From NCBI RefSeq assembly GCF_009905375.1, contig NC_133650.1, positions 298,901,957 to 298,965,956 on the forward strand: 64,000 nucleotides of DNA, given 5' to 3'. Positions 1 through 64,000 of this stretch are shown here, piece after piece. The stretch comes from Apium graveolens (Eukaryota > Streptophyta > Magnoliopsida > Apiales > Apiaceae). The notes below the pieces were generated by a model that ran no database searches, had not been told where the DNA came from, and saw only the letters and a list, made by a program, of their open reading frames with translations. The stretch's first letter is position 1; each line of letters starts with the position of its first letter. A program made the position numbers and the translations under genes.

Positions 1-1493
1 AATGGAGGAGAATTGATGAAAGGTTGCAATTGGTGTTTGGTTCTACACAAAATAAATCAACATCTGTGAAATTTAGCACAAAGATTGAACCAATCAACAT
101 GGAGCTCAAGCCAGTAGGGAGAAATAAGGTTGGAGAGACTTCTTTCAAGAATTTAAAACCTATGGTTCTAAAGCCTAACACTAGATCCAGTATGGACTCC
201 ACAAAGAATCCCCTAGATTTTGCTCAGATGCAGGAAGTAGACTTTCCTCTTCCAAAACCTGATGGAGACAAAGTTCTAAGTGCAAGCATCATAAAGAAGA
301 AGGAGACCAAGGACAAGGGTGAGAGAATGGACATGGCCTTTATCTATAGAGAGGGAAAGAGTATCTGTGTGATGCAAGGACATCCCAAATTTCTAAAGGC
401 CAAATGGGAAGAAACCAGAAGGTTGAAGAAAGAAGCTGTAAAACTCAAGGCTGACAAAAGAGCACAAGCAAAGCTTGAAAAACAGCTAAAGTCAAGCCAA
501 GTTGAAGAAATGAAAGGAATTGAAGTCAGGGGTGAAGAAAAGATTGCTAACTTAGATGAGGTTCTTGGGAGCATATTTGGTGAAAATATGGAAGAAAGAG
601 AGGAATGGCAGAAGGGAAACAGAAGAAAGGCCAAGGCACACAGAAGGAGTGAAGATAACCCTGAAGATACCAAATCTATATCTAAACCACTACCTTCCAT
701 ACCTGAACCTTTTGTTGCTGATCCCTCTATAAATATCCATGGTGAACCAATCATTCCAAAAGAGGAACCTATTGATTGGGACAACATCACATTGCCTACC
801 TTTTTAACCACTCTACCACTACCAAAGAAACAGAAAAGCAAATCTAAATCTACACCTCCCCTAACCTCTAAGAAATTCACTCAAAAACAAAAACCTAACC
901 CTAAGCCACCCATTTCTAAAGATGATTATGTTCACATCTGTGACATAAAAGAAGCTTCAGACATTAATCTCTATCTGGATGAGCTGGAGGAAGTAAGGGG
1001 AATAGCTGCCTACAGACAGCTACCAGAGAGATTGGTTTTCAGATATAAGGGAGCTGGGGAAAGAACATGGCCTCTCTACAGGATTCTAAATGAAGGCTAC
1101 TCTACCTTGATCAGAGTCTTTTCAGCCATCAAAAAGGATTCTGGCTTTACCAGAACAGCCAAGACTGAAATTCTCAACAAGATTGCCAACATAAGGAAGA
1201 CTTGGAGGGAACCAAATGCTTTGCCCAGAACCTTACTCATACAAGAAAGGGGAACTAAAATTCACAAATCACCTCATTGGTTGATGGAATTTAGAGATGA
1301 CAAAGGAGTCAGAAGATTTTTCAGACTTGAAGACCAACTCAAGATTGCCAGCAATGAAACTCTCAAGGAAATGCAATCTAAGTTGGATATCAGTGATGAA
1401 GATGAAGCTGAATTCTTCAGACAACTCCAACTCCAATTTGAGGAAAATGACAAAGGGCTAGGAAAGAAAACCAGGGAACAAAGAAGAAAATGA
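1..1493 (+). CDS. C-terminal part of the SIRE-like third ORF (env-like by position), CopA
   Basis: The reading frame is open from the window edge (codons from base 3) to a TGA at 1491-1493, about 497 codons. It aligns with the last third of CopC ORF3. It has a charged Lys/Glu-rich region, then a conserved block of about 190 residues starting near base 925 (motifs YVHICDIKEASD, LYLDELEEVRGIAAYRQLPE, HWLMEFRDDKGVRRFFRLED), and a basic tail. No transmembrane segment or signal peptide is visible. Function is unknown; such ORFs are called env-like only because they lie downstream of pol. The true start is outside the window. No stop or frameshift is visible in this part. Confidence 0.8.
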   Translation, partial: WRRIDERLQLVFGSTQNKSTSVKFSTKIEPINMELKPVGRNKVGETSFKNLKPMVLKPNTRSSMDSTKNPLDFAQMQEVDFPLPKPDGDKVLSASIIKKKETKDKGERMDMAFIYREGKSICVMQGHPKFLKAKWEETRRLKKEAVKLKADKRAQAKLEKQLKSSQVEEMKGIEVRGEEKIANLDEVLGSIFGENMEEREEWQKGNRRKAKAHRRSEDNPEDTKSISKPLPSIPEPFVADPSINIHGEPIIPKEEPIDWDNITLPTFLTTLPLPKKQKSKSKSTPPLTSKKFTQKQKPNPKPPISKDDYVHICDIKEASDINLYLDELEEVRGIAAYRQLPERLVFRYKGAGERTWPLYRILNEGYSTLIRVFSAIKKDSGFTRTAKTEILNKIANIRKTWREPNALPRTLLIQERGTKIHKSPHWLMEFRDDKGVRRFFRLEDQLKIASNETLKEMQSKLDISDEDEAEFFRQLQLQFEENDKGLGKKTREQRRK

Positions 1494-1671
1494 TGATTTG
1501 CTCAGGCTAGAGGAGCACCCTTGGAAATACTGTAAATCTTCAATTACCTCCTAGTACATACACTTTTGCAGCACTTTTATATTTCTACTTAGTTTCAATT
1601 CAAATATTTGTTAAGTGTTTTGTTATCATCAAGTTAACCCTGAATTTATGCCTACAATTCTTATAGACATA

Positions 1672-1683
1672 AATAGGGGAGAT
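1672..1683 (+). other. Polypurine tract of CopA
   Basis: An A/G-rich run containing AGGGGAGA lies directly before the LTR start TGTTAGG. It is the usual second-strand primer position. CopC has the same tract with one more G. Confidence 0.85.
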
Positions 1684-1971
1684 TGTTAGGAATATATGTG
1701 CATTAGTTTGATGATATGTTTAACAAAACACTTAAGTAGAAATTTAGTGTCAGTAGCCTCAACGGATAAGACCACTTTGGCTATCCGTTGATGGTGTAGC
1801 TTTACTTAGAAATAAGTCTAGTATTGTAGCATATTTCAGTCTCTGTATTTAAAATGTAATTCTTAGAAGTTGAGAGAAACTATAAGTCATGTTGACTACT
1901 AGATGATATGCAGATAGGAAGGCCAATTGTAAATATTTCATGCCTTGTAATTTTGTATAAATGAAGTGGTA

Positions 1972-2126
1972 TCAACGGATGACTTAAAGACCTTCAACGG
2001 ATGAGAAGCTAAGCTTCAACGGATGTCTCTAAAGCTTCAACGGATAACATCCTTCAACGGATGAGAGCATCAACGGATGAGAGCATCAACGGATAAATGC
2101 ATCAACGGATGAAAGCTTCAACGGAT
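1972..2126 (+). repeat. Array of nine TCAACGGAT words in the CopA LTR
   Basis: Nine exact TCAACGGAT copies occur in 155 bp, all in the same orientation, with irregular spacers of roughly 6-15 bp. The spacers are short variants on GAGCA, AAGCT and ACATCCT. The spacing is too short and irregular for a CRISPR array. The same word recurs inside the coding regions of the related CopC element. Confidence 0.9.
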
Positions 2127-2365
2127 GTTCTGCTAATTAGCCGTTGATAAGTGGTAGTTGTACCTACAGACAGAGGCACATGGGTTGACAGAGAAAACTG
2201 AGATGTGGTAGCCGAATTTCAGGATCAACAGAAAAAGCAGCCGTTCTTCTTTAGTACAAAGATGCAATAGTCAACAAAGTACTTGAATGAACAGGAAAAG
2301 AAGCAAGTGAAGAACTTATTTTACTATTGTAATTTTATATTGTTTTTCACTTGTACACTTGGTAA

Positions 2366-2373
2366 TATATAAA
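2366..2373 (+). promoter_or_regulatory. TATA box of the CopA LTR inside a small inverted repeat
   Basis: TATATAAA is flanked by CTTGGT (2358-2363) and ACCAAG (2373-2378), a six-base inverted repeat around the box. The same arrangement occurs in the CopC and CopD LTRs. The LTR position suits an RNA polymerase II promoter, but no start site can be mapped from sequence alone. Confidence 0.6.
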
Positions 2374-2730
2374 CCAAGAAGAAGCTAGTAATTAGAGAGA
2401 GATTTTCCAGAGCTGTTAAGAAATATCTTGAGAGAAAATTCATCTAGTTTGTACTAGGATGCAGCTGTGATCAACATTGTTGAACACAGATTTTCTAATA
2501 TACCATCTCTGGTGGAACAACAAATCCACCAGAAAAGTTTTTAAAGTTTGTTGTGTTCTTTACATTTTGTGTTTGAATATATATCTGTCTGCATTAGCTC
2601 AAAGCAATTCATACACTTGTTCATCTAGAACACACTGCTTTAATAAACTTCTCAAAACCTGAAAAAGTTTTGAGATTTACATTCAACCCCCCTTCTGTAA
2701 ATCTCATTGTTAGTCCTCTAGGAATAACAG

Positions 2731-3120
2731 AAACCAAATTGGATTTAGAAAGCTTGGTTAAATTAATCACCCCCTGATAGTGAATGGCATGAAAAAAGTT
2801 TGAAATCTCATTTTCAGAGGGTAAATTACAGAAATTGTCCATTGGAAAATTTAACGCTCGATTGATGACTGTTTCATCAACTACATACTGTGTGTTTGCC
2901 ACGGTGAATGAAAAAGATTTTGAATCATCGGCCACAGTAGAGGTTGTGCAAATCAGTCTAAGCAGATCGACATTTAATAGCACATTTGATTTAATAGCAG
3001 AGCTAACAATCGAATGGTCATTTAAAATCTAATCCACGGCTTAAATTTTTCCACATCACACTTTTCTGGATTAAAATAACCAACATGATTATGCGAGACA
3101 ATTTGGAAATTGAGAGCCAT
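2731..3120 (-). pseudogene. Start of CopB third ORF, frameshifted and cut by CopA
   Basis: The ATG is at 3120 (minus strand). The first 32 codons stay open, then a stop occurs near 3025. A +1 reading continues without stops from about 3024 to the CopA insertion at 2730/2731, so one frameshift is inferred near 3030. The second segment (motifs SFTVANTQYVVDETVINRAL and SKSNLV) resembles in pattern the N-terminal block of CopC ORF3, a short beta-like segment followed by a start-of-domain helix, but identity is low. Function is unknown. The rest of the ORF lies beyond CopA, outside the window. Confidence 0.6.
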
Positions 3121-4285
3121 TAAAAATATAATAAAACACACACTTTCAGAATTTTAAGAATTAAATTAAGAAAATTCAAATTAAAAAAAATTAATAATTC
3201 GAATTAAATCAATTATATCCGAAAAACTTAGAAAGAAATGTATCTCGTTAATGTTCTTAACTCACAAAATCATATTTGCAAACTTACAAGACACAAAACC
3301 AAATTGAAATAAAGAAATAAATAAAAAAAAATGATTTTGGAGAGAAAAAAAATGAAGTGAAAATAGAAAAAAAATGGGCAGCACTTCCTCACTGTATGTA
3401 TACACACATATATGTATATATCACAGTTAAGAGTGCTGAGTAAAAACTCGAGCAAGAAGATAACAATAGTGACTGATTTGATCGAACTTCGAAGAGAGAG
3501 AGAAAGACACGACTGTTGAATTGATTTTAAAACTGAATACAATCAAAAAAATTATTAAGTAGGACAACTGGTATGACAATCGAGGATAGTCATACCGATT
3601 GTCTTCCCGATTGTCATACCAGGCAAACGGTTGGAATTTAAAAAGGAAAAAGATAACTGGTATGACAATCTGATAGTCATACCGATTGTCATACCGGTAT
3701 AAAATAATATGAAGTTAAACAGAATATACTAGAAAGACAATCGATAGTCATACCGATTGTCATTCTAGTACAAAAATAAATATATATATATATATATAAT
3801 ATAAGTTTTATAACTGGCAAGACTATTGATAGTCATACCGATTGTCTTGCCAGTATAAAATTAAACTGAAAATAAAATTAAACACATATACACATATACA
3901 TTGGAATGACTTTCTGCAAGACAATTTCAATTGTCTTGCCGATTGTCATTGCAGTAATAAAACAAATTAAACAGAATTTACACTTACAGAAAATATTTAC
4001 AAAAATAACAATATTTCAGAAGTAATTATATTTTATTCCAAAAATAGATTTCTGTTGAATTTTAGCAAATAAAATTCATAGAAAAATATTTTTAGAGAAA
4101 ATAAAATATTCTGAGATATTAAAATTAACAAGTAGAATAAATAAAGAAGATAAGATAATAAAACTTACATAGAAATAAGCAAGAAAAATGATAAATATGA
4201 TAAAATAAATTTGCAAATGAATTTTTCATTCATGAAAAATTAATTTGTAAATTCATTCAAGAACAGATCTCAGATATTAACTAGT
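3121..4285 (-). repeat. CopB pol-ORF3 spacer with a cluster of long imperfect palindromes
   Basis: There is no coding potential here. At 3561-3960 at least five units of about 45 bp recur, each an inverted repeat built from variants of GGTATGACAATC and GATTGTCATACC with GATAGTCATACC in the middle. Later units change the arms together (AGAAAGACAATC/GATTGTCATTCT, GGCAAGAC/GTCTTGCC), so pairing is kept. A (TA)n run lies at 3780-3800. The rest (3121-3560, 3961-4285) is AT-rich with nothing else recognised. The same word family occurs in the CopB LTR. Confidence 0.75.
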
Positions 4286-7200
4286 TTAATCACTAAAGCT
4301 ATTCAACATACCCAATTTACCAACTAATATGGTAAATGTGGATTCATCAAGTGGTTTAGTGAAAAAATCTGTTATTTGTTCTTCTGTTGGAACAAAAAAT
4401 AGTTCAACCGTACCATTCATGACGTGCTCTCTAATAAAATGATACATGATGTCAATGTGCTTGGTCCTTGTATGCTGCACAGGGTTGTTGGTGATGGCTA
4501 TTGCACTTGTATTGTCACATAGAATATGTATTTTGTTTAATACAGAGCCATAGTCCCGTAGCTGATTCCTAATCCACAAGATCTGAGCACAGCATCTTCC
4601 AGCAGTAATATATTCAGCCTCGGCCGTTGAATTAGAAACTGTTTGTTATTTCTTGATGTACCATGAGACTAGTCTGCTACCTAGGAATTGACAACTCCCT
4701 GAGGTGCTTTTCCTATCAACAACACTTCCTGCATAATCTGAATTTGTATATCCAACAAGGTTAAAACCAGATTCTTTAGGGTACCAAATACCTAGATTTG
4801 GTGTTCCCTTAAGATATCTCAAGATTCGTTTAACAGCAACGAGATGAATATCTCTAGGATCCGCTTGGAACCTTGCACATAAGCATGTAGCATACATAAT
4901 ATATGGTCTACTTGCAGTAAAATAGAGTAACGAGCCAATCATACCTCTGTAGCTTGTGACATCTACCTTAATGGAGTTTTCACATGGTCCAAGCTTGACA
5001 GCTGTAGTTGACGGAGTCCTTGCTGATGAAGAATCCTCTAGATTGTACTTTTTGAGGAGTTCCTTGAGATACTTGGATTGACAAATAAAAGTTCCATCTA
5101 ACCTTTGATTTACTTGTAATCAAAGAAAGAACTTCAGCTCTCCCATCATGCTCATTTCAAATTTGTTGTGCATTAACTTAGCAAATCTCTTATAGAGATT
5201 ATCATTAGTAGACCCAAATATTATATCATCCACATAGACTTGGACTAATATAGTATCATTCTTATGCTTTTTAGAAAAGAGAGTTTTGTCGGAGAGAGTG
5301 TCATACCATTTTCTCGGAGATTGTTTGAGACCATAGATAGCCTTGAAAAAAAAGTAGACAAAATCCAAATGATCTGGATCTTCAAAACCAGGAGGTTGCT
5401 CTACATACACCTCTTCATCCAGCTTTCCATTCAGAAAGGCACTCTTGACATCCATTTGATAAACATTAAAGTTAGAGAATGCTGCGAATGCCAGAAATAT
5501 CCTAATGGCCTCAAGTCTAGCCACTGGAGCATATGTTTTATCATAATCAATGCCTTCAGCTTGAGAATACCCTTTAGCTACCAGTCTTGCTTTGTTTCTT
5601 GTAACCACACCATCTTCATCTAGTTTATTCCTGAATACCCACCGAGTACCAACAACTTTCTTGTGTGTAGGTCTAGGTACCAGTTTCCAGACTTGTTGAT
5701 GTTCAAACTGATTGAGTTCATCTTGCATAGCAATCACCCAATCTGGATCAGTCAGTGCTTCTTCAATCTTCTTAGGTTCCATCTCAGAAAGAAATCCTGA
5801 GAACAGACATTCATTTTGAGTAGCACGTCTAGTTCTGACTCCAACATCCGGATCACCAATAATCAACTCAAAAGGATGAGCTTTATTCCAGATAGTCTGT
5901 CTTGGAAGATTTGATCTTGATGATTCGCCTTGAAATTCATTGGGATGTTGTGTCCTACTAGTTGATCCTTCAGCATCTCCCCCTGAGTTGTTGCCATATT
6001 GACTTGAAGATTCTCCGTCAGTAGCAGTGGTATCTCCATTGTTGCCAATGTTTCCATCACCATTACCTTGAGTATCATCATGATTAACAGGTTCTTTACC
6101 AGCAACAACCTCAGGTCCTTGATCATGTTCTGATTCTGAATCTAACATATCATCAAACTTCAGTTTCTCAGAAGGATCTTCAGTTTGGATACTAGGGAGT
6201 TTAGTGTCATCAAATGTAACATTGACACTTTCAGTTACTTTGTGTTGATCAATGATATACACCCTGTATGATCTTCTTCCATATCCAACAAAAATACCCT
6301 CATATGCCTTTGCCTCGAATTTACCACGACAATCATCTCCATCCTTGAGCACGAAGCATCTGGCAGCAAATACATGAAAGTATTTGATAGAAGGTTTCTG
6401 TTCATTCATAATCTCATAGGGAGTCTTCATGAAGTCTTTGTTGATTAGAGTTCGATTCTGAGTATAACATGCAGTATTGACAGCTTCAGCCCAAAAGTAC
6501 ATTGGAAGACCTGATTCACTTAACATAGTTCTTGCAGCTTCAATCAATGTACGATTCTTCCTTTCTACCACTCCATTTTGCTGAGGGGTTCTAGGAGCTG
6601 AAAATTGTCTGGTAATCCCTTTGTCTGTACAAAATCCATTGAGAAGTGAATTCTTGAATTCTGTTCCATTATCTGACCTTATTGCTCTAACAGGGATATT
6701 AGAATCTAACTCGATCAACTTGATATGATCAATCACAACTTGTGGTGTTTCATCCTTAGAGTGAAGGAATAAAACCCACGTATACTTGGAATATTCATCA
6801 ACTATCACAAGACAATAACACTTCTTTGACATCGAAAGAACATTAATTGGTCCAAATAAATCCATGTGCAATAATTGCAGAACACCAGTTATGGAGGATG
6901 TTTCAGTGCCTTTGTGACTTGCTTTCTTTGACTTTCCTTTCTGGCAAGCCTCACACAGTCCTTCTGGGGAGACTTCCAGCTGAGGCAGACCTCTGACCAA
7001 TTCTCTTTTGATAAGAGAATTCATTGTTTTGAAATTGAGATGGGAAAGTCTCTTGTGCCATAGCCAACTCTCATCTGACGATGCCTTTGCATAGAATCAA
7101 TTGACTTCAGTATTGCTTCCAGAGTTCATGTCAGCTACGAACAGATTTCCTTTCCGGATTCCCATCAAGGAGGGGTTTTCACTTTTCTTGTGCAGAATCT

Positions 7201-7576
7201 GACACTTCAGCTTGTCGAATAAAACATTGTAGCCGTTGTCACAGAACTGACTAATACTAAGTAGATTGTGTTCAAGTCCTTGCACAACGTACACATTTTC
7301 AATGATAACATTACCAGCTTGCAAACAGCCATATCCCTCAGTTAGACCTTTGCTGTTATCTCCAAAGGTAACCACCGGGCCAGCTTTCTCAACCACATTT
7401 GATAGCAGGGCTCTATCTCCGGTCATATGTCTTGACGATCCGCTGTCAAGAATCCACACTACCGGTTCCACCTGTTTAATGCCCTGCAATACAAATGGAT
7501 TAGACCTTCTTCCGAACCCAAACTTGGTTGGGTCTGGCATACTTGTAGAATTGGCCTTTAGCAGGCAAAACAACAT
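4286..7576 (-). pseudogene. CopB pol polyprotein (protease, integrase, reverse transcriptase, RNase H)
   Basis: One reading frame holds the whole copia order. Protease has WILDSGSSRHMTG (catalytic DSG) near 7440. It is followed by the GAG-pre-integrase zinc region ([11 protein letters not shown]) and the integrase core with [15 protein letters not shown] and [11 protein letters not shown] supplying the DDE residues. Reverse transcriptase has VYVDDIIFG, and RNase H comes last. Three in-frame stops break it: TGA at 7094-7096 after protease, TGA at 5117-5119 in late reverse transcriptase and TAA at 4643-4645 in RNase H. Compared with CopC, about 13 residues are missing between the DTLS motif and DKTLF, upstream of the YVDD site. 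There is no frameshift within pol. The start is uncertain because the frame opens inside the end of gag, in a different phase. Confidence 0.88.
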
Positions 7577-9773
7577 TCTTAATTTTTACGTTCTCAACTT
7601 TCTCAACGACTGGACATTTGACCTTGTAAACAGCCTTGACAAATTTATGTTTAGGCTTAGGCACAAATGTCTCCTTTCTAGCTTTAGGAGGACTAGCAGT
7701 CTTAGACCTATTATGCTTCTTATTATTCACATGCTGACGAGGAGTAGTCTTATCACTAGAAACGTGCTTATCATTAAAATAAGCAACCCTCAAATTAAAA
7801 GCACAAGACATGCAATTAGAAACACCACATACTTTATGAGAGGAATTAGCAACATGCAAATTATGCATGGTAGGCATGGCATTTTTGTTATCCAACTCAG
7901 GTGTGTCTGAGTTAGTCTTATTTGCTTTCACAACTTTGACTGGAACTTTCGACACACTTGACTTGGAAACAACCTTCTCATTAGCAAGATCTTCAGCACG
8001 TATTTCTTCTTGAATAATAAAAGAGGTCTCATCAAATGGTTCAGCAATTGATTTTTTATAGAGGGGTTTATCAACACCCTTAAGCACGTGTGGTACTTCC
8101 CTACCTTTAGCACAAACATGAGGAGGGAAGTTTATGCCTAATTCTCCAATAGCAACATTATAATCATAACCTACTCCAGATGTTTGATTAATAGCTTGCT
8201 TATTATAGAACTCTTTAGCCTTAGAGCAAGAATTAAAGTAAGCTTTGACCTTAGTCTCAAGACCGGTGATCTTGTCATTGAGAATAGTTTTGAGTTGTCT
8301 ATAACAATCAACTCTATTCTCTAGAAAAGATACTTGTTCTTTTAATTTATCTTGAGTAATGTGCACAAGTCTTAATTCATTGACCTCTTTCTCAAGGTCT
8401 TTAATTTGTTGAGTTAACATTTCATTATCACGACGAGCACAATCTAAGGAGCCTCCTAGATGATAGACTAATTCAGCATCAGTAAATTTTACCTCTTTTC
8501 TTGACGATGAGGTATTTTCATCACTAGCCATAAGAGCAAGATTCCCAACTTCTTCATCTTCACTGTCAGTATCATCACATCTTCTTCCCTTTGCCAAGTA
8601 AGCCCTTTCAGATTTACTCTTCTGATTAGAATCATAAGAGTTCTTCCTAACTTGTTTTTGCTTCCTGCATTCTGTGGCAAAGTGTCCCAACTCATTATAG
8701 TTAAAGCATCGAATGGTGCTTCGATCAACCATCCATGTTTTGTATCCACCACTACTGGTGTTAGAGGATGAAGATCCACCTTTCTGGAATCTGTTGTAGT
8801 TGGACTTGTACTTGAACTTGGGATTCCTCTTGAATCTGACATTGGAGAATCTCTTGACAATCAGGGCCATTGACTCATCTTCCAATTGCTCCAGTTCTTC
8901 CAAGGAGTAAAAATCATCTCCTGATTGATTTGTAGTAGGAGGATCAAATTCTGCTACTATCACATTTTCTTCAGCCTTGGAAGACTGTACCATTCTCTCT
9001 GACTGTTGAGATTGTTGTTGTTGTTGTGGTTGTTGTTGTTGTTCTTTAGCTACTAGAGCAGTAGATGTGCTGACCACTCTTCCTTTCCCGTAGACTTCCT
9101 TCTGCTAAATCTGCTCCAACTCATAGGTTTTTAGCACACCATAGAGCCTTTCCAAAGAAATCTCATTCAGATCTCTCGCTTCTCTTATGGCAGTGATTCT
9201 ATGTTCAAGATGAGTTGGCAGTGTTAAAAGGAACTTTTTGTTGACCTCCCTGATTGAATAATATTTTCCATTTATGTTCAGGTTGTTGATCAATGCATTG
9301 TACCTCTCAAACACTTCAGTAATTCCTTCTCCTGGATTGGATTTAAAATGTTCATACTCCGAGGTTAGGATCTCTAACTTGTTCTCCCGAACTTCCTCTG
9401 TGCCTTCATTAATCACCTCAATAGTTTCCCAGATGTGTTTGGAATTTTTACAGTTCATCACATGTATGTTCATCAAGGGATCAAGGGAATCAACTAAAAT
9501 TAATTGAAGGCTGGCATCCAAGGAGGCTTCTTCTTTTTCAGCAGGAGAAAAATCCTCAGGGTCTTTTACATAGGTTCTAGCTTTGGTAATTACAACATCA
9601 TCTTCTATAACCTCTGGTTCAATAACCATCGGAATTTTCAGACCCTTCTTTAACACGTCTAGATATTTGGGATTTGCAACTTGTAAAAACAAGAGCATCT
9701 TCTTCTTCCACATAATATAATTTTCTTTATCGAACAGTGGAATTTTAACGGTTCCAACTTTTTGTGTAGTCAT
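7500..9773 (-). pseudogene. CopB gag
   Basis: The likely start is the ATG at 9773, 83 bp after the primer site, giving MTTQKVGTVKIPLFDKENY. The first block (to about 9105) is the UBN2-like capsid region of plant copia Gag. An in-frame TAG at 9102-9104 then interrupts the frame, which reopens in the same phase to the stop at 7500. A Gln-rich stretch follows (9005-9050). The zinc knuckle at about 8668-8709 reads CFNYNELGHFATEC, so the second cysteine is replaced by tyrosine. A Glu/Lys-rich coiled-coil-like region and a basic tail end the protein. The gag end overlaps the pol frame by 77 bp in a different phase. One stop plus a broken knuckle suggest it is inactive. Confidence 0.85.
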
Positions 9774-9855
9774 TATGAATTTTTGAGTAAATAAAAATTC
9801 AAGGAGTGGAAGAATCACAAAAGTCTAGGATCTTGATTTGTTCGTTAATCAGAAG

Positions 9856-9867
9856 GCTCTGATACCA
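9856..9867 (-). other. Primer binding site of CopB (initiator Met tRNA type)
   Basis: On the minus strand it reads TGGTATCAGAGC, the complement of the 3' end of plant initiator tRNA-Met. It is two bases from the LTR edge. Confidence 0.92.
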
Positions 9868-9869
9868 AT

Positions 9870-11197
9870 TGTTAGGTCCCAATATGTTTGTAGAAGGGGG
9901 TTGAATACAAACTATACCGTTTAATCGAATAAAATGCGGAATAAAAAAGTGAAACAAAATTCAAGTTAAATAAAACTATTATTAAACTTGAAAGGTGTTA
10001 CAACAACGGTATCGTTTACAAGGGATTAATCTCAAATAAATTATTCCAAATCTAGAATAAATTCGACATGAACTTTTTCTATTTTTGAAATAAAAGGGAT
10101 CAAATGCTAAAAGTAATTTGAGATTAAGTTCTAGGGATTTTGATCCGCTAGATAGTTACACAAGAACAAGAGAAGGATTTCTAGTGGTTTAGATTTAACA
10201 ATAAATACTAGAAATTAATGTCCTGAGAAATTGCAATAAGTTCTCTGCTTTTGTTCTGTGTTCTTCAGTTGGTTTGATATTCAATGCTATTCTGTTGAAA
10301 ATCAGCTTATGTTGTTTTATATTCAATCAACCCACTTGATTTAATTGGCAAGACAATCTTTTTAGCTCAGCAAGACAATCCCAACAGCTGGTAGAACTTT
10401 CGGTAGGACTATTGATTGAACTAGCAAGACTATCGGCAAGACAATCCTTTAAGCTGGAAAGACTATCGGCAAGACAATCTAAAAAGACTTGGAAAGACTT
10501 TCGGTATGACACCAGTTCAAATATTCGTCTTGCTGAGTTAATTTTGAATATTAATTCAAAATCATTTCAGAAAAATGCATAATATTAATTCAGAATTAAT
10601 TAACCAATTAATTCAGAATTAATTAACCAATTAATTCAATTAATCAATAAATTAATCTTTGCAGATATAATTTATTTTCTTAATTAAATTATATGACTTA
10701 ATTAATTAATAGAGAATTAATACTAATCTTGAACAACAACCACTTTTCTGACAATCTTCTGAAAATCACTGAAACTTATGAATCCATTTCACCACTTCAA
10801 TGTTGACACTCGATGTACTGCCTGGTTCATGAATGACTAACATCTGTGATGTTTCTTCATGTCTTGATTTTCTTCAGATTAAATCCCTGTAATTAATTGG
10901 TACCCTGACAAAATCTCTGTTACTTGATTAAATCCACAATCTTGATTTATATCACTGAGGCTTGATCAATTTCTTGAGCTTCTTCCAGTGAATTAAGTCT
11001 TCAAGTCTGTAGATGAACAATGTTACTTAATCATTTGACATATGTTACTTTGAGAGATCTCTCTGACGATAGAACCACTATTTACTTGTTACATCCTTAT
11101 TTGAGTTGAGTTAAATCCTCGAATAAACAAATAGGCTATGACATATGCCTTTCAAATCACTAATTGAACAAATAAACAGTATATTCATATGTTAACA
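9870..11197 (-). repeat. 5' LTR of CopB (about 1328 bp)
   Basis: The inner edge (TGTTAGGTCC on the plus strand, next to the primer site) is firm. The outer edge is placed at GTTAACA, 11191-11197, because minus-strand copia LTRs here start TGTTA. No second LTR is in the window to confirm it. The LTR includes the B-type word cluster at 10345-10512 and AT-rich simple sequence at 10560-10710. Confidence 0.65.
10345..10512 (-). repeat. Cluster of CopB-type words in the LTR
   Basis: On the minus strand, variants of GATTGTCTTGCC, GATAGTCTTGCC and GAAAGTCTTTCC recur about ten times in 170 bp. They match the arms of the palindromes in the CopB pol-ORF3 spacer (3561-3960). The position within the LTR is comparable to the TCAACGGAT array of CopA/CopC. 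Confidence 0.7.
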
Positions 11198-11956
11198 TTT
11201 ATGAGATTATGATATTTTCACGGACATACTTCATCTAGGAAATTCGAGAAATACCTTATCTATTTGAAATTAATATGACTAGTGATGATGATCCCATCAT
11301 ATGCGTATACGTCATAAACTATAACTAAGAATTATATTAAGGCTTGATTTGTAAGTGGTGTATGGAATTTTTGTCCATTAATACACTTGTTGTACCGGAG
11401 CCTGAATACTTTTATGTGACATACTGTAAATTTTTTTGATTAATCTTATATCGAGTTAAAAGGTTCTTGAGAGTTCTAATCCCATATATTCAGCACCATC
11501 CTCTCGAAAACCCTCGTGTTCTTCGGTAACATTGATGTAAGCTTTTCATGGTAGCTATTTGAATCGTTATATTTTACCATGCTATTTCAACAATGATCTC
11601 GTATTTTGTCAAATTAAAATGAAATAATGATCAAAATAACTCATTTTTGGTATCCAGCTGCTCAAAATATCTAAAAGCGTTGAATATTGACCAAAATATT
11701 CGTTGTATACACATCTGAGGTATATATATTTATTTTCATTAAAATTTGTTCAGGCACGATAAACATGAACATTTGTTTTTTTATTTTGTATATGGTATTC
11801 ATATATATATATAAAGGAACGCATATGTTCTTTACAAAAAAAATTTAAAAAAATGAATAAGTATCTCCCATATGTGTATTCGATGAATAGTTAGGAAGAA
11901 ACTTTAAGATTTTAGGTATTTTATGTATTTGTTCTCCAAAAATGAGTATTTGGATA
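11198..11956. other. Unassigned AT-rich flank between CopB and TatH
   Basis: No convincing coding frame, LTR edge or repeat was recognised in these 759 bp. The last five bases, GGATA (11952-11956), are the left target duplication of TatH; the right copy is at 63714-63718. This is presumably older genomic DNA that hosted both elements. Confidence 0.6.
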
Positions 11957-12496
11957 TGTTATGAGTAAAAAGCTAAGGTGTATTTAATGTTAGGGTTCAT
12001 GAGCTTCAATGCTCTATTTGACTGCTATCGTGCTTCGTGACTCAATCTGCCTTCACAAGATGCCTATATACCTTATTATGTGTTAAGGATCAAGTCAAAA
12101 AATGTAGTTCTGATTTGTGGGGTGAGACCCCTTATATAGGCATAGGAAGCCCTAAATTCGATTAGGGTTAGGAGACTTGGTGGGAAAGTCTCAGATGTAG
12201 AATAGACTTTGGAGTCCTTGCATGTAGGGATTTGCTTCCTTTATAGGACCATGTGGCTTGAGTACTACTCTTTTGAGAGTTTGATTCTGATTTGAACTTG
12301 TTTTCTCAATCACAACTTGGGCCGATACTAGCCCTACGAATTTTAATAATGAAACCTTGGTTTGCGGGCCCTTTGAGGCCAATTGATGACATACTAATTG
12401 TTGGGCCTTAATAACTGGGCTTCGTCTTTGGACCAAATCAGGCATAATTAATGTGCTTATTTATTACGCAGTTAGGATTATTTTTATCCCATATCA
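11957..12496 (-). repeat. 3' LTR of TatH
   Basis: On the plus strand it runs from TGTTATGAG to CCATATCA, giving TG...CA termini on the minus strand (TGATATGGG...CTCATAACA). It is collinear with the right LTR at 63176-63713. GGATA precedes it. It includes CTTATATAGGCATAGG near 12131, a possible TATA element on the plus strand. Confidence 0.88.
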
Positions 12497-12512
12497 TTTC
12501 CCCTCCAACTTC
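12497..12512 (-). other. Polypurine tract of TatH
   Basis: On the minus strand it reads GGAGGGGAAA directly before the LTR start TGATATGGG. This fixes this LTR as the 3' one and the element as minus-strand. Confidence 0.85.
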
Positions 12513-12906
12513 TAGGAAAATATATAAGATTTTGTAGAAGTTAAGTTGTCATTTTGCCCTTGCAGGGTATCGTTTTTATCATAAAGTGTGGAGCGACCTA
12601 CACGTTTACAACGATTTACCATTCTCGAGGCTTCAAACTATTTTCAGGAAATTTTTCATACTCATTTTCTTTACACTCTTCCTCTGCTAGGATATTCCTT
12701 GATGCGGTTAATGCACCAAATGCTGGGACTTCGGAGGTCTCGCTTCCCGGTCAGCGAGTCGCGGTCCAGGGGCGAAGCACCCTGGTTTAGTAATTTTCAA
12801 GAATTACTCTTTTAATTCCTTAATTTTTCGGGATTTTTTTCAAATTTTCTGCTAATTTCGACCAGGATCCTATTTGAAATACTTGCCAGTTCCTGTGCTC
12901 TAGTAG
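12513..12906 (-). other. TatH untranslated region near the 3' LTR
   Basis: No domain was recognised in either orientation; short open frames here have no family resemblance. It lies between the polypurine tract and the tandem repeats. Confidence 0.5.
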
Positions 12907-13282
12907 AAAATTTTCGACTAGGAACCACGACCTGGATTTCGACCTCGATCCTGGTCGTTCCCAAGGTCCAACTTAGGCTTCTATTCGAAGTAATTCGAAC
13001 GGAATCCACGACCTGGATTTCGACCTCGATCTTGGTCGTTCCCAAGGTCCAACTTTGGCTTCCATTCAAAGTATTTTGAACTGAATCCATGATCTGGATT
13101 TTGACCTCGATCCTGGTCATTTCCAAGGTCCATTTTCAGGCTTCTATTCGAAGTAATTCGAACAGAATCCATGACCTGGATTTTGACCTCGATCCTGGTC
13201 GTTTCCAAGGTCCATTTTCAGGCTTCTATTCGAAGTAATTTAAATAGAACCCACGACCTAGATTTTGACCTTGATCCTGGTC
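12907..13282. repeat. Tandem repeat, unit 81-82 bp, about 4.5 copies (TatH)
   Basis: The landmark CCACGACCTGGATTT (or a one-base variant) recurs at about 12925, 13006, 13087, 13169 and 13251, so the period is 81-82 bp. Each unit also holds ACCTCGATCCTGGTCGTT and GGCTTCTATTCGAAGTAATT. Tandem repeats near the 3' end are a known feature of Tat/Ogre elements. Open frames across it are a by-product of the near multiple-of-three period. Confidence 0.88.
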
Positions 13283-13547
13283 TTCCCAAATGGTTTGGGC
13301 TTTTTAGGCCTTCAATTTCCTAATCCTAATTGGATTGGGCCTTTGGGCCTTCAGTTTCCCAAATGGTTTGGGCTTTTTAGGCCTTCAGTTTCCTAATCAT
13401 AACTGGATTGGGCCTTTGGGCCTTCAATTTCCTAAATGGTTTGGGCTTTTTAGGCCTTCAGTTTCCTAATCCTAATAGGATTGGGGCTTTGGGCCTTCAA
13501 TTTCCTAATCCTAATTGGATTGGGCCTTTGGGCCTTTAATTTCCTGA
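13283..13547. repeat. Tandem repeat, unit 73 bp made of two related halves (TatH)
   Basis: The segment CCCAAATGGTTTGGGC recurs at about 13285, 13358 and 13431. It alternates with the related half-unit TAATTGGATTGGGCCTTTGG, each ending GGCCTTCA. It directly abuts the 81-bp array, and GGGCC-type small palindromes recur throughout. Confidence 0.85.
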
Positions 13548-13929
13548 GGAAATTTCAAGAATATTCTGGAAATTGGGTTTTTCGTCTTTGGGCCTCAGGT
13601 TTATGAGCCTTTGACGTTTTACCTTCCCAAACTTCACCAATATAATAAAGTGAGTGGGATCATTCTCTTTCTCACTTTTCACTTCACAAGTTTCCTCTAA
13701 AAAACTCTAAGCATTTTCTGGCAATTCTAGGCATTTTCCGGCAATCAAATCTCCAGCATCCGGTTGAAGATCTTCAAATCTCCAAGTTTTTCCAGGTATA
13801 TTCACTGTTTTCCTCTTGTTTTTCCAGTTTTTTGCTTAACTTCTGGGTTTTATATGAATATCTTCAGAATTTTCTGGGTTTTTCCTGCACCTTACGTGCA
13901 CAAATTCATGCCCAAATTCATACTTTTCT
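13548..13929 (+). promoter_or_regulatory. Upstream region of the TatH antisense gene
   Basis: This is non-coding sequence immediately before the antisense ORF. It includes CAATATAATAAAGTG at about 13638 (possible CAAT/TATA-like block) followed by a pyrimidine-rich leader with several TTTCCAG segments that could be splice acceptors. Promoter assignment is inference from position only. Confidence 0.35.
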
Positions 13930-15500
13930 TTGATCGATATGATCAATAATCGAGAGGGTGAATACCCGTATGGCGCTCATTTGGACGTGTTTGATCACGT
14001 CAACACATTCTATGATGCGAATGAGCTGGAGAAAATGAACCTTGTGTTCAAGGTCCAAAAGCCCTACAAGCTGATTTTCGCGAGTCCTGCAAATAGGGCT
14101 TGCCATTGGAATAAAGACGCTTTGTGCGTTTTCAGGGATTCCATCAGGGCAGGTATCAGGTTCCGCTTTCACCCTTTAATCCCTGTTCTACTCGCTGATA
14201 TTGGGATCAATCCCTGTCAACTCCCTCCAAACGCTTGGAGATTGATTTGCTTTTTGTCGCAATACGCTAAGCACAATGTGTCCCCAACGGTTGCTGTTTT
14301 CAGAAAGATTTTTCATTTTAAAAACAGCCCTGATAAGAATCCAGGATGGGTTACTTTGAATCAACGCCCTACAATCCCCCAGATAGTCAATGGGAAGTCT
14401 ATCCTGGATAACAATCTGGGTTGGAAGAAATAGTTTGTTTACTTGGTCTTGGAAGGAGGTGATTGGGGCACGCTCTTCCGTTCGTATTCCGGGCAGGTGG
14501 TCGATGGGAGCCCCAACGACATTTCACTGTCTGAATAAGAGACGAAGGCATTTGATCTTCTTACTCAGGATAACGGGATGTCTCACTCTTGGGACCTTAT
14601 TAAGGCGAGGATTCTCGTCGAGCGTGGGCTTTCTCTCGTCCCTATGAAGAGTAAATTATAACTTTTGTCTTCTTTCCTTCACATAATTAGCTTAGCATGT
14701 TTCTCCTGTTTTATCTGTCATTTAACCCTTCATGCAACGTCGACTGAAAAAATAGTATAGGTGACCAAGCCCAAAGACTTGGAAACCACAAGGATGAAGC
14801 GAGCGGGGAAGCTTTTCAAAGACCCGCGCCTAGGAGATCGCTTCCCTGAATTTCTACTTCAGGCAGGAGAAGGGGATGAGGAAGGCCCCAGTCAGCCTCT
14901 TCGGACAAAACAGAAGCCAAGGGCCTTTTTTCAGCCAGCATGGGGAATCCGGGGAAAAGATAATATAGTCGGAAACATGAAGCATGCCAAGAAGTGGTCA
15001 CTTCAGTCTATTTCCCTGGTGGATTACAAAGATTTTGTCCTTCAACAAGACTTGGAAGCTAATAAGTTGTTTGGTGCTCAGGCCCTGGCGACGGTAATTT
15101 GTCTTTGCCATACTTCTCTTACTTATTTACTTACCTTTTCTTGGGCCAAACTTATTTTTTTCTTCTTCCCTTTCCTTTCCTTTCAGGTAAACGCCCATTT
15201 TCAAGGGGCGCTTAACCAGGCTAAGGCTTGGAAAGTTTCTTGTGACGATACCACTAAGAAGCTCGAGGAGGCCAACGAGATAATTGAACATCTTAAGGCC
15301 CAGCTTTCCTCCTCGACTTCTGATTTGGAAACTGCTTGGGCCAAGATCGTTGTTCTCAATGACGAAAAAGAAAAAAGGTTTGATGCCTGGATGGATACCC
15401 AGGAGTTCAAATATTTGATGAAGGAGCACGACACACTCACCCATCCCATGAGCTTCAAGGAGGGCTGGGACGCTGCAGTTGAGGCTATTCAAGCCGAATA
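13930..15500 (+). pseudogene. Antisense Transposase_28-like gene of TatH (aORF), interrupted and truncated
   Basis: The first exon starts with ATG at 13930 (in a GATCGATATGATC context). It encodes a block like the plant Transposase_28 family (putative gypsy-type transposon domain): RFRFHPLIPVLLADIGINP, then LPPNAWRLICFLSQYAKHN, then VFRKIFHFKNSP. In-frame TAG at 14431-14433 and TAA near 14536 break it, but the same frame stays meaningful to about 14650. Likely introns are 14651-14760 and 15094-15186 (GT...AG, pyrimidine-rich acceptor). The last exon is a coiled-coil-like segment (KLEEANEIIEHLKAQLSS) followed by FKEGWDAAVEAIQAE. At 15501 the coding ends abruptly in antisense CopF gag. Antisense extra ORFs are known from Tat elements; their function is unknown. 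Confidence 0.72.
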
Positions 15501-15706
15501 TCAGGATCTCACCATTCATGCCTAAGATTGGGGACTGAAGGCTCATTGCTAGTAGCAGCTCTCATTGGAACATGATGACCTCTCTCTATGCAATCCACAT
15601 AGGCCTCATCTTGAGCAAGAAGATGTGGGTGCATCTTCACCTTCCAGTGGTGATAATTGTCTTTGTCCAGAAATGGAATCTTCACTCAAACATCCTTCTT
15701 GTTCAT
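15501..15706 (-). pseudogene. CopF gag N-terminal fragment
   Basis: The ATG is at 15706 (minus), and the translation starts MNKKDV then an in-frame TGA where CopD has GGA. After this the frame matches CopD Gag (KIPFLDKDNYHHWKVKMH...). Homology ends at about 15501 inside the UBN2-like region, where the TatH antisense gene begins. Only about 68 codons remain. Confidence 0.75.
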
Positions 15707-15753
15707 CTTGCTGTTTTGTTATGATCTTTAAACTCTTTTTACTTCAAGAGCTT

Positions 15754-15765
15754 GCTCTGATACCA
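15754..15765 (-). other. Primer binding site next to the CopF LTR
   Basis: Minus-strand TGGTATCAGAGC, initiator tRNA-Met type, lies two bases from the LTR edge. It shows that this LTR acts as a 5' LTR for the gag fragment on its left. Confidence 0.9.
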
Positions 15766-15767
15766 AT

Positions 15768-16796
15768 TATTATTCCCTAACAATATAACAAGAATTACAG
15801 AAGGAGGGTTGAATGTAATTCTGGCTTCTTTTTGAGATTTATGAAAAATGGTTATAACTCAATTTATATCTAACTGTTTGATTTGCAAAGTGCGGAATAC
15901 GGAGTTAAGTTATTCAAATATAAAGTAGTAAAAACTCAGGTCTTTAAAACTTTCTGGTGGATTTAAATGTATCCACTAGATATATCTATATCAAGAGAAC
16001 CCTGTGTAGCTTGAATAGCTCACAGCTGCTTTACAAGTGAACAAACAAACTGCAGAAAAATTCTACAGAATACAGCTTATAAATGTTTCTCTGCTAAAAA
16101 TGTATTTGCTTAGTTGGTTTGTTCTACTAGCTACACCTTGTTTATATATCACCAAGTTTACATGATAATAAGACAAGATTATAAAAAAAAACCTATCAAG
16201 TCTAACTCCATGCTGCTTCACTACTCTATTCCAGCATCTTTGAATATCTTCATAATAGCATGGAAATGGTAATGCTTCTTTGTTCTTAAAACCCTGCTAA
16301 ACAGGCTGCCACATTCCTTTTGCAAACACTCGACGCATGTGACTGTGTTGTCACTATCAACAGATATTTGAATTGATCATCCGTCGGGTACATGCTTGTT
16401 ATCCGTCGGGTAGCCTTGTTGATCATTCGTCGGGTAACTTTGTTGATCATCTGTCGGGTAGCCATTTATCACTTGACTCCATTTTATTTGTGCAGAATTA
16501 CAAGACATCTTATATTTACATTTAATCAACCTATTCTGCACATCTACTAGTAGTCTACATGATTTATAAGCTACTACAGAATCTTATACAAAGTTGTTTG
16601 CAGAAATGTGCTACATGACTTATTGTTACATAAGCTACTCACCCGGTGAATATCAATTAGTCATCCGTCGGGACTATATTGAATCAGCCGCCGGGACTAT
16701 AATTGATCATCCGTTGGGTGCTACAAAATTCACTAAGTTAAATCTACTAAGGTATTTTGTTTAGCTTATCATCAAGTACACAACATATTCCTAACA
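15768..16796 (-). repeat. Single LTR of CopF (1029 bp)
   Basis: The right edge CTAACA (16791-16796) adjoins a polypurine tract; the left edge adjoins a primer site. The expected plus-strand TGTTAG at the left edge reads TATTAT, so the terminal dinucleotide has mutated. The LTR is collinear with the CopD LTR. Minus-strand CCCGACGGAT words occur about 8 times with variants (16378-16716). A TATATAAA box lies on the minus strand near 16141-16150. Confidence 0.8.
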
Positions 16797-16810
16797 ATCT
16801 CCCCCAATTT
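16797..16810 (-). other. Polypurine tract of CopF
   Basis: On the minus strand AAATTGGGGGAGAT precedes the LTR start TGTTAG. It is the same as in CopD, and shows that this LTR is also the 3' LTR for the ORF3 on its right. Confidence 0.88.
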
Positions 16811-17001
16811 ATATTTACTGGAATTGTAGCCATAAATTAAGAGAAACTTGATGATAACAAAACATCCAAAAATTATAGATTGAGAAATAGTAGATAAAAC
16901 TGATAAGTGCTACAAATTGCTGAAAGTTGAACAATGCAAAGTACACAAATAAATTGCTCACAATTGTTATCAAGATGCTCCTTTAGTCTGAGCAGATAGA
17001 T

Positions 17002-20000
17002 CTATTTCCTTGATTGTCTGGATTTCTTCCCAAGCCTTCTGTTATTTTTTTCAATTTGATTCTGAAGTTGTCTGTGGAATTCAAGTTCATCAGCTTCTGA
17101 GAGATTTAGCATTTCCTGCATTTCCAAAAGAGTCTCATTGCTAGAGATACTCAATTGGTCCTCCAATCTGAAGAATCTTCTAACACCTTTGTCATCCATG
17201 AATTCCATCAGCCAATAGGGCCTTAGATGCACTTTTTTTCCTGTAAAGGGAATATATAGAGTTTTTGGAAGTGCATCTTTGGCTCTAGTACTCCTTAGTT
17301 CCTCAATCCTCTTTAGAACTATTTTTCTTCCAGTCTCATTGTATCCAAAATTCTTTTTGAAGGATGAGTAGACTTTAATCAGAATAGATTGGCTTTCTTC
17401 GAGAATCCTGTGAAGAGGCCATGTCATCTCTTTCCCTCCCTTGTATCTAAATACCAGTCTTTCAGGAAGATGTTTGTAAGCATCAATTCCTCTTACTTCT
17501 TCCAGTTCATCCAAGTAGAGATTCAAGTCTGAAAATTCCTTGATATCACAAATGTACGTGAGATCCCTCTTGTTGACTATGAGTTGGGATTTGGTTAGAG
17601 CTTTGGATCTTAGAGATACAGGCTTCACTTTCTTGCTAGCTCTTGTCTTTGTCTTCTTTGTCTTGAAGATGGGTAAATTAAGCTCAGGAATTGGTAAACT
17701 ATCCCAGTCTACTGGCTCATCCTTAGGAACAATTGGTTCACCATGAATATTTCTTGTTGGATCAACCACTTTGAATTCTTCATATACCACTGAGAGTTTT
17801 GATGTCTGAGTTATAGTTGTAGGCTTTTTGGGAAATTGTTCTTCCAATTCCTCATCATTAAAGTTCATTTTCCTCTTGGAATGGAGTTTGTATCTAAATC
17901 TTCTTTTCTGCTGTGATTCTTCTTGCATTTTCAGATCCTTAGGTTCAGTAATTACAGTTGGTTGTACAGGAAGTTCTGTTATGGTTTTTACAGCTTGAAG
18001 TTTGGCCAAGATAACAGCTTTTTCCTTCTTTTACTTTTGCTTCTTAGCATCCAAAGCAGCTTGCTTCTTTTCTAGCCTGATTCTTTCTTTCTCTTCCTTC
18101 TTAGCTTTCACAAACAGTGGGTGTCCAACCACCACACAAATTTCCTTACCATTTCTGTAAATTTTAGCAATTCTCCTTTTAAGCACTGAATCAGTTGGAT
18201 CTTTGTAGAATGCAATAGACCTACCCAACAGCTTCTTCTCATCTGGACTAGGTGTTTCAAACACTGTATCCATAAGATTCTTGTCTGAAAACTTAGAGTA
18301 GTTCCTTTTGGCCTTCATGATGAGATCTTTCTTTGGAGATTTGATGCAGGAAGTTTGACCTCTTTCCAGATAGTTCATACTTATGTCATTCAAAGAAAAT
18401 TTCATGACTTTAGAGTGATGATTGTAGACTCTGTCTGGCTTCTGAATTGGCCCAAACTTTTGTTGGATATCTGCATCTATCTTTCTCCATTTTTCTTTTA
18501 TTTCCTTCTCTAAAGATGTAATATCAAGCATCTTGGGATTTGATGTCAACTCAAGCTTTTCAGCTACTCTTTGGATTAGATCAATGTTATCCAACACTGG
18601 TGGCTTTGTGAAAGCAATTGTTGGCACAATCACTTTGCTGACTTGTATGTTTAGCACTTTTTGCTCCCCCTTACTTCTTGATTCCCCTTGACTGAATAAG
18701 ACAATTGAGCTTGCTTTCTCCCCCTAAGAAGAGGTTTCTTTCTCCCCCTTTTTGTTATCATCAAGTTGAGTAGAAGAAGTAGTTTGTGCTGCCACTAGCC
18801 TTTGAAGCAAGTCTGTTTGTTGTGCCTGATGTAGATGTATAGCTGTTCGAGAGGCTTTCATTATTGTCATTCTTTTCTCCGAGGAGTCCACCTTGGTTGC
18901 AAGATCAGTGTTCTTCCTTAATTATCTTTTAACATCAAACATTGTAGCTTCTGGAAGTTTTGCATCTAATATTTCAGCTATATCCTTCTTCACTTGAGTG
19001 ATCTCTGTTTTGATAGAAGTGATATCCTGATTATGTTGGAAGCCTTGGATTTGATACAGATGTAGATAATTAAGATGTGCTTGTAGAAGCTGCTTGGTGC
19101 CTGCATCTATTGTAGATTGAATGGCATTATGTATTTCCTGGATTTGATGAATGAGAGTGACCTTAAAATGTTGAAGATCACAATCCTTGGAGAATGCCCA
19201 TGAAGGAAGGCCAGATCTAGAACTGGTGCCTACTTCTCCCCCGATGTTCATGATTTCCTCACTTGCACTATCATCTCCAAAGAAATCAGCAGATGCACCT
19301 GTTCCATAGTCAATATCATCATCACCATTAGGTGGCATAACTGTAATAGCATCCTTAACTCTTTGCATTGACTGAGTGGTGTGCACCAAGTTCAGCATCC
19401 TTTCTGCATTCTCATTGTCTTGGCCAGCCAAAATTTGATATGCCGGAACAGGATGAGTAAATGCCTCAACATCCAAAGAGAATGAACTTATAATAGCTTG
19501 ATTGTGCTGAGATAGTTTCTCTAAGTCTGCATCATTGGCATTCATTGACTCACTTGCAATGGATTTCACCCTTATTTCTCTTGTACCTGCATTTCTCTCA
19601 TTTTCTCTCTCTCTTTTTGCATCAAGGGCTCCCCTTGTCTCCCCACCCTCACACCCTCACCTTCACCATCTAAGGCGGGACTCCTTTCACTCACTTTTGC
19701 CAGTCCTGAAGAAATGGACTGCATTGGTTCACTCTTTTTCTCTCCTTTTTCCTGGGAGTAACCCAGACTCTCACTCAATTCACTCCATTCCCTCAGTCCT
19801 AGGAGTGATTGTACTACTACTAAGTCTTCTGAACTTGTTAGAATTGAAGAGATTTGAAGCTGTGCAGAGACACCCGATGGATGAGGAATATCCATCAGGT
19901 TAGCAGTTTGACTATCCGACGGATGAGCTTATCCGTCAGGATACAATCACTACTCGACGGATGATAAATATCCATCGGGATAGAAGAAATAATTGAGTTT

Positions 20001-21629
20001 AGAGTGGAGACTATTGTAGACTCTGTGCAGATTAATGAAAATTTTGGCACAGATGTCTCAACAGTCTCAGAAAGGAAAGGTAAATGAGCCAACAAATCAT
20101 CTAAAAGATGATGCTCACTTACTTGGATTTTTGGCTTCTCTAAGAGAGTTAAAGATGGAGAATTTGGAAGTGATGTTTTTATCATGTCAACATCCAATGA
20201 GTGTGTGGGAAAATTTGGTGTGTCAGGTACTTCAATTATGAGAGATTTTGGCTGTGACTCCATATTTATTGGAGCCACATCAACCTGACTTTGAGAGGGT
20301 GCAGTGACTGGGTCTTTTACACCAGTTTGCATATTGTGTGAGCCCTGTGCATCCCCAAGGGTTTTTGATCTTTTCTTTCTAGCATAAGTTTGTGGTGAGC
20401 TAGTGTCCCTACCCCTCTTGGCTTGTGCTCCTGGTTGGGAGCTTGTTTCAATGGTAACATCCTTTTGGGAGGATGAAACCAGTAATGAGCTAATATCCTT
20501 ATTAAGCACTACAGTTTGTTGAGAAACTGCAGTGTGGCTAGGCTGGGAAACACTCACATCTCCAACCTTATCCTTAGGGCTTCTTTGATTTTCACCATAT
20601 CCCTCACCTTTCTTGCCCACCTTCACACTCCCCTCTTTAGGTTTGGTGGATTTTACAACTGATCTCTTTTGAAAGAAATCAGAGGGGGCTTTCTTAGCTT
20701 TGGTTTTAGGAACTTTTGTTGGTTTGGTAGCTTGGGTAGGCAACTTTTGGGTCATTGACACAGTTGTCATAGCTACACTATAAAGCAAAGAAATTTGTGA
20801 GGTTGGAAGAGTGGAGACAAAAAAAATTACCTCACTTACCTGAGGTCCCTCCATTACTGGAAAGTAGTATAAGGGAACCTCCTTGTGATGGTTTGCTATG
20901 TTTAAATATGCAATGATCCTTTTTTCTTGAACTCAATAATTTAACTTGTTGGTTGGGTTCTCAATCACAATATCTTCAATAAGATGGTTAGCAAGCATCA
21001 TAAAGAATCTAGCATAATAGACACTTTTACCTCTCTTATTGATCTCTCTTAACTTAAAGCCTAACTCAAACAAAACAAAATTACTGAAATTGAAGTACTT
21101 ATCAGTAACTAGCATGCAAAGCATGTTAAGCATATAAATGTTTATATAGTCAAAGTTACTGATTTTACCAGAAAATACCTTAATTACTACATCACACAGA
21201 TAACTCCATTCTTTCTTAAGACCCAACCTCCTAATTTCACTTAATTTAGAAGTAGTGAGTGCATAGCCCATGGAATTAAGCATATTAACAATGTCAGTGT
21301 CTGTGTGTGGAGCAGTTACAGTATTATCAGAAATCTTGAAACATGCTTTAACAATATCACTATTTATGCAAAACTGCTTACCTTTCAGAGTGAATGTGAC
21401 GGTCTTGTATGTCGAGTTGTACACTACAGTTGTCCATATCTCTTTAACAACTTCACAGTAAATGGTGGGTGATTCCAGCATGGCATAGTTGAGTTTGCAG
21501 TTCCTCACAAAATCCATCATTTTGTGATAGTCACTAGACTGTTGAATCTCCTTGTTCACCAAAGCTGAGAAGTTGTTTTTTCTCATAGATATAACCGGTT
21601 TGAGACATGATTTACACTACAGGTGCCAT
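17002..21629 (-). pseudogene. CopF third ORF, multiply interrupted
   Basis: The start ATG is at 21629 (minus), giving MAPVV then a TAA stop and continuing IMSQTGYIYEKNNF, as in CopC and CopD. Open pieces lie at about 21586-20933, 20854-19895, 19569-18922, 18657-18031 and 18009-17002, in three phases, so several stops and frameshifts are present. The conserved end block (LYLDELEEVRGIDAYKHLPE, YWLMEFMDDKGVRRFFRLED) and basic tail are kept. At about 19866-19980 it carries the three inverted pairs of the CGACGGAT word also found in CopD and CopC ORF3. The part right of the start (21630-21833) is pol-ORF3 spacer. Function is unknown. Confidence 0.8.
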
Positions 21630-21833
21630 TGTTAGAGATTTGGAATTTGCAGAGAGAGAGTTTGCTTTTGAGAAGAAAGAAATTAGAGCAATTGAATCTT
21701 GAGAGTGATAAAAGAAATGAATAAAAAGTAAATTTGCTTTTATACTATCTCTGAAATTAACTGACAAAAATAATAAAGTAAAATAAAGTAACCAATAAAA
21801 ATTGCCCAAAATAGCCGTTTAAAAATATATACT

Positions 21834-23025
21834 GATTATGCCTTCGGCGCCCTATAGGTACCGTATGTCTTCGGGATACGGGTAGTACCTATATTTATGG
21901 TATGGCTGCGGGATACCAGTGTTGTTTCACGACTGATCATCGGGAACATCATGAAATGTTGTTGGTTCCAATCTAAATTGATATTTAAATTTCTTTATAG
22001 TTTTGATAATCATAGAATAATAATTTATCAACTGATTCTGTTTTGGATTAAAAGTATTGATTCTGTTTTGGATTAAAAATGAATTGCGGTTTTGATTCAG
22101 ATTCTGATTTATGCTGATACTTACGTTGTTGTTAAATATCAAAGGTGGTATTAGTATAGATGATTGATGTTGACTTCAATATGGGTGTTGTGAGCATCAA
22201 AGTTCGTATTGATATCTAATTTGATATGGCAACAAAGTAAGTATTAATTTGAAGAGTTTGGTTTTGAGTAAAGTTTATGATTCAATCCATAATCATTGCT
22301 TCTTATTGTTATGGTTTACGATATTTCCGTAAACAATGTTTTACGAGTTTTATTCTCGTTAAGATTCAAAGTATTGCTGAAGCAGTTTGCTCAAAAATAT
22401 CAAAATGGTTTTGAATACAATTAAGGAATCAATTATGGGGTTCCTCAACTAAAATTTTATGGTTCAACAATTATGATTTTAAATGTTCTGCGCTATTGCA
22501 GATGTCAGTTTTATATTAAAATGACCCGATATTTACTATAATGAACTTGCTGAGCATTTCTTCCGCTCATACTTGCCTGTTTTAAATTTAACCTCCAGTG
22601 ATGATTAGCTTGCACTGTTTAGCAGCGTAATTCAAGGAAGCAAAGAAGAAGCTTTTGGAAAGTGGTTGGTCCAGGATTGTGAATTAGTGTAAGTTCTTTT
22701 ATGTAAAGTTGTTTATATTATATTATATTATAATTGTATTATTTTATAGTTGGGCCTAGTATGCTTCATTTCGAAGTTATACTAGTGGGTTTAGTTTGGA
22801 GTTGGAATTTATCGAAAAGAGTTTTAAAATAAAGTGAAAAATTTATTGCTGGAATTTGGAATTCTTGTTTCTAGAACTGTAACCTTAAAAGATCTTGGAT
22901 TAGTTTGGGGTCATTTATGATAAATATCTTCCGCTGGCATTTAATTATTGATTAAACAGGTTGATTTGGATTGAGATTTCATAGTGACGACCAAATCCTC
23001 TGACCCCGGATTTGGGGGCGTTATA
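21834..23025 (+). repeat. Truncated 5' LTR of TekJ
   Basis: It is homologous to the last 1.2 kb of the 3' LTR, beginning TATGCCTT and GGCGCCCTATAGGTACC. The end reads GGGGGCGTTATA where the 3' LTR has GGGGGCGTTACA, so the terminal CA has mutated. The left side stops at the CopF junction, so about 3.6 kb of LTR is missing. Confidence 0.8.
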
Positions 23026-23028
23026 GGT

Positions 23029-23040
23029 TGGTATCAGAGC
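23029..23040 (+). other. Primer binding site of TekJ
   Basis: TGGTATCAGAGC, complementary to initiator tRNA-Met, lies three bases after the LTR end. Confidence 0.88.
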
Positions 23041-24285
23041 CGAGGTTATTGTAAACTAGAAACGAGAGTGTGTAGGAGTGTGTATAGCTATGTGAGGACG
23101 TTTGAGCTCATATCGAGTTCCTGTTGGACTATTGGATATAGTACCAACGGATAAGTTAAGATAGGCGCATACGTCTGAAATGGTTGTGCTGAGCTGGATG
23201 GAACTCCAGGAAGCTGCAAACTTCTATTGTGGAATCTTTCGAGGCTACTATGATTCGACGACGACGAAGATTATCGATATCCTCAAAACATGAAGAAGTA
23301 TCTATAATCGGATGACGAGTCAACAGAAGAGTTCAAATAAAAGATAAGTATTAAGATCTCGACAATACCTTCTCTTTCTATGAATTCTTTTGACATCTCT
23401 AAGAAAAAGGTATCTGTTAGAGGATATATTCCCTAACACTCGTTTAGTCATTTTGTGCCAGAATTTTATTCTCTGGATTCCATTTCCTTCGGAAATATCA
23501 GCTTTGAAATCTTTTCAGTTTTATTCATTTGATATTGAATTCCTTTCACATTCTTTTATTCAGACTGAGATGAACAACCCTAACTATAGGGGACAGAAGG
23601 TATACCTGTCTGTATGATAAAAGTTGTATGGGACGCCATCACTTGTGTGTGTTGTGACTACAAGAAGGTTAACAACCTTTAGTAGTATCTTAATTTGGAC
23701 ACGCAATACCAAGTTCATTTGATCATATTGATCTCTCGGTTATTCTTTTATTTCAACAATATTTTTTTTATCAAATTAAGATTTTTGTCCCGTTTTGATA
23801 TAAAATTCTTTTCCCTTGAAATTCCATTATTTTATTATCTCAAATATTCGAAGGTATGCCAATCAAGTTAAGCTGAGTTATCTTGGTCAAGTCAAAGTAA
23901 GGCGGTGTGATGGGATTACGAAGGACAACGGTGGATTGCAATGCGATTAGAATATCAGTGGTGTAAAACAAAGTCAGTCTATTTCTTTATTTCTCTCTCT
24001 ATTTAACTCTATCTCTCTTTCTCTTTCTTTTTCTTTCTCTTTCTTTCTCTCTATCTTTCTTTCTATTCTTCTTTCTCTCGATCAGTACAAGTAATTCTAT
24101 TGAGGATTGGTCAAAGGATGTGGATGAAACAGTGATGCGGAGTGAAGCTCCCGTGATCATTATGTTATACGAGGAATCCAAATTTTTATTTCAGATTTTG
24201 AGAAAAGTTACGTATACAAGATTGGAAAGTTATCCAGAAGATCCCCAGTGTTCTCTTCTGCTGATTCCGAGGACGGAATCCTTAT
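23041..24285 (+). other. TekJ internal remnant (no gag-pol)
   Basis: Only 1.25 kb separates primer site and polypurine tract, where a complete element would have 5-7 kb. No intact domain is seen. A stretch near 23650-23690 translates to DYKKVNNL, which weakly recalls the gypsy reverse transcriptase DYR(E/K)LNK motif, but the surrounding frame is broken. A pyrimidine-rich CT tract lies at 23988-24082. Confidence 0.5.
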
Positions 24286-24298
24286 AAGGGGGGTAGAT
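24286..24298 (+). other. Polypurine tract of TekJ
   Basis: AAGGGGGGTAGAT lies directly before the 3' LTR start TGTGATATCCC. Confidence 0.85.
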
Positions 24299-26316
24299 TG
24301 TGATATCCCATATTTTTCAGAATTATTATTATTATTATTATTTGAATATGTTTAGGTGATTTTCTGATTAGGAAGGAATAATATTATGGATATTTTATTC
24401 TTGTTTGACGAGTTGGTGTTATTAAATGGTAATGTGCTAATTGTTAAGTGTTATATCGATCCTTGTTAATTTCTAAAAATATTTACTTAAATATATCATT
24501 TTCAAAAGTTTATTTGAAAACCGATCATTTTATTGATATCAGTAAATTGGGTTCGTTTAGTAATATTAGGGATTGGATGGATATGCGGTCTGCTATGTGT
24601 TGTATGTAATATTAATTGTGTGGGACTCAGTGTTGATTGAGGATTATTTGTATTATTAATTACTGAGTCGTATCGTTTTGTTTTTGTCTTTAAAAGTGAT
24701 TTTATTGAAAATTTAATTTCATAAATATTTATATTATCTTTAAAATTATTTTATGACTTTATAATTACAATAATTATTTTTGGGATTTTATATAATTTAG
24801 AAATCAATATTTCATCAATTTTTTAGCCCTGTATGATTTTCTGATTTCATTTATTTGTAAAATCCGTATATAATTTCAAAATTCTTCAAAAATTACGAAA
24901 CTCATATTTATTTAAGTTTGGAATATTCTGAGAATTTTAAAATTATTTTGGGAATTTTTGGGATTAATTTTACCCGCGCATTGAATCGTTTAATTGTTAA
25001 AAGCGGGTATAAATTGTATTTTAAAAAATTATTTTGAAATTACGAAATTTATGTTTTTATAAAATTCGGGATATTTGTAACATTTTAAGACTATTTTCGT
25101 GATATTCTCAATTTGTTTCAAGTGCAGCTATGTTCGTTAATTGTAAAATGCGGGTATAGCGCACGAGTCAAAAATGTTTTAAAAATTATGAAAATTTTAC
25201 TTTATTAGATTTTAATAATTCCGAGAATTTTAGCATTTATTTGGTAATTTTTCAAATTTTATTTATCCGCGCATTTATTCATTTAAATGCAAATTACGGG
25301 ACAGAACCGGGTCACGGGCCATAGGAAGCTCATACTAATCTTTAATAATACATGTTCAATTTGTATTGAATTTTAAACATGTGGGAGAGGCTTAGTACCT
25401 GTGTGTGCTACGTGTTGATTCTGCAGAGTTGTAACATTTATTAATATAAAAAAAAAAGAAAAAAAATAACCCAACCCCCTCCCCTGTTATCTCTCGTCTC
25501 TCTCCTCACTCTCTATCTCTCTACGATTTTCTCTCTCTCACTTGCGCCACTCCCCCAACCTGCTTTCTCCCCCTGATTTCACCCGCCTCCCCTTTTCTGT
25601 CTCCCTATCCTATTTTCTTCCTGTTTATTTATTTACTTTTAATTTTCAAAAATTCATATCTTACAAACCGTACATCCAAATTTCAATTGTTATATATATA
25701 AACGATCAGTGCTTCGATACCTACACATAGGTATATATATTGCAAGGTTTTGAGAAGAAAATTTGCGAAGCATATTTTCAATTTTAATTTATTTTCGGGG
25801 CATAGAAAAGGAGTTTGAAGGCGTTGATTACTCCACATGGCATCTTAGCGTGTATATGTCGGGTGAAAAACCAAAATAACCATTTTTAAATAATAATCGC
25901 CCAAAATACCCACCAGAATTTTAAGCTGTCCAAAATACCCACCATATACTCCATTTTCAGTGGAGTATCCGGTGGATACTCCAGTGACATGGGAGTATCA
26001 GGATGATACTCCTTTGTCAGTGGAGTATTGTTAGGAATGTATGTGCATTAGTTTGATGATATGTTTAACAAAATACTTAAGTAGAAATTTAGTGTCTGTA
26101 GCCTCAACGGATAAGACCACTTTGGCTATCCGTTGATGGTGTAGCTTTACTTAGAAATAAGTCTAGTGTTGTAGCATATTTCAGTCTCTGTATTTAAAAT
26201 GTAATTCTTGGAAGTTGAGAGAAACTATGAGTCATGTTGACTACTAGATGATATGCAGATAGGAAGGCCAATTGTAAATACTTCATGCCTTGTAATTTTG
26301 TATAAGTGAAGTGGTA

Positions 26317-26504
26317 TCAACGGATGACTTAAAGACCTTCAACGGATGAGAAGCTAAGCTTCAACGGATGTCTCTAAAGCTTCAACGGATAAAGTCATCA
26401 ACGGATAACATCCTTCAACGGATGAGTGCATCAACGGATGAAAGCTTCAACGGATAACATCCTTCAACGGATGAGTGCATCAACGGATGAAAGCTTCAAC
26501 GGAT
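26317..26504 (+). repeat. Array of eleven TCAACGGAT words in the CopC LTR
   Basis: Eleven exact copies lie in 188 bp, all in forward orientation. A segment holding three words (CCTTCAACGG..., CATCAACGG..., GCTTCAACGG...) is duplicated in tandem. A degenerate reverse form (GCCGTTGATAAG) follows at 26518. The 3' LTR has the same array with one word mutated; CopA has nine. Confidence 0.92.
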
Positions 26505-26742
26505 GTTCTGATGATTAGCCGTTGATAAGGGGTAGTTGTACCTACAGACAGAGGCACATGGGTTGATAGAGACAACTGAGATGTGGTAGCCGAATTTCAG
26601 GAACAACAGAAAAAGCAGCCGTTCTTCTCTAGTACAAAGATGCAATAGTCAACAAAGTACTGGAGTGAACAGGAAAAGAAGCAAGTGAAGATATTATTTT
26701 ATTACTGTATTTTATATTGTTCTTCACTAGTACACTTGGTAA

Positions 26743-26750
26743 TATATAAA
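26743..26750 (+). promoter_or_regulatory. TATA box of the CopC 5' LTR inside an inverted repeat
   Basis: TATATAAA is enclosed by ACTTGGT (26734-26740) and ACCAAGT (26750-26756). It lies about 360 bp before the LTR end and downstream of the word array. This is the likely promoter for genomic RNA. The matching copy in the 3' LTR is 38887-38894. Confidence 0.65.
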
Positions 26751-27109
26751 CCAAGTAGAAGCTAGTAATTAGATGAGAGATTTTCCAGAGCTGTTTAGAA
26801 AAATATTGAGAGAAAATCCATCTAGTTTGTACTAGGATGCAGCTGTGATCAACATTGTTTAATCACAGATTTTCTAAAATACCATCTCTGGTGGAACAAC
26901 AAATCCACCAGAAAAGTTTTTAAGGTCTGTTGTGTTCTTTACATTTGTGCTTGAATATATATCTGTCTGTATTAGCTTAAAGCAATTCACACACTTGTTC
27001 TTCTTGAACACACAACTTTCATAAACTGCTCAAAACTTGAAAAAGTTTTGAGATTTACATTCAACCCCCCTTCTGTAAATCTCATTGTTAGTCCACTAGG
27101 AATAACAAT

Positions 27110-27121
27110 TGGTATCAGAGC
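27110..27121 (+). other. Primer binding site of CopC
   Basis: TGGTATCAGAGC lies two bases after the LTR, complementary to initiator tRNA-Met. Confidence 0.95.
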
Positions 27122-27168
27122 AGGCTCTTGACATACAAAGAGTTTAAAGATCTTGGAATCTAACAAAG

Positions 27169-29583
27169 ATGAGTAAGAAGGATATTGGAGTAAAGATCCC
27201 AGTTCTTGACAAAGATAGTTATCACCATTGGAAGGTGAAAATGCACCTTCATCTACTCTCCCAAGATGAAGGTTATGTAAACTGCATTGAGAATGGTCCT
27301 CACATTCCCCACAAAGTAGCAACAGTTGCTACAGCCACAGTTGCTGTTGGTCAATCCATTCCAAAACCTAGAGCAGAATGGACAATGGAAGACACAGAAG
27401 AAGTCCACAAGGATAAGAAGGCTATGAACATTTTGTTTAATGGTCTTAACATGGATATGTTTGATAATGTGATAAATTGCACAACTGCCAAAGAGGTTTG
27501 GGACACAGTTCAACTACTGTGTGAAGGTACAGAACAAGTGAAAGAAAACAAAATGCAGCTTCTCATTCAACAGTATGAATACTTTCATTTTGAAGAAAAT
27601 GAATCTTTAAATGAAACATTCAATAGGTTCCAAAAGCTGTTGAATGGACTGAAGCTGTATGGAAGAGTGTACCAGGTGAAGGATTCAAATCTTAAATTTT
27701 TAAGATCCTTGCCAAAGGAATGGAAACCCATGACTGTCTCCTTAAGAAACTCTCAAGATTATAAGGACTTCACTCTTGAAAGATTGTATGGAATCTTGAA
27801 GACTTATGAACTAGAGCTGGAACAGGATGAGGTATTGGAGAAGGGGAGAAAGAAAGGAAGTTCAGTTGCATTGGTAGCTGAAGATGAGAGGAAATGCAGA
27901 CAAGAAACTGCGAGATCTACATCAAACTCCAAAGATGGTATAAGAAATCAGGAATCAAGCAAGGGGAAAGAGCAAGTTGCTGAAAATGAAGACAACTCCA
28001 GCCAAGATGACTCAGATGGTATTGATGAGCATCTTGCATTTCTGTCCAGAAGATTTGCAAAGATGAAATTCAAGAAAAACACTAGAGCCACTAAACCTCA
28101 CAAAAACACTGTGGACAAATCCAAGTTCAAGTGTTTCAATTGTGGTATAAGTGGACACTTTGCAGGTGAGTGCAGAAAGCCAACTTCTGAAAAGAAGAAA
28201 TTTGAACAAGTAGATTATAAAAAGAAATATTTTGATCTACTCAAGCAAAAGGAGAGGGCTTTCATTACTCAAGAAAGGGACTGGGCAGCTAATGGAGATG
28301 AAGAGGATGAAGATGTGGAGTATGTCAACCTTGCTCTCATGGCTGATTCTGAAGAAAATGAAGTTAGTTCATCAAGCAATCAGGTAATCACTACTGACTT
28401 AACACAGCTTACTAAAGAAGAGTGCAATGATGCTTTTAATGACATGTCTACCGAATTGTATCATTTGCGTGTGTCTCTTAAATCTCTTGCTAAAGAAAAT
28501 AGTAGGATTAGAGAGAACAATCTGTTTTTAAGTAATAGAAATGCTTTGTTAGAAGATAAGATGATTGACCTAGAGAAAACAAAGTTGCATTGTATATCTG
28601 TTGAAAATGAACTAGCTGAATCTGTTAAGAAAGTAGAAATACTTTCCAATCAATTAGAGAAAGAGCAAGAGGTGATTAAAGCCTGGAAGACATCTAGGGA
28701 TGTAAGTGCTCAAATTGCTAAGGTCCAAGGAATTGAATCATTCTGTGAAACTGCCTGGGATAAAAATAAAAAGAAACTGGAATTAATTGATGGGCTGTCA
28801 ACGGATGTGGAATCAACGGATGATGAAAGTTATCCGTTGAAGGAAGAAAAGGAGCATCCGTTGAAGGTTCCTCAATCAAAACAGGCAGATGTTTCTAAAA
28901 GAGAGAATCTAAAGAAACTCAACAAAAAGTTTGGTTCAACTTCAAAGAACTTTGTCAAAGAAGAAGCAAGCACATCCAAAGATGTCAGTAAGGTGAATGT
29001 AGGGCACATGACCTTAGAACAGTTAAATAATAGGCTCAAGATGGTTGAGGATAAAAAGGAATCTAAAAGAAAATCCAACAGAAATGGGAAGGTAGGAGTT
29101 AATAAACACAACAATTACACACCTGATAGGTATGCTCCTAGAAAAAGCTGTGTGCATTGTAGTAGTGTTAATCATCTATCTGCTAGTTGTAAATCCATTA
29201 AGAAGACTCCCATAAATGTACCCTCTTCTATGCCTAATATGTCTGCATCACCTCTGCATGCTATGCCTGTTATGTCTCAACAAAATCCTTATGCACATTT
29301 TGTAAACATGCCATATTTTAACAATCCTTATCTTGCTGCATTTAGTATGCCTCAAATGCCATACAATATGCCCATATGGAATAACATGTTTGCACAATCA
29401 ATGCCTAATAATTTTACAAATGTGCTAAATGATTCTGTGACTAACCCTACACCTCAACCAACTACATCTAAGACCAAGGTTGACTCAAACTTACCTAAGT
29501 CTAAAGATGCAGGAGGAATGAAGTCTAGGAGAAAGGCTAACAAGAATGGACCCAAGGAAACTTGGGTACCAAAATCAAATTGA
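27169..29583 (+). CDS. gag: CopC Gag (804 aa)
   Basis: It forms the nucleocapsid-like particle that packages element RNA. The ATG is 48 bp after the primer site and matches the CopD and CopF starts (MNKKDVGVKIP in CopD). Residues about 10-225 are a UBN2-type copia capsid domain. A CCHC zinc knuckle is intact at 322-335 (CFNCGISGHFAGEC). A long coiled-coil-like segment spans about 425-505. Residues 544-566 are encoded by four copies of the element's repeated word (STD, STD, YPL, HPL). A second CCHC motif lies at 661-674 (CVHCSSVNHLSASC), then a Met/Pro/Asn-rich stretch and a basic end (GPKETWVPKSN). There is no internal stop. The frame ends 5 bp before pol opens in the +1 phase. It is longer than usual copia Gags, as is typical of SIRE-like elements. 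Confidence 0.93.
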   Translation: MSKKDIGVKIPVLDKDSYHHWKVKMHLHLLSQDEGYVNCIENGPHIPHKVATVATATVAVGQSIPKPRAEWTMEDTEEVHKDKKAMNILFNGLNMDMFDNVINCTTAKEVWDTVQLLCEGTEQVKENKMQLLIQQYEYFHFEENESLNETFNRFQKLLNGLKLYGRVYQVKDSNLKFLRSLPKEWKPMTVSLRNSQDYKDFTLERLYGILKTYELELEQDEVLEKGRKKGSSVALVAEDERKCRQETARSTSNSKDGIRNQESSKGKEQVAENEDNSSQDDSDGIDEHLAFLSRRFAKMKFKKNTRATKPHKNTVDKSKFKCFNCGISGHFAGECRKPTSEKKKFEQVDYKKKYFDLLKQKERAFITQERDWAANGDEEDEDVEYVNLALMADSEENEVSSSSNQVITTDLTQLTKEECNDAFNDMSTELYHLRVSLKSLAKENSRIRENNLFLSNRNALLEDKMIDLEKTKLHCISVENELAESVKKVEILSNQLEKEQEVIKAWKTSRDVSAQIAKVQGIESFCETAWDKNKKKLELIDGLSTDVESTDDESYPLKEEKEHPLKVPQSKQADVSKRENLKKLNKKFGSTSKNFVKEEASTSKDVSKVNVGHMTLEQLNNRLKMVEDKKESKRKSNRNGKVGVNKHNNYTPDRYAPRKSCVHCSSVNHLSASCKSIKKTPINVPSSMPNMSASPLHAMPVMSQQNPYAHFVNMPYFNNPYLAAFSMPQMPYNMPIWNNMFAQSMPNNFTNVLNDSVTNPTPQPTTSKTKVDSNLPKSKDAGGMKSRRKANKNGPKETWVPKSN

Positions 29584-29587
29584 TTGA

Positions 29588-32500
29588 TTTTATGGTGTGC
29601 AGGGAAATGGAAGAAATCTATGGTACTTGGACAGTGGTTGTTCAAGACACATGACAGGAGATTTCTCCCTGCTCACAGAGTTCAAGGAGAGAGCTGGCCC
29701 TAGCATAACCTTTGGAGATGACAGCAAAGGGTTTACTATGGGATATGGCTTGATTTCAACAAGGAATGTCATCATTAATGAAGTTGCATTAGTTGATGGT
29801 CTCAAGCACAATTTACTGAGCATCAGTCAACTATGTGATAGAGGGAATACAGTTTCCTTCAATTCTGAAGCCTGTGTTGTCACTAGTAAGAAAGACAACA
29901 AAGTGGTTCTAACTGGAGTTAGAAAAGGAAATGTGTACATAGCTGACTTCAACTCTACAGATGCAGAATCCATTACTTGTCTCTTCAGCAAAGCAAGCAC
30001 AGTTGAAAGTTGGCTATGGCACAAGAAGCTATCTCACTTGAATTTCAAGACAATGAATGATCTAGTCAAAAAGGACTTAGTTAGAGGAATCCCTCTAGTT
30101 GAATTCTCAAGGGATGGTTTGTGTGATGCTTGTCAGAAAGGCAAACAAAGGAAAGCATCATTCAAAAAGAAGCTTGAAACAACAATTGATGAACCATTAC
30201 AGCTGCTACATATGGATTTGTTTGGACCAGTCAATGTATTGTCTATTACAAGAAAAAGATATTGCTTAGTGATTGTAGATGATTTCTCAAAGTTCTCATG
30301 GGTCTATTTTCTTGGATCAAAGGATGAAGCAAGTGAAATCATTATCAATCACATCAGGCAAGTCAACAATCATCCTGACTTGAAGGTTAGAAATATCAGG
30401 AGTGACAATGGAACTGAATTCAAGAATTTGACATTAAGGCTGTTTTGTGAAGAAAATGGAATCATGCATGAGTTCTCAGCTCCAAGAACACCTCAGCAAA
30501 ATGGGGTTGTTGAAAGAAAGAACAGATCTTTAATTGAAGCTGCCAGAACAATGCTTGAAGAATCAAAGTTACCAACATATTTCTGGGCTGAAGCTGTTAA
30601 TTGTGCCTGCTTCACTCAGAATATTTCTTTGATCAATCAAGCTAAAGGCATGACTCCTTATCAGTTGTTCAAGAGAAGAAAACCAACTCTAAACTTTCTT
30701 CATGTCTTTGGATGTAAATGCTTTATACTGAGGAATCAATCTGACCATAAAGGGAAGTTTGATGCAAAGGCTGATGAAGGGATATTTGTTGGTTACTCAG
30801 CTGGAAAATCTTATAGGGTCTACAATCTAAGAACCAACATTGTTATGGAATCTGTGCATGTTGTGTTTGATGATAAAAAGATTGATGGACTAACAGATGA
30901 GGGACATAATGAGAGACTCAAATTTGACAACATTGAGATATATTGTGATGATAGTGAAGAGGAGACTGATGGAGATGACACTTCAAAAGGGATTCAAAAC
31001 ATGCCCTTGGATAATGCACAAAATACTGCATCCGTTGATAGAGGCAATGCAGTATCCGTTGAAAGACATAGTGCATCATCCGTTGAAGTACAAAATGAAG
31101 CATCCGTTGATCATATTTCATCAACGGATAATCGATTTACATCATCAGTTGATAGAACTCCAAGTTCCCTGCAAAGGACCAACAACTCAGGGGGAGTTTC
31201 AACTAGTCAACACTCTGTCTCACATCATGACAATACTGAGGCCACCTCATCTAGAGCACATCTTCCACCACAAAGGAAATGGACCAAAAATCATCCCTTT
31301 GAACTGATCATTGGTGATGCATCATCTAAAGTGCAAACAAGAAAAGCCACTCAAGATGAATGTCTGTATAGTAGTTTTCTGTCTCAGGAGGAACCTAAGA
31401 AAGTGGAAGAAGCTCTATTGGATCCAGATTGGATATTAGCTATGCAGGAAGAGCTGAACCAATTTGAGAGAAACCAAGTATGGAAGCTGGTACCCAAACC
31501 AAAGAACAAGAGTCCTATTGACACAAAGTGGGTATTCAGAAACAAGATGGATGAAAATGGCATTATCATAAGGAATAAAGCCAGACTGGTTGCTAAAGGC
31601 TATTCTCAGCAAGAGGGAATAGATTTTGATGAAACATATGCTCCTGTTGCAAGACTTGAAGCCATCAGAATATTTCTAGCCCATGCAGCCCATGCCAATT
31701 TCAAAGTCTATCAAATGGATGTCAAGAGTGCATTTCTAAATGGGAAATTAGAGGAAGAAGTCTATGTAAGTCAACCTCCAGGATTTGAAGATCCAATTTT
31801 TCCAGACTATGTGTATTATCTGTTGAAAGCACTCTATGGACTGAAGCAAGCACCTAGAGCCTGGTATGAAACCTTATCAAAATTTCTTTTGGAGAATCAC
31901 TTCACTAGAGGTACTGTTGATAAAACTCTCTTTTTTAGGGATGTTAATGGCTCTAGTATACTTGTTCAAATTTATGTAGATGACATAATATTTGGCTCTA
32001 TAGATGATAAACTTTGCAAAAAGTTTGCTAAGCTAATGCAAAGTAATTATGAAATGAGCCTAATGGGAGAACTAACCTATTTTCTTGGTTTACAAGTTAA
32101 ACAAGTTAGTGATGGAATTTTCATTAGTCAAACTAAATATATTTATGATCTTTTAAAGAAGTTTGACTTAATGGAATGTTCATCTGCAAAAACTCCCATG
32201 GCCACTGCCACCAAACTTGAATTAAATAAGACTGAAAGGTCTGTGGATATTACAAGTTATAGAGGCATGGTTGGTTCACTTTTATATTTAACTGCTAGCA
32301 GACCAGATATAATGTTTGCTACATGTCTATGTGCTAGATTCCAAGCTGATCCTAGGGAGTCTCACTTAATTGCTATCAAAAGGATTTTCAGATATCTCAA
32401 GGGTACACCAAATTTAGGTATTTGGTATCCTAGAGAATCTGGCTTTGATCTAATTGGTTATTCAGATGCAGACTATGCAGGTTGCAAAATAGATAGGAAA

Positions 32501-32917
32501 AGTACAACAGGCTCCTGCCAATTCCTGGGAAACAAGCTTGTATCATGGTTTAGCAAAAAGCAAAATTCAGTCTCTACTTCTACAGCTGAGGCTGAATACA
32601 TTGCTGCTGGAAGTTGCTGTTCTCAAGTGTTATGGATGAGGAACCAACTCCTTGACTATGGACTTCATGTTGATAGAATTCCTATCTTTTGTGACAACAT
32701 AAGTGCCATAGCCATAACAGAGAATCCTGTGCAGCACTCAAGGACCAAGCACATTGATATCAAGTACCACTTCATTAGGGAGCATGTCATGAATGGTACA
32801 GTGGAACTACATTTTGTTCCAAGTGAACAACAAATTGCTGACATATTTACCAAGCCACTTGATGAATCAACATTCACAAGATTGGTAAGTGAGCTAGGTA
32901 TGCTTAATTACTCTTAA
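29588..32917 (+). CDS. pol: CopC Pol polyprotein (about 1109 aa): protease, integrase, RT, RNase H
   Basis: It carries out Gag-Pol cleavage, reverse transcription and integration. The frame opens at 29588 with no nearby ATG; residue numbers here count from GTG at 29597. Protease DSG is at residues 12-14 ([13 protein letters not shown]). The zinc-binding GAG-pre-integrase region is [11 protein letters not shown] with CDACQKGK. The integrase DDE triad is D207, D270 and E306, with 35 residues between the last two. The acidic linker (about 425-570) contains five copies of the repeated word. Reverse transcriptase has YVDD at 793-796, and RNase H includes SDADYAG (D957) and ends NYS. No stop or frameshift is visible. 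Pol is +1 relative to gag, so expression needs frameshifting, splicing or reinitiation. The sequence GTGTGCAGG at the junction is a possible splice acceptor. Confidence 0.93.
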
Positions 32918-33478
32918 AATTCATGTCTTTATTGCAATTTGAATTGAAGCCTGAAATATATTAGTTGCTAAGAACAAATTTGACTTTTAACATAGTTTAT
33001 TCCATCAACGGATGTTCCCTATCCGTTGAAAGTCAAAATTGCTCTATCAACGGATAATCATTATCCGTTGAAAGACAAATACATTTCTGGAATTTTTATC
33101 CGTCAACGGATAAAACTGAAGTACCTTTCAACGGATGACAATTTGCCTTATCCGTTGAAATGTCACATCAATCTTTTCAGGTGTTTAACAGCCGTTGATT
33201 CTATTCTCTTAACCGTTGATACTCATACATATATCTGTATGTATTGGTTTTAAAGGTAGTTTTTAGAATACTTACAGTTTATTCTTAAAACGGCTGAAAT
33301 TCACTAACGCATATTTATTGATAAATCTTTATTTTATATTTTTGTTTATTAATTTGAGAAAGCATATAAGTCCTTCTGATTGTTCATTTTTACTTTACGC
33401 TTTCTTAAAATTTCAAGCATTTACCATTTTCTCTCTGCAAAAACTTCAAGTTATTCTCTGCAATTTCTACTCACAACA
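32918..33478 (+). repeat. CopC pol-ORF3 spacer with hairpin-forming words
   Basis: There is no coding potential. Four forward words (33005, 33047, 33103, 33128) and three reverse words (33021, 33063, 33150) lie in 154 bp. The pair at 33005-33029 has a 7-base loop. The segment 33047-33071 is a perfect 12+1+12 palindrome. 33094-33115 is a 10+2+10 palindrome. The stretch 33260-33478 is AT-rich, with a pyrimidine-rich leader before the ORF3 ATG; an internal promoter or splice acceptor for ORF3 could lie here but is not demonstrated. Confidence 0.85.
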
Positions 33479-36400
33479 ATGGCACCAGTCGTGAAGATTA
33501 TGTCTCAATCTGGGTTCATCTATGAAAAGAACAATTTCATAGCTTTGGTAGAAAAGAATGAAGCCCACTCAGACTATCACAAAATGATGGACTTCATCAA
33601 AAACTGTAAACTTAGCTATGCAATGCTGGAAGCCCCAACAATTTTCTGTGAAGTAGTTGAGGAGATTTGGACAACTGCTGAGTTCAACTCCATGGATATG
33701 ACTATCTCCTTCACTCTCAAAGGTAAAACTCACTGTATTAACTGTGATGATTTACAAGCATGTTTTAAATTGCCTGAGAACAATGCCATGACACCACACA
33801 CTGATAGTGATGTATCCAGCATGTTAGATTCCATAGGTTATTCTCTTAACTCTGCTAATTTAGGGAGTATTAGAAGAAAAGGCCTTAGGAAAGAATGGAG
33901 TTTCCTTGGGGATGCTTTTATAAAGGTTTTCTCTGGGAAAATTAGTAATTTTGATGCCATAACTTCATCTCTGGTTAATATGCTCTATATGCTTGTTTCT
34001 GATAGGTATTTTAACTTTAGCAACTATGTGATGCTAGAATTAGGTACTAGATTAGGTAACAAAGCTAATAGACCTAATAACATCTATTATGCTAGATTCT
34101 TTATGTTATTGGCTAACCATGTTGCTGAAGGTTTAGTCATAATCAATGAGAATAATAAACTCAAGTGCTGGGCACAAGAGAAAAGAGTTCTTGCAGACTT
34201 GATGAGAATGGATCTTAACAGCAGTGTGTCATTGGTATATTTACCAATCATGAATGCACCTCAGGTAGGTGAGGTAATTGCTTCTACAACTCCTACTTCT
34301 TCCAACCCCTCTATTTCTTTATCTTCTAGTGTGGCCATGAAATCTGTGATGCCCCAACAGATTTCTACCAAGGTCACCAAAACTAAACTTTCAAAATCAA
34401 AGACAAAGAAATCCACCTCTGTTGTTTCTCAAAAGACAACAGTTGTAACACCAACTATTAACCCTGAGGTGAGTGAACAGGGTGTGAGTGGTGAGGGGAG
34501 GGGTGAACATCAAAGAAACCCCCAGGATAAGGAAGGAAAGTTGAGTGCTTCCCAAGCTAGCCAAGCCACAGTTTCTCAAAAAGCTGTGGTGGTTGAAAAG
34601 GTATCTAGCACATCCCTAGTAGCATCCTCCCAAAAGGATGTTACTATTGAAAATAGTTCCAAACCAGGAACACAGAACAAACGAGGGAGGGACACTAAAG
34701 CCAAACACTCACCAACAAAAGCCTTTATTAGAAGAAAGAAGGCTAGAACCCAATCTTCTACACAGGGTGCACACACTGCACAGATACATCCATCTGTATC
34801 TATGCCTTCTCAAACTCAGTTTGATGTGACTCCAATAAATGTGGAGTCACAGCCCCATTCTCTCACAATAATCACACATCAATCACCAAACACTTCATCA
34901 CCATCTCTGGATGTGGATATGTTATTCCCATCAATTCCTGATTCTCCCTCTTTACAACTCAGGGAGAAGCCCCACTCAAATACAGGTGATCATCATCTCT
35001 TGGATGATTTGTTGGATCACCCGCAAATTCTTTCAGATATAATTGAAGGATCTGTGTCACCACATCTCAAATCAATCTACACAGATTCAACAGTTATATC
35101 ACTTTCAATTTCAACTTCTTTTCCTTCTTCAACGGATATCACTCATCCGTTGACAAGTGGTTGTTCTTCAACGGATAAGCTTAACAGCAGTTATCCGTTG
35201 ATAACATCAGTTTCACCTTCAACGGATATTCCACATCCGTTGACAGTCTCTACACAAATAACTGAATTAATCCCAAGTGTAGAAGACATGAATACTGTGC
35301 AATCACTCTTAGGATTGAGGGAAGGGAGTGACAATTTGAGTGAGAGGCTGGGTTGCTCCCAGGCAAAAGGAGAGATTGAGAGCTCAAAAATGCATGCTAT
35401 TTCTTCCAGCATGGCAAAAGTAAGTGAGTGGAGTACCACCTTAGTAGGTGAAGGTGAGGGAGTGAGTTGTGTGAGCCAGGGGGAGCCCCTGATGCAAGAA
35501 CATAGAGAAAAAGAGAGAAAAGCAGGTACAGTAGATACAAGGGTGGAACCAGCCATTGCTAATGAGTCAATGATTGTGGATGATGCTGAAAAGGAAAGAC
35601 AATTTCAGCAACATTACAAAGCTGTAATTGATAACATTTCCTTGGATGCTGACACTTTTACTCATCCTGTGACAGCCTATCAACTGTTGGCTGCTCAGGG
35701 CAATGAGAAAGCAGAAAGGTCACTACATCTAGTGCACACAACAGAATCTCTTCAAAGGGATAAAGCTGCCATTAACAAAATGCCTTCTACAGCTGGTGAG
35801 CCATCTGAGGAATTTGGAGCAAATTCTGATGATGATGACTCTATTTCTTTTGATGGAAGCATGAACTTAGGGGGAGATGAAGGCCCTAGTTCAATTCCAA
35901 ATCTACCTGAATGGGCCTTGACTAAGGAGTACAGATCAGGGGAATTCAATGTCTCTTTAGTCAAACAAATCAACACTATTCAACAGGCCATTCAGAATAC
36001 TTCACATGCAAGTATCAAGGCTATCCTTCAAGCTCACATGGACTCACTGCATCTCATGAAGCTGCAGCAAGTGAAGCAGAATCTGAGTATGGATGATCTC
36101 AGGAAGGATATTGCTGACTTGAAAACCTATACTTCAGAAAAATTGGATTCAGTCATGCCCTATGGTACATTGCAGGACTTGGTTTTGAGATTGAAGAAAG
36201 AATCTGTTACTGAAAAACGGTTGGCCAAGTTAGAAGACAGAGTTCAAGTTATTGAAAATTCTGTGGCCACCATTCTTCACAATCAACAATCTCAAACCAG
36301 TCTCCTAATGCAGCTGGCAAAAGCACAAGGCTTGACCCCTCTCCTTGATGATAACAAAAAGGGGGAGAGTAAAAGGGAAGGGGAAGGAGAGCCATCTACA

Positions 36401-37984
36401 AAAGTCAACATATCTAAAGTGCTAGTTCCTGCCATCACTACTTCTCCAATCATTCAAATCAAGGGCAAGCCTGATGGAATTGATTTGATTCAGCTAGCAG
36501 CAGCTGAAATTCAAGTGAAAGAGCAAAGGAGGAGAATTGATGAAAGGTTGCAACTGTTGTTTGGTTCTACACAAGACAAATCAACATCTGTGAAATACAG
36601 CATAAAAATTGAACCAATCAACATGGAGCTCATGCCAGTAGGGAGTCATAAGGATGGAGAAGCTTCTTCCAAAGAACTACAAGCTATAATTCTCAAGCCC
36701 AATGAAAGATCCAATAAGGACTCAACAAAGAATCCTTTAAAAGAAGTGGACTTTCCTCCTCCAAAAGCTGATGAGAACAAGATTTTAGGCAGAAGTATTG
36801 CTTATCTCAAAAAGACCATGGTTGAGACTGTAAGGAGAAATAGAGCTATTATCATTAGAGAGGGAAAGAGCATATGTGTGATGCAAGGACATCCCAAATT
36901 CTCAATAGCCAAGAAGGAAGAAGACAAGCAATTAAAGGCTGACAAAAGAGCACAAGCAAAGCTTGAACAACAGCTAAAGTCAAGTCTAGTTGAAAAAGAA
37001 AAAGGGATTGAAGTCAGGGGTGAAGACAAGACTACAAACCTAGATGAGGTTTTAGGGAGTATATTTGGTGAGAGTGTGGAAGAAAGAGAGGAATGGCAGA
37101 AGGGAAACAGAAGAAAGGCCAAGGCACATAGAAGGAGTGGAGATAACACTGAAGTAACCAAATCTATATCTAAACCACTACCTTCCATACCTGAACCCCT
37201 TGTTGCTGATCCCACAATAAACATCCATGGTAAACCAATCATTCCAAAAGAGGAACCTATTGATTGGGACACTATCAAATTGCCTACCTTTCTAACCACT
37301 CTTCCACTACCAAAGAAACAGAAAAGAAAACCAAAATCTACACCTCTAATAACCTCTAAGAAATTCACTCAAAAACAAAAACCTAAGCCTAAGTCACCCA
37401 TTTCTAAAGATGATTATGTTCACATCTGTGACATAAAAGAAATTTCAGACATTGAACTCTATCTGGATGAGCTGGAGGATGTAAGGGGAATAGCTGCCTA
37501 TAGACAGTTACCAGAGAGATTAGTGTTCAGATATAAAGGAGCTGGGGAAAGAACATGGCCTCTCCACAGGATTCTGGATGAAGGCTACACTACCTTGATT
37601 AGAGTCTATTCAGCTATACAAAAGGATTCTGGCTTTACCAGAACTGCCAAGACTGAAATTCTCAACAAGATAGCCAATATAAGGAAAACTTGGAGGGAGC
37701 CCAATGCTTTACCCAGGACTTTACTCATTCAAGAAAGGGAAATGAAAATTCTCAAATCACCTCATTGGTTGATGGAATTTAGAGATGATAAAGGAGTCAG
37801 AAGATTTTTCAGACTTGAAGACCAACTCAAGATTGCCAGCAATGAAACTCTCAAAGAAATGCAATCTAAGTTGGATGTCAGTGTTGAAGATGAAGCTGAA
37901 TTCTTCAGACAACTCCAACTCCAAATTGAGGAAAATGACAAAAGGCTAGGAAAGAAAACCAGGGAACAAAGAAGAAAAAGATGA
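33479..37984 (+). CDS. CopC third ORF (1501 aa), env-like by position, function unknown
   Basis: The ATG at 33479 gives MAPVVKIMSQSGFIYEKNNF, conserved in CopD and CopF; the frame is open 33 codons further upstream but that part is not conserved. Residues about 1-240 form a conserved globular block (YHKMMDFIKNCKLSYAMLEA, RYFNFSNYVMLELG, YYARFFMLLANHV) recalling plant transposon-protein domains. Then comes a Ser/Thr/Lys-rich low-complexity linker. Three inverted word pairs lie at about 551-589, followed by an acidic segment, a coiled-coil-like region (about 850-990) and charged Lys/Glu repeats. A conserved C-terminal block (about 1311-1490, with LYLDELEDVRGIAAYRQLPE and LMEFRDDKGVRRFFRLED) ends in a basic tail. 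No signal peptide, transmembrane segment or furin-like site is visible, so an envelope role is not supported by what I see. It is fully open over 4.5 kb, which argues for selection or very recent insertion. Confidence 0.85.
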   Translation: MAPVVKIMSQSGFIYEKNNFIALVEKNEAHSDYHKMMDFIKNCKLSYAMLEAPTIFCEVVEEIWTTAEFNSMDMTISFTLKGKTHCINCDDLQACFKLPENNAMTPHTDSDVSSMLDSIGYSLNSANLGSIRRKGLRKEWSFLGDAFIKVFSGKISNFDAITSSLVNMLYMLVSDRYFNFSNYVMLELGTRLGNKANRPNNIYYARFFMLLANHVAEGLVIINENNKLKCWAQEKRVLADLMRMDLNSSVSLVYLPIMNAPQVGEVIASTTPTSSNPSISLSSSVAMKSVMPQQISTKVTKTKLSKSKTKKSTSVVSQKTTVVTPTINPEVSEQGVSGEGRGEHQRNPQDKEGKLSASQASQATVSQKAVVVEKVSSTSLVASSQKDVTIENSSKPGTQNKRGRDTKAKHSPTKAFIRRKKARTQSSTQGAHTAQIHPSVSMPSQTQFDVTPINVESQPHSLTIITHQSPNTSSPSLDVDMLFPSIPDSPSLQLREKPHSNTGDHHLLDDLLDHPQILSDIIEGSVSPHLKSIYTDSTVISLSISTSFPSSTDITHPLTSGCSSTDKLNSSYPLITSVSPSTDIPHPLTVSTQITELIPSVEDMNTVQSLLGLREGSDNLSERLGCSQAKGEIESSKMHAISSSMAKVSEWSTTLVGEGEGVSCVSQGEPLMQEHREKERKAGTVDTRVEPAIANESMIVDDAEKERQFQQHYKAVIDNISLDADTFTHPVTAYQLLAAQGNEKAERSLHLVHTTESLQRDKAAINKMPSTAGEPSEEFGANSDDDDSISFDGSMNLGGDEGPSSIPNLPEWALTKEYRSGEFNVSLVKQINTIQQAIQNTSHASIKAILQAHMDSLHLMKLQQVKQNLSMDDLRKDIADLKTYTSEKLDSVMPYGTLQDLVLRLKKESVTEKRLAKLEDRVQVIENSVATILHNQQSQTSLLMQLAKAQGLTPLLDDNKKGESKREGEGEPSTKVNISKVLVPAITTSPIIQIKGKPDGIDLIQLAAAEIQVKEQRRRIDERLQLLFGSTQDKSTSVKYSIKIEPINMELMPVGSHKDGEASSKELQAIILKPNERSNKDSTKNPLKEVDFPPPKADENKILGRSIAYLKKTMVETVRRNRAIIIREGKSICVMQGHPKFSIAKKEEDKQLKADKRAQAKLEQQLKSSLVEKEKGIEVRGEDKTTNLDEVLGSIFGESVEEREEWQKGNRRKAKAHRRSGDNTEVTKSISKPLPSIPEPLVADPTINIHGKPIIPKEEPIDWDTIKLPTFLTTLPLPKKQKRKPKSTPLITSKKFTQKQKPKPKSPISKDDYVHICDIKEISDIELYLDELEDVRGIAAYRQLPERLVFRYKGAGERTWPLHRILDEGYTTLIRVYSAIQKDSGFTRTAKTEILNKIANIRKTWREPNALPRTLLIQEREMKILKSPHWLMEFRDDKGVRRFFRLEDQLKIASNETLKEMQSKLDVSVEDEAEFFRQLQLQIEENDKRLGKKTREQRRKR

Positions 37985-38158
37985 TTTGCTCAGACTAAAG
38001 GAGTGTCCTTGGAAACACTGTAAATCTTCAATTATCTCCTAGTACATACACTTTTGCAGCATTTTTAAATTTCTACTTAGTTTCAATTCATATATCTGTT
38101 AAGTGTTTTGTTATCATCAAGTTAACCCTGAATTTATGCCTACAATTCTTATAGACAT

Positions 38159-38172
38159 AAATAGGGGGAGAT
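38159..38172 (+). other. Polypurine tract of CopC
   Basis: AAATAGGGGGAGAT lies immediately before the 3' LTR. Confidence 0.92.
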
Positions 38173-39251
38173 TGTTAGGAATGTATGTGCATTAGTTTGA
38201 TGATATGTTTAACAAAATACTTAAGTAGAAATTTAGTGTCTGTAGCCTCAACGGATAAGACCACTTTGGCTATCCGTTGATGGTGTAGCTTTACTTAGAA
38301 ATAAGTCTAGTGTTGTAGCATATTTCAGTCTCTGTATTTAAAATGTAATTCTTGGAAGTTGAGAGAAACTATGAGTCATGTTGACTACTAGATGATATGC
38401 AGATAGGAAGGCCAATTGTAAATACTTCATGCCTTGTAATTTTGTATAAGTGAAGTGGTATCAACGGATGACTTAAAGACCTTTAACGGATGAGAAGCTA
38501 AGCTTCAACGGATGTCTCTAAAGCTTCAACGGATAAAGTCATCAACGGATAACATCCTTCAACGGATGAGTGCATCAACGGATGAAAGCTTCAACGGATA
38601 ACATCCTTCAACGGATGAGTGCATCAACGGATGAAAGCTTCAACGGATGTTCTGATGATTAGCCGTTGATAAGGGGTAGTTGTACCTACAGACAGAGGCA
38701 CATGGGTTGATAGAGACAACTGAGATGTGGTAGCCGAATTTCAGGAACAACAGAAAAAGCAGCCGTTCTTCTCTAGTACAAAGATGCAATAGTCAACAAA
38801 GTACTGGAGTGAACAGGAAAAGAAGCAAGTGAAGATGTTATTTTATTACTGTATTTTATATTGTTCTTCACTTGTACACTTGGTAATATATAAACCAAGT
38901 AGAAGCTAGTAATTAGATGAGAGATTTTCCAGAGCTGTTTAGAAAAATATTGAGAGAAAATCCATCTAGTTTGTACTAGGATGCAGCTGTGATCAACATT
39001 GTTTAATCACAGATTTTCTAAAATACCATCTCTGGTGGAACAACAAATCCACCAGAAAAGTTTTTAAGGTCTGTTGTGTTCTTTACATTTGTGCTTGAAT
39101 ATATATCTGTCTGTATTAGCTTAAAGCAATTCACACACTTGTTCTTCTTGAACACACAACTTTCATAAACTGCTCAAAACTTGAAAAAATTTTGAGATTT
39201 ACATTCAACCCCCCTTCTGTAAATCTCATTGTTAGTCCACTAGGAATAACA
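38173..39251 (+). repeat. 3' LTR of CopC (1079 bp)
   Basis: Near-identical to the 5' LTR and followed by the AGTAT duplication (39252-39256). The word array lies at about 38461-38648, with one word altered to TTAACGGAT. The TATA box copy is at 38887. Confidence 0.95.
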
Positions 39252-40408
39252 AGTATCCACCCATATACTCCTTTGTCAGTGGAGTATCATCTAAAATTTT
39301 AAAATTTTAATTTTATTTTTTAAAAATATTTTATTAAAAAAATTAAAAGTGATACTCCACTGGGAAAGGAGTATCAAGACTGATACTCCACTGGTAAAGG
39401 AGTATCCGGACTGATACTCCACTGACAGAGGAGTATCTGCCATGATACTCTACTGACAAAGGAGTATCATCCTGATACTCCATTGAAATTGGCGTATTAT
39501 CCTGATACTCCAGTATCGGTGGAGTATCTAGTGGGTATTTTGGGCACCTTTTTCCAGAATGGGTATTTTGGGCAAAAGGACATCTAAAAAGAGGTATTTT
39601 GGTCATTTTTTCGTATATGTCTATGACCATTAATTTCGGATTTTTCTGAAGATATTTTCCGGACATCAGATTTTCTCTTCGGGTTGATCAGAATTTATTT
39701 TGGGTAACGATTTCAAAATCCCTCCTTTGTACTTGTGTATATTATAGCATGTTAGTGTTGATATATTTATTTCATAATTTTTAGAAGTTTTTGTAGAAGT
39801 CATTTTTGACCGAGTTATTCATTTCTGGAGTGTTTATACGCTTAAATATAAATTATTGTGTTGATTGTTGTTGGTTGTGTCGATATGATATCGACTGGCA
39901 GTCCGAGAAATAGAGGAGGTGTTGTCTGATTTCCAAGAAAATATTATTTTTAGTTCTGAAGATTATTATTTTTATTATTATTCGAAAATAAATCCAAATT
40001 ATTTAATTAATGAATTTTAATTGATTATTTAATTCGAGTTAATTATTTCTTATGATTTAAAAATTCCGAAGAATAGTTTCGAACTTTAAAATATTATTTT
40101 AAATTATTTTCAAGGCTCGATAAATATTATTAAATAACTTATTCTTATTTTATTCGTATTAAATAAACTGTTCATCCGTTTATTACGGAACGCGTACAGA
40201 CTCAGAAAAATATTCCGCTTTCATTAAAAATACTTTCGAGACCAAAATCCTTTTGTTTCGAAAGGTCGCTTGTTTTACGAATCATTCTATGTCGATTTTT
40301 TGATCGATAAATTATATTTTTGACCCGATTTCTGTTTTAAACATACCGAGTCAAACCTTTTGACGAACCGAGACATGTGTGATATGAATTATGTGATATG
40401 CGAGTTAT

Positions 40409-41104
40409 GTGTTTAAGTGTTATGTGAATTACGTGCATACATGAGTCAAATGTTTTGTGCTTGACTGCTTCCTTATGTGCGGGTTATCGTATGGGTAGAC
40501 GATAGGATTTTGACGCGTAGTTCGTCGAGTAATTCTCGTTTAGACGATTAAAGTTATATCTTTTAATTATAGATGCGGATCGTTCGAGTGAGCAGGACAA
40601 GACGTTGGATAAAGAATGAGATAGAATGGTATTGGGTATCTGGCTTCTAACAATCGTAGGAGCAGCATATCAGTGAAGTGTTGAAAAGAAAGACAGAGAT
40701 GTTTTGAGACAAAATGACAGAATTGATGCGTCTTTGCGCGTCAAAATGACAAAATGACAGAATTGATGCGTCTTTGTGTTTAAGTGTTATGTGAATTACG
40801 TGCATACATGAGTCAAATGTTTTGTGCTTGACTGTTTCCTTATGTGCGGGTTATCGTATGGGTAGACGATAGGATTTTGACGCGTAGTTCGTCGAGTAAT
40901 TCTCGTTTAGACGATTAAAGTTATATCTTTTAATTATAGATGCGGATCGTTCGAGTGAGCAGGACAAGACGTTGGATAAAGAATGAGATAGAATGGTATT
41001 GGGTATTTGGCTTCTAACAATCGTAGGAGCAGCATATCAGTGAAGTGTTGAAAAGAAAGACAGAGATGTTTTGAGACAAAATGACAGAATTGATGCGTCT
41101 TTGC
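40409..41104 (+). repeat. 367-bp tandem duplication inside the TekJ 3' LTR
   Basis: GTTTAAGTGTTATGTG starts at 40411 and again at 40778, and the following 320 bp are almost identical (for example GGGTAGACGATAGGATTTTG in both). A short AAAATGACA repeat lies at the joint. It looks recent, as very few differences are seen. Confidence 0.88.
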
Positions 41105-42822
41105 GAGTGTGACTAACTACTAAATCCCAAAGGCAAGTACCCCTGACTTCACTTATCGTTCAAGTGACATTTATTTTGAATCATATTATGCAAGTATCCC
41201 TATCATCACTTATCGTTCAAGTGATATTTATTTTAAATCTTCTTATGCAAGTATTGCTTTCCCTATTCTCAGTTCGGAATAAATAAATGTTTTACATATC
41301 GCAGAATTAAATGATTCTATTTATGCAAGTATTCTTCTGTTATTATATGTTCAGAATAGCTAAGTGATTTTACTTATCAAATTACTGGATTTATAAATGT
41401 TTTGGATTTTGAGAAAGATGATTTTGTTGCGAGTATTCCTGCCCAAGTGAATGGGGGAATAAATTTATTTAGGATGTCGAATGATTCGGCTCCTTTATTT
41501 AAGATTGGAATGGTTACTGGTTACTGGTTACAACGTAGGTGATCGAGATATCGGTCCAGCTGTAATATCTTTAAGGCTAGTTATGCCTTTTCTGGCGCCC
41601 TATAGGTACCGTATGTCTTCGGAAAACGGGTAGTACCTATATTTACGGTATGGCTGCGGGATACCGGTGTTGTTTCGCGACTGATCATCGGGAACAACAT
41701 GAAATGTTGTTGGTTCCAATCTAAATTGATATTTAAATTTCTTTATTATTTTGATAATCATATAATAAATGATTTATCAACTGATTCTGTTTTGGATTAA
41801 AAGTACTGATTCTGTTTTGGATTAAAAGTGAATTGCGGTTTTAATTCAGATTCTGATTTATGCTGATACTTACGTTGTTGTTAAATATCAAAGGTGGTAT
41901 TAGTATAGATGATTGATGTTGACTTCAGTATGGGTGTTGTGAGCATCAAAGTTCGTATTGATATCTAATTTGATACGACAACAAAGTAACTATTAATTTG
42001 AAGAGTTCGGTTTTGAGTAAAGTTTATGATTCAATCTATAATCATTGCTTCTTGTTGTTATGGTTTACGATATTTCCGTAAACACTGTTTTATGAGTTTT
42101 ATTCTCGTTAAGATTCAAAGTATTGCTGAAGCATTTTGCTCAAAAATATCAAAATGGTTTTGAATACAATTAAGGAATCAATTATGGGGTTCCTCAACTA
42201 AAATTTTATGGTTCAACAATTATGATTTTAAATATTTTGCGCTATTGTAGATGTCAGTTTTATATTAAAATGACCCGATATTTACTATAATGAACTTGAT
42301 GAGCATTTCTTCCGCTCACGCCTCTCCTTGATTAAAGAGTGGTGGGGCCAGAAGCCGGAAGCCAAACGTACGCCTGTTTTAAATTTAACCTCCAGTGAGG
42401 ATTAGCTTGCACTGTTTAGCTGCGTAATTCAAGGAAGCAAAGAAGAAGCTTTTGGAAAGTGGTTGGTCCAGGATTGCGAATTAGTGTAAGTTCTTTTATG
42501 TAAAGTTGTTTATATTATATTATATTATAATTGTATTATTTTATAGTTGGGCCTAGTATGCTTCATTTCGAAGTTATACTAGTGGGTTTAGTTTGGAGTT
42601 GGAATTTATCGAAAAGAATTTTAAAAGAAAGTGAAAAATTTATTGATGGAATTTGGAATTCTTGTTTCTAGAACTGTAACCTTAAAAGATCTTGGATTAG
42701 TTTGGGGTCATTTATGATAAATATCTTCTGTTGGCATTTAATTATTGATTAAACAGGTTGATTTGGATTGAGGTTTCATAGTGACGACCAAATCTTCTGA
42801 CCTCGAATTTGGGGGCGTTACA

Positions 42823-43589
42823 ATCACCAAGGCTTAAGCAAACTTTTCAATAGTTGAATAATTCAACTCAACCCCATGTAGAATCACATAATATACAGGT
42901 TTCTGGACTTTAAGTTCCTCCTTAACAAATACTGCGCTCAAGGCATTTTCTGAAACAGCCAAATATAATTACAAAGTTTCATTAAGAATTGGTTGGCCAA
43001 CAGCAGTGCTTGAATCATGTATTTCTTTAAATCCTCAAATGCCTCTTGGCTTTCATCAGTCATGCAAAATCTTTCACTTTCTTCAAAGCCTTGAAGAAGG
43101 GAAAACACTTGTCCCCAAACTAAGAGATGAATCGACCCAAAGATGCAACTCTTCCAATGAGTTTTTGAAGATCCTTTATGAAACGTGGAGGTCCCATGTC
43201 TAAGATGGCATTTATCTTGTCCGGGTTGGCCTCAATTCCCCTTTTGGAAAGCATCAATCCTAAAAAATTTCCAGATCCAACTCTAAAAGTATACTTTGCA
43301 GGGTTTAACATCATTGTGTGGTATCTCAGGACCTCAAAAGCTTCCCTCAAATAAGATATATGACCAGTATTTACAAGACTCTTTACTCACATGTCATCTA
43401 CATATACTTCCATAATTTTCCCAATAAGGTCTTTAAAGATCTTATTTACCAACCTTTGATAGGTAACTCCTGCATTCTTGAGACCAAATGCCATAACAAG
43501 ATAACAAAAAATACCAAAGTCAGTGACGAATGATACCTTTGGGATGTCATCCTTATCCATCTTGATCTGATTATAACCGCTAACCCCAT
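42823..43589 (-). pseudogene. TatH pol, second part: RT active site and start of RNase H
   Basis: On the minus strand it continues the reverse transcriptase cut by CopD: GYNQIKMDKDDIPKVSFVTD, MAFGLKNAGVTYQRLVNKIF, then YVDDM (catalytic Asp pair) followed at once by a TGA stop. The same frame continues (REAFEVLRYHTMMLNPAKYT, FLGLMLSKRGIEANPDKINA) to about 43120. The last 300 bp decay into frameshifted RNase H-like sequence (PFFKALKKVKDFA, then KPVYY-like). At 42823 it is cut by TekJ. Integrase is missing. Confidence 0.82.
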
Positions 43590-46500
43590 TGTTGTGTATA
43601 TGTTGTGAACTTGATGATTTTATTAACAAAACACCTTGGTAGATTTTACTTAGTGAAATTGTAGCACTCGATGTATAAGGATTATAGTCCCGACGGATGA
43701 CTCAATATAGTCCCGACGGATGATGATTTATTTTCCATCGAGTGAGTAGCTTATGTAACAATAAGTTTGTAGTACATTTCTGCATACACATTGTTTAGAC
43801 TCTGTAGGTAGTTCTCAAGTCATGTTGACTTTATCTAGATATGCAGAATAGGTTGATTAATTGTACATAAATGATGTCTTGTAATCCTGTATAAATGAAA
43901 TGAAGTCAAGTGCCAGATTGCTACCCGACGGATAACCAACAATGCCATTCGACGGATGATCATGAACTCGACGAATGATCATGAACTCGACGGATGATCA
44001 TGAATTCGACGGATAAAGAATCCAAATATCTGTTGACAGTGACAACACAATCACATGCGTCGAGTGTATGCATAAGCAATGTGGTAGCCTATTCAACTGG
44101 GTTTTCGAGAACAAAGAAGCGTTGCCATTTCCATGCTATTATGAAGATATTCAAATATGCTGGAATAGAGTAATGAAGTAACATTGTAATAGACTCGATA
44201 GTTTTTGTTTTATTATATTATCTTATTACTTTGTAATCTTGGTGATATATAAACCAAGAAGCAGCAAATAGAACAACTAACCGAACTAAGAAACTGAAGA
44301 ACCAAGAGAGAAATATGTGTAAGCTGCATTCTTAGCATTTCTCTCATTCTTAGTTATTGTTTATTTGTAAGCAGCTGTGAGCATTTTGCTACACAGAGTT
44401 CTCTCGATATATATTATGTGGCACCCTCCAAACCCGGGTCAGAAGTTTGGGATCCACACACACACACCTTATTTATAACCTGCTTATAACAATAATAAAA
44501 ATAATAGTAATATGCAGTGACCCTACTTACCAACTACCACGGACCGTAACATGTTAAAGTATGCACACAAGCCAAACACACACTTATATTACAAACCGTT
44601 CAAATCCCAACTATCTAAACTCAGAACTGAGTATTAAACTTTATTAAAAACTTTTACAAACTTAAATTACTCCAAAAGGTGCCTACTAGCTTAACTCGAT
44701 CAACCTGAACCCCAAGCTCTCGTGCTGGACTGGGGATCCTCGGTACCAACTGGTTCCTTCTTAACTGGAAAAGGACATAAACAACATCGCACAAATGAGC
44801 TAACTAGCTCAGCAAGTCACAATGACAAAACTGAGAATAATGATCATCAGGTGAAAATGGTTATGATATCAAGTGAACAATGGATTATGATTTAGAATTG
44901 GATATTATATTTTCATTTTAAAAACCAAAGTTAGGCTGCTGATCAGTCACGCACTAACCCCGAGCAAAGCACACAGCACTGCTCTAACTACTGGATCCAA
45001 GGCACACATTGGCCTAACTTGACCATTATATGGTCTGACCACGAATCTGGTCCACAATTTTATAAAAACAATTCAATTTTAACATAATAACAGGATAAAC
45101 AATAATAAGCAATAAACAGAATCATTAACAACATTGGAAATTCAATAATGAAATGGTTTCAATCTTTATAAGGATCAATATGGCATTTTCAAAGCTTGGC
45201 TATTAGGTAATGAAATAATTGGATAACAAAGGAATCAGCGTTTCAGGGTTAACAGGAATTGGTCTTTCAAATCATAAGGTACAATGGTTTGAGTATATAA
45301 GTAATTCGGTTCAGTGTTTAGTATTTAGTTTGTATGTATTTGTGGAGTAATATCGTATATTTGTGGTTCGTATCTGGGTATACAACAATCAATGGTTTAG
45401 AACGAATAAAGTTTACGGCTAAAGATCAATAACTGCAATCAGGATTTTGGGTTCAGTGCTTCAAAGCACTTGCAATATAAAACAGGACTATCAATTCACT
45501 ACAATATATCTCGAGAAAGTTCAGAACACTTGCCTGGTATTAGCTTGCTGTACTGCACTCACTTTCAATCACAACTGTCTTACTCCTCGACTACCTGTTT
45601 CCCTTTCCTACGCCTTGCCTCTTCTGCTCACATATCACAAACATCTATCAATATTTAACTTATACGATTCTATTCGAAACACACTTCTATCTACCATTCG
45701 TTTCACCCAAATCCGATTAACGGATTGAAAGTTATACTATAAACAAGTACACATCGAATATATAGACCAACAGTCAACCAACAAGTCACATATAACATAT
45801 AACACTTCAGATAATCAATGATATATCATTTATAAAGAGGTGTCGGGTCATAAACAGGCTTTCGGGTATTTAAAATGATTTTTAAAACATTTTTCGGAAT
45901 TAAAACGGGTCGTTGGATCACTTTTTGAGTAATAGACAAGGTTCGGTTGGCCAATTCTGGCTTCAAAACAATTTTATAATAATTATCGAGCCTTGAAAAC
46001 AATTTAAAATAATATTTTAAAGCTCGAAACTATTTTTCGGAATTTTTAAATCATTTTTAAATAATCAAATCTAATTAAATAATTAATTAAAATCAATTAA
46101 TAATTAGTTAAATCAATTAATCAATTAATTTTCGAATTAATTGACCAATTAATAAATTAAAAACTAACTCAAATTAATTAACTAATTAATTCAGATTTAT
46201 TTTTGAATTAAAAATAATTTTTGGAATTAAAATAATATTTTTTAGAATTTTTAGAAATTAAAAACGAATTTTCATAATTAAAATAAATAGAAAATATGAT
46301 TTTTGAATATTTTTAAAACATGAATCCTATTCTTGCAAATTCTGGAAACTTCAGGGACTGAACTTCATCGTTTTTAAAACTACAGGTACTAAACTGCAAT
46401 TTCTACAGGGGGGTCGCCGGAAAAGTTCTGTCTCGCCGGAGAAGACGATCCCGGCGTCCTCACCCCACCAACACCTCCAGATATGAACTACACAACACCA

Positions 46501-48085
46501 GGAATCTATTCGTGCAATCAAAACACATCAATCATCCTTGTCCTGGCCGGAAAATGGCCAAGAACATCGCCGGTTTCCGGCGAAACATCGAAAACTTCAA
46601 AACACAACTCCCTTTGATTCAGATATCCTCTGTTAACGAGCTATATATCAATCGATTGCAAATTTTATAAGGAACACAATCCACTATAAATCAACAGCTA
46701 ATAACCCCTAAATCAAAAAGCCCCAAAATTTCAATTGAAAACATTCATATGGGTTATAAACCTAATTTTGAAATTCGAAAATTAAACTCAATTTTGAACA
46801 TGTTATTGAACTCCAAATCAGACATATGACATATGAAATCATCAGGAAAACAAGCTCTACAACATGCAATCATCAAATCATTCAAACAATCATCCGAACA
46901 AAAATTCATATTTTTAATAAAAAAATTCGAAAATAATTAAAAATATAGAAATTAAACCTTGATTTATGCAGTAAAACGAGTCCTGGAATCTGAAAGTACA
47001 TTCCAAATCCTTCGTTCTGGTTACTCCAACTTTCCTAACGGATTTCACTAACACCTTGAAACTGTGGTTTGATTCTCAGAAGGTTTTATGAAATTAGGGT
47101 TTTTCTATGGAAAATTATATATTTAGCTGACTGCAAATGATTTTTGATACGAAATAAAATACGGTAAAGGCTATTTATAATTACGGAAAGTTAGTATCCC
47201 GTTGGATAATTCCGGATATGAAATGGTACGTTTATTTATAAAAACTGATCCAAACGGTACCGGTTTTCGGGATAAATATCCAAATCAGTACAATTTGTAC
47301 TGCGGTCTTGGTCTCAGCGCCTGGTTACACGTATTACGAAGTGATAATTGTGATAGTTTTAATAAAAAGATCCCGTTTATCGAAAATACGAGTTTTATCG
47401 ATTTACCGAAACGAATAATGTATCGAAAATATTGCGCCGGGACCCGCGCAGGACAAACCGTACGCGGGATCGAAAAAGTCGAAACATGGAAAATGCTCGG
47501 AATATTGCAATTAGGTTAGGAAGGAGTTCTCGGAAGAGTTTCGGGTTATAAAAACGTAAAAACGGATGACGTCGGTTGGTTCCCGATTGTATAAAATAGT
47601 TTTTAAATACTCGGAAAAAGATTTTATAAAATCCATATAATTCCTATAAAATCACAAATCAACCTAAAAATAATTAGGAAGATATGACAATTATCTATAT
47701 TTTATTTTGGACATATAAAAATTAAAATACTCAATTAATATTATTTTTAAACATCCAAATACATTTAACACTTAACAAATAATTCACAGAATAGATACTG
47801 AACACATATAATAATTATTTATTAGCAAAATAATTACACGGTATATCCCATATATTACATATTATATATCTCTGGTGGAATCATTCAAATCCACCAGAAA
47901 GTTTTTAAAGACTCTTGTTTTTAATTACTTGTGTTTTGATTCATTTCAAGTGATTATTCCGCATTCTGCTAATCAATTGACACTGATATATATTTGAGTT
48001 TGAACAATTTTTATTCAAGAAAAAATTCTAGAATTCCATTCAACCCCCCTTCTGTAATTCCTGTTATATTGTTAAGGGACTAACA
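43590..48085 (+). repeat. 5' LTR of CopD, split by TekE
   Basis: Segments 43590-44416 and 47865-48085, about 1048 bp together. It begins TGTTGTGTATATG and ends GGGACTAACA. CGACGGAT words lie at 43691, 43714, 43926, 43950, 43988 and 44007, with one mutated copy (CGACGAAT) near 43968. A TATA box lies at 44246-44253 inside CTTGGT/ACCAAG arms. Confidence 0.92.
44417..47859 (-). mobile_element. TekE: solo LTR (3443 bp) of the TekJ family
   Basis: Its ends on the minus strand are TGTAATATATGGG and GGGTGCCACA, flanked by TATTA (44412-44416 and 47860-47864). The interior has no primer site, polypurine tract or coding domain, so it is read as a solo LTR left by recombination. The minus-strand segment near 45940-46050 matches TekJ LTR 40039-40140, and the end resembles TekJ (CTTCTGACC...TTTGG.GG). 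Open frames inside (for example 47202-47519) show no family features. Confidence 0.85.
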
Positions 48086-48087
48086 AT

Positions 48088-48099
48088 TGGTATCAGAGC
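48088..48099 (+). other. Primer binding site of CopD
   Basis: TGGTATCAGAGC, initiator tRNA-Met type, lies two bases after the LTR. Confidence 0.95.
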
Positions 48100-48146
48100 A
48101 AGCTCTTGAAGAACAAAAAGTTTAAAGATCACAACAATACAGCAAG

Positions 48147-50546
48147 ATGAACAAGAAGGATGTTGGAGTCAAGATTCCTTTTCTGAATAAAGATAATTAC
48201 CATCATTGGAAGGTAAAGATGCATCTTCATTTACTTTCTCAAGATGAGGCCTATGTAGACTGCATAGAAAGAGGTCCTCATGTACCTATGATAGCTGCAA
48301 CTGGAAATGAGCCATCTGTCCCCAAGCCAAGGCATGAATGGTCTGATCCTGATATTGAACAAGTCAGAAAAGATAAGAAGGCCATGAATATTATGTTCAA
48401 TGGAGTTGATGGTGACATGTTTGACAACATCATCAATTGCAAAACTGCCAAGGATGTTTGGGATACTATACAGATTATGTGTGATGGCACTGAGCAAGTT
48501 AGAGAAAACAAGATGTAGCTACTGATTCAACAATATGAGCATTTTTATATTGAAGAAAGTGAGTCTCTCACTGACATTTTTAGTAGGTTTCAAAAACTAC
48601 TAAATGCTCTAAAGCTGCATGGAAGGGTCTATCAGACAAAAGACTCCAATCTGAAATTCCTTAGATCTCTTCCAAAGGAATGGAAACCAATGACAGTCTC
48701 ATTAAGAAACTCTCAAGATTATAAGGAGTTTACTTTGGAGAGACTGTATGGCATCCTGAAGACTTATGAGCTTGAAATAGAGCAAGATGAGAGGATGAAG
48801 AGAGGAAAGAAGAAAGGAGGATCCATTGCACTAGTTGCTGAGTTAGAAAAAGAGAGGGAGATGAAGATGGAAGCTGTTGAATCAACTTCAAGGGTCTGTG
48901 AAAACAAGGGCAAGGGGCTTGCAGCAGAAAATGAAGATTCTTTGAGCCAAGATGACATGGAAGATATTGATGAACATCTAGCATTTCTTTCCAGAAGATT
49001 TTCCAAGCTCAAGTTCAAGAAGAACTTTTGAGCTGCCAAGCCAAATAGAAACATGGTGGATAAATCAAAAATTCAAATGTTTTAAATATGGCTTGGCAGG
49101 ACACTTTGCCAGTGAGTGTAGAAAGTCAGATTCCAACAAAAAGAAGTTTAAGCCTGTGGATTATAAACAGAAATACTTTGAGTTGCTCAAACAAAAGGAA
49201 AGGGCTTTCATTACATAGGAAAATGACTGGGCAGCAGATGGTCTGGATGAAGATGAAGATGTCAGCTATGTCAATCTAGCCCTAATGGCCAAGTCTGATG
49301 AAACAGAGACAAGTTCTTCAATTAATCAGGTAGTTACTACAAACCTTGCACATTTATCTAAAGCAAAGTGTTATGATGCTATAAATGACATGTCTACAGA
49401 GTTATATCATTTGCGTGTTACACTTAAGTCTCTTACTAAAGAAAATGCTAAAATCAAAGAAAACGATTTGTTTTTAAGTGAGAGGAATAATATGCTAGAG
49501 TCCCAGTTCATTGATTTTGAAAAATTAAGAATTGAGTGTAAGATTGCCAAGGAGGAATTAACTGAGTCCTTGAAGAAAGAAGAAATTTTGAAGAAGCAGC
49601 TTGATCGTGAACAGGAGGTGATTAAGGCATGGAAAACATCTAGAGATGTTCATGCTCAAATCACCAAAGTTCAAGGGATTGAGTCCTTTGTGATGCATCC
49701 TGGAAAAAGAACAAGGAGAAGCTAGATCCAAATTTGGTGGAATGAGTGCTAACAGATGTAGACTCGACGGATGATGAGAGTCATCTGTCGGATAACAAAA
49801 AGGGTTATCCATCGAGTGATGTAAATCCTCATCCGTCGACTGTGAGCAAGCCTATCAGTAAAGCCAAACTTGTTAAGTTAAATGAAAAGTATGGATCAGT
49901 TTCCAAGAATTTTGTTACAGGAGAATCGAGTCAAGTTAAGAAAGGGAAAAATGCTAATGTTGGTCATATGACTGTCAAGCAATTGAGTGACGGACTTGAA
50001 AAGATTGAGGTTAAAACAGAGGCTAAAAAGAAAATTAATAGAAATGGTAAAGTAGGGATTAACAAATACAATAACTATACACCTGATAAATATGCTCCAA
50101 GAAAAATCTGTGTCAAGTGTGGTAGTGTAAATCATTTGTCTGTTAATTACAAATATGCCATGCCTACTTCCATATCTGTGCCACCTCACTTTCCCAGCAT
50201 GAATGCCATGCCTCCTATGCCTATGAATGCTATGTCTACACAGAAAATGAATGCACAGTTTGATAATATGCCATTTGCACCTAATCCCTATTATGCTGCA
50301 TTTAGTGTGCCACAAATGCCATTTAACATGCCTTACTGGAATAACATGTTCACTAATAGCATGCCATTCCCTGTAAATCAAAGTATGCATGATAATTCTG
50401 TTATGATGAATGGTTTCAAAGGCCCAACTCAAATGACTAAGGATGAATCTGATATCCCCAAGTCAAATGAGATAAAGCCTAAGAAACAGAAAAAGAAAGC
50501 TAACAAGGCAGGACCCAAGGAAACTTGGGTACCAAAATTAACTTGA
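48147..50546 (+). pseudogene. CopD gag, multiply interrupted
   Basis: The ATG at 48147 gives MNKKDVGVKIPFLNKDNYHH, the start of a UBN2-type Gag. Stops include TAG at 48516-48518 and TGA at 49029-49031. The first zinc knuckle near 49075-49125 is destroyed by substitutions and frame changes. The coiled-coil-like region (49285-49680) is kept, then a further frame change occurs. The last part (49746-50546) is open. The second knuckle reads CVKCGSVNHLSVNY, losing its last cysteine. The word region at 49749-49839 has the same spacing as in CopC gag. The end GPKETWVPKLT and the +1 relation to pol are as in CopC. Confidence 0.88.
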
Positions 50547-50560
50547 TTTGATTTTGATGT

Positions 50561-53500
50561 GTGCAGAGAAACATAAAGAATCTTTGGTACTTGGATAGTG
50601 GTTGTTCAAGACACTGACTGGTGATTCTACCCTTCTCACAGAGTTCAAGGAGAGAGCTGGCTCGAGTATTACTTTTGGAGATGACATCAAGGGTTATACT
50701 GTGGGATATGGCTTGATTTCAAAGGATAATGTCATTATTGAAGAAGTTGCCTTAGTGGATGGTCTCAAACACAACTTGTTGAGTATCAGCCAGCTTTGTG
50801 ATAAAGGCAATTCAGTAACCTTCAACTCAGAAGCCTGTGTTGTGACTAACAAAAGGAGCAACAAAGTGGTTCTCACTGGTGTGAGGAAAGGAAATGTGTA
50901 CCTAGCTGATTTCAACTCATCTAATGCAGAATCTGTTACTTGTCTTCTCAGTAAAGTAAGTCAGTATGAAAGTTGGCTATGGCACAAGAAGCTATCTCAT
51001 CTAAACTTCAAGACCATGAATGAGCTAGTAAAGAAAGAACTGATTAGAGGCATTCCTCTAGTGGAGTTTTCTAAGGATGGATTGTGTGATGCCTGCCAAA
51101 AGGGAAAGCAAATTAAAGCATCATTCAGAAAGTAACTTGATTCAACAATTGAAGAACCTTTGCAACTGCTACACATGGATTTGTTTGGACCAGTCAATGT
51201 GTTGTCCATTTCAAGGAAAAGATTTTGCCTAGTAATTATAGATGATTTCTCAAAGTTCTCTTGGACATATTTCCTAAAGTCTAAAGATGAGGCTAGTGAA
51301 ATCATCATGGCAAGTCAATAATCATCCTGATTTCAAGGTTAGAAGAATCAGGAGTGACAATGGAACTGAGTTCAAGAATTCTGTCATAAGAGAATTTTGT
51401 GAGGAAAATGGGATTCTGCATGAGTTTTCAGCAACAAGAACTCCACAACAGAATGGAGTAGTGGAAAGGAAGAACATATCACTGATTGAAGCTGCCAGGA
51501 TAATGCTTGAAGAATCTAAACTGCCAACATATTTCTGGGCTGAAACTGTAAATACTGCATGCTACACTCAGAATATTTTCCTGGTTAATCAAGCAAGATG
51601 CATGACTCCCTATCAATTGTTCAAGAACAAGAAGCCAACTCTAAATTTTCTTCATGTCTTTGGCTGTAAATGCTATATTCTGAGAAATCAAACTGATCAA
51701 AATGGGAAGTTTGATGCTAAAGCAGATGAAGGAATTTTTGTTGGATATGCTATTGGTAAAGCATTTAGAGTCTACAATCTAAGAACCAACATTGTTATGG
51801 AATCAATACATGTTGTATTTGATGATAAAAAGATTGAAGGACTGCAAGATTGAGACTATCATGAGAGCCTCAAATTCGACAATGTGGAGATGGTTAGTGA
51901 TGACAGTGATGATGAAAGTGATCAAGAAACAGTATCAAAGGATAATGCAGAAAAATCCACTACCAATGAAGCACAAAACTCAACATATGTCGAGTTACAT
52001 AATGTTTAATCCGTCGGGAGGCAATCTGCTTTATCCGTCGGGAGATAACCAGCTTCATCCGTTGGTACTCTAAATTCATCATCCATCGGGTTATCAAGAG
52101 AAGCTGGAAATCAGAATAGATCACCTGTAGAAAGTTCCCCTTTCTCAAATCAAAGATTCACAAACTCAGGGGGAGTTTCTAACAATCAAAACTCAATCAC
52201 ACATCAAGACAACAATGAGGCCTCTTCATCTAGAACTAATCTACCTCAACAAAGGAAATGGACAAAAGATCACCCATTTGAGCTCATAATAGGTGATGTT
52301 TCTTCTAGAGTTCAAACCAGGAGAGCAACTCAAGAAGAATGTCTATACAGCTGCTTTCTTTTCAAGGAAGAACCAAAGAAGGTAGAAGAAGCTTTGTTGG
52401 ATCCTGATTGGATTTTAGTTATGCAGGATGAGCTAAACCAATTTGAAAGGAATAATGTATGGAAGCTGGTGCCCAAGCCTAAAGGAAAGATTCCAACAGA
52501 CACTAAATGGGTATTCAGAAACAAGATGGATGAGAATGGCATAGTAGTCAGGAACAAATCCAGATTGGTTGCTAAGGGCTATTGTCAACAAGAAGGAATA
52601 GATTTTGATGAAACATTTGCTCCTGTTGCAAGACTTGAAGCCATCAGAATCTTCTTAGCCTATGCAGCCCATGCCAATTTCAAGGTCTATCAAATGGATG
52701 TCAAAAGTGCCTTTCTGAATGGAGATTTGGATGAGGAAGTCTATGTCAGTCAACCTCCTGGTTTTGAAGATCCAAATTTTCCAGAACATGTCTATTATCT
52801 TTTGAAAGCACTTTATGGATTGAAGCAAACACCTACAGCCTGGTATGACACCTTATCAAAGTTCCTTTTGGAAAATCATTTCACAAGAGGTACTGTTGAT
52901 AAAAATTTATTCTTTAGAAATATAAATGGCTCTAGTATACTTGTTCAAATTTATGTAGATGACATTATTTTTGGCTCTACAGATGAGAAACTTTGTAAAA
53001 AGTTTACCAAATTGATGCAAAGTAAGTATGAAATGAGTATGATGGGAGAACTAACTTACTTTCTTGGTTTGCAAGTTAAGCAAGTTAGTGATGGAATATT
53101 CATTAGTCAAACTAAATATATTTTTGATCTTTTAAAGAAGTTTGATCTAATGGATTGCATATCTGCAAAAACTCCCATGGTCACTGCAACTAAACTTGAA
53201 TTAAACACTACTGAAAAGTCTGGGGATATTTCAAGTTATAGGGGCATGGTTGGCTCACTTCTGTACTTAACAGCTAGTAGGCCAGATATAATATTTGCTA
53301 CATGTTTATGTGATAGATTTCAGGTTGATCCTAGAGAATCTCACTTAGTAGCTATTAAGAGAATTTTCAGATATCTCAAGGGAACACCAAAATTTGGCAT
53401 TTGGTACCCTAGAGATTCTGGTTTTGATCTAACTGGTTATTCAGATGCAGATTATGCAGGTTGTAGAATTGATAGAAAAAGTACAACATGAACCTGTCAA

Positions 53501-53896
53501 TTTCTAGGAAACAAGCTTGTGTCCTGGTTCAGTAAAAAGCAAAATTCAGTTTCTACTTCTACAGCTGAAGCTTAATACATTGCTACTGGCAGTTGCTGTG
53601 CACAAATTTTATGTATGAAAAATCAATTGCTAGATTATGGTCTGCAAGTTGAAAGGATTCCTATTTTCTATGATAACACAAGTGCAATTGCCATCACTGA
53701 AAATCCAGTACAACATTCAAGGACAAAGCACATAGACATCAAGTACCACTTCATAAGGGAACATGTAATGAATGGTACTGTGGAACTACATTTTGTTCCA
53801 AGTGAGAAGCATCTTGCAGATATTTTTACCAAGCCACTGAATGAATCCACCTTTTCAAGGTTGGTAAGTGAGTTAGGTATGCTTAATTATTCTTAA
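50561..53896 (+). pseudogene. CopD pol, multiply interrupted
   Basis: It has the same domain order as CopC. Protease keeps [10 protein letters not shown] but a deletion right after it shifts the frame. Then come the GAG-pre-integrase region (50950-51130), a TAA at 51133-51135, and a further small deletion near 51300 in the integrase. RSDNGTEF and [10 protein letters not shown] are visible. TGA at 51851-51853 precedes the word-bearing linker (52009-52090). Reverse transcriptase is open from 52394 with [12 protein letters not shown] at 53489-53491 and TAA near 53574 break RNase H, which ends NYS as in CopC. It cannot encode an active enzyme. Confidence 0.9.
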
Positions 53897-54415
53897 ATCT
53901 TTATGAGATAATTTGCAAGTTGTAATACAGCCAAAAATTTAATTGCTTTTTCAGTCTTGGATGAAATTTTGGCTAAGTCAAAATTTACATCTCGACGGAT
54001 GATCTTTATCCATCGAGTTTGATCATCCGTCGGTATACAATTTGCTAATAAAAATCAATTATTTTTCTGGAATATTTTATGACTCGACGGATAACAGTAT
54101 ATTCTCATTCGTCGAATTGTCTTAATCTTAGCCGTTAATTCCCTGAACATTATCCATCGAGTATACTTACAGTTTGTAAGCATAACACGACGGATAATGG
54201 GTGGAATTTTTACAGTTTATTTTTAAACGGCTATTTTAGGCAATTTTCATTGGTTACTTTATTTTACTTTATTATTTTTTTTAGTTATTTTTGAGATAGT
54301 ATAAAAGCTTATTTCATTTCCATTGCTTTTCTTTTATCATTCTCAAATCAACTGCTCCAATTTCTTTCTCTTTCAAAGCACTTACTCTCTCTCTTCAAGC
54401 TCTTATTCTCTAACA
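53897..54415 (+). repeat. CopD pol-ORF3 spacer with CGACGGAT-type words
   Basis: There is no coding potential. Forward words are at 53992, 54084 and 54187; reverse words (ATCCATCGA, ATCCGTCGG, ATTCGTCGA, ATCCATCGA) at 54008, 54025, 54107 and about 54152. The first pair (53992/54008) has the same 16-base offset as the first pair in the CopC spacer. The rest is AT-rich with a pyrimidine-rich leader before the ORF3 start. Confidence 0.82.
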
Positions 54416-57400
54416 ATGGAGCCCGTTGTCAAGATTATGTCTCAAACTGGGTTTATTTATGAGAAGAACAATTTCACTGCACTAGTAAACAAGGGGATTC
54501 AGCAATCTGGTGACTATCACAAGATGATGGACTTTGTGAAAAATTGCAAGCTTAGCTATGCCATGCTGGAATCACCCACAATCTTTTGTGAAGTTGTTGA
54601 AGAGATGTGGACCACTGCTACATACAACTCAACAGATAAGACAATCACACTCACCATTAAAGGTAAGGAATTCTGTATCAATAGTGATGTTATAAAAGTA
54701 TGTTTCAAGATTCTTGATAACACTGTAACCTCACCACACACTGACACTGACATAATCAATATGCTTAATTCCATGAACTATGCTCGTTCTACTTCTAAGT
54801 TAAGTGACATTAGGAGATTGGGCCTTAGGAAAGAATGGAATTTTATGTGTGATGTAGTGACAAAGGTCTTTTCAGGTAAAGTCAGTAATTTTGATTCAGT
54901 CAATATCCCCATGCTTAACATGCTCTACATGCTAGTTACAGATAGGTTCTATAATTTTAGTGACCTTGTTTTATTTGAGTTGGGATTCAAACTAGGAGAG
55001 TTAAATAAGAGAGGTAATAATGTGTATTATGCTAGATTCTTTATGATGTTAGCTAATCACCTCTCTGAGGGAATTGTGCTTGAGAACCCTAACAACAAAT
55101 TAGATTGTTGGGTTCAAGAGAGAAGAATCATTGCAGATTTGAACAGGGCAAATCATCACAAAGAAGTGCCACTTTTCTATTTCCCTGTAATGGAAGCACC
55201 TCAGGTAAGTGAGGTAAGTTCATTTATCCCTGCTATTCCAACCTCACAAGTTTCTTTGAGTTCCAGAATAGCTATGGCAACTGAGTCAATGACCCAACAG
55301 TTGCCTACCCAAGCTACCAAACCAACAAAAATTTCAAAATCCAAATCAAAGAAAGCCCCCTATGGTATCTCTCAAAAGATGCCAGTTGCAAAATCCACCA
55401 AAACCAAAGAGGGGAGTGTGAAGGTGGGCAAGGTAGGTGAGGGAAAGGGTGAACATAAAAGAAACCCTAAGGATAAGGATGGAGAGTTGAGTGGTTCCCA
55501 GCCTAGCCACACTGCAGTTTCCCAACAAACCGTAGTGCTTAAAAAGGATAAAAGCTCATTTCTAGTTGCATCCTCCCAAAAGGATGTAGCTATTGATCAA
55601 AGCTCTCAACCAAGAGCATAGACCAAGAGGGTTAGGGACACAAGCTCACCCCAAACTTATGCCAGAAAGAAGAAATCTAAAACCCTTGGGGATGCACAGG
55701 GTACACATACTGTGCAAACTGGTGCTAAAGACACAGTCACTGCACCTTCACAAATTCAGTTTGATGTGACTCCAATAAATGTGGAGTCACAGCCAAAATC
55801 TCTAGTAATAGAAGCACCTTAAACACCAAACTCACCCACAAACTCTCTGGATGTGGTTATGATAAACACATCAATTCCTGATTCCCCTTCTTAAACTTTG
55901 TTAGGAAAGCCAAAATCTAGTGCAAGTGAGCATCATCTTTTAGATGATTTGTTGGCTTACTTTCCAATTCTTTCAGGAACTGTTGAATCATCTGTGCCCA
56001 AAATATGATCAATCAGCACAGAGTCCACAATAGTTTCTTTTCCAAGTTCATTCATTTCTACTCTCTCGATGGATATTGCTCATCCGTCGAGTAGTGACTA
56101 TATCCTGACGGATAAGCTTTACAGCAGTTATCCGTCGGTTAGCAAAATCACTAACCCGATGGATATTCCTCATCCGTCGAGTGACTCTGCACCACCTCAA
56201 ACTTCATTTATCTCAAGTGCAGAAGAATTAATGGTTGTACAGTCACTATTAGGATTGAGAGAGAAGAGTGTTTTGAGTGAGAGTCTGGGTTGCTCCCAGG
56301 AAAAAGGAGAGGAAAATAGTGAAACTATGCAATCCATTTCTTCAGGATTGGAAAAAGAGAGTGAGAGGAGTCCCACCTTAGATGGTGAAGGTGAGGGTGG
56401 GGAGCCAGGGTGAGACCCTGATGCATCAAAAGAGAGAAAACGAGAGAAATGCAGGTATTGGAGCTATAAGGGTGGATGTCATTGCTAGCGAGTCAATGAA
56501 TGTCCAGGATGTAGACAGAGAGGGACTATCTCAGCAACCTTAAGTTGTTATAGATTCCACCTCCCTTGATGCTGAGGTATTTACTCACCCTATTCCAGCT
56601 TATCAACTTCTAGCTGAACAGGGCAATGACAATACAGAAAGGATGCTCAATCTGGTGCATACCACACAATCTATGCTAAGAGCTAAGGATGCCATCACAG
56701 TTGTGCCCTCTACAGATGGTGATGTGGATTATGAGACTGGTGGTTCAGCTGATTTCTTTGGTGATGGAAGTGGGGATAGTGAAGATGAAGCAATGGACAT
56801 AGGGGGAGAAGTAGGTTCCAGTTGAAGATCAGGTATGCCATCATGGGCATTTTTAAAGCACTGTGATGAGCACTACTTCAAGACAATTCTGATCTAACTA
56901 ATCAATCAGACAAATACTGCTCTTCAAACCACTACAAATGCCAGCACCAAGAAGCTCCTTCAGGCACATCTAGCCTCTCTGCAACTTCAACAAATTCAAG
57001 GCTTCTAACATGCTAGGGATGTAAACACCATCAGGGGTGATATTGAGGAGATGAAGAAGGCCATTTCAGATAAGATGGATTCTAAGCTTCCAGAAACTAC
57101 AATGCTTGACATCAAGAGGCAATTAAGGAAAAATTCTGATCTTGCAACCAAGATAGAGACCTTGGATACAAGAATGACAGCCATGGAAGAATCTTTAACA
57201 GCCATTCATCTTCATCAAGCCCAACAGACAAATTTACTTCAAAAACTGGTGGCTGCTCAAACCCCCTCCTCTACTCAACTTGATGATAACAAAAAGGGGG
57301 AGAAAGGACCAAGTGAGGGGGAGAGGCTTCAAATTCAAATCAGTAAAGTGATTGTGCCTTCAATTACTATCTCAAAGCCTCCAGTTACAGACAGTATAGA

Positions 57401-58964
57401 TCTGATAAATGTAGCAGCAGCCAACATTAGAGCAGCTGAAATGAAGCAGTTGAAGCCAATCAACTGGGAGAAGATTGATGAGGATATAAAAAAGAAATTT
57501 GGGCTAGTAAAGGAGCCAGAAAAGTCAGCCATCCATCACTCTCAAATCAAGCAGATTTTTGTGATTGAGATGAGCATGAACTATCTGAAAAGGGGACAGT
57601 CATCCTGCATCAAATCTCTAAAGGCTGAAATAATACTGAAACCAAGGGTGAACTATCCAAAATTATCATTAAAGAACCCTTTGGATACTGTGTATGAGAC
57701 ACCTAAGCCTGATGAAAAGAAGCTTCTGTCAAGGTCAATTGCTTTCTACAAAGATCCAGCTGATTCAGCTTTGAAAAAGAGAATTGCTAAAATTTTCAGG
57801 AATGGGAAAGAAATTTATGTAGTGGCTGGACACCCTCAATTTGCTGAAGCAAAGAGAGAAGAAAAGGCCTGATTGAAGCACGAAAAGAAGCAAGATGCTC
57901 TAGATGCTAAAAAGGCTAAACAAAAGAAAGAGCAAATTGCTATCTTGGCCAAGCTACATGCTGTAAATTCATCACAACAAATTCCTGCTCAGCCATCTGA
58001 AATCATTGAATCTCAAGATCCAAAGAAGCAAGTTAAACAATAGAAGAAAGCTCTAAGAATCAAGGAATTGGCTAAAAGAACCAAAAGGAAATTGGACATT
58101 GTTGATAAGGAATTGGAGAATCAGTTTCTCAAGAAATCCACTCCAACTACAACTCAAGCATCAAAACCCTCTGTGGTATTTGAAGATATCAAGGTGGTGG
58201 ATCCTTACAGGAACATTCACGGTGAACCTATTATGCCTAAGGATGAGCCAATAGAATGGGAGAACATACCAATTCCTGACTTCAATTTGCCAATCCTTAA
58301 CAAGCCAAAGAGAACAAAGTCAAGAGCAGTCAAGAAAGTGAAGTTGTCACCTCTCAAATCCAAATCTCTAGTCAAAGCTCAATCTAAAGTCAATAAGGGA
58401 GATGACATGTACTTGTGTGACATCAAGGAATTCTCTGATCTAAATCTCTATCTAGATGAACTAGAAGAAGTAAGAGGGATTGATGCATACAGAAACCTAC
58501 CTGAAAGGCTAGTTTTCAAGTACAAAGGAGGAAAGGAGATTCAATGGCCACTTCACAGGATCCTTCAAGAAAGCCAAGCTGTACTGATTAAGGTTTATTC
58601 ATCTTTCAAGAAGAACTTTGGGTTCAATGTAACTGCAAGAAGATTGGTTCTAAAGAAAATTGAAGAACTAAGGAGTATTAGAGCTAAAGATGCACTCCCA
58701 AAGACTCTAATTATCCCTTACACAGGGAGAAGAGTGCATCTAAGGACCTACTGGATGATGAAGTTCATGGATGACAAAGGAGTGAGAAGATTTTTTAGAT
58801 TATAAGACCAATTGAGTATCTCTAACAATGAGACTCTCTTGGAGATGCAAGAAAAGTTAAATCTCTCATAATCTGATGAACTGGAATTCCACAGACAGCT
58901 CCAGAATCAGATAGAAGAAAATAACAGAAAGCTTGGAAAGAGATCCATACCTTCAAAGAACTAG
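54416..58964 (+). pseudogene. CopD third ORF, multiply interrupted
   Basis: The ATG at 54416 gives MEPVVKIMSQTGFIYEKNNF. It is open to TAG at 55619-55621, with further stops near 55821, 55893, 56007, 56411, 56823, 57870 and 58041, and frame changes between. The conserved C-terminal block is present (LYLDELEEVRGIDAYRNLPE, DDKGVRRFFRL) but interrupted at 58803-58805. The final stop equivalent to CopC is at 58962-58964. Three inverted word pairs lie at 56066-56180. Compared with CopC the N-terminal block is the best preserved part. Confidence 0.87.
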
Positions 58965-59139
58965 ATAAATCTGCTCAGGCTAGAGGAGTACCTTGAAAAT
59001 GACTGTGAGCTAAACTTTGTACATTTTGTTAATTGAAGCACTTTACAGTTTTATCTATCTACTTTCAAAGTTGTATTTTTAGGGTGTTTTGTTATCATCA
59101 AGTTTCTCTTAATTTATGGCTACAATTCCAGTAGACATA

Positions 59140-59152
59140 AATTGGGGGAGAT
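59140..59152 (+). other. Polypurine tract of CopD
   Basis: AATTGGGGGAGAT lies directly before the 3' LTR start TGTTGTG. Confidence 0.92.
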
Positions 59153-60212
59153 TGTTGTGTATATGTTGTGAACTTGATGATTTTATTAACAAAACACCTT
59201 GGTAGATTTTACTTAGTGAAATTGTAGCACTCGACAGATAAGGATTATAGTCCCGACGGATGACTCAATATAGATCCGAAGGATGATGATTTATTATCCA
59301 TCAAGTGAGTAGCTTATGTAACAATAAGTTTGTAGCACATTTCTGCATACACATTGTTTAGACTCTGTAGGTAGTTCTCAAGTCATGTTGACTTTATCTA
59401 GATATGCAGAATAGGTTGATTAATTGTACATAGATGATGTCTTGTAATCCTGCATAAATGAAATGAAGTCAAGTGCCAGATTGCTACCCGACGGATAACC
59501 AACAATGCCATTCGACGGATGATCATGAACTCGACGGATGATCATGAACTCGACGGATGATCATGAATTCGACGGATAAAGAATTCAAATATCTGTTGAC
59601 AGTGACAACACAATCACATGCGTCGAGTGTATGCATATGGAATGTGGTAGCCTATTCAACCGGGTTTTCGAGAACAAAAAAGCATTGCCATTTCCATGCT
59701 ATTATGAAGATATTCAAAGATGCTGAAATAGAGGAATAAAGTAGCATTGTAATAGACTCGATAGTTTTTGTTTTATTATCTTGTCTTATTGCTTTGTAAT
59801 CTTGGTGATATATAAACCAAGAAGCAGCAAATAGAACAACTAACCGAACTAAGAAACTGAAGAACCAAGAGAGAAATATTTGTAAGCTGCATTCTTAGCA
59901 GTTCTCTCATTCTTAGTTATTGTTCATTTGTAAGCAGCTGTGAGCATTTTGCTACACAGAGTTCTCTCGATATATATTATATATCTCTGGTGGAATCATT
60001 CAAATCCACCAGAAAGTTTTTAAAGACTCTTGTTTTTAATTACTTGTGTTTTGATTCATTTCAAGTGATTATTCCGCATTCTGCTAATCAATTCACACTG
60101 ATATATTATATATATATATTTGAGTTAGAACAATTTTTATTCAAGAAAAAGTTTCAAGAATTCCATTCAACCCCCCTTCTGTAATTCATGTTATATTGTT
60201 AAGGGACTAACA
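59153..60212 (+). repeat. 3' LTR of CopD (1060 bp)
   Basis: Collinear with the split 5' LTR and free of TekE. It ends GGGACTAACA, followed by CCCAT. CGACGGAT words cluster at 59488-59577. The TATA box is at 59809-59816 within CTTGGT/ACCAAG arms (59801-59821). A TA-repeat near 60100-60118 is longer than in the 5' LTR. Confidence 0.94.
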
Positions 60213-60905
60213 CCCATCCATAAAGCTAAGCATCTTGTGACCCACAATTGCGTCTATCAGAGTATCTATCCTTGGCAGCGACAAACAATCCTTTGGGCAT
60301 GCATCATTCAGATTAGTGAAATCCACACACATTCTCCACTTTCCATTAGTCTTCTTTGCCATTACAGGATTTGCTAATCATTCCGTAAACTGTATCTCTT
60401 CAATGAAACCAGCCTCTAAGAGCATCTCCGCTTATTTCTTGATGGCTTCTTACCTTTCAGGGGCAAAACTCATTTTCTTTTACTTCACGGTCTTCCGATT
60501 AGGATCCATGTTCAAATTATGGGTGATCAACTCCGGGTCTATACCGGGCATATCTGTTGCCGACCACACAAACACATCATTATTCTCTTTCAAGAACCTT
60601 ACTAACTTCCCTCTAAGGGACTCCTCCAACGATGCTCTAATAAAAGTTACTCTTTCGGGGTCCTCGGGAGCCAAAGGAACTGGGATCAAGTCTTCCGCTG
60701 GTTTTCCTCGTTTCTCATCATTCTCACGGATATCCAGGTCTTCAATAGGAAAGACCTGCCCCCTACTCCATCTTCCCTCAGCGAGGCTACATAACAACTT
60801 ATGACCATCTTCTGGTCTCCCCTTTCTTATCCTATTCCGTCTCTGGTTGGAAACTTGATCACGGAATGGTAGGACGAGGGGACTGCCCTGAAGGCATGTA
60901 TACAC
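60213..60905 (-). pseudogene. TatH pol, first part: N-terminal reverse transcriptase
   Basis: On the minus strand: FLKENNDVFVWSATDMPGID, ELITHNLNMDPNRKTVK, then a stop near 60480 and a degenerate stretch that still shows the K-W-R-MCVDF-type region and the LSFMDG-like segment where CopD was inserted. The reading resumes at 43589 beyond CopD. The frame overlaps the end of the protease segment in another phase, so a frameshift is present. Confidence 0.8.
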
Positions 60906-61375
60906 GTCCTTCCCATGATCACATTATTTGTTGATCCATCCTTCACTACCATAAAGTTCAACATCTGCGTGGCTTGTCTTGGCTCCTGACCCATTGTCAG
61001 AGGTAGCTTAAATATCCCTTCCACGGGGCATTCGACTCTAGCGAAACCATATATTGGCATATCAGTTGGGGTTAATTGAGAGTCATTGTAACCCATCCTT
61101 ATGAAGGTATTATAGACTAAGATGTCTACCGATGCTCCATTGTCTACAAGGACTCTTTTCACCGGGATGTTCCCTATTATGGGTGTTATGACTAGGGGAT
61201 CGCCATGGGGAAACTTGACCCCTTCCAAGTCGAAATCATCAAATATCATTGCTACTCCCGTCCTAACCCTTTTCGGAGCTTCCCCCACTTTATGCATGAC
61301 TTCTCTAGCATAAGCTTTCCTTGAGTTTTTAGACGAACCAGCAGCAGTTGGTCTTCCAAAGATTGTGTTTATCAC
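60827..61375 (-). pseudogene. TatH aspartic protease region
   Basis: The motif VKRVLVDNGASVDILVYNTF carries the retroviral-type aspartic protease site, with DNG in place of the common DTG/DSG; Tat-lineage elements often vary here. MGRTCIHAFRAVPSSYHSVI follows, as is usual before the reverse transcriptase. It is open for 182 codons but out of phase with both neighbours, so part of a broken pol. Confidence 0.82.
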
Positions 61376-61505
61376 TGGTACTCGGGGTTGAGGATTGTGC
61401 CCCTGATCATCTTGGTCCCTCCTACGATCATCAAAGTTCCTTCTTCTATTATTGTTAATTTCTTTCTCCTATTTCTCTGTCTTTAGTATACTTACTCAAT
61501 CTCCC

Positions 61506-63141
61506 TTATCGGATAATAAATTCAATTTCATCCTTCAGTTGTCGGCATTCATCGGTGTCATGACCAGCATCCTTATGAAATCGATAATATTTGCTCTTAT
61601 CTAGCTTAGCAGGATCATCTTTCAACAGCTTAGGCCATCGAACATCCCTATATCTCTCAATTTCCATCAAGATTTGGCTCATAGGATCATTCAACCTAGC
61701 ATACTCAGTGAATTTTTGTCCAGGCCCTCCCTTCTTCGGGGTTGAGTCAATGTCTTTATCAACTCTAGGATACTTATCATTTGCATTGTATTCTTGATCA
61801 GTCTTTCGCTTCTTACCACCAGCGGGCTCGTTGTTCACTATTGTCTTCTTCATACTTTCCTCCACCTTTATATACTTCCCGACCTTATCTTGGAGCTGCA
61901 ACATGCTTTCTGGGGGGCTCTTAACTAAGGACATCTTGAAGAACTCGTCTTTAGTCCCTTATTGCAGTGCTATCATAGCTACCTTGTCGTCAAGATCCGG
62001 GACCTTCAAAGCTTCCTTCGTGAAATGATTCAGATAGTCTCTTAGGGACTCCTTCGCTCCTTGCACAATGCCCATGAGGGATGCTGAAATTTTCTCATGC
62101 ACTCTGCCACTAAGAAATTGCTTGATGAAAGCTTGGCTCAAATCTTTGAAAGATCCAATCGAGTTTGGGGGTAGACGGGTGTACCACCTTTGAGGCATAC
62201 CCGACAGGGTTTGAGGAAATGTCCGACACTTGATAGCATCATTCACGGGATGTAACAACAGGGCGTTAGAGAAAGTCCTGACATGATTAGCCGGGTCGCC
62301 AGTACCATCATACGCTTTGATGGTGGGCATCTTAAATTTTCTTGAGATGTGGGTATTTATTATCTCTTCAGTGAACGGTGGAGTTGAATCATCGGGATCT
62401 CCTAGAGGCATCAGATCACTAGGATCAGCTCTTAGGGCTGGAGCCCTCCTTGGTGTTGGGCCTTCCAAGTCTATAACAGGAGGAAGATCCTTTTGTCTTG
62501 TGGTTGGTGGAGGTCTCAATGTCAAGTGTATCTCTAAATCACGCTTCAGTCTTTTAATCTCAGCTTCATGTGCCCTACTCCTTTCTTGTACATCTTGGTG
62601 AATCATCCTTTGAGTATTCCTGGGCTTTTGATAGTTGTCAAGCATCGGCTCATTACCAGCACGTCTCCTCATTGGAGCTACTTCGTCATCCGACGAGTCA
62701 GAATCTCTAGCTGAATAAGGTCCAGAGAATTCTGGATTCTCAGGAATAGGTTCTAAACCACCGACATATGAGGGTGTCCGTCTTGCTCTTTCAGTTTGAT
62801 TAGAGGGTCCACCTCCTCCAATCTCGGGATATATAGGCATCCCATAAGGTGGGTTGGTGGTTCCAGGAGTTACGAACGTCGAGTATTCATAATTAACAGG
62901 CCGAGGGTTTATGCTCGCATGCATGATGCAGCTGCTGGAACCCGGGATTCGTTCCTTGGGGCAGATCTTGGATTGGGGGATTCGTCTCTTAAGGCTGGGC
63001 TTCAGATGCCCCTACTGAGATCCCTCTTTGAGTGGAGGTATAGGTTGAGTGCGGGGATATCTCTACCAGCGATGAAATTGTTTGGGTTATCCCAGCCCGT
63101 GTTCCTTCAGGGACGTTGTTTCCGCTCCGTGCGTTCACCAT
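61506..63141 (-). pseudogene. gag: TatH gag
   Basis: The likely ATG is at 63141 (minus), MVNARSGNNVPEGTRAG, a start pattern seen in Tat Gags. A stop near 62989 and a frame change follow. The segment 62924-61959 is open and contains the retrotransposon Gag capsid domain: FKMPTIKAYDGTGDPANHVR, MPQRWYTRLPPNSIGSFKDL, then FIKQFLSGRVHEK. An in-frame TAA (61959-61961) separates it from 61934-61506, which has the zinc-finger-like CX-H region (YRFHKDAGHDTDECRQLKDE) with the first cysteine replaced by Tyr. It is non-functional because of stops and frame change. Confidence 0.85.
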
Positions 63142-63160
63142 GGTTATTGTTATTTTCCCC

Positions 63161-63173
63161 CCAGAAGGCGCCA
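63161..63173 (-). other. Primer binding site of TatH
   Basis: On the minus strand it reads TGGCGCCTTCTGG, two bases from the LTR edge. TGGCGCC-type primer sites are usual in Tat/Ogre elements, often assigned to tRNA-Arg; the tRNA here is not verified. Confidence 0.75.
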
Positions 63174-63175
63174 AA

Positions 63176-63713
63176 TGTTATGAGTAAAAAATTAGGGTGT
63201 ATTTAATGCTAGGGTTCGTGAGCTTCAAGACTCTATTTGACTGCTCTCGTACTTCATGACTCAATCTGCCTTCACAAGATGCATACGTACCTTGTTTGTG
63301 CTAAAGATCAAGTCAAAAAACGTAGTTTTGATTTGTGGGCTGAGACCCCTTATATAGGCATAGGATGCCCTGAATTGGATTAGGGTTTGGAGACTTGGTG
63401 GATAAGTCTTAAATGTAAAATAGACTTTGGAGTTCTAGAATGTAGGGATTTGTTTTCTTATAGGATCATGTGGCTTAAGGACTACTCTTTTGAGAGTTTG
63501 ATTCTGATTTGAACTTGTTTTCTAAATCACAACTTGTGTCGATACTAGCCCTACGAATTTTAATAATAAAACTTTGGTTTGCGAGCCCTTTGAGCCGAAT
63601 TAATGACATACTAATTGTTGGGCCTTAATAATTGGGTTTCGTCCGTGGACCAAATCAGGCACAATTAATATGCTTATTTATTACGCAGTTAGGATTATTT
63701 GTATCCCCTATCA
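63176..63713 (-). repeat. 5' LTR of TatH (538 bp)
   Basis: It pairs with 11957-12496 and is followed by GGATA (63714-63718). On the minus strand it begins TGATAGGGGATAC and ends CTCATAACA. Confidence 0.9.
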
Positions 63714-64000
63714 GGATAAAAAATCAACATCTTCCTACAATAGTCAATAATTTAATAAAATTTTAAGATTTATAAAAGACTTAAACAAATCCATCAAAAT
63801 CGATACATCTTATTATTAACCTTATAATTTTGTAATAATTTTTTCCAAATTCAAATTTAAATCACCTAAATTTAAAAAACAAACTGAGATTTTATTGAAT
63901 ACAACCAAATTTTAAAATTAAAATTGACCAAGTATAAATAAAGATTTTGTATGGAAATCAAATATTCCAAATTTTCTAAAATCCATAAAAGATCTTTTAA
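63714..64000. other. AT-rich flank right of TatH
   Basis: It starts with the right GGATA duplication. The remaining sequence is AT-rich with no coding frame or repeat recognised. It should be contiguous with 11956 in a chromosome lacking TatH. Confidence 0.6.

Follow-up and report, generated by a model that had tools for sequence, protein, structure and literature searches.

Sireviruses carry a repeated motif of unproven role, mostly different in sequence from one element to the next and with a CGG/CCG core in 12 of 13 cases; in two elements a few copies also lie where ENV begins (Bousios et al. 2010, PMC2829016). VANC proteins recognize a short target motif that differs between related transposon families (PMC5735166, PMC10398659). 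Palindromes in maize Sireviruses have been linked to small RNAs (PMC10760457); two further papers (PMC12844716, PMC9073684) hold, in their accessible text, nothing of direct bearing on the word described here.

We analysed a nine-base word, TCAACGGAT, that recurs along CopC, an LTR retrotransposon within a 64,000-nt stretch of Apium graveolens DNA (the window). It is best read as the Sirevirus repeated motif (PMC2829016), extended into gag, pol and ORF3. As with the published motif, many CopC copies lie in the LTR's upper half and precede a TATA-like box. The description of at least eight copies, starting 200–400 bp into the LTR, suits CopC (main array at ~290–480 bp, two words earlier at 76–108 bp), as does that of extra copies upstream of an ENV-like gene, which in CopC lie at 33005–33158 (PMC2829016). 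Unlike the published motif, which is palindromic with a CGG-CCG core, the CopC unit is a non-palindromic 9-mer that contains CGG and gives dyads through inverted pairs only. Whereas the published motif is confined to the LTR, the linker and the ENV start (PMC2829016), the word is also found in gag, in the linker between integrase and reverse transcriptase (RT) and in mid-ORF3. Its copies run as direct repeats in U3 and mostly as inverted ones in the interior, and sister families differ in it in a concerted way. The earlier note knew of no described function for such a word. This stands for the coding copies, but the copies in the LTR and before ORF3 match the repeated motif, itself of unproven role (PMC2829016). 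In the literature listings and the papers cited here, which include few subscription papers, we met no description of such words within gag or pol. At least one of six spellings of the word occurs in 3,670 papers, and the 20 of these that were listed had titles on apparently unrelated subjects.

A second comparison is with the VANC motifs of VANDAL (Hosaka et al. 2017, PMC5735166): these too are nine-base motifs repeated along one element, and like them the CopC word differs between related families as a set. VANDAL, however, is a DNA transposon and its motifs lie in non-coding DNA, whereas 15 of the 22 internal CopC words sit inside ORFs; a reader is proven for VANDAL and only proposed for the CopC word (PMC5735166). 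The palindromic cis-region of maize Sireviruses shares with CopC a repeated inverted motif of predicted structure, but lies in the LTR (Bousios et al. 2016, as cited in PMC10760457), where the CopC array is unstructured (fold z +0.13) and the stems are internal.

The CopC element and its words

ORF and domain searches place gag at 27148..29583 (+; Retrotran_gag_2, zinc knuckle) and pol at 29588..32917 (+; gag_pre-integrs, rve, SH3_retrovirus, RVT_2), followed by ORF3 at 33380..37984 (+), 1534 codons from stop to stop and without a Pfam match. The two LTRs are 99.5% identical. The gag, integrase and RT domains are copia-type, a class that is not Sirevirus-specific. A poly-C integrase signal, CAACCCCCCTTC, which is a Sirevirus feature (PMC2829016), was located by eye near the LTR end, and a terminal polypurine tract, AGGGGGAG, is seen before the 3′ LTR; the large ORF after pol, here ORF3, is a character of many, not all, Sirevirus members. 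Together, poly-C signal, polypurine tract and post-pol ORF fit a Sirevirus. Scoring covered the 7984 candidates with the most sequence words in common with ORF3 and gave 28 ORF3-like proteins, from Apium, Heracleum and two ENA entries; one homologue gave a sub-threshold match to PF20167. The Pfam search gave no DNA-binding domain in ORF3, and two AlphaFold2 pieces, both poor models, lent no support to ORF3 as a DNA-binding protein.

Exact copies of TCAACGGAT number 58 in the window (mean 0.19, maximum 2 in 100 dinucleotide shuffles of it). CopC holds 47: 13 in the 5′ LTR, 22 internal and 12 in the 3′ LTR. Those of the 5′ LTR fall in its U3 part (26104..26504, +; 12 forward, 1 reverse), where a direct array at 26317–26504, spaced mostly by 16–22 bp, precedes the TATA-like box at 26743; the U3 of the 3′ LTR (38248..38648, +) has 11 forward and 1 reverse, its thirteenth word bearing one substitution. 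The LTR of a second C-type copy contains 11 words (1759..2126, +), and the 25-base double word of the CopC LTR occurs 13,300 times genome-wide (reversed control, 0). Four internal slots hold the remaining CopC words: four in gag (28798..28864, +; orientation ++−−), set in two different reading frames and able to form nested stems; five in pol between the integrase-side and RT domains (31030..31129, +; −−−−+), the four reverse words 24 bp apart; seven in the pol–ORF3 spacer (33005..33158, +; +−+−++−), mostly inverted pairs; and six in ORF3 (35129..35243, +; +−+−+−), forming three inverted pairs.

This recount agrees with the earlier note on the 5′ LTR (12 forward, 1 reverse), on the 4, 5, 7 and 6 internal copies, on the return of the words in the 3′ LTR and on their nearly uniform forward orientation in both LTRs (12 of 13 and 11 of 12). 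Its coordinates are exact apart from 31044, which should read 31054; its picture of alternating internal words applies to ORF3, most of the spacer and part of gag, and fails in pol. Its dismissal of chance is borne out, since 1000 synonymous-codon shuffles of each ORF returned on average 0.06 words in gag, 0.10 in pol and 0.08 in ORF3 (maximum 2), against 4, 5 and 6 observed, which rules out both chance and codon bias as the source of the words.

Conservation and CpG retention in C copies

We read 20 other C copies from the 5′ LTR to ORF3. They were chosen for the double word in the LTR, so their LTR word counts are biased; internal words played no part in the choice. Whether other copies keep the internal words had been set as a test in the earlier note: the LTR, pol and ORF3 slots carry words in 20 of 20 copies and the gag and spacer slots in 19 each, one copy (L018) being without gag words and another (L019) without spacer words because their matches skip those regions. 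No exact word lies outside these five slots in any of the 20.

Nine of these copies, ~84% identical to CopC (the 84% subfamily), form one lineage with a mean pairwise identity of 0.952 over gag–pol, and are therefore not independent. Identity within this subfamily is 0.98–1.00 inside words and 0.77–0.84 around them. The contrast extends to codon position 3, at 0.98 (gag), 1.00 (pol) and 0.975 (ORF3) inside words versus 0.68, 0.77 and 0.80 in the remaining ORF sequence, ORF3 being compared to 35880. Intact internal words amount to 176 of 195, versus 14–38% of other 9-mers depending on region, and the U3 words and three pol words that lie outside local hairpins are conserved too. At 10 of the 22 word sites the word survives unchanged in each copy read, versus 209 of 2007 nearby 9-mers. 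The eight closer copies (~95%) show a smaller contrast between word and flank, and at position 3 of pol none (0.929 versus 0.932). The peptides encoded vary with frame and strand (STD, YPL/HPL, SVD/SVE); a peptide repeat is ruled out by words in different frames, and with translation crossing the words in more than one frame and on either strand of the motif, the constraint acts on nucleotides. That the word is functional, as the earlier note had inferred, is all but certain, given the conserved third positions in the 84% subfamily and the joint difference between C and E words described below.

The words also stand out by their CpGs. Observed/expected CpG is 0.09 in the CopC internal region and 0.04 outside words, with 22 of its 36 CpGs sitting in words; outside words the 20 C copies range from 0.03 to 0.09. 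Six 10-kb pieces of contig C4 give 0.48–0.80, a piece with an E-type copy 0.29, the internal region of element E 0.13 and gag plus pol of element N 0.30. TG (1.35) and CA (1.29) are raised in CopC, as expected from methylation-driven CpG loss, and its arginine codons (AGA/AGG in 154 of 159) suggest CpG avoidance as well. Whichever the cause, the CpGs of the words are kept where other CpGs have been lost.

Word types in related elements

Over 27039–32969, element E and CopC are 76% identical. Element E has an array of YCGACGGAT in its 5′ LTR (43690..44014, +) and an array in its 3′ LTR (59253..59577, +). Its gag slot (49764..49839, +) contains TCGACGGAT and ATCCGTCGA with variants in between, its pol slot (52009..52065, +) three reverse words, CCGACGGAT twice and CCAACGGAT once, its spacer slot (53992..54195, +) three YCGACGGAT and one ACGACGGAT, and its ORF3 slot (56066..56180, +) intact reverse arms with one-base variants in the forward arms. 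Fifteen coding words can be aligned between C and E; in E, six read YCGACGGAT, seven are one-base variants, another has diverged more and the last has disappeared. An A-to-G change, giving G at word position 3, is common to 12 of the 15, and positions 4, 7, 8 and 9 are unchanged in 14–15 of 15. Background change between C and E is 0.107 for A to G and 0.103 for T to C; the probability of 12 in 15 is 2.5e-11 at a background of 0.08 and, calculated by hand, ~1e-9 at the measured 0.107. Read from the frames, this substitution alters no amino acid in pol or in forward words but would turn Leu into Ser in the reverse words of gag and ORF3. The spacer and LTR of E are likewise filled with YCGACGGAT words, although much of the sequence around them can scarcely be aligned. 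From family C to family E the word thus changes jointly in gag, pol, spacer, ORF3 and LTR. There are exceptions: at one ORF3 site 3 of the 20 C copies have the E-type base, as TCGACGGAT in two and TCGATGGAT in one, and TCAACGGAT appears once in the spacer of another E-type copy (L035), which otherwise has the E pattern with its gag slot deleted. Derivation of the C-type from the E-type word by CpG decay is ruled out, because the word retains its second CpG.

Two further elements lie on the reverse strand of the window. Element M has three CCGACGGAT and one CCAACGGAT in its LTR (16379..16717, −) and an ORF3 slot at 19869..19980 (−). Element N, 60% identical in pol, uses a word of the GACAATC / GGTATGAC type that is unrelated to the C and E words. 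In its pre-ORF3 spacer (3540..3960, −; placed by position after pol) this word forms largely inverted pairs, and on the LTR side (10330..10530, −; a putative LTR, placed by its position before gag) direct repeats in one orientation. The most repeated 8- and 9-mers of N form no cluster in its gag or pol.

An RT search yielded 43,118 places, of which the first 100, all on contig C1, supplied elements; 12 were chosen by differing RT spelling and four read, two with E-like spellings put first, their linker and spacer pieces being named by distance to the RT motif alone. Three have linker words matching the type of their own spacer except for a few one-base variants (two E-type, with five, one of them a variant, and three words; one C-type, with five), and the linker of the fourth, N-type, shows neither a C/E word nor a repeated 8-mer. 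The more distant copia elements of pieces L032 and L033 (pol ~31–43% identical, one fragment excepted) have no C/E words among the most repeated 8-mers of gag and pol.

Candidate readings of the word

We favour a reader that binds DNA and regard RNA hairpins as the main rival. On the sequence evidence, the word has about an even chance of being a concertedly evolving, family-specific site with a putative DNA-binding reader, either encoded by the element or a host factor adapted to it. A sequence-specific factor would recognize the word in duplex DNA, both in U3, where it precedes the promoter, and every ~2.0–2.5 kb along most of the body, and the element would thereby activate its own kind or keep it unsilenced. 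Gag, integrase or ORF3 could supply an element-encoded reader, the alternative being that the family has adapted to a factor of the host, and a change of word would accompany a change of reader, as in VANC/VANDAL. ORF3 would not be the sole reader in all Sireviruses, because LTR motifs are also present in published members that have no ENV (PMC2829016).

Inverted pairs, stems, pairing kept in E and M and a G-U lean speak against a pure DNA site, and they are what one would look for if the internal words were genomic-RNA stem-loops for packaging, dimerisation or folding, a possible but somewhat unlikely account; in one variant, two genomic RNAs would pair with each other, or internal words with the U3 array at the RNA 3′ end. 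Words that differ by family would restrict such pairing to RNAs of the same kin. Strong stems are predicted for the internal words except in pol (fold z −6.8 in gag, −8.75 in the spacer, −7.9 in ORF3, −3.3 in pol); the E slots fold too (−5.4, −4.4, −5.3 and −2.6), as do the spacer words of N. In the ORF3 slot of E and M, G-U pairs and double changes largely preserve the pairing: across 23 aligned rows, 16 of them distinct, 99.1% of cells are paired and 6 of 27 pairs have changes on both sides, a figure reached by 0 of 500 shuffles, although the count of further pair types does not exceed shuffles (268 of 500). Changes at internal-word CpGs lean to TG (13 versus 2 to CA), in contrast to other internal CpGs (25 versus 26), and forward LTR words show no such lean (C to T 3, G to A 4); a G-U lean in substitutions (A3, 13 compatible and 4 broken; A4, 8 and 6) is small and counts related copies. 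Yet in the 84% subfamily conservation is equally high in the words that lie unpaired, those of U3 and three in pol, and stems need neither sequence identity nor CpG retention. Spacer stems show no double changes, and the bases that would extend them vary, a non-word palindrome arm reading ATCCT, ATCCC or ATTCT in the 84% subfamily beside a word that is kept. In pol, moreover, element E has kept its reverse words although the forward word and the hairpin that depended on it are gone. The ORF3 double changes all come from E and M and would for the most part follow from concerted word change; the one at word position 5 in M would not. On our reading the word is the selected unit, to which RNA pairing may add internally.

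Ordinary host transcription-factor sites without self-recognition, acting as a U3 enhancer, a spacer promoter for ORF3 and enhancers in the coding clusters, seem improbable. The array does lie upstream of the TATA-like box, and the AACGG within the word is similar to a MYB-type core of plants; placement also matches the published repeated motif (PMC2829016). But related families differ in the whole set of words, N uses an unrelated one, the MYB-like core is missing from E words, and sites in gag and pol answer no clear need. Still less credible is neutral spread, in which tandem or template-switch copying seeded a word that shared ancestry keeps: LTR arrays do look tandemly expanded, but template switching alone, one of the earlier note's options, leaves unexplained a conservation far above that of flanks and third positions, and neither the confinement of exact words to fixed slots in 20 copies nor the concerted one-position difference between C and E suits it. 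We give equally little weight to words or hairpins as a host silencing target that attracts small RNAs or methylation. Small RNAs are in excess over palindromic clusters in maize Sireviruses (PMC10760457), but an element gains nothing from conserving such a target, which would be a side effect at most.

Returning to a DNA-binding reader, we offer with more reserve, and by analogy, a bolder form that we think unlikely as it stands: a retrotransposon protein might read a private, fast-switching DNA code along the whole element, protein genes included, and de-silence its own family only. Such reading, amid near-total loss of other CpG, could conceivably be the retrotransposon counterpart of VANC anti-silencing, a parallel we hold just as tentatively. 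The 2010 paper left the role of Sirevirus repeated motifs open (PMC2829016). Conservation of exact bases within protein genes, together with a shared one-position difference, is a testable signature of sequence-specific recognition; the A-type and G-type word families provide a matched pair for a specificity-swap test, and CpG loss serves as a natural footprint marking functional sites.

Base composition of CopC and its ORF3

CopC, the Sirevirus-like copia retrotransposon that carries a nine-base word in both LTRs and in four internal clusters, is almost devoid of CpG in its internal region, with an observed/expected ratio of 0.09 across 27109–38166. Its arginine codons are nearly all AGR (154 of 159). 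This CpG-poor copy is a young element, in which the frames of gag, pol and ORF3 are all open. For ORF3 (33380–37984), the 1534-codon frame 3' of pol, every named source of a homologue belongs to the Apiaceae; one homologue hits PF20167, the Pfam family named putative plant transposon protein, with a score below threshold.

Repeats and an apparent insertion in the window

Arrays of a roughly 30-bp unit lie on either side of CopC (25946–26028 and 39350–39512), and the left flank matches the right one as an inverted repeat. Further tandem arrays occupy 12925–13545 (units of 82 and 73 bp) and 40408–41105 (a 367-bp unit, about two repeats, 99% match). Alignment of the sister element E to the related element M indicates that an insertion of ~3.4 kb (44414–47863) appears to split the 5' LTR of E.

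Repeated words beyond CopC

Element N, a more distant relative (3540–10530, minus strand), has a repeated word of its own, unrelated to that of CopC, arranged as direct repeats at the LTR side and as inverted pairs 5' of ORF3; its gag and pol have a CpG ratio of 0.30. Outside the window, the words CGGATACG / TATCCGGA are densely arrayed at L031:5654–6340, possibly representing a further repeated motif.
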